From assembly GCA_950295325.1 (NCBI GenBank), contig OX485803.1, forward strand, positions 40,441,554 to 40,505,553: DNA of 64,000 bases, written 5' to 3'. The stretch's first letter is position 1. Each line of letters starts with the position of its first letter. This document shows positions 1 to 64,000 of this stretch, piece after piece. The DNA is from Polytrichum commune. Its lineage: Eukaryota; Streptophyta; Polytrichopsida; Polytrichales; Polytrichaceae. A model generated the notes under the pieces. The model saw only the letters and a list, made by a program, of their open reading frames with translations. It had not been told where the DNA came from and ran no database searches. The position numbers and the translations under genes are program-made.

Positions 1-293
1 ATTAACAAACTCATGATACAACATCACCAAAAATCGGATTGAAAAATCAAGCTTCCCTTCATTCAGTTAGGATCGTTGAAAGTGCATGTTTGTTGATTCC
101 TTAACGGGATAATATAGGCCCTCCCAACTTTGTTCACTACTGAGTGTGGAGTAACTATCAATTGAAGGTGTAGTCCAATCTCTTGTAAGCATGTGCCTTT
201 ATGGTGTTGGCTTGTTCATCCTCGCCGAACTACATAACCATCAAGTTTGGGGTCCGATTCAGAGAACGAGCCACTTACGACCCATCTACCTTA
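1..293. other. Intergenic, nothing recognised
   Basis: AT-rich sequence with no open frame or splice pattern that I can support. It ends at the left terminus of a miniature element. Confidence 0.5.
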
Positions 294-968
294 GGGCCGG
301 TTTACACTATGGACCATGAAGTCCGACCATGAAAGAGGGCCTTTTTCAATGGTTCGAGTTCATGATCCAACTTTCATGATCCGACTTTTTAAAAAATTCA
401 TTATTTTTGAAACCCTTGGCCCCTCACAAGGTGTAATCCGAATGTGGACCAAGAAGAATGACCATGCACCAAAAAATGAATGTGCTAAATGAATTTTTTT
501 TATATATGCCCAAAAAGGACATTTTTGAAAGAAAAAAAAATCTCATTATCTTGTCTTCTCTTGGGCTTTACTTGTCTTCACTTCTTGTTGAATGTGTCGA
601 AGACGTGCCTTGCAAATCTTCTCACAACAATTTTTACAAAAAAAACAAATATGGGCGATTTCATTTGTACATGTTCAATGTAAATGACATGTGACATGTA
701 CCTTGTGTTGTACATTATTTGCAACCCGCTTCACCATGTATACTCAAATTCTTGAGTTCTAGATGTCCCAAATTGTTTGATGAAACATGTAGAAGGAAGC
801 TTAAGGGGTAGGGCATGGAAGATATGGTAGATCTCATGGGCTATGATATGATCTAGGCACATAGAGGGCATACTTGCTTCTCAAGATTCATTACATCATA
901 TAGATGTTGAGAAGTGTGCCTTGTGAGCCTTACCTAGTAGGAAGAGTTGTATATAAAGCCCCCCGCAA

Positions 969-1031
<63 letters not shown>

Positions 1032-1316
1032 TAAAAAAACACATTAAAAATATTATAACGGCATTTCTCTGCCACATGCCCTTACCTTTTCCTACCAAAC
1101 CACCTCTCTTGCCTCTCGCACTGCAAAACCCATTCGACCATGTCAATGTACTAAGTAAGCCTTAAAATATGAATCGGGGACCTCGACCTTCATGGTCACT
1201 CTGCCATTTTTTTATCCTTGGTGTAAACCGAAGTGGTCCCGGGACGAGTTCAACATCCAATCAATGCTCTCACAACGCCCTGGAACGACTTCCAGGTCCG
1301 TAGTGTAAACCGGCCC
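294..1316. mobile_element. PIF/Harbinger-like non-autonomous element
   Basis: The left end reads GGGCCGGTTTACACTATGGA. The right end, read on the other strand, is GGGCCGGTTTACACTACGGA. These are near-perfect terminal inverted repeats of the same family as the elements at 24604 and 63247. The flanking triplets are TTA and TTG, so the expected 3-bp TWA target duplication has one change. The interior has a (CA)n tract at 970-1029 and no transposase. The short ORFs inside, including the Thr-His repeat one, come from the microsatellite and the termini. Confidence 0.65.
970..1029. repeat. (CA)n microsatellite
   Basis: About 29 uninterrupted CA units lie inside the miniature element at 294-1316. 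The apparent His-Thr and Cys-Val ORFs on the two strands are artefacts of this repeat. Confidence 0.95.
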
Positions 1317-3306
1317 TTGGTCGGAAAAGGTAACCGTATAAGGGCGTGTCTACCTTCTTTGAAGCAACAAAGGTTGCATATGAAATTAAGCTTACTTGAG
1401 TCCCACCCCCGCAAGCTTTGGTGCATGGCCCCCAATATGCGGCACTCCAAAAATTGGAGTTTTGGGGAGGGGAGGGGGGTGGGAGGTCTTGGTTGCAAGT
1501 GAGGCTATTCCACGGCGTGCACGCGGTCGTGCCCGAGCTTGCGATCGTCACTTTAACATTCAATCCCTTGGGAAGAGGAGCATTGTTCATTCCATACGTA
1601 GGTATGTATGTAGCATCTGCATGCATAACATTATTCAATCATGTGAGTCAGTTCCATTGACCCTGGAATAAAGCAATTATATTTGGTGGGTTGCTTGAGC
1701 ACAATAGTAGTAACATTTTGTGATTTTTCCTACATTCAAGTTGACATTTGAAATTTTGGGTGGAGTTATATTCTCAACAGTATTCACCTGAAGTATTGTT
1801 CATCCCGGACGTTATTCATAGGAAGCATTATTGTTTACACCTGACAATGTTCACTAAAAAATACTATTCCTAGAAGTGTTGTTCATTGGAAAAACCAACA
1901 GTATTCACAATATTCGTATTATTCATAATGGCATCAGTTTCTTCCCACGAAGGTGAGATGGTGGAGGCCCTTGTCATAAGCTAATTATAGAAACATAACT
2001 CAACCATAGGGATGAATAACATTATGAGAACATAATAGCTAGGCACTATAGTAAGTTAGGGATGATAGTTATGCATGCATAACATTACTCATGTGGAGGC
2101 CACACACATTTAGAAACCCAAGTTTTGAAAGGGAGTTTAGTAGGCCAAGGTAAAAAAAAATGTTGGACCTAAGTCCAAGGAGATTACTTTCAAGGTTGGT
2201 CCCTCTTTTATCAATATCTCCAACTTTGTTGGGCCATTGGGGTAGGTAGACTTGTCTTAAAACCCCAACCCAAATAAAGTCCTTTTTTTCTCTATCTCAT
2301 ATGATATTCATGATGAGGATGCCTTGCTCTCCAAAGGACTTGTAGGATGTTTATAATCAATTCACTTGCAAATCTATATACAAGAGAGCTCGGGTTGATG
2401 GTGATGGTGGTGGTAGTGGTGGTAGTGGAAAAAGAGGCTCTACCACAAACACGGACTAGGGAGAGGGTTGAGGTTGAGAGGCTAGGGGAGCACATGGAAA
2501 GACAAAGCGACGAGGAGGGGAGGGGCATGGGATCGGTGGTCAAGACTGGAGCCCTCATATGAGTTTCATTTTGAAGGGCTCTCAAATTTCAGCGTTTCAA
2601 TTGAAGGGTTGGTTCAAATCCAAGACGTCAATCCAAGAATATAGAAATGAAATACAAAAATCATATTAAATTTGTGCGTGATTTATATGGTACATGTTTC
2701 TAGTACAATGTGAAGAATTGAGAATCAACCATCTAACTCCACTTCTTGTAGTGAGAATGCCCTACACTTATTGATTCTTGTGGCGGCCAGATTGTATTGA
2801 GGACTTCAAGTGATGTCTTCATTTTCAATTTGGGGTTAAGTTTTGAGAGACTATTTTGAGAAAGGTATATTTTGAAGGGCCAAATCATGTTTGAAGGGCA
2901 TTGAAGACTTCAATGTTTTTGTCAAATTATATATATATATATATAGATATAGCACACCCTTGCATTCTGTAAAATATCTACATATTCATTTCCTATCATA
3001 CCACTATAAAAATATTGTGCAAAAACCCTAAGGCAAGGAGTTGGGGGTAGGATTCTGAGGTGGACATGCCTAATTCCAGCATAACATACTATGAGTGGTA
3101 TGTGATCCGTGTGTGTTTAGGTGTGTATCTAAGAACAGACACCAAAAAGACTTGGGGAGTTTTTTAAATGCACATCAATTGGGGATATTCAATATCAACC
3201 CCCCCCCCCTCCCCAAACCGGTTCAGGGGGCTTAGGGTATTGAGAGTTGGAGGCCATATCTCCCTCCAATCATGGAATTTATGCACTGTGTAGAAATCTT
3301 GTATGA
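1317..3306. other. Intergenic, AT-rich, no gene seen
   Basis: About 2 kb without a supportable gene. It contains a stretch of repeated 'ttcat/ttcac' words near 1760-1930 that looks like a decayed foldback element, a GGT/GGTAGT-type repeat near 2400-2430, an (AT)n tract near 2931-2946 and a poly-C run near 3199-3209. Confidence 0.5.
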
Positions 3307-3878
3307 GGGCCACTTCACACACATGACTGGAGGCCCGTGACCATTGCAATCTAAGAGCTCTCATTGGTTGAAAGGGCGGAGACTGTCCAAGTTCACTTCA
3401 CACACAAAGGTGAAGGCCTAAAGGCCCAAAGAAGACTTCATGAATGAAAAGTCTACATGGAGTCCTACATGGTGGACTATGGGTAAGGTTTCATGGTCTC
3501 CCGGAATTACGTAAATTCTGGGAGACCATGAGTTTTTTTAATGTTTTTTTCCAGCATGACAGATTTCAATATAAATTACATGTCAGATTCTAGAATAGAT
3601 TCTAGAATAGATTCCAAGATAGACAAACACCACCAAGTAATTCTCTTAAATTGATAGAGTTTGAAACATATTATATTAACCCAAATCCTCCCCTCGTTTG
3701 CCACCAACAAAATATGCAATGGTCCCACAACATGGGTTGTTCTCACTTCACACTATGCTGGAGGGCCCGTGACTACATAAAACGGCTTACCCAACACCCA
3801 TGGTACGGCCTTTGGATGAGAGTCAAGGGTCCTCACCATTACAAGATCACGGCTCTTGGCTCATGTGTGAAGTGGCCC
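3307..3878. mobile_element. PIF/Harbinger-like miniature element
   Basis: Both ends carry the 18-bp inverted repeat GGGCCACTTCACACACATGA (left) and TCATGTGTGAAGTGGCCC (right, + strand). The flanking triplets are TGA and TAA, close to the TWA duplication of this superfamily. There is no coding capacity. An internal 40-bp palindrome is listed separately. Confidence 0.65.
3490..3532. repeat. Long near-perfect palindrome
   Basis: The arms CATGGTCTCCCGGAATT and AAATTCTGGGAGACCATG flank the 4-bp centre ACGT. A transcript would form a stem of about 17 bp with a very small loop. It sits inside the element at 3307-3878. Confidence 0.8.
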
Positions 3879-4619
3879 TAAGCCCGTATTGAAGGAGCAC
3901 AAAGCGACTTGGTGGCTTTAAAAAGTTAACTAGAGCTAGCCATCACCAATAGAAATGGAGAGGGCAAAAAGGAGAAGAAGAATCCCTGCATTTGGCATGC
4001 AATATTTATGCATAGTACAAAAATGGTGGTGCCACATACAGGCTGCGTTGTATACAAAAATCTCAAAAACACCTCCCAACGCCCACCCATCCACCATCTG
4101 CGGTCACACATACAAAACAACAACAACAACAACTCCCACATTGTTAAAAAAATATTTAAAAACACATGAGGTTAGATAGATAGAAAGATAGATAGAAACT
4201 CCGGTCCCTTTTTAGCAAGGGGCCAACGTGAATAAAGTGTCCGTTCGTAATGTCAATGACCCGATGCCCACTGGACAAGGGGACATTGGGGCAATACTAC
4301 TCTCCCCTTTCGAGGATGGGCACTATAGTGACACACTATACTAGTTCCTAGCTAGCCACTAGTGCCTTGAAGATACCGGACATGGTATCCCCCCAAAGGG
4401 CTTTGAGGTACTCATACAACAAGGTCTAAGGACCCCCCACCATAGTTGGGTGGACTAAGGTGGTGAGCACCATGCCAGCATGGGGAATAGAACCCACAAC
4501 CTCCTCATTGGGGGCCATGAGCCCTAACCACCAAGCCAATGCCTGTGATGCCTTACATGAGGTTACTATACAGTGCTTTGCAAGAATAACAACATAAAGT
4601 TTGCGGTTTTTGCCACTTC
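3879..4619. other. Intergenic, no gene seen
   Basis: No open frame with coding character. It holds a short AGAT/GATA-like run near 4175-4197. The rest is unassigned. Confidence 0.45.
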
Positions 4620-4888
4620 AAAATTTCGTCAGGTTGTTTTTTTTTTTGTTTCTTGACACTTTGCAACTTTCCATAAAACACAAGCAAGCTCGAATCCACC
4701 ACAATGAACCATATGTTTCAATACATTGAGGGGTTGATCGCACCAGCCACTTCTGACAACATTCGTCAGCACCTTCGGTTGTAATAGTGTGAAAAGTGGT
4801 GGGCCAACATCTATTTCTCAACATATCCCCAATAGTTCCCAGTTGGAACCGGACAGAAAGTTTGGTGTGATTGGGGCACGAGTTGACA
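4620..4888 (-). CDS. Possible Cys-rich exon, perhaps 3' part of the subtilase gene
   Basis: This is an open minus-strand stretch preceded by a plausible acceptor (AACACCAG) at 4889. It encodes a Cys-rich segment containing EGADECCQKWLVRSTPQCIE. A CC-x-x-W/F pattern followed by a spaced Cys resembles small Cys-rich modules in secreted algal proteins (family knowledge, not searched). It lies on the same strand and downstream of the last firm subtilase exon (6231), so it may be a further exon. However, I could not find a splice path with the right phase (that exon ends in phase 0, whereas this reading needs phase 2), and no separate start is visible. Chance is possible. Confidence 0.25.
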
Positions 4889-5494
4889 CTGGTGTTAAAC
4901 ATCAACTTTCAAGGAATTCATTACTACTACGATGTTCAGATTTTTTTCAATCTTTCAGTTAGTTTTTTCTTTTTTCTTTTTTCTTTTTTTTCCCTTGGAG
5001 CTAATTCTAGCGAATAGCATAGAAATTTGGGGTAGGTCAAATTTGTTCCAACCAATCTCTTAGTTTCATAGGCGTGCATGTTTGATCATTCTAGCACATT
5101 CAAACTTTCCTCTCGGCTCTCCATTTTGCTTCAAATGACCATAAAGTGAAGTGCTCCCTAGTCACATGGGTCAAGCTCAAACTTGTGATTGAAATAGTGC
5201 AAAAGATAACTACTATAGTAAAAGTTTTACTCCTTTACATTTGAGTTCAAGTTCAAACTTGTGATTGCACCATTGCAAAGGAGGAGTCGGGCTATTGAAG
5301 GAAATTAAAAATCTCCTTTATGAGGGTACCCAAACATGTTCCATTTCTTAAGAACCTAAGTGTTCCAATGACTAAACTACTCGACAGATGCCGTTCATCC
5401 TCAAATATATGAATGTTGTAGTGACCAACATACTACGGAGTCATTTAGCCTACTTGTTGTGGGCAATTAGGAAACAATTGTCCATGTTTATGTT

Positions 5495-6240
5495 TGAGGC
5501 ACTTGCAAACAACGCTTCCTCTCCATAGTTACACATGCTTTAAACAAATTGACAACCTATAGGATTATTTTTCTATCTATACTTCTAGTGCCTTCATTTC
5601 AATCCAAGTTTGAACAGCTTGAGACTCACAAGCTTGTACCCCAAAAAACCCTATACCTAAATTTCATTTCTTAGCGCAAGACAACAAGCTTGAATATGAT
5701 TTGCGTTATCGCGCGCGCGTTCAAGTTTTACTTGCAAATAGCACTTCTTGCCAATGGCTCACATGGATAAATAAAGCGACAATCTATAGGATTTATCTAA
5801 GCTTCTAGTGCCCCCATTTCAATCCAAGTTTGAAATAGTTGTAACCCTATTTTTCTAAACCCTAAACCCTAAACTTCAAGTCTTAGCATACGACAACAAC
5901 TGCAATACAATTTGTATGAAATTGTTTATAATTACAATGGCTTATGTATGATTCCCCTACTTGCTATGAACAATTATGATACAATTATCCATATATATAT
6001 ATATATATATTCAAGTTTCACTTGCAAATTGACACTTCCTGCTAATAGGTCACATGGTTTAAACAAACTACCAACCTATAAGTTTTGTCTATGCCTCTAG
6101 TGCCCCCTTTCAATCTAAGTTTGAAACGGTTGAAACCCACAAGTTGTATTCCTAAACCCTAATCTCCAAGTCTTAGCGCAAGACAACAAACTTGAATACA
6201 ATTTTGAGTACAATTATGATTTTCACTTACAATGACATAC
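5495..6240. repeat. Three diverged tandem copies of about 230-290 bp
   Basis: Three successive units share, in order, 'acttgcaaa', 'cttcct/cttctt', 'cacatg', a 'cctata' block, 'ctagtgcc', 'tcaatc(c/t)aagtttga', and a Lys/Leu-neutral 'cttagcgcaagacaacaa' block. They begin near 5495, 5729 and 6011. The array overlaps the 3' end of the last firm subtilase exon. A telomere-like CTAAACCCTAAACCCTAAAC lies in the second unit at 5855-5874. Confidence 0.7.
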
Positions 6241-9200
6241 GTATGGTTCGCCTTTAAAGAAATTGGTCCGAGTTGAACTCCGGAACCCAAGAAGACATTT
6301 GCGCATCCCAATATATTGCCAAGTTGGGTGACGTTGTTAGCTGTTGTAATTTTCTCATACATAGAGAGTAGTATGTCGATGTCGGTGACCGTGTTATTGA
6401 TGTATACCAGTAATTTCTGCCACACAAAAAAAACACCACATTATTAGTCCACAAAATACAACTTCAACATTCCAAGTTTAAGTTAGAACCCTTTAAAAGG
6501 AGGCGGTGGATTTGCGATGTCTACATAAACCATTACATTAAGTAGCAAGCTTGGATTGACCTTCTCAAAAGGACATCCAACTGGCACGTTCCGGTTTGAT
6601 GCTCTTTCAAGAGCAAAGGTAGCATTAAGTTTGAGTTTTACTTAGGCTATTTTTAATTTATTTGGGTAGTTACTTTCAATGCTTAGAATTAATTATGTCG
6701 GTTTCTAGGACAAAACTAATGCCAAGTGGTGGTAAAGGTTCTAATCTAGGCTAAATTACTATCGAAACAAGTCTAAATAGCTATAAAGCAAACGGGAAAG
6801 TTGGTGAGGTTAAAAAGGTAGTTGCACTTTTTGGAAAAGTCTCCCGACACCTGCATTGGAAACTTCTTTGATAGCTTTTTGAAGCTTCTCTACTTGATTA
6901 ATTATCCATTAATTCACCCTTGTTGAGGTAAATTTGTGGGTACTCAAAGGGTACCTTCCAAGCATTGCTACTTAATGTTATGACTCATCCATTATGAAGG
7001 TGAAAATGTAGTGAATTGTTATGTAGCCTACAAATGCCTAATTTTAGAGAGGAGTTGGCTCTAGAAACAACATCAAAGACCATGAATTGGTATGATCGAT
7101 TTTAGTTGGAATAGGTTGACCCTCAACCTCGCGGGGGACTCGATATTATTGGAGTTGTTTTGTGGATGAAAGACAAGTTTATATAGACGCCACAAACCCC
7201 AAGCCCTTAAAGGACATGGGGTGTGTTCATACGGGATACATGACGATTTGTATAAACCCCCCCAATAACTATTGAAATGACATTCTATGTGACTTATGAT
7301 TTTGAATCCGTTTTTATTGCTATCTAAAGAGGAAGTGGAAATAGAGTAAATGTGATAATGATGATTAGATATACATCATATGTATTTGAGTCTTTTAGGT
7401 TATTTTATATGAGCTCATTGCCCCTAACTACCCATTCTACATGTGTGTATGCTTCAATTAGAATAATTCATATGGTATGTATGGGTCAATTATAGAGAGG
7501 GTCATTATTCACACTTCTAGCTAAATACATCAATAAGTAATCAAAGCTCCTACATGCCTAACAAGCCCATATGTGCCAAATGGATTTTTGTGGGTTTTGC
7601 TAACTTAAAGTCGGTCTATGATTTTTGGGTATCTTAGTATGTTAGGTGTTGTGAGATTTTTGGTGAAACTGAGTAGATATGATACCTTGGATTTTTTCAA
7701 TGTCTCATTGGTGGGGAATTATGGTGTGTATGCTCTCCCAACTACTTGGTTTTGGGAGATTTAGAGTGTTAATTGTTGGGAGCCATATCCCCCATCAAAA
7801 TATTAGAATTCGATTTGACAATGTCCAAGTTCCATAACAAGGGCCCTTGAAAAAATCAAAATGTGGAACTCAACATGCATGTAAGTGTGTCGCAACCTTT
7901 TTGGTGAATAGTGACAACATACTTTTTGGAAGATTGCACTTCCTCACATCTACGTAAAATCACTTGGGAAAAAAATTGACGAAGATTTTGTATCATCCAA
8001 TGTAAAGAGTGAAAATACACAATAGGTATGAACATGCTAAAAGAGTTTCAAAAGCTTGTTACTTGGTAAGAAATGGCCCATTATTCTTGTGAATGAGACC
8101 GTCAAGGGGTCCTTCTCATGGAGGCTTAACAATGTTATGTCTCAAGTTAACATACCTTGTTGTGGTGTTATTCCAACATGTACAAAATGTGGTGCTCAAA
8201 CACGACATATTTGGGTCATTTCCAAGTGCATCAAATACATGTATCATCAATGCACGTGTGTATAATGAATTGCCTCTACAAGTCCTTGCACGGTGATGGG
8301 GATAAGTAGGAGAATCTTGGGGTTCATGGCGTCCATGTAACCTCATCCAACATGATTATAAGGGCTATTGTAGAAAAAACTTCCCTATAATGTTGAGGGT
8401 CGATTTATTCCAATTGGAGTCTACTAATCTAATTCAAGATTCTTAATGCTATTTCCGGAGTCAAATGGTCTCAAAATAGTTGTTATTATAATATAGAATA
8501 GTTTGTTATGTTTTCACCATGCCAATGAACGAGTTTACGTAGACACCACGAATCACTGCACCAAATATAGTGTTTAACGTCATTGTGGTAACTTTTCTAG
8601 TGACACTTCTTATGAATAACTTTACACATACTATCATCCCAACTTACTTTTAGTTCATTCAAAGCCAATCGTTAGAACAAATTTTGGTGTATTATGCATC
8701 CTAACATTTATGGGTGTCATGGGTGATTGAAATTTGGATGAAACCCCGCTTAGTAAGTGACATGTATTTGGCAACATTGTTACCCCACAATAACTTTAAA
8801 AATTCAGCAAGGAATGACAAATAATGTTAGGTTTGCATTTAGTGTTGGTGACACTACACGGGCGGTTCACAATTAGTATTGAGCAAAACAAATAGAATCG
8901 GTGACACACTAAACACAATAAATGTTTAGTGTAGCCGGTAAGTTAGTAAGAGAGTGCCGTTACCATATTTGAAGTCGGGGTGTATTGGTAGACAACGTCG
9001 GATCCGGGGTAGTGGCAATAGTCCATGCTCGTGTCATATACATTTTGGTATAACATGGAGTTGTCAATATGATCAAAAGGCAACCTCGGAATTATGACGG
9101 GATTTTGAAACGTTTGGCCACACGGATTGGCGGGTGTGGGCCTACAAATCTCTGCTCACAAACCACACCATCAAATTGTTCAAGTTGCATATAAATTTGT

Positions 9201-12200
9201 GAACTAGGCCATACATTGAGGACCACTTCACTCTATGGCCGCCCAAGTCGAGAGGCCGTGGGAATGAATTGCCAACCTTCGTTGACAGTCCAAAGAAATG
9301 GGCTGAAAATAGACAATCAAATATAGGTATTGGAGCCTTCAGCCGGGCATAGTGTGAAGCTTCTAAAGGTCAAGCCCAAAGTCCAAAGGAAGAAGGAGCA
9401 TCCCACTTTATTCCTTGCCCAAAACAACCCCTCCAACCTAACGGTCAAGATATTGTCTGTTTTTTTTTTTTTTTTCTATGAAAAAAAATCAACAGCCTCT
9501 CGAACATAGTTTGGGTTTCCATTCCTGTCTGACCCAAACTTCCTTTGAGAGTCCGTCGCCTTGGTCAAAAAGTATTGTCATGTAGGCATTTGGAGAGTGA
9601 CGGCCTTTGGACTTCGGCCTCTAGTGTGAAGGGTCGAGAGGTCGAATTCTTGGTTTCTTGTAATCTGATTGGTGGAAATCGACGGCTTCTTGATCTTCGG
9701 CCATAGTGTGAAGTAACCCTAAGACCCTATGTCTTTCGAGGGTTAAGGTTGGTGGGTCTTAGATGCTTACTTGTTCTGATTAACTACCCACTCCTCCTTA
9801 TATTAATGAAACATGTGGCTCGCATGAGATACTTAGCATATCCAAATTGAGATTGTAGGACAGTTCTTCATAGTTTTTGGAGCTCACATGAACTTCTTAT
9901 TCATTATCAAAGTGAAGATTCTTGTGCCAGTTAGTCGGTCAATTAGGTACCCACTCCCCCTAATTATGTCGATGACTATTAAGTCTAAACTGGTTATCAT
10001 ATACCGAACACATACTTCAATTTCACATGTGTCTTTCTAGTACTTGATCTTGATGCCACACCTAACCACAAATCACTCAAATATATGTGTCCGACTAAAA
10101 GAAGTACACGAATTATGCAGATCTACCTTAGGTGTTTATTGCTTGAAAACATGTGAATTTTGTATAGTTTGAGAAACTAAGGGCCATTTTACACACGTGA
10201 CCACGGTCATTTAGGATTTCTCAACAGTCTGAATCCATGACCAAGACTTAAGACCGAAACCAGGACATTGTTGTTGTTGTTGTGTGTGTGTGTGTGTGTG
10301 TGTGTTTTCCTTATTTAAAAAAATTGGTTTGGCTTTACCAGGACTCCAGGCCAGGATTGAGCCTTGGGGAGATAGATTGTATCGAGGATCTTGGCTTGTG
10401 AAAATATAGAATATTGGTGAACCATGACCGAAAAAATCTGTGGGGCAGCATCCAAAATTTCAATCCATGTCAATTTCTCCACATTTCATAACACACTTTA
10501 GTAAGCACTATAGAAAATATTGTGGAAAAAGAACCACAGTCATATTTTCATTGCAGTTCTTTTGACCATCCTAATATGCAGGCATTAAATGATTGCATTT
10601 TTAATTTTTTTTGGGTTTACCAACTAAATTTTTAGGAATTTGGGGCATTGTAATATACTCTTGGAAAGGTCTTAAAATTTTATTTTTAACGGTGTATTAT
10701 GTGCCCCCAAATTTTTGAAATTTCAGTTGCAGAACAAAAAAAGAAAAATATGCAGTTGTTTAGTGACTATAATTCAGGGTGGTCAAAAGAACCACAATGG
10801 GAAAACAACAATGGTTTTTTTTTCGCAATGTTTTCTGCTAGTGAAGTTTGATATTTGCTACCACTTGAATGTAAACAAACCACACTTACATGTGCAATTA
10901 GTGTTGCCTCCTTACCCTATACAAATTATCTTGGGTTAAATCATTTCACAAAAACTTATAACTTTGTTTATCCATCCATATGGCAACCATAGTTGGAACA
11001 CATTTCATGCATTTTGTTATTGTGGTAATAAATACTCAAGATAATATGAAATGTCAATAAATCAGCATAGGGCAACCTAATTACACATATCATTGTACAC
11101 ACTAGTAGAAAAGTATGCCCGGAAAAACCGCAACCGACATTGGTTGCAGTCCTTTTGACCAGCCTGATATGCAGTCGCTAAACAACTACAGTCTTTTTCT
11201 TTTCATTTCTCAACTGCAATTTAAAAACATTTGGGGCGTGTAATATACCGTTGGAACGGTATTTTCAAGACCTTTCCAACGGTGTATCACATGCCCCCAA
11301 ATTCCTAAAATTTTAGTCACTAAACCAAAAAAGAAAATATGCAGTCGCAAATCATGTTGCTCAAAAGAACCACAATCGATTTTGGCCATGGTTTTTTTGG
11401 GCATAGTTTTCTACTAGTGACACTAAAGTGATTTTGCGTAACATTAAAGTTGGTGTGACATGTGAGATAGAGTGATCTTCATGCCTTGCCATGTAACACC
11501 AAGTGTCACAACCTCTTTAGTTGCCACCCAGTGATTGCAAGACAACTAATGTGGGTCAACGATGAATTGATTAGTGTGGTCCACATTGAATCAAATATTT
11601 AGTGTTATATGTCCATACAAAAGTCGTCAAATTGTAATGTTTATAGACAGCCTAAATATTTCTTCACAATTAGAGAACGTATGGCATTTCTACATTTTGG
11701 AAGTATTGTTGGCTTACCAGTTTGATTGTAAAGAGTAAGAGTAAGAGTTTGTGCCACCGACCAAGTTGCATCATTTGCAAAAAATAGGCGACTGGGTGTG
11801 AAATATCCTGCAGCATAATTTGGGCATAACTTTCACAGTGGTAAGAAAAAGAAAAAAGAAAAAGAAAAAAGAGGAAGTAATAACTTAGGTGTTCAAGCAC
11901 CAACATGAATGTGAGCTTGTTCTCTTTGTATTGATCATGTGTACGACCAAGATGCAATATAAGGTGTATTTCCATCATTATAGAGGCTAGGCTTAATTCT
12001 CATAGTGGAATAAGATATATGCGGTATGCCTTTAATCTAAGTCAACGGCACCTCAATGAACCAACGTAGAAAGTTATTTCTTTGAACCTCCACACCAACT
12101 CCGAGCATGCACCAAAATATTACCAAACATAAAAAATATTGCATGCAAAAACAACCCGACTCCGACCAGTACTCTAGTTTAATCATAAGGTAACTCTAAG

Positions 12201-15200
12201 ATATTTTCTTTTATGTGTGGTGTTGTGTTTCTTTTTTCTTTCTTTTCCTTTCTTTTCCAATTTCATCCATGAAGGCAAATGAGGGTGGCGCACCAGTGGT
12301 AGACTCCCCAACGACGGGGAGAAGCATAACAATGCTCGTAGGCTTAACTTGCAATGAAACTACACATGTATGGGATGTGCCTTCAATTATCCCATACCAA
12401 TTGCGGGGTATAATGGAAACTATGGGCGGTTGCAAATTTGCTACATTGACGAGCTTCGTGGTGGTGTTGGGTTGGATCCCTGACACCGCTGTTGGCTCCG
12501 CAGCGTCAAGGATATATTGCATCATGTCCACCGGTCTCACATCTCCAAATTGAGCAAGGAAAAGGGCTACAGCGCCGGCCTGCACATTGTTAACAAGTGT
12601 TAGAAATTGGTATTTAAGCAAAACTAGACTAAGTTCAAGTTCATAATTGTAACATGTTGGATTCTATAGGATCTTACAACATAAACATGTAGAGTTGGTT
12701 AATATATTAATGTAGTAGTTGTTTTCATTACATTCTCACTATTCAAAATTTGATCATATAGATTTAACATCACAAAATTTGATTTTTGATTTTTTTTTCT
12801 CATCATATTTTAATAGCACAACATTCAAGGAAACACTAACGATTCACATGTATCCCATGAAATCTAGGTATATCATAAGTGCATCGATGGATCCACCCAT
12901 AGAATTGAATCAACTTAAAAGTACAAAATTTGAAAATATGTCCAAATTTACTTAAAATATGAGTTTAGATAACTTTGAGGATCCTAGAAACTGACAATAT
13001 AAACAAATGTTGAGGCTCAAGCATGTTTAGATGATGCTTGTTAGCAATTGATAGGGGGTCTTAACTAAACATTACTCAACACTAGGGTGTTGCATCCCTA
13101 ATTCTAGAACTTATGGACGAATTACTCCCCACTTATGTTGGATTACCCTTGCAAAGTGAATAATACTCAGTTTGAAAATTGCTCATTTAAGTTGCAAGGA
13201 TGAATAAACATGTGGATTGGACTTGGTTTCTACTAGCACAATCAATTCGAAACCTATTATATATATATAAACACCTAGGATAATGTGTTGGCAAGTTGGG
13301 CCATCTTGCCTACAATGTGGGGTTTGGCACTAGCTGGACAAGTCAATGAACACGCAAGTAAGATATATGGGTCTTAAATGGTGCATTCTCATAATCGGAC
13401 CCCTATATTTGATTGGTATGTGGTTTGGTGAGGATCAAAGAACAAATCATCGTAAAAAACACATGCTCAATAGAGATTGGACTACGTCTTCAAATATTAA
13501 TAACTACTCTCCACTCAATAGCGAACACAATTGGGAAGACCTATATATCTAGTTAAGATATCAACAAACATGCACTTCCAACAATCATAACTAAACCAAG
13601 GGAGGTACAATGTTCAATCCAGTTTTTTGCAAATGTTTCATTGCACATTTGCTAATGCAAGATGAGTTTTGTTGTGTAAATCTAATCGGTAGAAGTTGGA
13701 GAACATAAAAAATGAACCAAATGACACCCACATATCTTTAGGTCACCATAGTTGTGTTGGGAATATATTTGCATGATTCAAGGCCATGTTTGCACTAGCC
13801 TCCCCCCTTATAGGAAATGACCAACCCCCTAGGTTGCGTATGTTATGAACACACCAAAATATGTCTTATTTGAGTTTTGAATGCAATTGAAATAGGGGTT
13901 CAAGGTTTTCATTGGTAAGTGGATGACCCATAACCAACACAACAACATGATGTTACTAATAGTCCTATATCTTGGTGTGTGTGTGTATATATATATGTTA
14001 TGGATGAATGTGACATTCTATCCAAGTATCACCATGCAACACGAATCTACCTAGGACGGTGAGCATCACTTTGGTTACTCTAACAAATTTAAAATAACAT
14101 ACATTGATTGTAATCCACTTACTCTAAAGATTGTGGACCTCATGTGGGAGTTGTTTTTCTTAATCAGAGACCTATATTCAAGTTGTATGTGGCAAGGCTT
14201 GTGGTCTAGAATGGATACCAAAAACGTATGTGCTAGGGCACCTTCAATGCCATTGAAACATCTCCCTTTAAATCCTACTCAAAGCAATGGTGGGGGGGGG
14301 GGGGGGGTTGTGGAGTGCACATGGAGAGGCCTTAAGAATATAGCAACGGAGGCACCATTGTTGCAACACCAATAGCTACTCTATATGTAATATCATAATC
14401 CCAAAATGTGTAAGACAATTATTGGGCATGTGTTAATGTCATTAAAGTGATTGTATGACGTCTTATACAAAGCATGAACTGTTATGAAATGAGTTTATTT
14501 CTAGCATTGAAAGAGGTGTGATTGAGGTAAGAGGAGTCACTACATTGTTACAAAGTCCCTCTTCATACTTTGGTGCCTCTAATTCTATGTTGACCCGGTG
14601 TAGAGAGAGATTTGGTGGCAGCAATGGAGATGCTTTTACCATGACAAAATCTCGTCATGTGACAATCTCAAATCTCCATAAATATTATTATGTACAATTA
14701 CGATTTTTTCTCATGTTTCTCCATTGTTTTAAATGGATAAAATGACCCAAACATACTATATTCAATGACGTTGTGGACGAGTGTGACACTCCTCAATGTA
14801 TGCCATGGAGTAGGATTCGTACTTTGGACAATGAGCACCATTATGGGAAGGATACCAAACCCGAAAAAAACACAAATTGATTGTAGCCTACATGAAGTAT
14901 GTTGGCCTTATATGATCACCCCTTCTTAATCAAATACCTATATTTGAGAGGTATATGAGAAAATATGGTCCACACACAAAATCACAATCCAAAAAGTCAA
15001 GGCACATACAGGAATAATAGGAAATGAAATTGCGGACCAACTAGCAAACAATGGAACTCTCCAACCAATTTTGGAAAAACCCCGGAATAACAGACGTCCA
15101 AATCACACAAACCCTAAATTTCTGATACGCCCAATACATGGGTAACCACCGCAAACACATATTTTGGCCCAACATATACCCAAATCCAAACTGTACACTA

Positions 15201-18200
15201 TGCCCTAATCAGGCCTTAGATACATGGCCACATATACTCTCTACATGCTCAAACCCCCACCTAAAGGGATTGCGTATAGCAAGACATAATAAGGCAATGC
15301 ACCAAATTGTACGTACATTGCAATCAAGCATACATACAAGATGCTACACCCTTATAAACGCAGGCAACCAAAACCTCAGGCCACAAGACAACACAGTCCC
15401 AACATGGTTACTCCAATGCTCATGCCATACCACACCATGTACATGCCTAGCCAGGTTCAGGCCATACATACTATGTGTACTAGGTGCCCCCCCTAAAAGC
15501 CAACCCCCCCTAACGCCAACCTCACCAAACATCATACAATTCATTGAATTCACATAATGTCACGACAAATTCCCAAATACCGCACACAAGGAAAAAAACC
15601 GAAAAAATACAACCCACTCATCCAAACACTCAGAATGGCAGGGTGGCAAGTCAACCCGCTTGTTACAATCACAACCAGAGTTAGAGGGGCTATCCACGAA
15701 CAACCAATCAAAGAACTAGAAAACCTAAGAGAGAAATCAAAACACTTATGAAACAAATACACCAAATTGCCATTAAATACCTCACATTTTTTATATTAAA
15801 TAAAAGAAAGCTAGACAACAAACAACCCCCCATTGACCCCCCTTAGGGGCTAGGGACTCAATCAATGTGTAAACTAAAGGAGCCCGCCTCCCGAGAGGGA
15901 GGAAGTACCCCTTACAGTGACGCTTGGTCAAACAAGACCACGGTAAAAGAGGCACGGGCTCCCATTCACGTCAGGGTAAAAGAAACCGGACGTTGTTTTT
16001 ATTTATTTTATTATTTTATAATGAGAAAGCTTACAAGTAAGAATGAACACCAAAAAAAACATGCGATGTGATTGGAATGTGTGCTCAGAGTATAAACACC
16101 ATTTTAGGTTCAATAATGAACATAATTGGGCGGGCCTATAAGATTGTATAAGGAATTATACAAAATTCACTTCAACTTCTTATAGCTTATGTGTTTGAAC
16201 TCTGATGTTGTTCAAACTTGAAATGAAAGTATGCACGAGTTGCAATCACTAAGTTGATGAGACGATTCTTGATTCAATTCATTGGTCAAAATTGCATGTG
16301 GAGTTTGAAGTGCCCGCAATGCGGCACATACCTTCACCAATGGTGGACCCATATATGGGTGAATGCCTAGTGTCAACAATTATACGATATCAATGATGGT
16401 ATAAAAGAACCTACCCAACTAGTATCTACACGCATACCAATCAACGATGATACTTGGTGGGTATCACAAGATGAAATCATCTTTGTATCATATTTTTATC
16501 ATGTTATTTCTACTTTTATTGGATAATGAATACACCCAAATGATATCAAAACAAAAAATATCTCAAATAGCCATACAACATTGGTATAAAAAAAAAAGTG
16601 AAATTTTTATACTATATCCCAAGTGGCACCCTCAAAAAAAGTGATATGAGTTCGACTATCATTGTAGCCTTGAAATGAATGAAAGATCCACATATGGTCT
16701 TACACAACAACAAGTGGATAATGTTTCATGGTCTATTGAACACCGTGTTAGGCCCATTAAAAAGAGGTGGGTCTAACAAAATACCAGGGAAAATGACAGT
16801 TGATTATCATTAGTTCTTAACAATAATATATTTCCATGGTGAAGACTTGAACCCAAAAATACGTCGTGGTCCTTCAACATGGTCCACTTTCACTCTATGC
16901 TAAGCTTGAGGACCCAATTGCAAAATTGGATTTTGATTTCCCTTGGCTTGTGTGTGAAGTGGCCTTTAGTATGATCTCAGCCTTGCCTTGGTGGGTGTGA
17001 GGATGAGGATTCCCCAAATTCTCTTAGCTTCAAGAGACATGAAAACACAAGTCGAGGCGAATGTTCTCACATTTATGATTGGAGCGTCAACATTGAGCGA
17101 TCAAACTCCAATACGTATGCATATCTTGGGTTTTGCATCTTAAGTGGTTGTGTTCTTCTCCCTTGCAATTGATGCACTTCAATTTGCACACAACAAAGCT
17201 ATCCTTTACTTAAAGTCTCTCCAAAAGTCATGTTTTTGGTTGGGAGATTTGCCTTCATTTTAAGGAGTTTATGTTGTTTAAGAAGTGTTCAAAGTGTGGT
17301 TTTAACTCATGGCCTTCACCCGGATCCCATGAGAACTTTGAGGTTAAGTCGTATGAGGCCATAATAGTAATCAAATGAGTGACCTTCGTAGCACTTGATT
17401 TCCAGTGCACCCTACCAACTCTGATCCACCCAATCATAGTGGGACTATAATGGGTGAACTAGATGTTTTCAAATAACCATGTCGGAACATAGGGGGTTTT
17501 CCCTTGGGAGAGATAAGTGTTAGCCGGCTTGTGTATAGCCGTTCAAGGTGTTCACCTTCAAAATTAAAGGAGGTAGCGATCGTCAGGACCCTTCTAATTC
17601 TCATCATGCCTATTTCAGGATTACATATAGAGTAAGACTGACTCAAAAATGAAGCAACACCATAATGCATGTTGGTGGCAACATCACACTTTTATTCATT
17701 CTTTCATTCTTCCTTTCTTCGAGAGGAATTCAAGTGGTATCAGAATCCTCAATTTTCGTGAGTTGAAGGGAGGTATTTGACTTTGGCCCAAAAATGGTTA
17801 TATAAAATTGAATTTTATGAAAACTTTTGAAGAGACCTAAAAATAATGCTCTTGGAAGTTTGAAAATGAACTCAACTTTATGTAACCATCTCTAGGCCAA
17901 ATACAAACACCTCTGCTTCAATTCACCAAGACTAAGGGTTCCGATATCATTTGAATGCTCCTTCAACAATATAATTTGTCAGAAGTAGGGTGAAGCTCCC
18001 TACCAAAACACGAGTAGATAATTCCAACAAAAACAATAGATTCAACAAAATAGAGAATAATTCTTGGTACCACATGTGGGCATGCCATTGAGGTGCCTGA
18101 CAAGGTGTTGAAGGCGGTGTCACTTGTGTTCCATGAACTTGTGATCAACTCCCCCTGCACAATAATAAGCCACCGTAAATCCAAAGCTCGCATAAACACA

Positions 18201-21200
18201 TACATAAACATCATTTGATTTCGCTGTCTTTTCCCTTTGAAGTAGTATCGTAGGCGATAAACATGTGACATTCAAGCCATTGTTTTGTTGCATTTTTCTC
18301 AACATGTTGATTGTTTTGTAGGTAGTCTTCCCCACTTACACAAAGTTTTTGTCTTGGAGCCAATGGTGTTTCTCTTAAAACCATTGTTGTAACAAGTAAG
18401 TGAAATGATGAGATTGCTATCTTGGGTTACAAAAATGTGTTTATAAGGTATCACCTTGAGGCCTAAAAGTTGGCTTAATGTTGAGAAATTGAATACGTAG
18501 GGTATCATCCACACACCCAACGAGATGATACACCACAAAATCCCATCTTTCAACAAGGAAGATGGTCTCGAGCTCTATGGCATGGTCTTGGCGTTTGTGA
18601 GGTGTCATTCAAAGTGGGACATTTGACAATTATTATTTGAATACACAACAACTTACAATGGAAAGTCTATTGTGGGTGGTACTTGGTTGGTCTTCTTAAT
18701 CATACACTCATGTTTGATTGGTGTGTGGTTAGATTAAGCATTAAAGAAAAACCACCATAAAGACATATGTTTGAAAAATAAGGATTACATCTTCAGAGTT
18801 TATTAATTATACAACACACAACAATGAACACACACTAGTAGAAAACATTGTGAAAAAGAACCGCAGTCATTTTCCCATTACAGTTCTTTTGACCACCCTG
18901 ATCTGCAGTCGTTAAATGATCGCAATTTTTTTTTTTGGGTTTACAAATTGAAATTTTAGGAATTTGAGATCTTGTAATATATTGTTGGAAGAGCTCTTGA
19001 AAAAAACCTTTTTAACAATGTATTACACGCCCCAAATTTTTTGAAATCGCCGTCACACAACGAAAAAGAAAAACATGTAGTCGTTTAACGACTGTAGATC
19101 ATGGTGGTCAAAAGAACCGCAATGGGAAAACAATTGCGGTTTTTTTTTCGCAATGTTTTCTACTAGTGACAATCAGAAAGTGACAATTGCATTCAATTAC
19201 GGAATCATCAAACATGCACTACCAATAACCATATTTGAATAGAGAGAACTATGATTCTCAATCTGAATTTGGTTTCATCGTAGATTTGCTAATGCAACAC
19301 AAATTCAAAGACATAAATCTTATCAGATGAAGAGGGAGAACAAGTAACGCGCACATCACCTTACTTTCATCAACAAATTCTCATTCGCATCCAACAACCC
19401 ATAATAATCAAAGGAAATGGAACATGGGCACTTACGGGACCAAATATATTTATGCACGGCCCGAAATTGGAGAACCAACTCTCGGTATTCGCGGAACTGC
19501 TGGCTCCAACAGTCATGATGGTGTTAATTCGAGCTGGTGAATAAAGGCACGCGTCTTCATGAAAATTTCCGGCTGCCCCCAGCTACATTCACACTCCTCC
19601 TCATTCAGATTCCGACTCCAAAGGTTTTTGGAACTATTAGGGACGTCCTTTTACTCAACGTCAATTTTGGTGAGGAGTTGGTTGTTTAGGGTTTAGGGTT
19701 TAGGGTTTTTCATGTTTGGGAAGTTTTCATTGCATGCATGGAGTCAATGTGGAGGTCTGAACAAAAAACCGTTCCATACTAGATCGTTGAGGGGCAAACT
19801 CATTTGAGCAACTATTGGCATGCCAAAATGAGTTTCACCCTCAATGAACCAGTGTGGAACCTGGTTTTTGTTTTGTTTTTGTTCAAACCTTCACACTGAC
19901 TCCAAGCATGAACAAATTTTTTGGTGTACATGGAAAGTTTTGTATGCAAAACAATTAATTCCCAATCAAAACTCCATTTGAATTAAAGGATAGCTCTATC
20001 AAGTTACTTATAAGTTGAGCGTTATTTAGTTTGTGTAGATCCATAACATTAGTCATCAACTTTGGAGGCTTCCATACCCAATTGCAAGTTCAACTTGACG
20101 CTGTAGTGTTTTGCAGGTAAAACGTTGCAAAATTCTCAGCATGTAACCATGCAATCCCGTGGTCCACTAAATTAATGGTAGTTTTTGATTGATGGCATAT
20201 CATTAGAGCATGAGACGAAAAGATGATTCCAACCGCATATTGCCATGAACGAGATATGTTTTACCCTTGGGCACATGCTAAGCTCATGTGGAAATCCATA
20301 ATGAGCTTACCAAGCTAGGTGTTGGATCAAGTGCTATTTGCATCATGTTGGAGGTGGTCTTTTTTTGGGACAAGATGAACATCATAACCAAATACGTGAA
20401 ACATATCACCTTACTATCACGTTGGTGACGACAAATGTTGTATGAGTGTGCATGGTCTCGCCTACTTAGATATGGTGCAATGCTATGTGAGAACATGTCC
20501 GATTGGTATCAAGAATTCAAACACCATGCAAAGATTGATAAGGTCCCTCAAAGAGAGACAAACTTGGAATTTGTTCCATCTTTGAGAAATAATTATACTG
20601 AGAGATTATTAGCTCACCTTGTGTTACATCCCTAAATTTGAAAGTCGAGTCCTTGGACCTCCTCTTTCAATTCCAAATTTTTTAAGAGAACTTTAATAAT
20701 TGAAGAAGGTATGCCCATGTGACCCATCACCTTTAACCTTCGACCAACCTATGCAAGGCTAGCTTGGCCCACCAATCCTAGTATGACAAGCTAGAAAACA
20801 ATTAATTTTTATTTTTTGGCACTTAACGACATGGTTTTAACATGTTAATGTAAGCCTGAAGATAATTTGAATGACTTTATGGATATGTTTTCAAACATAA
20901 ATCAAACTCACCTTTTAGCAACTCACCCACAAAATACTTCATACTCCCAAAACTTTACATATAATATATGATCATTATAATATCAAAGAATGTATTTATA
21001 CCAAACTTGATCCTTACATTAATGCCATACTAATACGAGTATAATATGACACATGTATTGAGGTCATTGCATGGTACATAAGTTGGATGAAGGAAGAACA
21101 TGCTCATGTTCACGTTGGTGTAATCAAAACACCGAGTTTTTTATTTTATTTAATTTAATGGGTGTTACCAAGAATTTTTTCTTTAAGGATACTTGGACCC

Positions 21201-24200
21201 TCTTGGTTTCAAAATATTATATATATATATTTGGGAACCCATATGGTATCATGCGTTGTTCACTTCCATGGTACATCAAGAATGAACATCCGTAGGGTCC
21301 ACTTGCACCACCTAGTGAGGAGAAATAACTAACAATATACTTAGTGATAATCAACCAACTAGCATATAGTGAACCAATCTCATATCTGCATTCTTTGGAT
21401 ATGACTAGCTAAAGGTTAACCAATTTAAGAATGGAGTCACAAAGGAGTTAAGGTTGACTGGCCAAAGTCTTACCCGGCTTCCCCAAGTTTTGAAAATGAT
21501 ACTAGTTATAAACACTGTAGTTTTTTGTAGCCCACATCAATTCTCATTTTGTTATCATTGATATTAGATTACATGTCATTGTACATTTTAACTTTGAAAT
21601 ATAATACATTAACATATAATCTATCAATATTTTTGATTCCATGATTTATAACCCATGTTGGTTTTTCATTTTTAAAGGCATAACATGATCCACCTCATAG
21701 CAAAAATGAAAAAGAGATGGGGAAATTGAGTGGCAGGCATTCAAGAAGTGAATAGGCTACTCGTTGTTAAAAAGTTAGTTAACATTATGGTTATGGTTGA
21801 AGAAAGAGGTAAAAAAAAACAAAGTCCAAAAGGTTAGCTAACTTCTATTGGATAAGTTTGACTTAGACACGAATTCTAACTAGGTGGTGTGAGCGTGAGA
21901 TTGACTAGCTTCTACATAGATCATCTACATCATGTGTTAGTTGATTCTCTCGACCGGGGAGTGCAAGAATAGAATGGCCCAACATACTAGGGGCATTATG
22001 CCCCCAACATTCTTGGCCCTAGGGTGCAACAACCCTAGTGTCGAGTCATGTCATGCCGTTCCCAAACTAGTAGTATATATACAACAACAAGGAAACAAAT
22101 GAAGCTCACGATTACCGTAGTGATTCCCGAAAATAACACAAGTTGTTGGACGGCTTGGTCGATGCTAATAGACGCTGGGGACGCTAGTGACATGGAGATG
22201 ACGGCCGGGTAAATGGCGTTCCATCCGATCCAATCGAGCGCCGCCATGACGGTGCCATAGCCTCCACTCCCATCACACCCCAAAGCCCGCACCGGGTGTA
22301 TGAAGACATTCTTGGCCACCCCACTTAGCAAGCCCCCGACAATCCCTGCATTGGAGTTTCGACACACCTGATCCTAAGCACTTAGTAACTATATACTTTG
22401 GGGTACTAGAGTAGAGCTCGTTGCAAGAGCCAATGTGGAATCGGCAGGTGTCTCACGTGCATAACATTATTCAGATCCATAGCAATGTTCTGTGGGACTA
22501 ACGGTATTCCACGTAGTGTTCTTGGATATTCCCCACATTCAGTCGATCCCTGCATTGGAGTTTCGACACACCTGATCCTAAACACTTAGTAACTATATAC
22601 TTTGGGGTACTAGAGTGGAGCTTGTTGCAAGATCCAATGTGGAATCGGCGGGTGTCCCACGTGAATAACATTATTCAGATCCATAACAATGTTTTGTGGG
22701 ACTAACGGTATTCCACGTAGTATTCATGGATATTCCTCACATTTAGACAATCCTTGCATTGGAGTTTCGACACACCTGATCTTAAACACTTAGTAACTAT
22801 ATACTTTGGGGTACTAGAGTGGAGCTTGTTGCAAGATCCAATGTGGAATCGGCAGGTGTCCCACGTGAATAACATTATTCAAATCCATAACAATGTTTTG
22901 TGGGACTAACTGTATTCCGCGTAGTGTTCTTGGATATTCCCCACATTCAGACAATCTTTGCATTGGAGTTTCGACACACCTGATCCTAAACACTTAATAA
23001 CTATATACTTTGGGGTACTAGAATGGAGCTTGTTGCAAGATCCAATGTGGAATCGGCAGGTGTCCCACGTGCATAACATTATTCACATCTATAACAATGT
23101 TATGTGGACTAATAATATTCCACGTAGTGTTTGTGGGAAATATCCAATAACACTACGTGGAATACTATCAGCCCCACGGAACACTACTATGAATATGAAT
23201 AATGTTATGTGAGTGAGTGGTATTAAACATATAATATCAAATATTGGTATCAAAGAATGTACCCGACTAAATATCAAACTTGTGATGTTAGGCGAACATC
23301 CATATTTGGCAAGTATCGTGACAAGAACGAATGATCTTCATGTACCCAAGTTTGTTGGGTTGGGGGGCCAGTGTCATCTTAATATCATACTGATATTGAT
23401 ATTGATATTGATACATTGCCACTTGGGTCCTCCACTCTAAAAGATCGTGATGCTTTATCAATATTGCTACATATATGTAAGTAATTCGCAACCGAATACC
23501 ATAACATTACTCTGTTGATGAGATGTGTGTTGGTTGCCCTGATTATATTTCGGATTAAATCTAAAGCATTGGGATTCAAACATCTGGAGGCTTCATTCTC
23601 GAATCTACTGTAAAACCCGTGAACCCAACTCATCAACTGAGTAATGTTATGATTAAATGAACCCAACTGTCATTCTATCATGCATAGATCTTCCCATTAA
23701 GGGGCACGAGGATGAGAATGTACACCTGCACAATGGGTTCCATGTCCATTGCAATCGTTCGTGCCATTGCCATCTTGAATGCCATCAAAACCACCGGAGC
23801 ATCGGGTCATTGGCTTTTTATTTGCATCTAGTCGACCGTCTTGGTACAAAAACTCGGTGTGGCTGCACCTCACACCCTTCCAATTGCCACCCAATAAACA
23901 TGAAACAAATGACAATAAGTATAATTATTTACATTGATGCAAGGTGGGGGGGCTAACGACATAGAGGCATCCATACATCAACTAGAAGTTCTAACCCATC
24001 ACATAATTCATAACATATCATTTGACAAAGTGTGGGTTTACATTAGGGTTCGGGTCTAAGAACACTTCTTCAATGGACCCTTACGTTTAGCTCAAGATTG
24101 GACCCGAGTTTGAAGAATGGTTCCTCAAACTAGGAGGAAGAGTATTTTATTGATTCTTATGGAGTCCACTAAGATTTGGCGGGACAGTGTTGTCACGTAC

Positions 24201-27200
24201 ATTAGCGCCTTTTTGTTTTGTTATACCTTGAACTTGAACCCTAGTGAAAACTCCTTGGGTCCAAAATTTTGCTCTCGATTGATAGGATTGTTTTTTTTTT
24301 TGAGTTCTTTTGGTCTTGGAATCCAATGCAAATCCATCAAAAGGTGAGTGCACATTTGTTGGACACTTTGAGCATTTCAAGATGCGTAGGGTTTTGATAA
24401 CAAACATAAATGTGCACGTGCGCAAAATCCAAATGAAAATATATGAAAATTTAACTTGGTATATTTGAAATCTACGTGCATCTCTTACAAAGTTTCAAAA
24501 TGAAACGCATAGGTGACTTATAATGGTTTTCTTTTTCTTTTTCTTTTTCTAATCATCATATTTTACACTTGAATACATACATGTGTGTTAGAAACCATAC
24601 TAAGGGCTGGTTTACACTACGGTGGAGAAGTCCACCGGTCATGAAAAAAAGGGCGTTTCTCAATTGTGATTGGTCGAAAATGCAACTCTTGACCGGTGGG
24701 TGTTTACACTAGGTGAAGAAAACAATGGTGGTGAACTTTTCTCATGGATGATAAAATGACATGGCCGCCTACATGGCGGCACTTTTTGGAGTTGGGCTTC
24801 TCCGGAGGAGGAGTTTCTTGTCCGGCCTCAAGAGGCCGGACAAGAAACTCCTCCTCCAGAGAAGCCCAACTCAATAAAAATATTTCATTGTCTTTAATTC
24901 TTCTCCGGCACATCCACCATTTGCCTCATATAACCATGTCTTGGCCAAGCATTCTTGACCGACCGGAGGCCTTCTCCACCGTAGTGTAAACCGGCCCTAA
25001 GTCATTGTCCCACATCTACCTTTCATCTTAATGGATCTTGTGGCAATGACCAATCGGCCAGGTCACAAGAAATCATTGTTTTTCCCACCAAATAACACCC
25101 ACCTACCTAAGCAATGGTTACATCATCATTCAAACCCACCTTGAAACAGCTTGGTAAAACATGATCAATGTAAGGGTGAACGGACTCCCCATTCACGTTC
25201 CCTAGTAGAAAACATTGCGAAAAAAAAAACCGCAGTTGTTTTTCCATTGCAGTTTTTTCAACCACCTTGATCTACAGTCGCTAAACGACTACATATTCTT
25301 CTTTTCCGTTTTGCGACTGCAATTTCAAATTTTTCGAGGCGTGTAATACATTGTTAAAAAGGTGTTGTCAAGACCTTTCCCAACAACATTTCACAAGGCC
25401 CCAAATTCCTAAAATTTCAGTTGGTAAACCACAAAAAATAAACCCTGCAATCAATTAGCGACTGCAAATCAGGGTGGTCAAAAGAACCGCAATGGAAAAA
25501 CAACTGCGATTCTTTTTCGCAATGTTTTCTTCTACTAGTTGGTGTACCAAGAAAAGACACCTGATCCTACTTCACTTCACTCTTGTAACATCATTCAAGA
25601 GCACACTAGCATACCGTATCGATTATGTACACGTGGACACCGGCACCACCACTCCCAACCGTGTACAAGTTGTTGAGCAAAGCTTGGCCCGATCGGTGAT
25701 CGATGCGGTCGAGGCCCCAATTTGGGGGGTAAGTTTGGGTGACGTTTTTGGCGGTGATGCTAATCGTGGACGTGACACCACTTGTTCGCACCGTGCCCTC
25801 CACCTCCACATACTCGATCTCATCTTTTTGTATGTCAAGAAGCTTCGCCAAGTTTTGGCCCGTCAACACCATCAACATTCCCACCCACACCGACTTGTAC
25901 CTAGTATACAAAATTGTTTCAACAAATATAAGGTAAAAAAATTGTATATGGTGCTAACCCCATCACTTCAAGATCCGAGCATATAAATATAGTAGATTGA
26001 AGTTTTGAGTGCTTATCGTTAGTTAGCAATGTGGCTCGGGTAATGCAAACACATCAAAGTATGTATGCAAAAAGTATTGGTAGGTGTCCAAAATCAACAC
26101 ATGAGCATGGTGTTAAGATGGTGGACATTTTCATACTCATTGTATACTCGATGTTTGTGTATGTTGATCTTAGGGTGTTGGTATTAGCAATGTATATGTT
26201 ATACGGTGTGTTTTGTGTGGTGAAGTACAGTGGAAGGATAGATGAGATACCATGTTCGTTACAAATTCTAAGAAAGAGAAGACACTTTGATATTGCTCAT
26301 GTGAATTGCATATCGATATATTCAAGTTGGGCTCGATTGTCCACCCGACCAACGTATGAGTCTTAGGCGATTATCCTATGTCAACTTTTTCAGTGATGTA
26401 GGACAAGTTTCTAGTGACGCACGACACTTACCCAAAACTCATATGCTTGTAGTGCCATGAGCTTACACATTCATGGTTGGCATCACAAAGACATGTTCTT
26501 GCGCCGACATGCTAGTAATTTGAAGACCCTTTTTAAAAAAAAAGGGTTTACATGTACGTACATAACAATGTCATAGAATGAATGTCTTGGAGAGGGAGCC
26601 TAGGGTTTCAACAAGGGGCCAAAAAAAAAGTTAAAAATAAAATCGATTGCAAGTGCAGTGGTAGTAGTAGACACGAAGTTACTTGGCAACACAATAGCCT
26701 GGGTAAGCCGTTTTATTGGTTTCGGCGATGGAGCATATCTCGTCCACTTTGGTTACAGGAACACTTTTCCTGAGTTTCACCATGAACCTGCTCCAAAAAT
26801 GTGTTCAAATGCGTTAAAAGTGGACATTACATCAACGACAATTGACAAACCACAATCGTTCAACCACTACCAACATTCGAGTCATGGACAATTGTCATGT
26901 GTCGATGAAAGAATAATGCAATTATGTCATTGTGATAGATTTGCAGATTATCTAGTGAAGTAGGACAAGTTTTCAGTGATGCGGGAATTGTACGTCCATG
27001 ACTTGTATGCTTGTAGTCAATACGGGTTGGTTTTTTTCACTCTGGGCTAAATTAGGGTATCAAATTAAAGGACTCATCATCATAGTCAAAGGAATCAAAC
27101 TACTTTTCTTGCAATCATTTTGAAAATTTGGATATGATCATCCATTCTAATCGATCGTCGAATTTTACTTATTCTTCACATATATGCATCGACCTCCGGA

Positions 27201-27737
27201 CCAAATGATTTTCCAAGTGTCATTCCCATATACTATGGAAAAATGACCGTACCTTATCCATGTTGCCCATGTAAACTACTTTCACTTACATATGCATACT
27301 ACATATGTGGAGATCACCTCTCAAAAGGGAGGCAATACCTTCACCTTGGAACATGGTACAACATGACTATAATAAGAGAAAACAATCTCCCAATTCACGT
27401 CAATGCATACACCACCGATGTTTGTTTTACTATGTTCAATTCATGCAAACTGCACATGAATATGTATATAATGTGCATGCACGGCCATCCCAAAAAGAAG
27501 CCTGCAAGTTTTATACGCAACAAACCGGGTGGGAGAGGCGATCGCCTCCAATTGTGCTACTTTGTCATCGTTATGGTCGAACTTGGGGCCGCAATTGTAC
27601 AAGTGGGCTTTGCCGACACCCGTGTGGCACGCCTTGTACGTCGCGTTGTCAGCTTGCACCGTTAACAAGACCGCCGTAACCACAAGAAAGGTCGATGCCC
27701 TTCTCGACACCATTGCTGTTGCATCGCCGCCCTTCAT
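6231..27737 (-). CDS. Secreted proteinase K-like subtilase with C-terminal beta-sandwich extension (11 exons, 3' end open)
   Basis: Serine endopeptidase of family S8, probably exported. Exons (minus strand, in order): 27737-27526, 26769-26683, 25900-25615, 23876-23726, 22345-22116, 19582-19436, 18154-18071, 12579-12294, 11807-11718, 9151-8964, 6416-6231. All have GT-AG borders and matching phases, giving 649 residues with no stop. A signal peptide starts at Met 1 or Met 9 ([20 protein letters not shown]). An I9-like propeptide ends in [11 protein letters not shown]. The catalytic residues are all visible: Asp194 (VYIIDTG), His240 (NGHGTHCAG), oxyanion Asn328 (LGAAGN) and Ser393 (GTSMACPHV). 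There is no PA-domain insert, unlike typical plant subtilases, so it is closest to proteinase K. After the catalytic domain come a Calx-beta/cadherin-like sandwich ([11 protein letters not shown], then [15 protein letters not shown]) and a module with [13 protein letters not shown] and KLLVYINN. A short exon between 8964 and 6416 and the true C-terminus were not found. Introns up to 5.5 kb are transposon-filled. Confidence 0.8.
7000..8950. other. Subtilase intron, no further exon confirmed
   Basis: This is part of the intron between exons 10 and 11. The domain alignment suggests about 12-15 residues are missing between TPTSNM and KLLVYINN, so a microexon may lie here. I searched by eye for a Cys-to-Phe-Asp-Thr-like peptide with AG/GT borders and did not find one. 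Short repeated words around 'gtctacgtaaac' occur near 6516, 7175 and 8534. Confidence 0.4.
9220..9719. mobile_element. PIF/Harbinger-like miniature element in subtilase intron
   Basis: The left end is GGACCACTTCACTCTATGGC. The right end, reverse-complemented, is GGGTTACTTCACACTATGGC. The flanks are TGA and TAA, so the duplication is imperfect and the copy is old. It is non-coding and lies between subtilase exons 9 and 10. Confidence 0.55.
9840..10140. repeat. Dispersed repeat, second copy near 48.9-49.8 kb
   Basis: Blocks such as 'cttattcattatcaaagtgaagattct', split here over several words, and 'actcaaatataggtgtcc'-like sequence recur in the same order near 48.95 and 49.74 kb. It is probably a decayed transposon. 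Family unknown. Confidence 0.45.
10268..10305. repeat. (TTG)n/(TG)n microsatellite
   Basis: A short TTG run passes directly into about 13 GT units, inside a subtilase intron. Confidence 0.9.
10506..10843. mobile_element. CACTA-type miniature element, copy 1
   Basis: Starts CACTATAGAAAATATTG and ends CAATGTTTTCTGCTAGTG. The flanking triplets are AAG on both sides, a perfect 3-bp target duplication. It is homologous over its full length to the elements at 11100, 18833 and 25200, with inner repeats of 'cttttgacca' and 'tggtcaaaaga'. It is non-autonomous. It lies in the intron between subtilase exons 9 and 10. Confidence 0.8.
11100..11419. mobile_element. CACTA-type miniature element, copy 2
   Basis: Starts CACTAGTAGAAAAGTATGCC and ends GGGCATAGTTTTCTACTAGTG, with ACA duplicated on both flanks. 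The 320-bp interior is largely palindromic, including a pair of 'gcagtc' blocks. It is non-coding. Confidence 0.85.
13340..14960. other. Subtilase intron with decayed dispersed repeats
   Basis: This is part of the long intron between exons 7 and 8. Related words (for example 'tatatttgattggtatgtgg', 'cctatattcaag') recur near 13.4, 14.2, 14.9 and 18.7 kb, suggesting several old copies of one element. A poly-G run is at 14291-14307. No exon was found. Confidence 0.4.
14985..15850 (+). mobile_element. 3' end of a LINE-type retrotransposon (RNase H and C-terminal region)
   Basis: A translation near 14987-15050 gives [18 protein letters not shown], the typical end of a LINE RNase H domain (family knowledge). 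It continues, with frame changes, into a zinc-knuckle-like stretch [20 protein letters not shown] at 15138-15557. A final block contains [20 protein letters not shown], then a Lys-rich tail near 15720-15830. There is no RT, so the copy is 5'-truncated and broken by frameshifts. A GC-richer 3' UTR-like piece with 'cccgcctcccgagagggagg' follows to about 15990. It lies inside a subtilase intron. Confidence 0.7.
16690..16976 (-). mobile_element. Partial miniature element related to the one at 37.07 kb
   Basis: Sequence around 16730-16760 and 16870-16975 is the reverse complement of blocks at 37060-37380, including 'gaccatgaaacattatccac' and 'aaagtgaaagtggaccac'-like words. The right end 'tgtgtgaagtggcc' matches the PIF-like termini of this window. 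It is degenerate. Confidence 0.5.
17735..17748 (+). other. Possible primer-binding site of a dead LTR retrotransposon
   Basis: TGGTATCAGAATCC closely matches the plant LTR-element primer-binding site complementary to initiator tRNA-Met (TGGTATCAGAGC). The upstream 300 bp may be LTR remnant. No gag or pol is left beside it. Confidence 0.3.
18833..19168. mobile_element. CACTA-type miniature element, copy 3
   Basis: Starts CACTAGTAGAAAACATTGTG and ends CGCAATGTTTTCTACTAGTG. ACA is duplicated on both flanks. Same family and length class as the other three copies. It lies between subtilase exons 6 and 7. Confidence 0.85.
19685..19705 (+). repeat. Interstitial telomere-type repeat (TTTAGGG)3
   Basis: Three perfect TTTAGGG units lie about 100 bp upstream (minus-strand sense) of subtilase exon 6. 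This is the plant telomere unit. Confidence 0.9.
20000..22000. other. Subtilase intron, no exon seen
   Basis: This is part of the intron between exons 5 and 6. A short plus-strand ORF at 20435-20635 has Trp/His-rich retroelement-like character, but no motif I can name. The rest is AT-rich and unassigned. Confidence 0.4.
22345..23160. repeat. Tandem array of about 204-bp units overlapping a splice acceptor
   Basis: Four units begin with 'cattggagtttcgacacacc' near 22350, 22554, 22757 and 22961. The first joins subtilase exon 5 exactly at its 3' splice site, so each unit repeats the intron end (minus strand CCAATGCAG or a close variant). Each unit also contains half of a foldback miniature element, which is complete in the last unit (23068-23212). 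Confidence 0.9.
23068..23212. mobile_element. Foldback miniature element
   Basis: The left arm 'cataacattattcacatc' with 'taacaatgttatgtgg' is answered by the right arm 'gaatatgaataatgttatgtg'. The inner pair is 'attccacgtagtgtt' and 'aacactacgtggaat'. A homologous element is at 61133-61279. Confidence 0.7.
23387..23413. repeat. (ATTGAT)n short tandem repeat
   Basis: About four units of a 6-bp repeat, inside a subtilase intron. Confidence 0.85.
24604..24997. mobile_element. PIF/Harbinger-like miniature element with a large central hairpin
   Basis: Termini GGGCTGGTTTACACTACGGT and (reverse complement of the right end) GGGCCGGTTTACACTACGGT are flanked by TAA on both sides, the TWA duplication of PIF/Harbinger. 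The centre at 24789-24872 is an inverted repeat with arms of about 40 bp and one visible mismatch. It is non-coding and lies between subtilase exons 3 and 4. Confidence 0.85.
25200..25540. mobile_element. CACTA-type miniature element, copy 4 (decayed ends)
   Basis: Starts CCCTAGTAGAAAACATTGCG and ends CTACTAGTT. The interior matches the other copies, but both termini carry changes and no target duplication remains. It abuts subtilase exon 3 (25615). Confidence 0.75.
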
Positions 27738-29532
27738 TCTCCCAACCCACGCCTCAAGCAAAAACGGCCTCCATGGAAATTTTGACCATCACCACAAGAG
27801 CTCCGCCCTTCTTCCCATGCCTCGGGTGGATGATGAATTTGCACCTCTCCAAGTTTAGCCCAAAGAATCACGAGCAAGCAATGGACTCGGGCGTCATTGA
27901 GATGAGCTTCGGAACTCGGGCTCAAATCATGTACTAGGGTGTGATTCGGCGCATGAACAATGTGGGATTGGGAAGGGAAGAGGGGTTTTTGTTTTTATTT
28001 TTATCTAATGAAAAGAAAAGAAAAGAAAAGGTTTCATGTGAACTTCATAACCGCAAGGCAACCCAACCCATCCCATCCCATGAAGTCTCCGATGACATTG
28101 GGGCACTATAAGTTATCATGGATGTGCCCGATCTTCCGTAACGCTATAACAAACACTTGGTTTAGTTTGGCATTAACACTCAATGCTCACCTCAACACAC
28201 TACTTATACATTCGTGTGCCGTGTTGAACAAATGGGTTTTCATAAATTGTCATGTAGTCTCACCAAGTGTGCACCTCATCTAGTGGTTGTTGCAAAGCCC
28301 ATTGCAAGGCATACTTGTGGGTCCATGTTCAATAGTGCGGGTTGCACTAAGTCAAATATTGTGTCCCTAGTAGCAGGATATATGGTAGTTCAAGGTCACA
28401 TTGTGTTTTTTGAATGCATTTTTTAAAATTAATCATTGTTCCAAGAACACATATTTGTCTCAACCCCTTGTTAGTATTGTATTCCACCCTTTGTCAACAA
28501 ACTTAGTAGCATAAGGCAACCCAAGTCTTTGTGTTACTGGGTTGTCTTATGTTACTAATCCTATTCATAAAGGGTGTCTTAATACACCACACATATGATG
28601 ATTTTAAACAACACATAAGATGCATTTGTTGAATTGACATAGGGTTAAGTTTAGGTGGAAAAAAGTAAGTTCAAACTACCAAAGGGTACAAGATGATAAA
28701 GCAAAAGTAAAAGTAGAAAAATATGGGTATCAGAAAAAGAAAGATATTAGTTAATAGCCCCCCCCCCCCAATGCCAAAAAAAAACGCTTCGATGCACGTA
28801 TGTATAAAAACTATGAGATAGTGAAGTACATGGGACCTATCTACATTGATATGTGCAATTAGTGGCCTTTGTGAATAGGGTTCCTCTTTGCTCATGCAAA
28901 TTACCTTCATAACTTCATTTAGTTGCATGGTTGTGTGCCATTCTAAATTTAACATTTGACATGGGCCTCCATTATCTTACCTTCATGGGAAGAAACATAG
29001 AAAATAGGAAGAAATTGACAGTGGTATGAACAACGAACAATGCCAATGTGTATAGCAAGAATATTGTGAATAGTGTCAATGTTTTCAATGATAATATCAT
29101 ATTGTTGCTACAAATAGTATTTTTAGTGAATCATAACGGATGAACAATGTTTATTGTGAAACATGTTAGGAGCATAACTCTGCCCAATTTTGTAAGTGTC
29201 AACATGAATGTACGAATAGTAAATGAATATTCTCATTGTGTTTTGGGCCCCCACAAAATATAATTGATATAGTCTAGGGTTATGCAATCGACCCACATGG
29301 CTGAATAATGTTTTGTTGTGTCAGAGACATATTAATAAAATAATTTATTTTTTAATCAATTTGTATGGAAAACATAATAAGAAATATTGAATGAAAATTG
29401 AAATTGTGGTAACAAACATTCAAAATAATGCGGACTTTGATTTTCTAGCATGGAGCAACCTAATTGCATATACTAGTGTAGTTTTTTTTATGGCTCAATG
29501 TTATCAGACTTTGATATATCATAACAATTCAA
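27738..29532. other. Upstream region of the subtilase gene, no gene seen
   Basis: The first 300 bp (minus-strand upstream) are GC-richer, with AG-rich and AAAAG-repeat tracts near 28010-28030, and may hold the promoter and 5' UTR. I saw no clear TATA box at a convincing distance. The rest is AT-rich, with a poly-C run near 28760-28769. Confidence 0.4.
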
Positions 29533-30636
29533 GTCTCTCTCTCTCTCTCTCTCTCCCTATCTTGCTCTTGTTTAAAGCCATATGTTCAGTCTAAACTTGT
29601 ATTCCTTTACTTTATACCTATCATGTACACATGGATGAAAAATATAGTTACTATATGGACTAAGTTTTCATAAGCATAGATGAATGGTACAAGGAGACTA
29701 GGGTTAAGGATGTAGAACACATCCCTAACACGTGGTAAAATTAGGGTTGTACAGAACTTACCTTGGGTAAGATCTCCAATATAAACCCGTAAACCCTAAA
29801 AGAGGTTCTTTTTTACCATTCGCACAAGGGCTTGGTGAGGTAACTTAGAGCACACTTACTGGGATACTAGATACGTGTGCCAAGTGAAGTAGAGGATACT
29901 AAGGCTATTCACCAAGGAGAGCATTCTACTTGTGGTGATACAATCATGGCTAAAGAACAGGTTTGAACACCCATTTGACATTTTGTAATGAGTGTTACTA
30001 TTAGAAATACTACTATGCATGTAATGTAAGTTTAATGTGTGTGACATGGATAACAACTGGGTCCTGCTGTTATTTACCTCGTGTACGTAACTAATCCTCA
30101 ATTATTTGTTGGTTGGTTGCATGGGCACATGTGAGGCAGGCCCTTCACACTCTCAATACTACGAAGTATTGTGAATATGACATTTTATGCATTTCTTTTG
30201 GTTGATACTACTAGGCATATCTCCTGGTATGTTTTCCATATATATATATTAGATAGAGTACATCCTTGTTGGAACAATGCATGAAGATGGGTAATTAGAT
30301 CTACAAAGGTATGATGGGGTCAGCCACAATTTGTTTTTGGATACTTAGGAACCATGTATGAGCACTGAAACCCTAAGTATGATACAAATACTTATGAAAG
30401 TACAGTATATCGTATTGTTACATGCTTGTATTGTTTACATACAAGACATGAGCATTTGCAATGAGCATTGAGCATACTTAGCCTTAAAACAATATGATGA
30501 GAAGGTTAGACTTGAGGTAATGAGGGTTATGAAAAAGTTCCCACCCACCCACCCTTGCATTGCAATGAAGAAGACATTGAAGGATTAGGCCTCTGAAAAG
30601 AGGAAGTTCAAGCTTTGCAAAAAGCATTGAAAAGTC

Positions 30637-30639
<3 letters not shown>
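29533..30639 (+). repeat. Pseudo-LTR copy A (older, solo)
   Basis: A repeat of about 1.1 kb from a CT tract through CCCTATCTTGCTCTTG to GAAAAGTCAGCTCT. It aligns end to end with copies B and C but carries scattered substitutions and a small indel near 30240. It is therefore older than the B-C element it touches. No ORFs follow it before copy B. Confidence 0.85.

Positions 30640-30681
<42 letters not shown>
30639..30681. repeat. (CT)n microsatellite at the A/B junction
   Basis: About 20 CT units separate copies A and B. Shorter CT tracts mark the other repeat edges at 29534, 31766, 35864 and 36960. Confidence 0.95.
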
Positions 30682-30684
<3 letters not shown>

Positions 30685-31773
30685 ATCTTGCTCTTGTTTA
30701 AAGCCATATATTTTGTTTAAGCTTGTATTCCTTTACTTTATACCTATCATGCACACATAAATAAAAAAGTAGTTACTGTATGGACTAAGTGTTCATAAGT
30801 ATAGATGAATGATACAAGGTGACTAGGGTTAAGGATGTAGAACACATCCCTAACACGTGGTAAAATTAGGGTTGTACAGAACTTACCTTGGGTAAGATCT
30901 CCAATATAAACCCGTAAACCCTAAAAGAGGCTCTTTTTTACCATTCGCACAAGGGCTTGGTGAGGTAACTTGGAGCACACTTGCTGGGATACTAGATACG
31001 TGTGCTAAGTGAAGTAGAGGATACTTAGGCTATTCACAAAGGAGAGCATTCTACTTGTGGTGATACAATCATGGCTAAAGAACAGGTTTGAACACCCATT
31101 TGACATTTTGTAATGAGTGTTACTACTAGCAATACTAATATGCATGTAATGTAAGTTTGATGTGTGTGACATGGATAACAACTGGGTCCTGCTGTTATTT
31201 ACCTCGTGTACGTAACTAATCCTCAATTATTTGTTGGTTGGTTGCATGGGCACAGGTGAGGCAGGCCCTTCACACTTACAATACTACGAAGTATTGTGAA
31301 TATGACATTTTATGTATTCCTTTTGGTTGATACTACTAGGCATATCTCCTGGTATGTTTTCCATATATATAATAGTTAGGGTACATCCTTGTTGGAGCAA
31401 TGCATGAAGAGAGGTAATTAGATCTACAAAGGTATGATGGGGTCAGCCACAATTTGTTTTTGAGTACTTAGGAACTATGTATGAGTACTGAAACCCTAAG
31501 TATGATACAAATACTTATGAAGGTACAGTATATCGCATTATTACATGTTTGTATTGTTTACATACAATTAGACATGGGCGTTTACAAAGAGCATTGAACA
31601 TACTTAGCCTTAAAACGATATGATGAGAAGGTTTGATTTGAGGTAATGAGGGTTATGAAAAAGTTCCCACCCACCCACCCTTGCATTGCAATGAAGAAGA
31701 CATTGAAGGATTAGGCCTCTGAAAAGAGGAAGTTCAAGCTTTGCAAAAAGCGTTGAAAAGTCAGCTCTCTCTG
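30640..31773 (+). repeat. Pseudo-LTR copy B (5' repeat)
   Basis: A repeat of about 1.1 kb ending GAAAAGTCAGCTCTCT. It holds a CCCACCCACCCACCC run at 31666-31680 and a CCTCTGAAAAGAGG stem-loop near its 3' end. Confidence 0.9.
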
Positions 31774-31906
31774 GATTATCCTTTAGTGGTGTGGAAACCA
31801 CTACCTAGTCCTTCATATTCTTCTGAAGTTGCTTTACATGTTCTGTGGCTGACTAACGTCGCAGAACCATAACAAGGGACCGGCATGGAACAGCGAGCTC
31901 GTAGCA

Positions 31907-33439
31907 ATGGGGTACGGCCCACCACTACCGGCACCCATACCTGCGGTGCAAACCACTATATCTGCCATAGATTTACCCGAACTGCACAGATTTGTACAAG
32001 ACAGTGACAATGCAGCACTTACAAACGGCGAAGAAGAAGGTGGGCATACACCACTTCTCCTGGATTCACTTGACCTAGCATTGTGGACGTCACTATTTAT
32101 TACTGCAACCACAGATCCAACCAAAACCTTGGCCAACATCAAGTCTGCACAGACCAGACTAGGTGATTTACTGATACAGGATGAAATCGAAGCTACAAAA
32201 TCAATCGGGTTATGCTCGATGATTGAGGAAACCCTCAAGCTGGCCAATAAAGATGCGCTGGAAGCAAACTCGTCGCACACGGCAGTGGTAGCAACCAGCG
32301 ATGGCAACGGAGCTAACAGCACCGTTCACCCATTACTGGCAAAACTGAAGATCTCCACCATGGAGATGGCTGCTCTAGAGGATTTCACCGAGGACATCAA
32401 TTCTTCGCAGGCGGAGAAAGATAAGCAGACCATGGTCAATACCAGGGGTCCCTTAGTACCCGTCAAACCGCCACGCTGTGTGGAGCTCCTCGTCGCCGAC
32501 CACCAACATCGAATGTGGGCAATCGGGAACACGAACCTGATCGCACCAATTTCGATCGTCATGTGGAAAACCTGGGCTGGCCTCTCGGATTCGGAGATAG
32601 AACAATGCAAACAGCAGGCACTTAATAACATTGGCGTGCTACGTGCTCCAGTGGACTTGCTGCCGGCCTTCTCTCTTAACATGTTCGAGCATTCTAAATG
32701 CACGACTACAGAAGTGAAGCTGCACACTAAACAGGATCTACCCACGGGCTATAACAGAAAAGAGTCTCACCTAGCGGAGCTCTGGAATGTTCAAAGACCC
32801 TATATGAGATGCTTGTGCAATCCTAGGGCGATCAGTGGGTGCAAAGGATCCATAGTCTGGTTTGACCATGCCATTTGGACAATGGTTAACAAGCTAGATA
32901 TGTTCTTCCCGAATCAACCAACCAATAACACCAGGTTCGCTGCTTTCATGCTGTGGCTCAGCAGCGCAGCAAAAATCGCAGTAAAGGCTGCAGTAGTGTT
33001 CCACATTGGAAGAGAACACATGGTGACAGCGGCGACACAACTCGCTGATAATTCTAACCAGAAACTACTACCTGACCTAAGCGATGCTCCACTGGCTATC
33101 AAAATCGAACGACTCCTGAGAGGGCCAAAATTCTCTCTGCTGCACCCAGGATCACCGAGCCCTGCGCCATCGCCGTTCAAGAAACAACGACTCAACCTCA
33201 ATACCTCACCCTCACAGCAGGGTGCACAGGGAGGGCGCGGTAGATCTCCAAACGGTCGCGGGTTTACTCCCCGAGGTGGGAGGTTTAGGGGTCGCGGCAA
33301 TGGCCGCAACTTCCATCCGCGTGACAGCTCGCAGGGGACACCACCCGGCCAAGCCAGGGCAGCAACCACCGAAAATACACAGGGAGCAGGTGGCCAGTCC
33401 CCGCTCCGAGGACGTGTTCTATTGTGGGATGGGATTTAA
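31907..33439 (+). CDS. Retroelement ORF1, gag-like protein with RGG-rich tail
   Basis: 510 residues from an ATG about 130 bp after repeat B. I recognise no named domain. The first 300 residues are mostly helical in character and acidic to neutral. A middle stretch has Cys and Trp (RPYMRCLCNPRAISGCKGS, about 298-316), too irregular for a retroviral zinc knuckle. The last 100 residues are basic and Gly/Arg-rich (GRGFTPRGGRFRGRGNGRN), as in RNA-binding RGG boxes. Position upstream of a reverse transcriptase and the basic tail suggest a nucleic-acid-binding gag-like role (inference). Its base composition is clearly GC-richer than the repeats and ORF2, which could mean a different origin for this ORF. 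Confidence 0.8.
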   Translation: MGYGPPLPAPIPAVQTTISAIDLPELHRFVQDSDNAALTNGEEEGGHTPLLLDSLDLALWTSLFITATTDPTKTLANIKSAQTRLGDLLIQDEIEATKSIGLCSMIEETLKLANKDALEANSSHTAVVATSDGNGANSTVHPLLAKLKISTMEMAALEDFTEDINSSQAEKDKQTMVNTRGPLVPVKPPRCVELLVADHQHRMWAIGNTNLIAPISIVMWKTWAGLSDSEIEQCKQQALNNIGVLRAPVDLLPAFSLNMFEHSKCTTTEVKLHTKQDLPTGYNRKESHLAELWNVQRPYMRCLCNPRAISGCKGSIVWFDHAIWTMVNKLDMFFPNQPTNNTRFAAFMLWLSSAAKIAVKAAVVFHIGREHMVTAATQLADNSNQKLLPDLSDAPLAIKIERLLRGPKFSLLHPGSPSPAPSPFKKQRLNLNTSPSQQGAQGGRGRSPNGRGFTPRGGRFRGRGNGRNFHPRDSSQGTPPGQARAATTENTQGAGGQSPLRGRVLLWDGI

Positions 33440-33494
33440 ATGGAATGTGAGCTTACTTAAGCAAGTTTTACACTACTCTTAGGATGCATCCTAA

Positions 33495-35672
33495 CAGCTA
33501 GTTGGCTATAATTTTGAACTCACAGAGACAGGTCGCACATTACGACATAATGCACTTGGACGCCGTTATGTGTCACGTGACAAGAATACGGATCGAACTG
33601 GGATAGTACACGTAAACTACTGCAGTAGGGCATTAGAGTGGGTGAATATGAAACAATTATTCTCAGAGGTGTTCACTCAGTTGTCAATACCACATATTAT
33701 ACTTTTTTTGCTTAACATTATGTTCGCTTGGAATTTTCTGCCTAATGTCTCCAGAGTTTGTTATAGACCTGCTTTAGTATTCAAAGATTTCAATGTGGGT
33801 GCACACATGACGGGCTCATACGAATGTATGTGTAACAGTTCTAAGAGACTGATACAGTTTCTAGACCCAGATACCATAGATGATACCAATGGTGATCCAA
33901 GGATGCATGTACGCACCATGGATACAACCATAATACATCACCATGGATTAAGAGAAGCAGTGACCTTAGGATTGAATCACATACCTTTACGAAATACTAA
34001 TATACGTGAGACTGTCCAAGTGGTAATGGATACGTTTGAACAGGTTTGCCGACTTTTGAAAGTAGACGAACTTATTGACGTGGACATGGCATCTAAAATC
34101 GTTCGAGCAAGGTCAAGAGACAAACTGTTATCAGCCATAAAAGAAAATCTTTTTGGCTTCAGGTATTCAAAACCATACCTCTTCTCTGAAAAGGCAGTGG
34201 AAAATGAATTGTCTTGGCTCATGAAGCATGTATTCATATCGGGACTAGATAAAGCAACTAGTAATGCTTGTTTCATATGCATTACTCACATAAGAAATCA
34301 AGCCTTGATAAGACTCAACAGTCCTGATTTTGAACCATGCCAACATGACAATGCATGGGACTCTGTAGAGGATGTCACAAACAAGGTAAAGATGGAATTG
34401 AAATCCCTCTTACCCGAACTACCCATACATGAGGAAGAACTTCCTTATATAATGGCGATATACAAAGTCCACAAAATGAAATATAGGTGGATCTCCAATG
34501 CATTTGGGACCCTATATGTAAATATTGCCACACTCCTTACCATATCAACTATGGCACTACTTGATGAGGTAAAGGAATGGGCTACTCTCACGGTCAAAGG
34601 GTATAGTAATTTCCTTGGTATTGACACGTCAATATATTGGATTATAGACTCAATTACATATTTTACCTTAAACATTCCTGAAAGTATCAACAACATATAT
34701 GTTGCTGATATAACAAGATGTTTCGAGTCTATTCCAATTTCGGGCAAAGATACATTATATGACGCTATGGAGTTTATCACTCAAATTGGTATATCCAATA
34801 TGAAACGAAAACATCCTAAATCTGAACACCTCCTCTGGGTTAGGATTAACGACAAAGGAGTTACCACTAAAGCACTATGGGCATCTAAATGCCCTAAGTA
34901 TGGGGAATGGTTCCCAATACCAATCCCTAAATTCCTACAAATTCACAAATGGTTGACAACTAACTGTTATGTACGATTGGGAGACCAGGTATGGAAACAG
35001 GTACTCGGTATACCCATGGGTTTTTCATGTTCGCCTCTTTGGTGTAACTTATATCTCATGTCATATGAGATTAAGTTTATACAGAGGTTAGCTAGACTTG
35101 GACAAACAACAATCCTAGCTAAATTTAAGTACGCATTTCGATATATCGATGACTTGTGTTGGATTAACGTGGGTGAGGCTAATATGTTCCTCGATCCTAC
35201 ACAACCAAGACACAGAGATAATCCATTATGGATCTACCCATTGGATATTATTGAAATCAAGACTGAAGTGTCTCAGTTTTCATTAAACCATCCACAGTCT
35301 GGCATCAAAGCACATTTTATGAATGTGTTAATCACTGTTACAGACGAGGACGCTGGTCTATTCATCATGCAGAAGTACGATAAACGACGTGAGTTACCAT
35401 TCAGTTACTCTCAGTTTATAAAATTCAAGTCGAACAGACCGGTTAAACAGGCTTACAATGTGGTTATTTCCCAAACTGTACCCATACTATACCTATCAAG
35501 CAACCAGGACGTAGCTTTGCAGGAGATAAGAGCTCTGTTCACAGTGCTATCTGCTAATGGGTTCCGCAGTACCAAACTACAACAAATAGTGATTAAGTTC
35601 CTGACTAACAACCACTTTCCTGCGTTGCGATTTAATAAAGACCATCTTCTGCAACTGCTGCAAGGTATGTAA
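33495..35672 (+). CDS. Retroelement ORF2, Penelope-like reverse transcriptase
   Basis: The frame is open from 33495. The first in-frame ATG is at 33648, so the true start is unresolved (GTG 33570, splicing or a frameshift from ORF1 are alternatives). Numbered from 33570, it shows a CxC motif at 86-88 (YECMC), the block HVRTMDTTII at 113-122, GLNHIPL at 134-140, RT motif A with Asp380 (VADITRCFESIP), motif B (GIPMGFSCSPLWCNLYL), and motif C RYIDDL with Asp527-Asp528. The thumb block KYDKRRELPFSYSQFIKFKS follows. This order matches Penelope-like reverse transcriptases, especially those with a CxC motif. The protein stops at LLQLLQGM with no C-terminal GIY-YIG, and none is seen N-terminally. Catalytic residues are intact and there are no internal stops. 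Confidence 0.85.
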   Translation, partial: QLVGYNFELTETGRTLRHNALGRRYVSRDKNTDRTGIVHVNYCSRALEWVNMKQLFSEVFTQLSIPHIILFLLNIMFAWNFLPNVSRVCYRPALVFKDFNVGAHMTGSYECMCNSSKRLIQFLDPDTIDDTNGDPRMHVRTMDTTIIHHHGLREAVTLGLNHIPLRNTNIRETVQVVMDTFEQVCRLLKVDELIDVDMASKIVRARSRDKLLSAIKENLFGFRYSKPYLFSEKAVENELSWLMKHVFISGLDKATSNACFICITHIRNQALIRLNSPDFEPCQHDNAWDSVEDVTNKVKMELKSLLPELPIHEEELPYIMAIYKVHKMKYRWISNAFGTLYVNIATLLTISTMALLDEVKEWATLTVKGYSNFLGIDTSIYWIIDSITYFTLNIPESINNIYVADITRCFESIPISGKDTLYDAMEFITQIGISNMKRKHPKSEHLLWVRINDKGVTTKALWASKCPKYGEWFPIPIPKFLQIHKWLTTNCYVRLGDQVWKQVLGIPMGFSCSPLWCNLYLMSYEIKFIQRLARLGQTTILAKFKYAFRYIDDLCWINVGEANMFLDPTQPRHRDNPLWIYPLDIIEIKTEVSQFSLNHPQSGIKAHFMNVLITVTDEDAGLFIMQKYDKRRELPFSYSQFIKFKSNRPVKQAYNVVISQTVPILYLSSNQDVALQEIRALFTVLSANGFRSTKLQQIVIKFLTNNHFPALRFNKDHLLQLLQGM

Positions 35673-35784
35673 CTCTTACTACTATTTACAGTATTGCATA
35701 AAGGGAGTATATGTAATTGGATACCAATGAATGATGTATACAAATCGCATGAGAGTGACGGAGAGAAAAATAAACAGGGTGACT

Positions 35785-35825
35785 GGTATGCATACCGTGA
35801 GTGGATGCATAACCAGCATCCACTC
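35785..35825 (+). other. Hairpins between ORF2 and repeat C
   Basis: A 12-bp palindrome GGTATGCATACC (35785-35796) is followed by an inverted repeat GAGTGGATGC / GCATCCACTC (35799-35808 and 35816-35825, 7-nt loop). They lie in the 3' leader to the pseudo-LTR. Confidence 0.8.
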
Positions 35826-35863
35826 CTATACACTTATGACCTACCAGGGGTTTGGTGGAGGGA

Positions 35864-36959
35864 CTCTCTCTCTCTCCCTATCTTGCTCTTGTTTAAAGCC
35901 ATATATTTTGTTTAAGCTTGTATTCCTTTACTTTATACCTATCATGCACACATAAATAAAAAAGTAGTTACTGTATGGACTAAGTGTTCATAAGTATAGA
36001 TGAATGATACAAGGTGACTAGGGTTAAGGATGTAGAACACATCCCTAACACGTGGTAAAATTAGGGTTGTACAGAACTTACCTTGGGTAAGATCTCCAAT
36101 ATAAACCCGTAAACCCTAAAAGAGGCTCTTTTTTACCATTCGCACAAGGGCTTGGTGAGGTAACTTGGAGCACACTTGCTGGGATACTAGATACGTGTGC
36201 TAAGTGAAGTAGAGGATACTTAGGCTATTCACAAAGGAGAGCATTCTACTTGTGGTGATACAATCATGGCTAAAGAACAGGTTTGAACACCCATTTGACA
36301 TTTTGTAATGAGTGTTACTACTAGCAATACTAATATGCATGTAATGTAAGTTTGATGTGTGTGACATGGATAACAACTGGGTCCTGCTGTTATTTACCTC
36401 GTGTACGTAACTAATCCTCAATTATTTGTTGGTTGGTTGCATGGGCACAGGTGAGGCAGGCCCTTCACACTTACAATACTACGAAGTATTGTGAATATGA
36501 CATTTTATGTATTCCTTTTGGTTGATACTACTAGGCATATCTCCTGGTATGTTTTCCATATATATAATAGTTAGGGTACATCCTTGTTGGAGCAATGCAT
36601 GAAGAGAGGTAATTAGATCTACAAAGGTATGATGGGGTCAGCCACAATTTGTTTTTGAGTACTTAGGAACTATGTATGAGTACTGAAACCCTAAGTATGA
36701 TACAAATACTTATGAAGGTACAGTATATCGCATTATTACATGTTTGTATTGTTTACATACAATTAGACATGGGCGTTTACAAAGAGCATTGAACATACTT
36801 AGCCTTAAAACGATATGATGAGAAGGTTTGATTTGAGGTAATGAGGGTTATGAAAAAGTTCCCACCCACCCACCCTTGCATTGCAATGAAGAAGACATTG
36901 AAGGATTAGGCCTCTGAAAAGAGGAAGTTCAAGCTTTGCAAAAAGCGTTGAAAAGTCAG

Positions 36960-36973
<14 letters not shown>
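35864..36973 (+). repeat. Pseudo-LTR copy C (3' repeat)
   Basis: Same sequence as copy B wherever compared, including the conserved CCCACCCACCCACCC run at 36861-36875. It ends in CT then (TA)n at 36974-36991. Confidence 0.9.

Positions 36974-36991
<18 letters not shown>
36974..36991. repeat. (TA)n microsatellite
   Basis: A short TA run directly follows the CT edge of the retroelement. Confidence 0.9.
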
Positions 36992-36992
<1 letters not shown>

Positions 36993-37069
36993 GCCTAGAG
37001 TGGATATTGGCTACTTACCTTAGTTACAATTGTGGATGCACAAAATTTTCAACTTAGAAACTCCGAGTA

Positions 37070-37466
37070 GTATAAGGTTTAGTTTACACATAGATCAAGA
37101 GCCATGCTTTGAAAATCATCCAAAGACCGTACCATGGGAAATAAATATCTAATTTTGCAATTGATGGACCCTCAAACTTAGTGTAAAGTGAAAGTGGACC
37201 ACATTGAGGGACCGCAACACATGTTTGGGTTTGGATTCACACTATGATAATATAATATTTATAAGAGCCAACGACAATTTTAATCAATTGCCATGGCCCC
37301 TAGATTTTGCATTAGACCCATTAGACTTTATTTGATAGGTCTATAAAAATATAGGATAGACCATGAAACATTATCCACTTGCGAGCATGTAAGATTTTCA
37401 TCGATTGGTCACATAATTTGTATATCACGGGTCAAGGGCCCTCAAGCTCTAGTGTAAAGTGGCCCT
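37070..37466. mobile_element. PIF/Harbinger-like miniature element
   Basis: The left end 'taaggtttagtttacacata' and the right end 'agtgtaaagtggccctaa' (reverse complement 'ttagggccactttacact') are a decayed inverted pair with TAA at both edges. It shares inner sequence with the partial copy at 16690-16976. Confidence 0.55.
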
Positions 37467-37499
37467 AAGGCGGCAATCACTAAAAAGTAACCAAATAAG

Positions 37500-38338
37500 G
37501 CCCATCTAGCTTTTTAAAGAACCGTAACGAACTTTTGTGTGCGTCGGCATTTCTCAACCTTTCTGGATGAAGCAGCCGACGTAGATGCGACGTAGACGCG
37601 ACGAGGACGACCGAGAAACGTATTCCGTCTCACTCTCGTCCCTTGCTCGAGGAGTCCCTGCTCTCGTTAGGAAAATCGAGTTCTTCGCCGAATGCTATGG
37701 TGTTCTCAAAGGATTTGTTTTCATGTTCATTGGGTTGCCGAATTCGTGCCAGTCAGATGCTGTGTAGATTGTCTCTTGCATTTTTGAGCGATTGATCACC
37801 TGTTGTACATAATTTTTCGGGTTTGAATACATAGAGAAATTATTTGTGGTTGGAGGATCAAGCTGCCACATGCATGCCTTTCCGCTTCTTGGTCTTGAAT
37901 TTCTGGGATTTTGGATGAACATTGTTGATGTTCTGGACACTCATGTTTGGGCAACCTCTGTGTAACTTAGATCATCGTTCCTTACCTTTTTGTGATTATA
38001 AGTTCCCCGTATCGCAATCTGCCTGCACCCTTTTTATGTAGGGTTAGTGTATCGAGGTCTGTCTCTGATCACCATCATATGTTTTTTCTCTTTTCTTTTC
38101 TTTCTTTCTTCCCATCTCGGAGTGGTTAACTTATGTCGCAGACATCATCCTGGGTTAAGTTATAACCTCCACATTGACATCTCGTGGTGTCCGCTTTAAG
38201 TAGAAAAGCTCTGTTCCTGCGAATTGTAGAACCAAGGGTTTAGGGTTTAGGGGTCGGGGTTTGCTGTTGGGAAATCAATCGGTGGTCATTTGTTGGGTGT
38301 GCGAACTTTCGAAACCGCTGTGTTACAATATTCACGCA
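37500..38338 (+). promoter_or_regulatory. Upstream region and probable 5' UTR of NUP62
   Basis: Base composition rises sharply here compared with the transposon-rich left side. A telomere-box-like GGGTTTAGGGTTTAGGGG lies at 38236-38253, about 90 bp before the start codon. Telo-boxes are known near start sites of plant housekeeping genes. Exact transcription start is not visible. Confidence 0.45.
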
Positions 38339-41300
38339 ATGTCAGGGTTCGCGGGATTCAACGCTCCTTCACAGGGTTCAGCACCCGTATTTTCTTTTGG
38401 CGCTTCCACCACTCCAGCCTTCGGGGCAACCCCACCGGCATCTGGAGCTTCTGCGCCAGGAAGCTCGCCTGCGGGAGGAGGTTTGTTCGGTTCAAGTGGG
38501 GGAGTTTCATCGTTTGGAGCATTTGGAGCGAGCTCTACCCCAGGAGGAGGAGGAATGTTTGGCTCTTCAGCTCCCACATTTGGGGGTGCGAATCCTTTTG
38601 GCGCCACTAACACTGCATTTGGGACCGCATCCCCAGCCCCATCTTCATCCCCTTTTGGCACCCCATCCTCCACCACCCAGGCTGCATCCGCGACATCACC
38701 AGCACCCTTTGCATTTGCACAATCTTCAGCAGCCCCAAACACAGCAGCAACAGCAGCAACAGCAGCATCCCCTTCGATTTTTGGTTCCTCGTTGCCGTTT
38801 GGAAGTTCAAATTCACAAGCTGCCACCACTCCAGCTGCGTCTCCGTTCGGAGGCGCCGCTGCTTCCACAGGTGGTGCAACTCTTTCAGGGTTTAGCAATG
38901 CCTTTGGCAGCTCCGGGGGGTTTAGTGGATTTGGAGGGGCTCCCGTATCAACTCCAGCGTCTGCTACCCCATCCGCACAACCGAGTGCACAAGCCACAGG
39001 TATTTGCCAAACTTCGTCTTTCATGGCATAGTTATGTTGGTTTCTACCAATTCGCGCTTGCAGATTATTTGTTCTGTTTCTTTCTGAGATCAAGTATAGC
39101 AATTCTTCTGGAATTTGTAATCATGTTGTAAGCTCATGTTGCTTGTAGCGCACTTTGGCACTGGCTTAGCATTGCGGTAAAGTGGGAGAAAGAGACCCGA
39201 TTCTTCAATGATAATTAGGTTATACATGCTACTCATCTACAAACTTTCATCTGGATTCTCGAGGTTGAGGGTTGGGGGCTTAAGATTTAGAACCTCATCT
39301 CCAATGTCACAAGTAGTCATCTCGGGGGACAATTGTCATATTCTGCTCCTAAACATGCACTTGGGCATGCAGATGGTTTTGTTCTGTTTGTTTTGAGATC
39401 AAGTATAGCAATTCTTCTGGAACTTGTGACCGTGATATAAGCTCATATTGCTCATAGTGCACTTTGGCAGCTTAGCGTAGTGGTATAGTAGGACAAGAGA
39501 CAGGGCTTCAATGGACATTAGGCTATACATGCTACTCATCTATACACTTTCATCTGCATTCTTCATGGTCGAGTTTAGGGTTTAACACCGCATCTCAAAC
39601 GTCACAAATAGTCATTGTGGGGTACGATTGTCATTTTCTGCACCTAAACATGGACTCATGCATGCAAATCGATTTGCTCTGTTACTTTTTGAGATCAAGT
39701 ATAGTTCTGGAACTTGTAACCACACTATAAGCTAACATTGCTTATAGCGCACTAAACCACTCACTTAGCATGATGGTTTAGTGGAAGAAAGAGACTGAGC
39801 TCTTCAATGGAAATTAGGCTACAAATGTTGCTCATCTTTACAACTATCATCTGGATTTTTCAAGGTTTAGGGTTTAGGACCTCATCTCCAATGTCATATG
39901 TATTCATCTTGAAGTTGATCTGACAACAGTGCTTTTGATGATTAGACAATAATGAAGGTTTTTGTTAGTGTAATGAATACCTGGGGGAAACGATTGCTGT
40001 ATTCTGTGTTGGGTGATTGCTTACCACTGGATTCTGGTTGTATGAACACACCTTTGGGTCATGAAATCGTTTTTGCGATTATCACATTTTCAATGTTCAT
40101 GGAGTAGTGGGGAATGGTGGGAACTTGTCTATACTCTATTGCTCTCTTTTCAATAGTTGATTGTCACTCTTTCTAAGGTCACGATTCAATGTTCAGTCTG
40201 TTTACACTGTCAATGTTCTATGTTGTGTATTTCCATAGATTTGAAAATTGGTTGTCTGAAGTATTTTTTTTCCATCAACACAGATCACTCTGCAGACATT
40301 GTGAGATTTGTATTGGGGTCCTTTTTACTGTGGAAGTAGTTCTCTGTAAAGTTTCATGATCAATGTCTTTGTGTGGTCATTCTGTGGGGGTGCTGTAGGT
40401 CCATCATTAGGCTTTGGCACTACCTCATTCTTTGGTAGCAGGGCCTCAACTCCAGCATTTGGGACAAGTGCAAGCCCCACTCCTCTATTTGGTGCAGCCG
40501 TGAGTGCTCCAGCTGCTTCACCATTTGCCGCTGCCTCATCGCCATTCTCTCACTCACAGTCCACCCCTGCTGCCACATCAACCTCCGCCTCTCCTCCTGG
40601 ATTCTCATTTGGGAATGCTCCAAGCTCTGGCTCTGCTTTTGGTGTTGGATCCCAAAGCACTTCTGCTACAGCTGCCTCCTCAGCAGCAGCCACGTCCTCA
40701 CCTTTCTCTGGGTTTGCTTTTGGTTCACAGAGTTCTACACCTGGTTCCACAGCTGCACCAGCTGCAACCTCTGCATTCGGAGCATCCACACTCACTCCAA
40801 CTCAAACCCAAACTCCTTCGCCATCTCCTCTATTTGGGTCGTCATTCTCATCTACTCCTGCATCCGCAGCAGCACCCACCAGTTCCCCGCTGTTCGGTGT
40901 GACTTCTGCAACACCGTCCTTTTCTTTACCTGCGAGCACAGCAGCATCCACCACCACCACAACAGCATCAGGACCTGGGTTATCATTCCCATCCTTATCG
41001 ACGCCAGCTGCTGCAGCTACTACTGCAAGCTCTGCACCTTCGAGCAGCTTTGGAGTTGCAGCTTCAACTCCTGCATCATCAGCAGGTATGTAACTGCATA
41101 GACGTGGAGACTTTTCCATCTGCAATGTAGGTTAATGCTGTTCATACTCAAACTTCATTCTCACATACGTCCCTGGACACAAGCTTTTGTCTTAAGCTTC
41201 ACCAGACTAGATTATCATGTGGATGCCAGATTGCTTCTGCCATTCCACCTCTGAGGACATCCTTTGTACCTATGAATGAGAGAACGTTTGTACTCAAGTT

Positions 41301-44300
41301 CTCAAAATTTGTTTACAATATCTGTCCCTCTCGAAATTTTACACTGGCATGGTTTTCAATGTGGTATTGGTTCTATTTTTATCGTGGTTTTTATTTAGTT
41401 TATTTATTGATTGTTTAGCTGTTTTTTTGCTCTTGTTGCCTGAAGATTATTTCCTTGGATTTGTACAAGTGGTTTGATAGTGAAGGGTTGAATATATATA
41501 AACTCTTTGATGTCCCTCCTTTTAAACTTAGTTCCAGAAGCATTGCAGTTTGTTACTTCAGAAATAACAGCTACCTACAAACTTTTATCCTTTTCAGTTG
41601 CTTTATCCTTTATCCATCATTACCTCATATGTATCAGCATTATGTAATATTTACATGTGTAATGGGCAGGTGGGCTTTTCTCAACAACTGCACCGGCGTC
41701 CACGCTAGCCTCATCTGGAGGATTCTCATTTGCAGGAGGATCAGGGGCGGCAGCCAGCCAGGGTGGTGGGTTCAGCCTCTCACTTCCTACCAAGACACCT
41801 ACAGCCTCCACACCTGCAGCTTCAGCAGCATCAACCCCTGCAACTGGTACTTTCAGTGACCTTAAAATGTCAGAATAAAAGGACTTCAAACTTGTCATGA
41901 AGTGCATTTGAGAACTCTACTTTTATTTTATTTTTTCTCGTCCACTTTGTTTCTTTTCCCCAATCCCTTAGATCCTTGGGTTCACTCTGTTTTGTTCACA
42001 TTATATCCGACCTTATTTGTTTTAGTTGTCTTCATCAGTCACCACTGGCTTGGAGCTAATTTAATAATGCAGAAGCTTATTTTACATGGACCGACCCTAT
42101 TGCAATATTGTCAATAAGATTGGAATTGTTATCTAATATTGTTACCATCAATGTACATGGGTGATGGTCAGGGTTTGGAATTTCAGGAGCAAATACAGGA
42201 AGTGCATTTAGCTTTGGTAATTTACCTGCATCTGGTGTAGCAGCCACAGCCAGCACAGGGGCCACCACATTAGCTACTACTCCCACCCCAGCAACCTCTG
42301 CGCCTGGGTATGTTGTCACTCAATGTGTCAGGAGGGAGTAATCAAGGATTGATCATGTGTTATGCAAGGAATATTTCCAGGCCTTTAACGACTCCATTTC
42401 TAAAATTCTTTGTTTGTCTTGGATAATATTTTACAATTTCAAGAACCTATACTTGTCATATCTTACAGTCTCCTGATGCATTTGATTTCTCTGTCTACAC
42501 AGAGCTGCAGGAGCTCTAACTACTCCTACTCGAACTCCAAAGCCTCCCTCAGAAATTGTTGGCAAAACAGTTGAAGAGGTAGATAAATTATTGGATAGTC
42601 ATCTCTCCTCCCATATTCCTTGCAGGGTCTGTCAGAATCAATATACACTGATGACCTGCAATTAATTTTGTCTTTGAGGGTGTTGGTCATATAGTGTGGC
42701 ATTGAATCTGTTGTGGTTCAAGTAAATAGAGGTGTGTGAAGTCAAAAGTTAAGGAGTTGTTGCTGTCAGCAGGCATGTGATGTATTAAGGTGGTCCATAC
42801 CCATCTTCATACAATTGATTTATTATTATTTTTATTTTCTTTCATGTTCAGACAATTTGTGGCTTCAATTCCTTTCCAAGTTTCTTACTCTTGACAATAG
42901 GAAGTTTGAAGCCTCTAAATTGAAAACATTTAACTGTGTTTGTAGATTATCAAAGAGTGGACACATGAGCTACAAGAACGGACATCAAAGTTTCGAAAGC
43001 AAGCTGAAGTCCTAGGGGAATGGGACCGGAGAATAATTGGGAATCGAAACCTGTTAATTAAGCTCGAGGTATTAAATTTTGAACCCTGTATCTATAAACT
43101 CAATTGCATGTAACAGCAAATTTTATCAGGTATACTAACGTTCTATTGAATGTGATCTCAGAGTGAGGTCGCAAGTGTGGTGGAGTCACAACACAGTCTT
43201 GAGCGGCAGTTGGAGCTCATCGAGACTCATCAGCAGGAGGTTCAACACTTGAGCAACTTCTTTTTCTTTTTTGAATCACTCCAGTGCCTAGCCTAATATC
43301 TGGAATCTTGCCAATATTCTAGCTTGTTATGAACTTGAAGTGGTCTGTCAATCCTTCCTGCCAAAGTAAAGGATGAGTTGATTATCACCCAGAACATTGC
43401 TGTAGCTGATGGGCACATTGGTTTTGAACGTCTTGCTGATTTGTCCAGGTTTGCTTGCCAGATTTGAGGTTAGAGGTTTGACTGGAAATGGTGTTCTACA
43501 GGTAGAGAAATCACTTGAAAGCATGGAGGAGGAAGCAGAGAAGTTATACCGAGATGAGAGGCCAAGTTTAGTAGAAGATGAAGCAGCTGCTACCCGCGAT
43601 ATGATGTATGCCTCTCTAATGATTACTTTTAAGACTCAGTGTCCAACATAGAAGGGTTTAATTTCACATTGTACATTGAGGTTCAATATTTAATTCAAGA
43701 GAGTTCTTGGGACTTTTCATATTGGGAGAGCGAGATTTAATATTTGGAGCACAAAGTAGAGGTACTGAGGTTATTTGAGATCCCTTTTAGCAAGAGCTCA
43801 TAGAAAGGTTGCATACAATATCTTCACCAATGTGGTGCACTTGAGGAAGTCTGACTTGAATGGAAACTGTTGACTCAGTTTCCCCAGCTTGTAGAGAGCT
43901 AAAGTCATGGATGAATGCTACAACATTGATGGATGCAGTGGTTTCTCCAGAACAACCAAAATATAAAGTACGTGTGTGCTGGTGGATTGCAGGTTTGAGC
44001 AAGCTGAGTTTGTGGAGCGGGAGTTAGAGAGAATGGGCGAGCAGATTAAAGAAACAATACAAAATATTAATACTGCTCAGGTCAGAAAATCATTATTCAT
44101 GTCACGAGAGGTTCCCTGTTGGTCTGGATGTCTAGTGTTGCACCTAGTCATTATTATCTGAAAGTCTGAAAAATTCTGCTCCCAAAGCTCTCATGATTTG
44201 CAATCACTAAATATGTACCGTGCTTTCACAGGGAGGAGATTTGGATATGGCAGAGGGGGCTAGTCCTCTGGATCTAGTGGTCCGAATCCTCAACAATCAG

Positions 44301-44520
44301 CTGACATCACTACTCTGGATTGATGAGAAGGTATCCTGTCTGTAAAATATTCATGGCACCAAATTCTGAATTGCTACTCAACAAATTTGTTTTTCATGCC
44401 AAACTAACACCCTTAGTTGATGCTGTACAGGCGGGAGAGCTGTCCGGACGCATTCAAACTTTTGCAGACCAGGGAGCATTAGACAAAGGCCACAGGGGTT
44501 CTCGGCTTCGTGGGGCCTGA
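38339..44520 (+). CDS. NUP62: Nucleoporin NUP62 (Nsp1 family), 11 exons
   Basis: Central-channel nucleoporin. The FG half forms the permeability barrier and the coiled-coil half anchors it with its partners (family knowledge). Exons: 38339-38999, 40399-41085, 41670-41846, 42187-42307, 42503-42578, 42946-43068, 43162-43239, 43502-43605, 43993-44080, 44232-44330, 44431-44520. All borders are GT-AG with matching phase, giving 767 residues and a TGA stop, close to the Arabidopsis length. Residues 1 to about 560 are Ala/Ser/Thr/Pro-rich with many FG, GFG and FGS repeats. From PPSEIVGKTVEE onward comes the helical Nsp1_C region, including IIKEWTHELQERTSKFRKQA and later LDLVVRILNNQLTSLLWIDE. The end is short and basic (HRGSRLRGA). 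The start was chosen because MSGFAGFNAP begins the FG region. Intron 1 carries a three-copy tandem repeat. Confidence 0.95.
39065..39905. repeat. Three tandem copies of about 300 bp in NUP62 intron 1
   Basis: Units begin near 39068, 39377 and 39670 with 'gttctgtttctttctgagatc'-like sequence and share, in order, a 'tcaagtatag' block, 'cttctggaa', 'gcgcacttt', 'ttcaatgg' and 'tcatctccaatgtcac' blocks. They are diverged but clearly collinear. Confidence 0.8.
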
Positions 44521-46202
44521 CTGAACAATGTTTTCACCTTCCTTCCCCCCCCCCAACTTATTGACAGTCCCTGTCATGTCACTGTTTCTGGAGCTTGTTG
44601 CATTTTTGTCAGATGGTGTAAACATATCCAAGAGATGGCAAGGACTGAAGACCATTGCGGCCTTTTACACTGTAATAGACCTAAAACTTGGAGATGCTCA
44701 GGCTCATATTATCTGTAATTAGAACACTTTGACAAAGTTCAAAGTGACTCATCATTCAAGCTGAATCACTATTATTCCTTCCTTGATTTTTGTAGCATTA
44801 ACAGGACTGCAATTGCGGGTTCAGATTCTGGTGTACCTGTTCAATAACGGTATCCTGTACCTCAGAATGTTACATGCCTCCCTTTTGTTTAGTCAAGGTC
44901 CTATGGTGAAAATACTTAACATCAAGCAATTCTCCACACTTGACCTTGACTTAAACCAGAGAGGAATCAGTAAATGTGTCAAAACATAGTAATGTAGGTA
45001 TGTATATGGGTAATAAGATTGAGTGTGACAAACAAAGGAGTTATCAATTTAGACCATAAATTCTTGCAGTTTGAGTGGGTATGATTCCAAGCATCCTGAC
45101 CTTTGATTTAGTCACGGATTTAGATGTTCACGATGGCTGAGGATTGTTTGGTGTTTATAATGTGATGCAATGATATACACCCAAATACCGCACTAATTTT
45201 TCAACGTGCCATGCAGTATGAATTGTTAATATATTCGTTTTCGTTCCCTTACTCTGAGCAAGTGCAAGATTTTTCCTGAAATTAGTCACCACACTACCAG
45301 TTTTGGAAAGTTGTGGTTCCGGCCATAGAATGATTGTCTTAAAGTATGTGAATGTTTCAAATGCTATGTAAATCTTGGCAAAATCACTTTACTTCAAAAT
45401 ACTTAAACCTCTACTAATGTCGATGCCTCAACTTTATTAGCTGCAGATATGAGGATTGAAAATGGAACTGACCTACTATATATAACACAACATTGTGTTA
45501 AAATCTATCTCCTTTTCATCTTTAAAATCGGCCCAGGAACTAATCATAGAATTGTGATATAACTTAACCTCAATGTGTGTTTCTGCTCACAGTTTTTAAG
45601 TCACAAACATCAATGAAGACATAAGGGAATCCTGAAATCTCATCGATGGTCAAGGATTGTTCATCGCAACCCACATTGAGCAGAAGCGAAAAGTTCCAAT
45701 TTTAGCATTCCTAAAAGGTGGGGCCACGGAGCAGAAGCAAAAGACATGGCCACAGTGACCCCCCGCAGTCTTATCCCCAACTTCATACCCAAAAATCTAA
45801 CATCTCGAAATCATTGCCACTGCCACAATTGAAACTAAAACATCATGTTGCACAATTCCAAACGGAAATAAGGGGTCGGTAACAGTATTAGTCGACTATT
45901 CTTCGGAAGATTGAATGTCCATGTGAAACAAAAACACCTGGAGAAATCAACCATGTGGCTGCAAAAGTTGTGAGAGGCCCTCCCTACATACATTACGGCA
46001 AGACTCGGTTTCTCCGAAGGTCTTGATTCCAAATCCCCAGGGTTTCGCATTTCAGACTGCAAATGCGAGAGCACGAATCTTTGTTTCTGGAGATCATCAT
46101 CATCAGAGTACCTGGAATATGAGCATTGAATTGTAACCGATTTGGAATTGCAGGCAATCTGATTATTTGGGGAAGAGCCGTGCGGAGTTGCGAGAGAGAG
46201 AG
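44521..46202. other. NUP62 3' flank and upstream region of the M41-like gene
   Basis: The first part is probably the NUP62 3' UTR. I see no supportable gene, repeat or RNA in the remainder. The last 600 bp before 46203 should hold the promoter and 5' UTR of the next gene. A GA-rich run (GAGAGAGAGA) is immediately upstream of its ATG. Confidence 0.45.
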
Positions 46203-48485
46203 ATGGCATCATTGAGAAGCAGCATAGTAGTGCAATCAGGGGTCACTCATTTCATCAAAGCTTCAAATTTGCCTAGCCTACCCCCACAGCCGAAACTCGT
46301 GGACATCCGCAACCGAACGCTCGGAAGAAGAAGAATCACCAATAGCAAATCGCATCACATCCGCAAATCCTCCCAATTGCATGGTCATGTTACCATGGCA
46401 AGCTTAAGCGAGGGGGTTAGCACCACAGACATGTACAAAACCTTAGAGGACACATTAGCCACGAAGAATGCTTCGGGGGTGGAGTCTGAGCTGAACAAGC
46501 TCCGGGAGCAAGGAATTACCAAGCTGTGGAGCTCCACAGCCAACTTATCCAGACGCAATACATTCATGACGGAGCTCACGCGGTTGGGAATTAAAAATGC
46601 GGAGGAGCTTGCCATTCCGAGCACACGGAACGATGCGGTGTTTCTTGCGTCGGTGGTCGGGGTGACTAGTGTCATAGCTGTGGCAGCAGGACAGCTTCCT
46701 GGAGATTGGGGTTTCTTCGTGCCTTACCTCGTGGGATCCCTTTCTTTAGTAGTTCTTGCGGTTGGATCAGTGGCTCCAGGTTTGTTTCAAGTGGTCATTG
46801 ACAAATTCTCGGGAACCTTCCCGGACTACCAAGAGAGGATTCTGCGTCATGAAGCTGCACATTTTTTGACTGCTTATATGGTTGGACTCCCAATTGTGGA
46901 TTACAGCTTGGACCTCGGTAAGGAGCATGTCAATTTGCTCAACGAGACCATCGAGAAGAAGATTTATGAGGGATTGGATGCTAATCTGCTCGACCGGCTG
47001 GCTGTTGTGTCCATGGCAGGTATGTATGGTGAATGCTATGTGAATGCTTTGTGAATACAATGTCAATTTCCTGGATGTTGAGAGCTCCACAGCTTGGTAA
47101 TTCCTTGCTCCCTGAGCTTGTTCAGCTCAGATTCCACCCCCGAAGCATTCTTCGTAGCTAATGTGTCCTCTAGGGTTTTGTACATATTTGTGGTGCTAAT
47201 CCCTTCGCTCTAGCTTGCCATGGTAAAACTACCATGCAATTGGGAAGTTTTGTTCTTGATAATGTGATGATATTTGGTAGTGATGATTCTTCTTGTTCCG
47301 AGGGTTCGGTTGCGGATGTCTACGAGTGTAGGCTGTGGGGGTGAAATTGGAGAAATTGAAGCTTTCATGAAATGAGTCACCACCCCTGATTGCACCATTA
47401 TGCTGCTCCTCAATGATGCCATAGCTCTCTACCCACGGCTTCCATGAAGATAGGTCTGAAGGTTATGTGTCTAGATTGGACTGGGTGTGAAAAGCAGAAA
47501 CCTTATCTGGACAAAGGGTAGGTAGAATGAGGTGATGCTTCTTGCATCGATTCTTGCAATGTGCATCAATTGATGTTTTGGAAATAAAGTTGCAACGGTA
47601 ACTGTGACAGCGTCCACCCGTTCTGTATTGTATATTAGATTGCGGTGGCGTTGTGAATTTTCATGTTCGGAGATATGTCTTCAGGTAGGGTTTCTATACC
47701 AATTGGTCTGGGTGTCAACATTAGAAGCCTGTATCTGAACGACGGTAGGAAGAAGATCGAGTTGCTCCTTGTGATCATTGAAGCAACAACAAAGAGGATT
47801 CGTCCTGGCTTGGGCATTTGCAGCCCCGGCGAGTTGCACCCGTGCATATGAATGAATTAATCTCCCAGCCATCCCGCACCGTCCGCTCAACATGCCATCG
47901 TCCGTCGGTGGCTGTTCGTTTTGGAACTCTGAAATGGCAGTGGCGTGAATGCCAATCGAAAGTTCCAAATTTTTAAAATGTATAGTAGATTGCAGTGGTG
48001 TTGTGAAATTTTTCTTTCAAAGGCGATAGGTCTTCAGGTTTTGCATGCAAATCGGTCTGCGTCCCAACATGAGCAACCTGCATATGGACACCAGCAGGAA
48101 GAACGAGGTTTTCTTGCCAACAGGATTCGTCCTCTCTCTCTCTCTCATGCCCTCATTGTAGAAATTTGCGGGTGATAATCTACTTATCTTGGGAATTGAC
48201 AATGTGTGAGTTGACATTGTTGGAATGGCAGGTCTCGCAGCCGAGGGTTTGAAATACGACAAAGTGATGGGCCAATCCGCGGACTTGTTCTCGCTGCAAA
48301 GACTTCTCAACAGGAGCAAACAACCCTTGAAGCCTGTGGAGCAACAAAACCTAACACGATGGGCCGTCCTCTTCGCCGCATCTTTGATCAAGAACAACGA
48401 CAAAGCCTACGACGCGCTCATGGCAGCCATGGCGAAGCAACTTCCTGTCAGCGAATGCATCAAAGCCATAGAGCAAGCAAATTGA
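46203..48485 (+). CDS. Chloroplast M41-like (FtsH peptidase-like) membrane protein, two exons
   Basis: Resembles Arabidopsis At5g27290 and VIRESCENT3-type proteins: an FtsH-like M41 peptidase fold without the AAA ATPase part (from memory of the family). Exons 46203-47019 and 48232-48485 join in phase 1 inside VSMAG-LAAEG, giving 356 residues. The first 60 residues are Ser/Arg-rich like a chloroplast transit peptide. Two membrane segments lie around residues 140-195 (VFLASVVGVTSVIAVAAG and FFVPYLVGSLSLVVLAVGSV). RHEAAHFLTAYMVG keeps the HExxH zinc motif, and QSADLFSLQ in exon 2 supplies the Asp expected as third ligand, so the metal site looks intact. The conserved end is LTRWAVLFAASLIKNN. The ATG at 46203 is the first in frame. 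Role probably in thylakoid or chloroplast development (inference). The intron is unusual: see the inverted exon copy and the tandem blocks. Confidence 0.9.
47081..47432 (-). pseudogene. Inverted partial copy of exon 1 inside its own intron
   Basis: The minus strand reads MASLRSSIMVQSGV, then LVDIRNRTLG, parallel to the host exon's MASLRSSIVVQSGV and LVDIRNRTLG. At DNA level it pairs with about 46196-46540. The end near 47081-47150 is almost identical to exon bases 46478-46540 (about 2 differences in 62), while the middle is more diverged. It covers the 5' end of the coding exon through about codon 113, starts 61 nt after the donor site, and has no independent promoter or full gene. Confidence 0.9.
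47440..48135 (+). repeat. Three diverged tandem blocks in the M41-like intron
   Basis: Blocks near 47445-47535, 47630-47760 and 47985-48115 share 'gtcttcaggt', 'ggtctg(g/c)gt(g/c)' and 'ctg.at..gga/gac...ag(g/c)a.gaa.' words in the same order. The last two also share 'tagattgcggtggcgttgtgaa'-like leaders. Origin unknown. Confidence 0.65.
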
Positions 48486-50970
48486 GGTCTTCTGAATTTT
48501 ATTTTTTCTTGTGACCATGGTGCTAACAAACATCATGGCTTCACTTTGTAACCCTAAGTAGTTGCTCTTCAAATTGTAACCCCCATTCTCTTGAACCTGT
48601 AGGACATTTCGCCGTTCGGCTCAACCCTAATTCTTCAAGTCCACACACTCCTCATATTTCTGGGAATCCCTTTCTATCCTCTCCTGTGATGAAAAGATAA
48701 AAAAGAAAAAGAAAAAGAAGTGAAAAAGAAATGCTGGTGTAATTTGGGCACCAACATGAATGTGAGCATGTTCTCCTTATCGAAGGGCCATACCCTAAGG
48801 TACGTGGGTGTTATCCAATTCATTTTTCATGTTCTCCAACTTCTACCAATTATATTTACACAACAAAATTTGTGTTGCATCAGCAAATCTACAATGAAGT
48901 ATTAACACAAATCGGTAGTTAGCATTAATAGTTCATATGAGTATCTTATTCATTGTCAAAGTGAAGATTCTCATGCTCATTAAATGGTCCTATAGGTCCC
49001 CCCCAATTATGTTGATTGTTGAAGCTTAGGATGGTTATCATGCTTTGAACATTACAATCCAATTTCTTATAAACACACATCTTTTTGGTATCCGCTTTGG
49101 GAGCCACACTACTTCAAAGAGCAATGTGCATGTATTGATGACACAAGGAGTGGGATATTTGAAATCATATGGTTTGAACATAGCACATGAAATCATTCAA
49201 GCTTTAGGTACTTGTTTTGCGGCCCCTTGGATTTGGTGTGAAGATGCCCAAATCTTGCCTAGGATCCGCATTTCGGTGAGGCTTCAAACTGAATCCACCC
49301 TTCCAACTAGGTTGGCAAGCTTGAACAACAACCACCATTTGGATAATGTTATGCACATGAAAACCTTCATTTTTTACATTTGTTTCCAATCAGTCATATT
49401 GCACCTATGCATGTAATGCATGTACAATGACTCGCAAAACTAAATCATTGTTTGCTCATGCTTCCTATAATTTGGAATATCTATTGCATTAACAAGGATG
49501 TAGAGGTGTCATCAAGAGTAGATGATAAGTATCCAAGTGTCTACTAATGCATAGAAATTTTAATGAGAAATTGCAAAGGTGGTCAAGATATGTAATTTTA
49601 AAAGAGAATCTCTCAATGCCACATTGTTCATCTTGCATCTCTACACCTTCATTTCTTCCATATATTGACAATGTAGTAAAGTGTTCTAATTAGCAAACTT
49701 CACTAGACTTCTTTTCCCCATTTTATACCAGATATACCACTCAAATATAGGTGTCCTAATAAGAAAAGTAACTAAGTAAGGATTGTCTACCTAAAGATAA
49801 ATGGCTCTAATTCAGTCACTTATGTATCAAACACTTATGGGCATTTGAGTAGGTAGTGTATGATTAGATGTGGATATAAGAATGGACACCCAAAACACAT
49901 GCATTTCAAAGAGATTGGCCTACGTGCTTAAAATATGTTTACCATTCTAGGTTCAATAGTTACAATAATAGGGGGCTGTACCATCATTCAAGAAGAAGAA
50001 TCTTCACTTTCGATTCTTCTACTCCAACTTTTGTTTACTCATCAGGAGAACAACGATCGACTGTCACCTGTGGCCAAATTTCATCGTGCATCTTATTATG
50101 AATTGTGGCTTAGATTTTGCAGCACGTTAGGATGAATAGACCAACAAAAGCTTCAGTAAGTCGAAGCTTGTGATGTACAATCCATATTGATGGTTCTATC
50201 TTGCGAACCTTTATTCCAATGTAAGAAAGATCAGTTAGAATTCAGAAAGAGACAGATTGCCAACCATTCTTAAAACCAATTGTTTCATGCAACTCATGCC
50301 ACTTGTTTTGTGAAAAGTTCAACGACTCGTGGAAGATCAAGAAACGAGGGAAATGAGTAGATGAACTATTCAAACGTAATCATACCCGTGCATTGCGTTT
50401 GAAAAAGGCATTATTAGCAATGAATTGGAAATTGGCTCTAGTGAAGATGCCTTGATTGCGGACATACTATATCATTCAAATAGTAATATTTGAGCACTTT
50501 ACATCGGAACATCTCGAAATCCCTGCTTTCCATCCTCCATGATCACGCCAAAATCTCCTGTGTTCATGACAGACTTTGACATGTGGATACATCTCTACTT
50601 TGCTGAAAGCATCAAACACAGACATAATCCCTCAACATTGACAGCCGAATCAAAAGATTTCTACAAAACCCATGCTTTATATTTTGCGAATTATATCAGA
50701 GTTCTTCACAACGTCTAGGAGCCGGATTCATCAAATATTATGTTCCAACGCTGCATGTACGATTCATGCAAAAATTCTGCTGCAGGTTCATGCTTCGAAA
50801 TGCCACTAACTCACCTACCAATCTACAAAGGTCCCAACTTCACAACATGTGCACATCCACACAAATGAGACTGGACAACACTGCTCGGGGTCATCACCAA
50901 AATCATCACCAACCTACATTGAACACCGGTAGCTTGTTGAAGAATGAAGAACAACCACCTGGGGGGCGCA
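48486..50970. other. Intergenic between M41-like and LEA-like genes
   Basis: Probable 3' UTR of the M41-like gene to about 48700. From 48925 to 49960 the sequence matches, in pieces, the dispersed repeats at 9840-10140 and 13340-13560, so it is old transposon material. No gene is supportable, although several short ORFs exist. Confidence 0.5.
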
Positions 50971-52004
50971 CTATGTCGCAGCAGCTCCTCCAGACTTGTT
51001 CTCCGTCGCACTCGTGGCGTGGCGTGCGTGTTCCAGCTGCGCAACGGGATGACCTTGCGTCCGGTCATACTCTGGATGTACCTCTGTCGCAACAACCCCC
51101 CAAACAGGAATCAAATTAACAACAATTGAAATTCCTCTCCAACAACCCAACAAACTCATAGACAGGAAACAAATTAACAACCATTGATATTTCTCCCCTG
51201 AATTACAAAAACTTGTGCTGACGACGCAACAAACCCACAAACAGGAAAAAAATTAACAACCAATGAAATTCCTCCCTTGATTTTCGAAAACTTGGCCCAC
51301 ATGCAAGCCACCAAAGCCAAATGCAGGGGAAAACTTAAACAAGCATTGACATTCCTCCCTACAATTTCCAAAACTTAGGCCGACATCCCAATAAAGCCAC
51401 AACATAGGGAGAAATTTAACAAACGTTGAGATTTCTCCCCTCAGATTCCAAAACATAGGCCGACAACGCAAAAAACCCACAACCAGGAAACAACTTAACG
51501 ACCATTGAAATTCCTCCCTTCAATTTCGAATACTTGGGCCGCCAATGGAACAAACCCACGAACAGGAAACTAACTATTAAGTATCGAAACTCCTCCACTG
51601 AATTCCGAAAACTTGAGGCCGACAACAACCATTGCGTGAAAAGATTGAGTACCAGGATCGGCCGAAGCATCGCGCTGAGAGCTAGCACCCCGCTGGGCTT
51701 CCTTCATGTTCCCTTCCTTTTGCGCCTTCTTATCCAGAACAGCTTTCACCGCCTCACCGTACCTCTCACCATACCCCTCGTCGGCGGATCGCGTGGTGTA
51801 CGCCGCTCCATACGAATCGCCCATATCATCCCTACGAAACGGTATTACAAAAGAACAATATCACAAACCGGCACTACTTACAGTAAAATTCCATATGAAC
51901 TTCCACAACGAAGTGTCTGAGCTCTTACAAAGACCTCCTCACCTGTAGGCATGGCGCTCCGCGTGAGGAAAATTCTCCCCGACATCTGACTTTCCCTGCT
52001 CCAT
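50971..52004 (-). CDS. Small hydrophilic LEA-like protein, three exons (predicted)
   Basis: Proposed exons: 52004-51943, 51831-51689 and 51083-50971. Phases agree throughout (62, 143 and 113 nt; total 318), giving 105 residues and a TAG stop. It starts MEQGKSDVGENFPHAERHAY, continues DEGYGERYGEAVKAVLDKKA and ends HARHATSATENKSGGAAAT. It is very hydrophilic, rich in Gly, Ala, Glu, Lys and Tyr, with no membrane segment or Cys. That composition is like late-embryogenesis-abundant proteins, but I recognise no named family. The second donor (GTGCTA) is weak, so the exon 2 end could differ. A G-box/ABRE 279 bp upstream of the ATG suggests ABA or stress control (inference). Intron 2 is mostly a 79-bp minisatellite. 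Confidence 0.5.
51105..51640. repeat. Minisatellite, about seven units of 79-80 bp
   Basis: Units start at 'cagga(a/t)' near 51105 (short), 51163, 51242, 51324, 51404, 51484 and 51563. Each has 'aattaacaacca', 'tt(c/t)ctccc', 'ttccaaaacttaggccgac' and 'caa(c)aaacccac' blocks. Overlapping minus-strand ORFs with a repeated 26-residue peptide are by-products of the near-codon period. Confidence 0.9.
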
Positions 52005-52282
52005 CTGAAATCTCAATCCGCCAGGAAATCGATGAGGAGACGAAAACTAAATTGTGTAGTCTGGATTGTCACCACAAAGCGACTCTGGAAGTGCAAATGT
52101 ATTTGAAGCTCGCTCCTTACAGTATAAAATCCGACTTCCGATAGGAGGAAAGAGAGATGGGTCCGAAAGATCTGTAAGCAAAACGGCGAGGGAAGTGACG
52201 AGGATGAAAATGAAGGATAAGTAAGAAGAGCATCGTGCATGGGGACCCAGATCTCCACTTGGCAACAACAGCCTTGGACAGC

Positions 52283-52288
52283 CACGTG
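52283..52288. promoter_or_regulatory. G-box / ABRE-type site upstream of LEA-like gene
   Basis: CACGTG within GCCACGTGGT, 279 bp upstream of the proposed ATG at 52004. ACGTGG is the core bound by ABF/bZIP factors in plants. A second CACGTG lies at 52795-52800. Confidence 0.5.
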
Positions 52289-52413
52289 GTACGGCCACCT
52301 GTCCAGCACGTAGTTACTGCGCCCACTCTGCCTTGCCCCGTCTACACTGCTCTTGTATCAGGAAACTCATTTTCCATTAGTTCAAATATTAATGCGTCAG
52401 TGATTTGAATCGA

Positions 52414-52720
52414 AATCCAATGCAGAAATTTATAGAATGTCTCGTGTTGGGTTCAATTAGTCTATTAGCATCAACGTCCTCGAAACAGAGTCTGGCAAGA
52501 CAGAACAGATCAGACATTACTTCAGAATCCAATGCGAAACTCAAAAATGTCTTGGGTTCAATTCTTCGTTAAGCACCAAGGTCCTCGATACAGTCTGGCA
52601 AAACAGAACAAAGTCAGACAATATTTCAAAATCCAATGCAAAAATACAAAAATACCACCTGTTGGGATTCAAAGCGTCTGTTAGCACCAAGGTCCTTGAA
52701 ACAGAGCCTGGCAACCCAAC
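52414..52720. repeat. Three tandem copies of about 103-112 bp
   Basis: Units begin 'aatccaatgc' at 52414, 52526 and 52630. Each contains 'ggttcaatt/ggattcaa', 'tagcacc/agcaccaaggtcct' and 'agtctggcaa(a/g)acagaac' blocks. They lie between the LEA-like promoter and the 3' end of the HIT4-like gene. Confidence 0.8.
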
Positions 52721-53246
52721 TTAAGTGGTAAATAGGAGAAAATGCAGTGCAATATGATAATAAACAAACAGCAAAGAAAAGGAGGAGTCAGAAGCACGTG
52801 GGGTCAACATCTGATCTTCTTTATTGAAGAAAGATTGGCCGCGACTATCTCTCTCTCTCTCAGTTTGTGGACATATGTAATCCATATCACAAAACTCTAA
52901 GGCTCCAAGTCAGAGCCAGCTGGAATGATCGGGTAGGCATCCATGAATGCTAGGAAGAATTCCATGTACAAAGGCTTTTACAGGCAGGCAACACAACCTA
53001 CATAGACAAAACAAAAAACTAGGGAACTACAGTACTACCAGGGCTCTAACAAATGCTATAGTGCTCTGAAAAGGACAAGATGAAGGTGTTTTAAGACTCA
53101 GCACCTAACTAGACTGCAAAACTAGAGGGGTCGTTACAGAAGATGCACCTCATACAAGGTGCCTCTTAAGACCTAAGACCTCCACTACTACCAGCCAGAG
53201 AATGTGTGGTCATATTAATGACCTGAAGTGCTCTCTCACATGCTAT

Positions 53247-56200
53247 CTACAAGACCTCTGTAGCCCTTCCATAATATCTGTTGATAAACGAACTCTGCAA
53301 CACCACAAAGCAATCATTAGCACAAAAACTGGTATGGGGTCTGGACAGAGAGCATGCACTACAACTATTTTCAAATAGTTACACACAAAGTGAGCACAAA
53401 CATGCTCACCCATTCTTTAATACTAGAGTGACTACGTGCATGGCTGATGTGATACAGGTAGCACTACTGAAGAAAAGGTCGTTGTGCTATGCCTACATTA
53501 TCATACCACAAACTTGTTGCATAGATCAACGAATTTAAGAAGTGAACACACCTGCACTGAAGATATGTCAGGGTACTTTGGACTCTTAATAGGGTAAAAT
53601 TTGAAGAATTTCATATTCTCGAACCCTTCCTTCAAATCTTTGCTCATCTCCTCAAGAGCTTTCTTGCGTGCCAGCTTTGCCTGTATAAAGCCAGATATAT
53701 AATACCAATGTTAATCTTTAGGAAACATGATTCCAGAACAAAGAAATCAAGGCCTTGAACATATTGGCAAACACTGGCATGTTAATAGGAAACCTGTAGA
53801 AAGGTTTCAGTATACAACTTAAATATCATAACCTCAAGTTACAAGCTTACCTCTCGAACTTTTTTCCTCTCCTTGTTCACTGTTTCTTTAAGAAATGCCT
53901 GATAACACCACATAACTGCTGTCAGAGGAAGCCCAGAAAGAGTAGTATACAATCAACCAAATACTATCACATTTAGAATTACTAGCCATGAACACCACAA
54001 ACCTGACAAGGGCATCATGGCCAAACCCAGGAGTCCATGTTTAAAATAATTGTGTGCGAAGGTGTTTACCATGAACTTTTCCCTTTCCGACTCTGGAAGT
54101 TCCTCTTCTGTGACCAGATTGTCCACGAACTCCTGCAAATGGAACACAACTTTTAAATTACTTAAATAACTCGCCATATTCATCAAAGATACTTCTCTCA
54201 AACAAGTTCAGTATAGCACATGCATGGACATTGCATGGACATTACAAGTGTTACTTTACGAACTTCCAAATAATAACTTTAATGTATTAGCTTGCACTAA
54301 AAACAACTGAGAAATACTCCCTAACATGTATTGCCAGAATAGTAGGTGCAATAACCATGTTCAAACTAAGTATAGGAAGGACTGAGCTCGTACATCAAAC
54401 TCGTCAAACTCCCAGTCATACTCTGTCACAACCTGCCAACAGAAACAATCCATAAATCCTCATTCCACAAGACCGAAACATCTTCAGATTTTCTTTGATC
54501 AAAGAGCTAAGGACCCCAACAACACTGAGCCAGACAACCAGTCCCAGGATGACAGAAATTTTGGAGTAGAATTTGTAGTTTCAAGAAGCTAGATGGCATC
54601 AACAAACTCACAGAAACTATGGAGAGACATGCCAAATCATAAGCATGCTTATAGTGTAAAGCAGTACCGGTGGATGGGTCTCATCATCGAATGGGTACAT
54701 AATGTTCACAGTTGTTTCATCAACAGTTTCATCCTCCTTCAGTGGAGAGTATATATCTGCAGAACATAGATTGTGTGGTTAGGACTCCAGAAACAACACC
54801 TTCAGAAACATAGGACTGAAAACTCCATATTCAAGTTTTTAAGTGAATGTCTTGTTTGCCACAGAACACATGACCATCATCCATGAAACTAAAGGATAGC
54901 AAAAGACTTACAAGGGAGACAATACTCGTACTTCTTGATCCTTTCTTGTTTTAATTGTTTCAACGCAGCCCTGCAAATCAGAGAACTCATCAAAACAAAG
55001 GAACATTCATCCCATTTACCTGTTGGTTACAAAAACTGTACATAACATTTACTTTACAACATACATTTGTATGCACCAAACATTGTCAAAGAGAGCACCC
55101 AATGACACTTTAAAACTCTTTCCATAAAACATAACCAAATCGTTTCAGGTAATGCAACACAAATATCACACTCTGTGTAAACAACAGGTAGCCTGAGATA
55201 CAGCAGCATGGATCAAAAGGCACGGGATAAATACATTTCCAATCAACAGAACCTTCTCAGGGTAATTTGAACAAACTGGACAGATAATGGACCCCGTAAA
55301 GAAGTCCTGCAAGAGAAAGAAGTACAAACCTTCTTTGAGTACACTTCAAGGTGAATATTTTTGTCTTAACACGCTCCACTGCACTGTAGCTGCAAGAGAA
55401 AGTGTAAAGAGCTATTAACAGGAAAAGATATAGGTTGTAAAAAGTATTCAGCAAAGTAGAAATTTGATAGACCTCATCTTCATGCTTGAAAACAATTAAT
55501 AGGTACCAAAAGGAAAGTGAAATTATACAAAATACAATAAAAATAAGGGTAGGCCCTTACTCTCTGACATCCGGGGGAATGAAAGGGACCCAGTCCATTT
55601 TCATCTCCCGCATGGGAACAATCAATTCCTCTTCCCTTTGCACAGACTTGATACCTATCTTGTCAGATGGCGGAAACGGGGATGTCACCTGCAAACATGA
55701 ATAGGCCAAACACATGAAAATGTGAGCATCACAAGAACTTAGCTCCAGCAAATAAAAATTACAAAATACAAGGTGAGTGAGGCTGTAGGCCAACAACGCT
55801 GATACACCACTGTCCAGATTGAAAAATGCCCAAACTAGTTAGTGAAGTATTGGAAGTAGAGAACAATACAATCAGAAAAAAACCATCTTCAACTACATCA
55901 CAGTTCAGTACAAGTAACCAAGATGATCTGGATGTACTTACTGCAACGACAGCAGGGATGTGGATGACTCTTGAAACATCTCCGAAAAACACCAGTTGTG
56001 CTGCATTCACCAAAATGCATTTGCAGTCAAAAACTGACCAAGGCATCTCAAACGAGACAAACCATGAGTAACCTTCTGCAGTTGGAAAACTGCCACAACT
56101 TGACATCATAGTTCTAACTCATAAACAAGCTCCAAGAATAGTCACCTTCCAAGAAATGGATGATAGCAAAATTTTCAAGACATACACGGTTCAAAAGAAT

Positions 56201-57678
56201 CAACATATCGTGAATCACACTTACGTTCAGTACATCCAAAAAGATACACCCGCTTGCCACACAACTTGCCTCCTTCCTCAAACTCTTTCTGTACCACAAC
56301 CAGACCACTCTTTTAGCACTAAAGACACTGAAAAGCCCCTAAACAAATCTACACCAACTAACATTGATTAGACTTATGCAATAGAAACTGACTTTATTTC
56401 CACACATTATATCAAAATGACAGGATGAATTTAACTCAAACAGCCACAACTACCCTATATAGAATTGACATCTCTTCTTCAAAACTCTTAAGGTTCCTAC
56501 TACTAGGGGAATTAAAGGTTGGCTTAAGCAAAAATGACAAGCCAATACTTGGGTCACCTACACAAACCAAGGCTGCAACTGCAGAGGTTGCATGGTAAAC
56601 CAAAGACTGTCTCCTCTGATTTTAGACATGAGTAGAAAGGGCTATTGGAGACTATTCGACTGAAGGAATTCTCTGTGAAATTGATGAAACTATATATCAT
56701 GCGAATAGAGAGAACTGCTACATTGTGCTACAAGAGCCATACAACAACAATGCCTCATAAATTCAATCAATGCCAGCATAAAGCTTTGTGCTCATAATTA
56801 ACCTAAAAATTCTACGGCACTCAAGGTAATAGTCACAGATGTCCCAAACCCCAAGGCAGGTTTAAATACGACTAAGGGAGCAACAATTGCATGTGGGCTC
56901 AAGATTACAATAACCCCAATCCTAAACAGATTCATTCGGAGATTTAATTTGATGCAAACACTAAATAAAGGTTGAGAGTACCTCAAGATTTGAAAAGTCC
57001 CATTGGATTTCATACACTTTATCATATTGGTCCCACTGTCATCATCACAATTAAAATGCAATAGTATTAGATGTCCCAACCCTACAATTATTAGCTATCA
57101 TAGACGATGAAGTTAATGATGTTGAAGCCCAAATAAATAAGCATGCTCACAGAACGTTCACAACTTCCCACCAAAAAGATACTATTGTTCTCAATGGTGC
57201 ATTGAAATGCAGTACTTACCTCTGTACCTACAGGAAACGCTTCCTTCCATAAAGTCCCCTGCACATAACAACAAAACCCCAACCCCTTTATCAGGAATTT
57301 GAATCTGTGAAAAAACCATACTTGTACGATTTGCGAGAAAGAAATACTGAAGCATCCTGATGATGGCGAGCAGATGAGCATTCAAAACTCTGTATTCGTT
57401 CCTTATCATCCCCGAATCGGAAAATTTTCTTCTGTCAATCGTAGACGTGATGCCAAAACCACCTGAAGACGCACTCCCACGTGACTTCAACAAAAAGTAG
57501 ACATAGCCAAGACTGACAGACATGGAGGAAACACATGGAGGATAGATTGACGATATATTGTGCGGCTAGGGTTAATAAAAACAAAATAGAGGCACACCAG
57601 GGGTCCTTGGTCTTCCTCCGGGTCCTGTTTCACAGGAGCTTTCAATTTGGACACCCGCCGCTTGGACGTGGACGCCAT
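53247..57678 (-). CDS. HIT4: HEAT INTOLERANT 4 (HIT4)-like nuclear protein, 14 exons
   Basis: In Arabidopsis HIT4 is a chromatin protein needed for heat-induced chromocentre decondensation and release of silencing (family knowledge). Exons: 57678-57598, 57258-57220, 57035-56982, 56288-56225, 56000-55942, 55688-55561, 55389-55330, 54970-54912, 54756-54668, 54432-54394, 54132-54070, 53898-53851, 53680-53552, 53294-53247. Every border is GT-AG and every phase agrees, giving 319 residues with a TAG stop. Landmarks in order: a basic N-terminus MASTSKRRVSKLKAPVKQD, LWKEAFPVGTEWDQYDKVYE, GKRVYLFGCTEPQLVFFGD, VTSPFPPSDKIG, KTKIFTLKCTQRR, an acidic segment VVTEYDWEFDEFDEF, a Lys/Glu helix KETVNKERKKVREAKLARKK, then the conserved end FYPIKSPKYPDISS and FINRYYGRATEVL. 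An in-frame ATG seven codons upstream (57699) is an alternative start. It is about 110 residues shorter than Arabidopsis HIT4, mostly at the N-terminus. Confidence 0.92.
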
Positions 57679-57699
57679 ATTAGTCCTTAGCAGTGGCAT

Positions 57700-58760
57700 T
57701 CAGAAAAACGCCACAGAACACCCCGCTTCCGTCTATCTCTCTCTCTCTCACACAAAACAACCACGCGATAATAATAATAATAATAATAATACTAATCCCT
57801 TCTCAAACTCCGCTCCGCAACACTCCTTTTCCCAAGCGTAATCTAAGATTTTGAGTTTACACGCAAGCCCTTGTCTCTCTCTATCTAACCTACAACAGAG
57901 CTATTTTTCCTCAACTCCTGTAAGTATTTGGTCCACAAACTCTTACACCTTTAGAATCCTCTCTATAGCTCACAGGAGCACGAGACCAAAGCGAAATTCC
58001 AACGGCAGGATAACAAAATAAACAAATTAAACTCGATTCGAGAGTCCTCCAAACTGAATGCAACTCTTCCGAGATTAATCTCCAATGAAACTAAACCCCG
58101 CCTGCAACCAAATCTTCCGTCGCTACGATTCGACTACCTACCTAAGCCCAAAAAAATCGAAAATGAATTAAGGAATTCAAAATTTCAAAATTTCAAAAAA
58201 ATCAGAGAAAATAAAAAAACACTCCAATCTACGGAATCGATCCTACTCCTACTACAGGAGGGGGAGTTCTACGGGTAGCGTCATGTGATGAGCATGGCGC
58301 TGTTGTGTTGTTGTTGTTGTTGGAAAGCAGAGGGCGGAGAGGCGTGGAGCTCTTATGGAGCAGTGAAGTGAGTAAGAGTAAGTTGAGCAGAGTGGCCTAC
58401 CATAACGCTTCCTTGTTGGAGATGGTGGTGGTGGTCCCGAAGAGGAAAGCGGAAGGGCCGTGACCGGCTGGGCCTGTGAGCCCGCCTGTCCGTTGGCGGA
58501 TCTGCCAAACCCTAATCAGTCAGATCACCCACGCTTGGCATGGCCACCAGCGATGCGTCCTTCTTCCTTCCCTCTCTTCTCTCTCTCTCCTTGAATCTCT
58601 CCCCGTGTTTTCTCTCTCTCTCTCTCTCTCTTTGTCGCTGTTTTTCCCACTGCGACTGCCGGAGCGCTCTGTCGCTCTTTGCTTCCCTCCGGAATTAGTA
58701 ATAGTGACGACCTCTTAGTGACAATTGTAGTGACAGTAAGTGGTGACTTACCATTCTTAA
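57700..58760 (-). promoter_or_regulatory. Upstream region of the HIT4-like gene
   Basis: GC-richer than the sequence to its right. It contains CT/GA microsatellites (57735-57748 and 58610-58632) and an (AAT)n run at 57766-57791. It probably holds the promoter and 5' UTR. Pyrimidine tracts of this kind are frequent near plant start sites. No second gene on the plus strand is supported. Confidence 0.4.
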
Positions 58761-61132
58761 GGCCCATCCTCATATGGCTTCACCAAATAACCAAGGTCTT
58801 TTCTAAAAACCAAGTTAAAGCTCTCCCGGTTATATAGCCAAGGCGCCCGGCCATCCCCATGCACCTAAATGAATTTGCTTTGGAGATTTTCAAGTAGCTT
58901 TCACACATGTTCATTGTTTTTATATACTAAGCAATGACATTTCAAATAGATTTCGTCCTGTCCCCAAATGCCTTACCACTCATTTATCTTACTGTCGGAT
59001 CTGTTACGAAGCTCCTCGTGCCCTCATAGCTAAGACTAAAAGCAACCAATCACATGGGCGGGAGGCGACACTTTTAAAGGTCCTACATTGTTGCCTCGTG
59101 TCCAGATACCAATGGGAGGGTCGGTGCTTGAGGCTTAAAACCTCCGCTTTTAAACCATGCCACATCCTTTGCCAACTAGGTTTGGGATTAGATAGAGATG
59201 ATGGTGTGAAGGCCAAGTTCTTCGAATGAACTTTTAGGCTAAGCTAAAGTCATGTGGGAAAGGGGCCTTATCATCCCCACTCCACAAACTCCTTTATGCT
59301 TTTCCATTCTCAAAATAAGTAGTGTGTCTCACCATGCATTGGCCAGGTGCACACTATGGAATAGATTGTAGAGAGAAAAATATTGGGGAGGAGGGGGGGT
59401 TGTATGTTTTATGGAGTGGACATGGTGTCAAGTGGCTTGTGGCGAGGGGTACATAGTTGCCATCTCAATTTCGAAAATGTTGCTTTGCAACAACGGTGAA
59501 TGTAGATACATAAACTCCTTAGGGTTTAGGCCAGATTTGGGCGAACCAACCCACACACTTGTTTCCTCGTTGGATGCCTAAACCCTTGCCTCCAAGGAAC
59601 CAATGTACGGGTTGTTTTGCCCCAGCCGTTTAGGTCAGATCTCTTTGCGTCTTGGAAGACCCCGGTGGCTCTCTCGGAGTCCAACACACTAACTATAATG
59701 CCAATCATTATAATTATACCAGTGAGAGGGCTTTGTGGGAATTTGTAGTATAGGAAAAAAAATTAGACTTCTTGTAAATACTTATGCACAATAAAGATTT
59801 CTTTGTGTATTTGGAAATGATGTATCTTTTTGTGAACAAAGTTCTCTTTTTCTACATTTTTGTGCAACTAGTTGATATTCTAATAGAAATCCCAATACGA
59901 TTACATAAGTTTGTGTAAGCCTTGGGAGATTTGGTCGCACCAAGTGTTGTGGTGTGTTTACACAAAAGCATGTAGGCCATGGTTCTTGAGAATCTTTGAA
60001 TTCTCATTGGTTTAGAGGGTCACGGGCCTTAACTTTAGGTTTACATGAGAGCAATTTCGGACTACAGCCAATGGATGAACAAAACCTACATGAAATCCCA
60101 CTAGATAACATTGGTTGGGATTGCAAGAAAATTCATCAATACACTCGATGGTAGGCATGGCATAATGTGCAGCAAGTCCCACGGGCACAACTCATGATAA
60201 TTCATTGAACATACATATTATGATATGTTCACTTCAAAATGTGACTAATGAAGTTATTATAGAAGATTGCTTTTATGTAACTAATGTGCAATAAAAAGAC
60301 ATGACTATACGAATTCATACCCTCTAATATAAAGCTTGAATGATCAAAACTTGTTGAATTGCCTTATACAAACACGTGCCCACACCTTAAGGAATCTCCT
60401 CACACAAATAAAGGGAGAATAATTCTCACCGGATTCATCAAATTCTAGGGAATGTTTGTTGAGTAATGCCATAGGTGTAGTTAAATCCCACCTCGTGATT
60501 AACATTAAAGTGTCCATGCAATTTGAAACAATACACTCGACGAATAAATCAAAATTTATATGGTGCATGCATTTATGCAAGGTCGAAGTTATCGGCTTAA
60601 GTTGTTGGAATGAAACATGTAATTCTCCATGGCATACCGTAGCATCATAGTTGATTCATACAAAAATGATTTAAAAAAAACATGTAAAATATCATAAATT
60701 ATGAGTCCAATCAAACAAATAAGTAAAAAAATGTATTAGAAAAAAATGATTATTTGTTGGACCTTATCGGAGAAAAAAACAATTTTAATCATAGGGCAAA
60801 CAAACTTCCAAATTTTATTATTTTAAGCTAACGAACCTTATTTTTCAAAAAAATAAAATGTTTTGAGGTGCACGAACCAACTATGGTGTTATGGTAACGA
60901 ATAATTTGATGTTTTGGGTATAGTGACAATCACTTAGTTAGAGTGTTAAATTAGTGTGGACTATGGTATATTGGGAAGTCTCCCACTACTTTGAGATAGA
61001 TTGGGTTGCACACACATGGTCGGAAAAAAAAGATAATTGTTGTAGGAGCTTGTGGGTGGTCATCTTTGTAGTTCACCACCCTCGGTAGTTTCCAACACAC
61101 ACAATACAGGTGTTTTAAGTGTACCTAGTATC
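58761..61132. other. Intergenic, no gene seen
   Basis: About 2.4 kb without coding support. Composition turns AT-rich after 58.8 kb and stays so. Stretches of 'tttacat/ttaca' words near 60000-60060 look like worn PIF-type termini. Confidence 0.45.
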
Positions 61133-61279
61133 ACATAACATTGTTCAAATCCATAACAATGTTTTGTGGGACTGACAATATTCCTAGGCATTTGTCCACT
61201 TCAGTCTAAATGTGAAGAATATTCCTTGGAATAGTGTCAATCCCACGTAACATTGTTATGGATCTGAATAATGTTGTGC
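61133..61279. mobile_element. Foldback miniature element, second copy
   Basis: The left arm CATAACATTGTTCAAATCC with 'ataacaatgttttgtggga' is answered by the right arm 'tcccacgtaacattgttatg' and 'gatctgaataatgttgtg'. It is homologous to the element at 23068-23212 and to half of each 204-bp unit at 22345-23160. Confidence 0.75.
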
Positions 61280-63246
61280 AATCTTGTCTATATTGAAGGG
61301 TAGTTTACCATACTCAATTCACACGACAAGCATGGTCTCACAATCTACAACATGCTTCTTTTGGGATTCCTTATTACGTAATGATCATGGTATGTTGTTG
61401 CTTTTAAGAGGTTTTTTGGGAGTACTTTGTTGCCAACTTCTTTTTTGGAGAGTTGTCAAAAACAAGAAAACGGTAGAACCGTGAGGCTCTGTTTTTTATT
61501 ATGAAAGACTATAATTGTAGTTGTCCACTTTGCTCATGCCAATTCATGGCTATTCACTATACCAAACCTTTCTTGGATTTTGTGCACCTTCTTCTCAAAT
61601 GCATGTCAAGGATTGAAGCTACTCGTTTATCACCCAAAAATTTTAAAATAAATAATCAAGAACTACCGAAATAACTATAGTTTACTAGATTTCTTTCGAT
61701 GCATTTTAGGGAGCACTTATATATAAACTATAATTAACATCCGCATTAAATACAGTGGACCAAAAATAACAAGAACAAGTAACGTCCGAGTGTGAACACA
61801 AAGTGGTTAGGAAATTTGCTCTTGGAACGAAGAAGTTGATGCATAGTCTCTGTCCTACGGACAGAGCCAACAACAAAAGGCTTCATGTGAAGTGTTGTGT
61901 TCAATTTTTAATAACGGTTATGTTTGCATAGTAGATAGATCCATGTGTTCTAGGCTCCTTGCTATTGCAACATCCAATCTCATGGTCCCCGCATAATCAC
62001 ACAACACACTAATATACACCAATTACGATGAATTGAAGTTATCTTGGCCTATGACGAGGATAACACTATTTCATATACTTTACTAATTTACGTCATTCAA
62101 GGTAATCAAGTGTGGATGTTGTTGCATCCTATTTAGAGCTTTGGCATTAACCATGTGTTACCCCGAGTGTTGTTTCCTCAAAGTTGTATGGAATCGAGAG
62201 AAAGAAAACAAGAAGTCTTGGACAACGTGTTGTGTTATACGTGATCTACATGGTCTACGTGACACTTTATATGAGCCCTAAGCTAATAATGAAGTCATAA
62301 TTTATGGGATTCAATCAACTTAAACATCATTTTTGCATGCATGTAGAAAGTGGGAACGGGAAAAAAAAAGTGGCTTATAAGTAGATATATGCATTGGAAT
62401 TCGATCGATTTCCAACAGTGCAAAACTCCTCATCGATGTGTTCTTTTTTGGTGCTTTGTCACCAAACTTCATAACCAAATATAGACATTGCAATATTCCA
62501 TCATTTCATCCATTTGATCGCCATAAAACTACCAATAATCATAGAATTTGGATTGAAGTGCTATATTTTGGATGAATGCACTCACTTCTGGATGAATATT
62601 TGTATTATCTTCCACGTGCCGCAGTGATGATCATCTTGAAAATTTGGAAAATGAATTTAAAGAAAACAATAAACAATAAAAAAACAATGCTCCTTGTATT
62701 TCTTGTTACATATGTGTTTGCTTTCATTAGAATACTACGATTGGTCATTGGATTGACTTTTAGATGGACTTTTTGGTCAACTAGAAAAATTGCAAGGAAC
62801 CTTCATATAACACCCGGAAGCCTGTAATTAATGGATCTCTTGGGCCTAATGGGTGTTTTAAAAAAGGGTAAAACATCTCCATCCATGCATGCATTATACC
62901 TTATGCTAAATACCCCCCATTAAAGCCTTGGTTGAGTCAACTAAGTTTTACACAGTCCATGCATCAACACACAAGAGAATCTCCCTTTTGATTGTGAATG
63001 AGTTTGACTCTCGTGACAAAAACCCGTCACCATGCCTTCTATTAGTTTGGGTGCCATGTGGTTGACTAAAATGTATTTGCATGAAATCAAAGCTAGAATC
63101 TTATAACCAAATGGGCAAAGGGGCGTTGTTGCATAGAAGAGAGAGAGAGAAAGAGCACCTCTTATCCATCCAACAAAAACACCTTGCAACAATATATGTA
63201 GTTCAAAAGATATTTTTCAAAGTTTACCTACGTGATATTGGGCTTA
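61280..63246. other. Intergenic, no gene seen
   Basis: AT-rich and unassigned. The short ORFs at 61284-61484 and 62576-62827 have no recognisable motif and no splice context. Confidence 0.45.
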
Positions 63247-63943
63247 GGGCTGGTTCACATGGGTCCCAAGTCCCAACATAGAGGCAAAGTCCCGACTTTC
63301 GAGCCTCGAGGAACCATTAAGATATGGTTAATTATCATTCAAATCGGATCTTGATTATTTTATGCAACAATGTTCATGGGACTTGGGTTGAGAGCTGGGT
63401 CTGGCTTTTTGCCCGACCCAACTTGCAACACAAGTCCCAAGCCTCACCTCTGAAAAGTGTTGCTATGTAGGCATCCATGTGGGACTTGGGACTTGGGACT
63501 TGGGACCCCGTGTGGAGTGGTAAGTCCCAACTTCCATGCTCTCAACAGTTGAGGCCCTTGCCACTCGAGAGGTAGAGGAAGTTTCACAACTTCCTCCAAC
63601 ATGGCACCTTGCCCAAGAAAAAGTCTCCTTTTCCTCATTTTTCTCCTTATATTGTGGACTTCCGGGCACTAGTGCCCGGTAGTTGCGAACTACATTTATT
63701 GTGCCATGTCACTCTACTTTATTGTCAAGTAGATCCCGAAGCAAGATCCAAAGCAAAATCCGAAGCTAAAAAGTCATTGTTGCCACTCCCCATACTTCCT
63801 CTCATGTGGCAACCACTTGCTCATTTGAACCAATGCTATTCATCCAACTCACTACCATTCATGCAAGTTTCCTCTCGTGTGGCAAGGGCCTGAGATTACA
63901 CGGATTGACCTCAAGTGACTTGGGACCCTGTGTGAACTGGCCG
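63247..63943. mobile_element. PIF/Harbinger-like non-autonomous element
   Basis: The left end GGGCTGGTTCACATGGGTCC and the right end (reverse complement) CGGCCAGTTCACACAGGGTC are flanked by TTA on both sides. The interior repeats the words 'gggacttggg' and 'aagtccca' many times in both orientations, so it can fold on itself. The ORFs inside are artefacts of this. Confidence 0.75.
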
Positions 63944-64000
63944 TTATATTCAAAGCCCCCAACTAGTTTGGTGGAGCACGCTTGATATGAAACAACCACA

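Follow-up and report, generated by a model that had tools for sequence, protein, structure and literature searches.

The window analysed here, a stretch of 64,000 nucleotides of the Polytrichum commune contig OX485803.1, carries a retroelement with two open reading frames bounded by direct repeats, confirming the observation made in an earlier note on this DNA. The element lies on the forward strand, as do all of its features, and extends from 30669 to 36967. Its 5' LTR (30669..31772) terminates in AGTCAG(CT)4 and its 3' LTR (35864..36967) is followed by (CT) to position 36973 and then by (TA)n; each is 1104 bp long and the two are 100% identical by direct comparison, in line with the recent movement that had been proposed. 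Immediately internal to the 5' LTR is a junction hairpin (31773..31811; inner stem 31784-31790 with 31797-31803). ORF1 (31907..33439) encodes 510 aa from its ATG, within a frame that is open from 31853, and consists of a conserved part and an R/G-rich tail. ORF2 is a 725-aa open frame (33495..35672), with 674 aa from its first ATG at 33648, and includes a CxC motif (33825-33833; residue 111 in the 725-aa numbering) and, in the reverse transcriptase (RT) core, the motif RYIDDL (35139-35156; residue 549 in the same numbering). Possible look-alikes of a splice branch point and a 3' splice site, CTAAC and CAG (33491..33525), adjoin the conserved ORF2 start, and a polypurine-tract-like G-rich tract, AGGGGTTTGGTGGAGGGA (35846..35863), abuts the 3' LTR. 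The repeats of this copy lack TG..CA ends. The earlier note had described the two repeats, their ends, both ORFs and the two RT motifs in much these terms.

A third repeat, r1 (29534..30646), which the earlier note did not include, lies head-to-tail upstream of the 5' LTR and has (CT)n on both flanks. Because r1 shares only 94.7% identity with the two LTRs, and the LTR tree groups it together with copies L014-L016, it was rejected as a part of the element, whose limits were set accordingly. It is probably a separate solo LTR, older and from a sister group, and the element probably landed at its right-hand (CT)n; the (CT)21 at the boundary between r1 and the 5' LTR (30639..30680) is read as the insertion site. 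By direct count, the LTRs of the window copy have no private substitution.

The window copy is not a lone case. Counting copies and their flanks across the genome (408 Mb searched), as the earlier note had suggested, gave at least 69 matches to ORF2, 14 of which are near full length and without stops. Subfamilies that are up to 43% apart in ORF2 have ORF1, ORF2, and identical terminal repeats in common. The family is young and apparently intact, and the window copy is a recent and apparently intact one. Nine copies could be read with both LTRs, and all nine start at (CT)10 or longer, even though the 83,039 bases of surrounding sequence that were examined hold four CT/AG runs of at least 10 dinucleotides, amounting to 0.14%; chance is therefore an unlikely source of the association. 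The (CT)n at the edges of the window copy, noted earlier as a microsatellite setting, is thus typical of the copies read. Since paralogous older repeats point to tracts that are older than the insertion, the data suggest that (CT)n predates the element, a sequence of events that is indicated rather than proved.

Purifying selection acts on both ORFs: dN/dS is 0.04-0.09 for ORF1 (10 unsaturated pairs) and 0.11-0.17 for ORF2 (7 pairs with dS below 1). ORF1 is common to the subfamilies, and among its conserved residues are C, H, W, and D. In searches against Pfam, ORF1 of the window copy had zero matches and six members had a single one at chance level (E 0.17); a profile search against PDB sequences returned no significant solved relative (best E 0.6). 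What had been called a gag-like protein is conserved and has an R/G-rich tail, while its identity as a gag is unproven. The coding conservation of ORF2 starts upstream of its first ATG, and the splice-like signals near this start were compared by eye in 10 loci. A +1 frameshift linking ORF1 to ORF2 was rejected, given the stops between the frames in the window copy and in L033.

Several lines of evidence bear on the type of RT that ORF2 encodes. Its Pfam match to RVT_1 (E 3.5e-4) is under Pfam's own cut-off, its matches in NCBIfam are weak and are to group II intron and Drt2 families, and phmmer and profile searches against PDB sequences gave no useful match. A single-sequence model has a pLDDT of 33. 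The stretch between the fingers and motif A, where an insertion-in-fingers domain like that of the Naiad/Chlamys RTs would lie, is modelled partly and at low confidence. In a Foldseek structure search, the nearest solved folds are telomerase RT chains, which outrank retroviral RTs, at weak scores. The CxC and RYIDDL motifs are those of Penelope-like elements (PLEs), and C111 and C113 are invariant in six members of A2. These weak structural scores and motifs tentatively support an RT of the Penelope/telomerase type; the earlier note had held it to be of the Penelope type. Scans of viral and other genome contigs gave no usable reference beyond two decayed fragments (L001 and L002); these are in bins of Thiodubiliella and Thioglobus and are probably contamination from animal hosts.

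Pfam gave no match to a GIY-YIG nuclease, integrase, protease, RNase H, or recombinase in the window copy or in A2 and A3 (six members each), bearing out the earlier note for the first four. Neither an integrase nor a tyrosine recombinase (the mark of DIRS elements), which that note named as counting against its interpretation, was found by profile in these other copies. For GIY-YIG, the search covered E values up to 10 in the window copy and up to 1 in the six members each of A2 and A3, and the GIY..YIG pattern is absent from both ORFs of the window copy. The same profile matches 13 places elsewhere in the genome; all are unlinked to the element, and supply of the nuclease by a linked gene was therefore rejected. 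Within the scope of Foldseek's own matches, no GIY-YIG or integrase structure was listed in VIA. The element is thus without an endonuclease recognisable by Pfam and may have a diverged one. A hammerhead ribozyme was also rejected: an Rfam search of positions 29300-37300 with E allowed up to 10 gave six matches at chance level, none of them a hammerhead, no Rfam family reaches its cut-off in the whole window, and L015, L019, L028, L029, and L030 gave no match with E up to 1. One 7-mer resembling a hammerhead core is located inside ORF1.

Naiad and Chlamys, which Craig et al. reportedly described in 2021 as PLEs with an N-terminal endonuclease, are marked by an N-terminal GIY-YIG, a CxC before the RT, and a bias toward insertion in microsatellites. 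The CxC and the microsatellite bias seen here would fit an element of that type in which ORF1 or the N-terminus of ORF2 holds a nuclease too diverged to be recognised; such an element would cut at (CT)n and prime as other such PLEs do. About 100 residues of unrecognised fold, some of them at conserved positions, precede the CxC in ORF2 and could house such a nuclease, as could ORF1, in which C, H, W, and D residues are conserved. The failure of a profile that succeeds at 13 other places in the genome to match these proteins, even at permissive E values, and the absence of the GIY..YIG pattern make this explanation rather unlikely.

The pseudo-LTRs of PLEs are usually truncated partial tandems, and 5' truncation is frequent. 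Direct terminal repeats, the first part of what the term pseudo-LTR in the earlier note conveyed, are present here, but the behaviour of truncated partial tandems is not. The LTRs are complete, with no 5' truncation, in 9/9 copies having both; L017 and L020-L027 were outside this count, being too decayed, interrupted, or diverged for judgement, and L029 has a shortened 3' LTR. Each LTR is strictly closest to its own partner in seven of the nine copies (L012 is tied and L013 is an exception), and one repeat therefore seems to have been copied into two, such that the pair would be rebuilt from one at replication. Because they are complete, mostly closest to their own partners, and also exist as solo copies, the repeats act more like true LTRs. 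The G-rich tract ahead of the 3' LTR is the same or nearly so in 9/9 A copies, with similar tracts in L028 and L029. These properties, along with the R/G-rich tail of ORF1, might indicate a true LTR retrotransposon whose RT is unusual and which makes double-stranded cDNA in particles; host end joining or recombination, in place of an integrase, would then bring that cDNA into CT tracts. That is improbable, however, given that protease, integrase, and RNase H were not found, that the ends are not TG..CA, and that telomerases rank above retroviral RTs structurally.

Athena and Coprina are endonuclease-lacking, EN(-), PLEs tied to chromosome ends, a habit that the earlier note had associated with such elements. 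It is not supported here: the nine ORF2 places at 83% identity or more are all at least 8.2 Mb from contig ends, and 3 of 50 ORF2 places are less than 1 Mb from a contig end versus 1.7 expected, with contig ends standing in for telomeres. Chromosome-end targeting was therefore rejected. An ordinary EN(-) PLE of the Athena/Coprina type that shifted to internal sites would account for the lack of a detected endonuclease, and EN(-) PLEs are listed for spike moss and conifers (PMC9033089). Nevertheless, the distance from contig ends, the full LTRs, the two conserved ORFs, the CT-tract target, and the lack of 5' truncation in nine copies render it very improbable. In the literature searched, which was available in part and without the main Naiad/Chlamys paper, no two-ORF, endonuclease-lacking PLE with full LTRs was met, which is not proof that none has been published.

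The interpretation in the earlier note is thus partly supported. We consider it somewhat probable that the copy in the window is a recent and apparently intact one of a retroelement that lacks an endonuclease, pairs complete LTRs with two ORFs, has an RT of the Penelope/telomerase type, enters by (CT)n priming, and has its LTRs rebuilt. LINEs, LTR elements, and PLEs are distinguished by their mode of priming and of genome entry. For the present element, the hairpin is a putative RT-binding or start site: 28 bases 3' of the left repeat fold at -9.5 kcal/mol (z -2.0), and between subfamilies two of the seven stem pairs differ in both of their bases, although 7 of 12 rows break the innermost pair, so that its maintenance by selection is indicated but not proved. 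The RT would sit on this hairpin and begin at the neighbouring (CU)4, with a target (CT)n tract, broken or nicked, supplying its (GA) strand as first primer. It would then copy the LTR end, jump to the 3' LTR on the RNA template, and continue to the RNA start. For the second strand, the (CT)n strand of the target would serve as primer on its complement, the (GA)n marking where the LTR starts, and the other LTR would thereby be completed. ORF1 may serve in RNA packaging or as a chaperone, and host breaks or a host nuclease may stand in for an element-coded endonuclease. A bolder proposal, which we put forward tentatively and consider doubtful, is that a retroelement with a telomerase-like RT came by evolution to replicate as a true LTR element, dispensing with integrase, RNase H, tRNA primer, and an endonuclease of its own, with the microsatellite priming both strands: (GA)n on the RNA (CU)4 beside the hairpin, and (CT)n on the cDNA (GA)n beside the purine-rich tract. 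Every insertion would then bring a (CT)n landing site with it, and the nested LTR strings would be accounted for.

The family joins an apparently telomerase-like enzyme, complete and apparently regenerating LTRs, no recognisable cutter, and insertion far from contig ends, and it may show a different way of building and inserting such elements. It bears on how LTRs arise without retroviral machinery and makes testable the use of host DNA repeats as primer by a telomerase-type RT; with several intact and nearly identical copies within a single genome, the family is amenable to study.

Among known systems, Athena/Coprina resemble the present element in their PLE-type RT, a type to which its own RT would belong, and in that an endonuclease was not found here, but differ from it in the internal sites, CT targeting, full LTRs, and conserved ORF1 with an R/G-rich tail that it displays. 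With Naiad/Chlamys it has in common a CxC ahead of the RT, microsatellite bias, direct terminal repeats, internal chromosomal sites, and no hammerhead ribozyme found, whereas the undetected GIY-YIG, the extra upstream ORF, and LTRs complete in 9/9 copies set it apart. Like the LTR retrotransposons Ty3 and Copia, it has LTR pairs that are mostly homogenised per copy, a purine-rich tract, solo LTRs, and a two-ORF layout; unlike them, it has no detected protease, integrase, or RNase H, an RT fold nearest, at weak scores, to telomerase, and no TG..CA ends. The Poseidon PLE of Anolis has a single ORF with a C-terminal GIY-YIG, a hammerhead, and an AT-rich target (PMC11167929), in contrast to the two ORFs and CT target described here, where neither a C-terminal GIY-YIG nor a hammerhead was found. 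Both have direct repeats, and the present hairpin sits where reverse transcription of Poseidon starts, which is internally, at the pLTR-ORF junction (PMC11167929).

The element copy in the window has the order LTR-ORF1-ORF2-LTR (30669-36967); ORF1 encodes 510 aa with an R/G-rich tail at its end, and the ORF2 frame, encoding the reverse transcriptase (RT), is open over 725 aa. The two LTRs do not differ over 1104 bp (100% identity). The earlier note's description of two identical-looking 1.1-kb direct repeats and a 510-residue ORF with an RGG tail is therefore accurate, with the addition of a third repeat, r1 (29534-30646), that lies head-to-tail upstream of the element, is separated from it by (CT)21, and is 94.7% identical to its LTRs. 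Since an LTR tree places r1 with LTRs of copies L014-L016 elsewhere in the genome, apart from the window's own LTRs, r1 looks like an older solo LTR beside which the element inserted. Two FG-repeat-rich open frames (38204-39031 and 40350-41093), beginning some 1.2 kb past the element on its downstream side, are perhaps exons of a nucleoporin gene; a 305-aa open frame (46137-47054) resembles a plant plastid membrane metalloprotease-like protein, hinting at a plant or algal host, and another (15126-15557) has a Cys/His pattern like that of the C-terminal part of LINE ORF2 proteins. None of these frames matched Pfam. The window also holds a dispersed repeat of ~330 bp in both orientations (10506-10844, 18833-19169, and 25199-25534; 69-84% alike) and a tandem repeat with a period of ~204 bp (22338-23131; about 91-94% alike).

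Copies and flanks were counted across the genome (408 Mb, 64 contigs), as the earlier note had proposed. A 601-base query over the ORF1 start matched 18 places, and an ORF2 query gave at least 69 matches with 66 of 132 candidates scored, among which 14 are, by our own count, near full length without stops. Loci read comprised 17 further places from the ORF1-start search and 10 from the ORF2 search. By ORF2 identity these form subfamilies A (≥83%), B (about 60-66%), and C (about 43-45%). Copies at about 67-75%, intermediate between A and B, are mostly decayed. Two C copies (L028 and L030) and one B copy (L029, with ORF1 interrupted by an in-frame stop) share this layout, including both proteins, and their direct repeats show 100% identity over at least 1261 bp (L028), 723 bp (L030), and 840 bp (L029); those of L028 and L030 run to the ends of the fetched DNA, making these lengths minima. 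Separately, decayed pieces of an animal RT resembling that of Penelope-like elements (PLEs) in GTDB Thiodubiliella and Thioglobus bins are probably host contamination.

Profile searches of both proteins from six members each found no GIY-YIG, integrase, or other nuclease in Pfam, consistent with the absence of GIY-YIG and integrase claimed previously. Window ORF1 had no Pfam match and window ORF2 matched RVT_1 alone, weakly (E 3.5e-4, below the curated cut-off); RVT_1 was present in 6/6 ORF2 proteins, and all other matches were at chance level (each in a single member, with E of 0.13 or higher). Structural fold scores were weak, and either ORF1 or the ORF2 N-terminus possibly hides a diverged nuclease. 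Run as a control across the genome, the GIY-YIG profile matched 13 places, ten of them on contigs with ORF2 matches (the nearest 207 kb from an ORF2 match) and three as open frames on a contig without ORF2 matches (C9, 25682-54904). The latter may be organellar homing endonucleases.

ORF2 dN/dS was 0.11-0.17 in seven pairs with dS <1 and 0.06 in three deeper pairs, and ORF1 dN/dS was 0.04-0.09 in ten pairs; values were not reported for pairs nearly devoid of synonymous change, and more distant pairs were saturated. The low ORF1 values indicate that ORF1 is a real, selected protein. ORF2 is already conserved upstream of its first ATG (33648), and the conserved GxVH lacks a preceding Met in 7 of 10 copies compared (the window copy, L015, L019, L028, L029, L031, and L033) and has one in L030, L032, and L034. 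Because a CAG similar to 3' splice sites (within 33491-33525) lies close to the conserved start, ORF2 may be expressed by splicing.

Nine copies with both LTRs in the fetched DNA (the window copy, L011-L016, L018, and L019) were used for analysis of the target; the remaining nine of the 18 places (L017 and L020-L027) are diverged, interrupted, or decayed. Both ends are complete in 9/9 copies. LTR pairs were compared by direct substitution counts and by a tree with rough bootstrap. Seven of the nine pairs lack internal substitutions, and the own partner is strictly the nearest LTR in seven copies (the window copy, L011, L014-L016, L018, and L019); for L012, L013 is as close as the partner, and the L013 3' LTR resembles L012 more closely than it does its 5' partner. 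Counts of copy-specific substitutions shared by both LTRs are 1 in L011, 1 in L015, 5 in L016, 31 in L018, and 58 in L019, with none in the other four, including the window copy. Partner-nearest LTRs and shared copy-specific substitutions together indicate that, at least over this time span, a single LTR gives rise to both, as is the case for LTR elements; a tandem template copied repeatedly could give the same homogenization.

A tract of (CT)10 or longer is found at the start of 9/9 copies, versus 0.14% of nearby bases in such runs, confirming the microsatellite location. At the right LTR end, (CT)4 is followed directly by other sequence in 6/9 copies, the exceptions having 3 (L019), 7 (window), and 16 (L018) units. 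In 8/9 copies, the outer tract on the left exceeds that at the inner LTR start, although in L014 and L019 the excess is a single unit; L018 shows the reverse (outer 10 vs. inner 17). The outer LTR of L013 and that of L016 have CT in place of their first bases, which are still present in the inner LTR; this fits joining or priming there by a target CT tract. A solo LTR common to the L015 and L016 loci (87%) is bordered by (CT)16 on the left and the element on the right in L016, and by the element on the left and (CT)21 on the right in L015. This comparison, of paralogues and not alleles, suggests that CT tracts at LTR edges predate insertion. L029 likewise lies in a CT tract adjoining another LTR, with its own 3' LTR cut short, and 172 bp including ~50 CT units occur on both sides (331-502 and 6615-6786 of the reverse-complemented locus); this reflects either recombination or a target duplication of very great length. 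Head-to-tail LTR strings with different subfamilies close together flank L015 and L016, where they are joined at (CT)n, and occur in the right flanks of L011 and L013, as if each insertion creates a landing site for the next. None of the nine ORF2 places at ≥83% identity lies closer than 8.2 Mb to a contig end; when the at least 69 ORF2 matches were merged by hand into 50 places, three, all on contig C4, were within 1 Mb of an end versus 1.7 expected.

Immediately inside the 5' LTR is a hairpin, UAGUGGU-loop-ACCACUA in the window and UAGCAGY-loop-RCUGCUA in B; in L028 another hairpin occupies this position. Among 12 distinct A and B sequences extracted manually (duplicates and the unalignable C copy left out), 90.5% of hairpin cells are paired, 8 have changes on both sides, and covariation scores 0.286, each reached by 0/500 shuffles. 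The two pairs changed on both sides were matched by 442/500 shuffles, pair types were as numerous in 500/500, alignment shifts of -3 and +3 each gave one such pair, and the innermost pair is broken in 7/12 rows. One event separating A from B may underlie the stem change. Folding of the 28-base stretch gives -9.5 kcal/mol (z -2.0; 7/200 shuffles equally good), and a 74-base stretch folds no better than shuffles (z -0.9). Directly before the 3' LTR, 9/9 A copies carry AGGGGT(T/A)TGGTGGAGGG(A/T), with G-rich tracts at the corresponding place in L028 and L029.

In an anole PLE, the pLTR-ORF junction serves as an internal start site for reverse transcription (PMC11167929). This junction, with (CT)4 beside the hairpin, also forms the genomic right end of the present copies. 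The target (GA)n end would prime reverse transcription on (CU)4, the product would then switch to the 3' LTR, and second-strand synthesis would be primed by the target (CT)n strand where the LTR starts, adjoining the purine-rich tract. Two such primers would account for the precise ends, outer CT tracts, CT-replaced LTR starts, and homogenized LTRs; the full model is tentative and rather doubtful. We lean modestly toward the overall reading of an endonuclease (EN)-lacking, two-ORF retroelement with a Penelope/telomerase-type RT and complete LTRs. Against it are the weak fold scores, the paralogous nature of the CT-target control, the contradiction of the tract-length rule by L018, the failure of LTR pairs to separate L012 and L013, and the mixed hairpin statistics.

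Among known relatives, EN(-) PLEs are named for spike moss and conifers in one source (PMC9033089), EN-deficient PLEs are described as largely confined to chromosome ends in another (PMC3846280), and a third reports Chlamys PLEs in a brown alga (PMC12477816). The combination seen in the window element was not found in the literature surveyed, which lacked the main paper on the nearest clade. Naiad and Chlamys elements have a CxC motif, a microsatellite bias, and an N-terminal GIY-YIG; the last was not found here, whereas the CxC motif and the microsatellite bias are shared with the present element.
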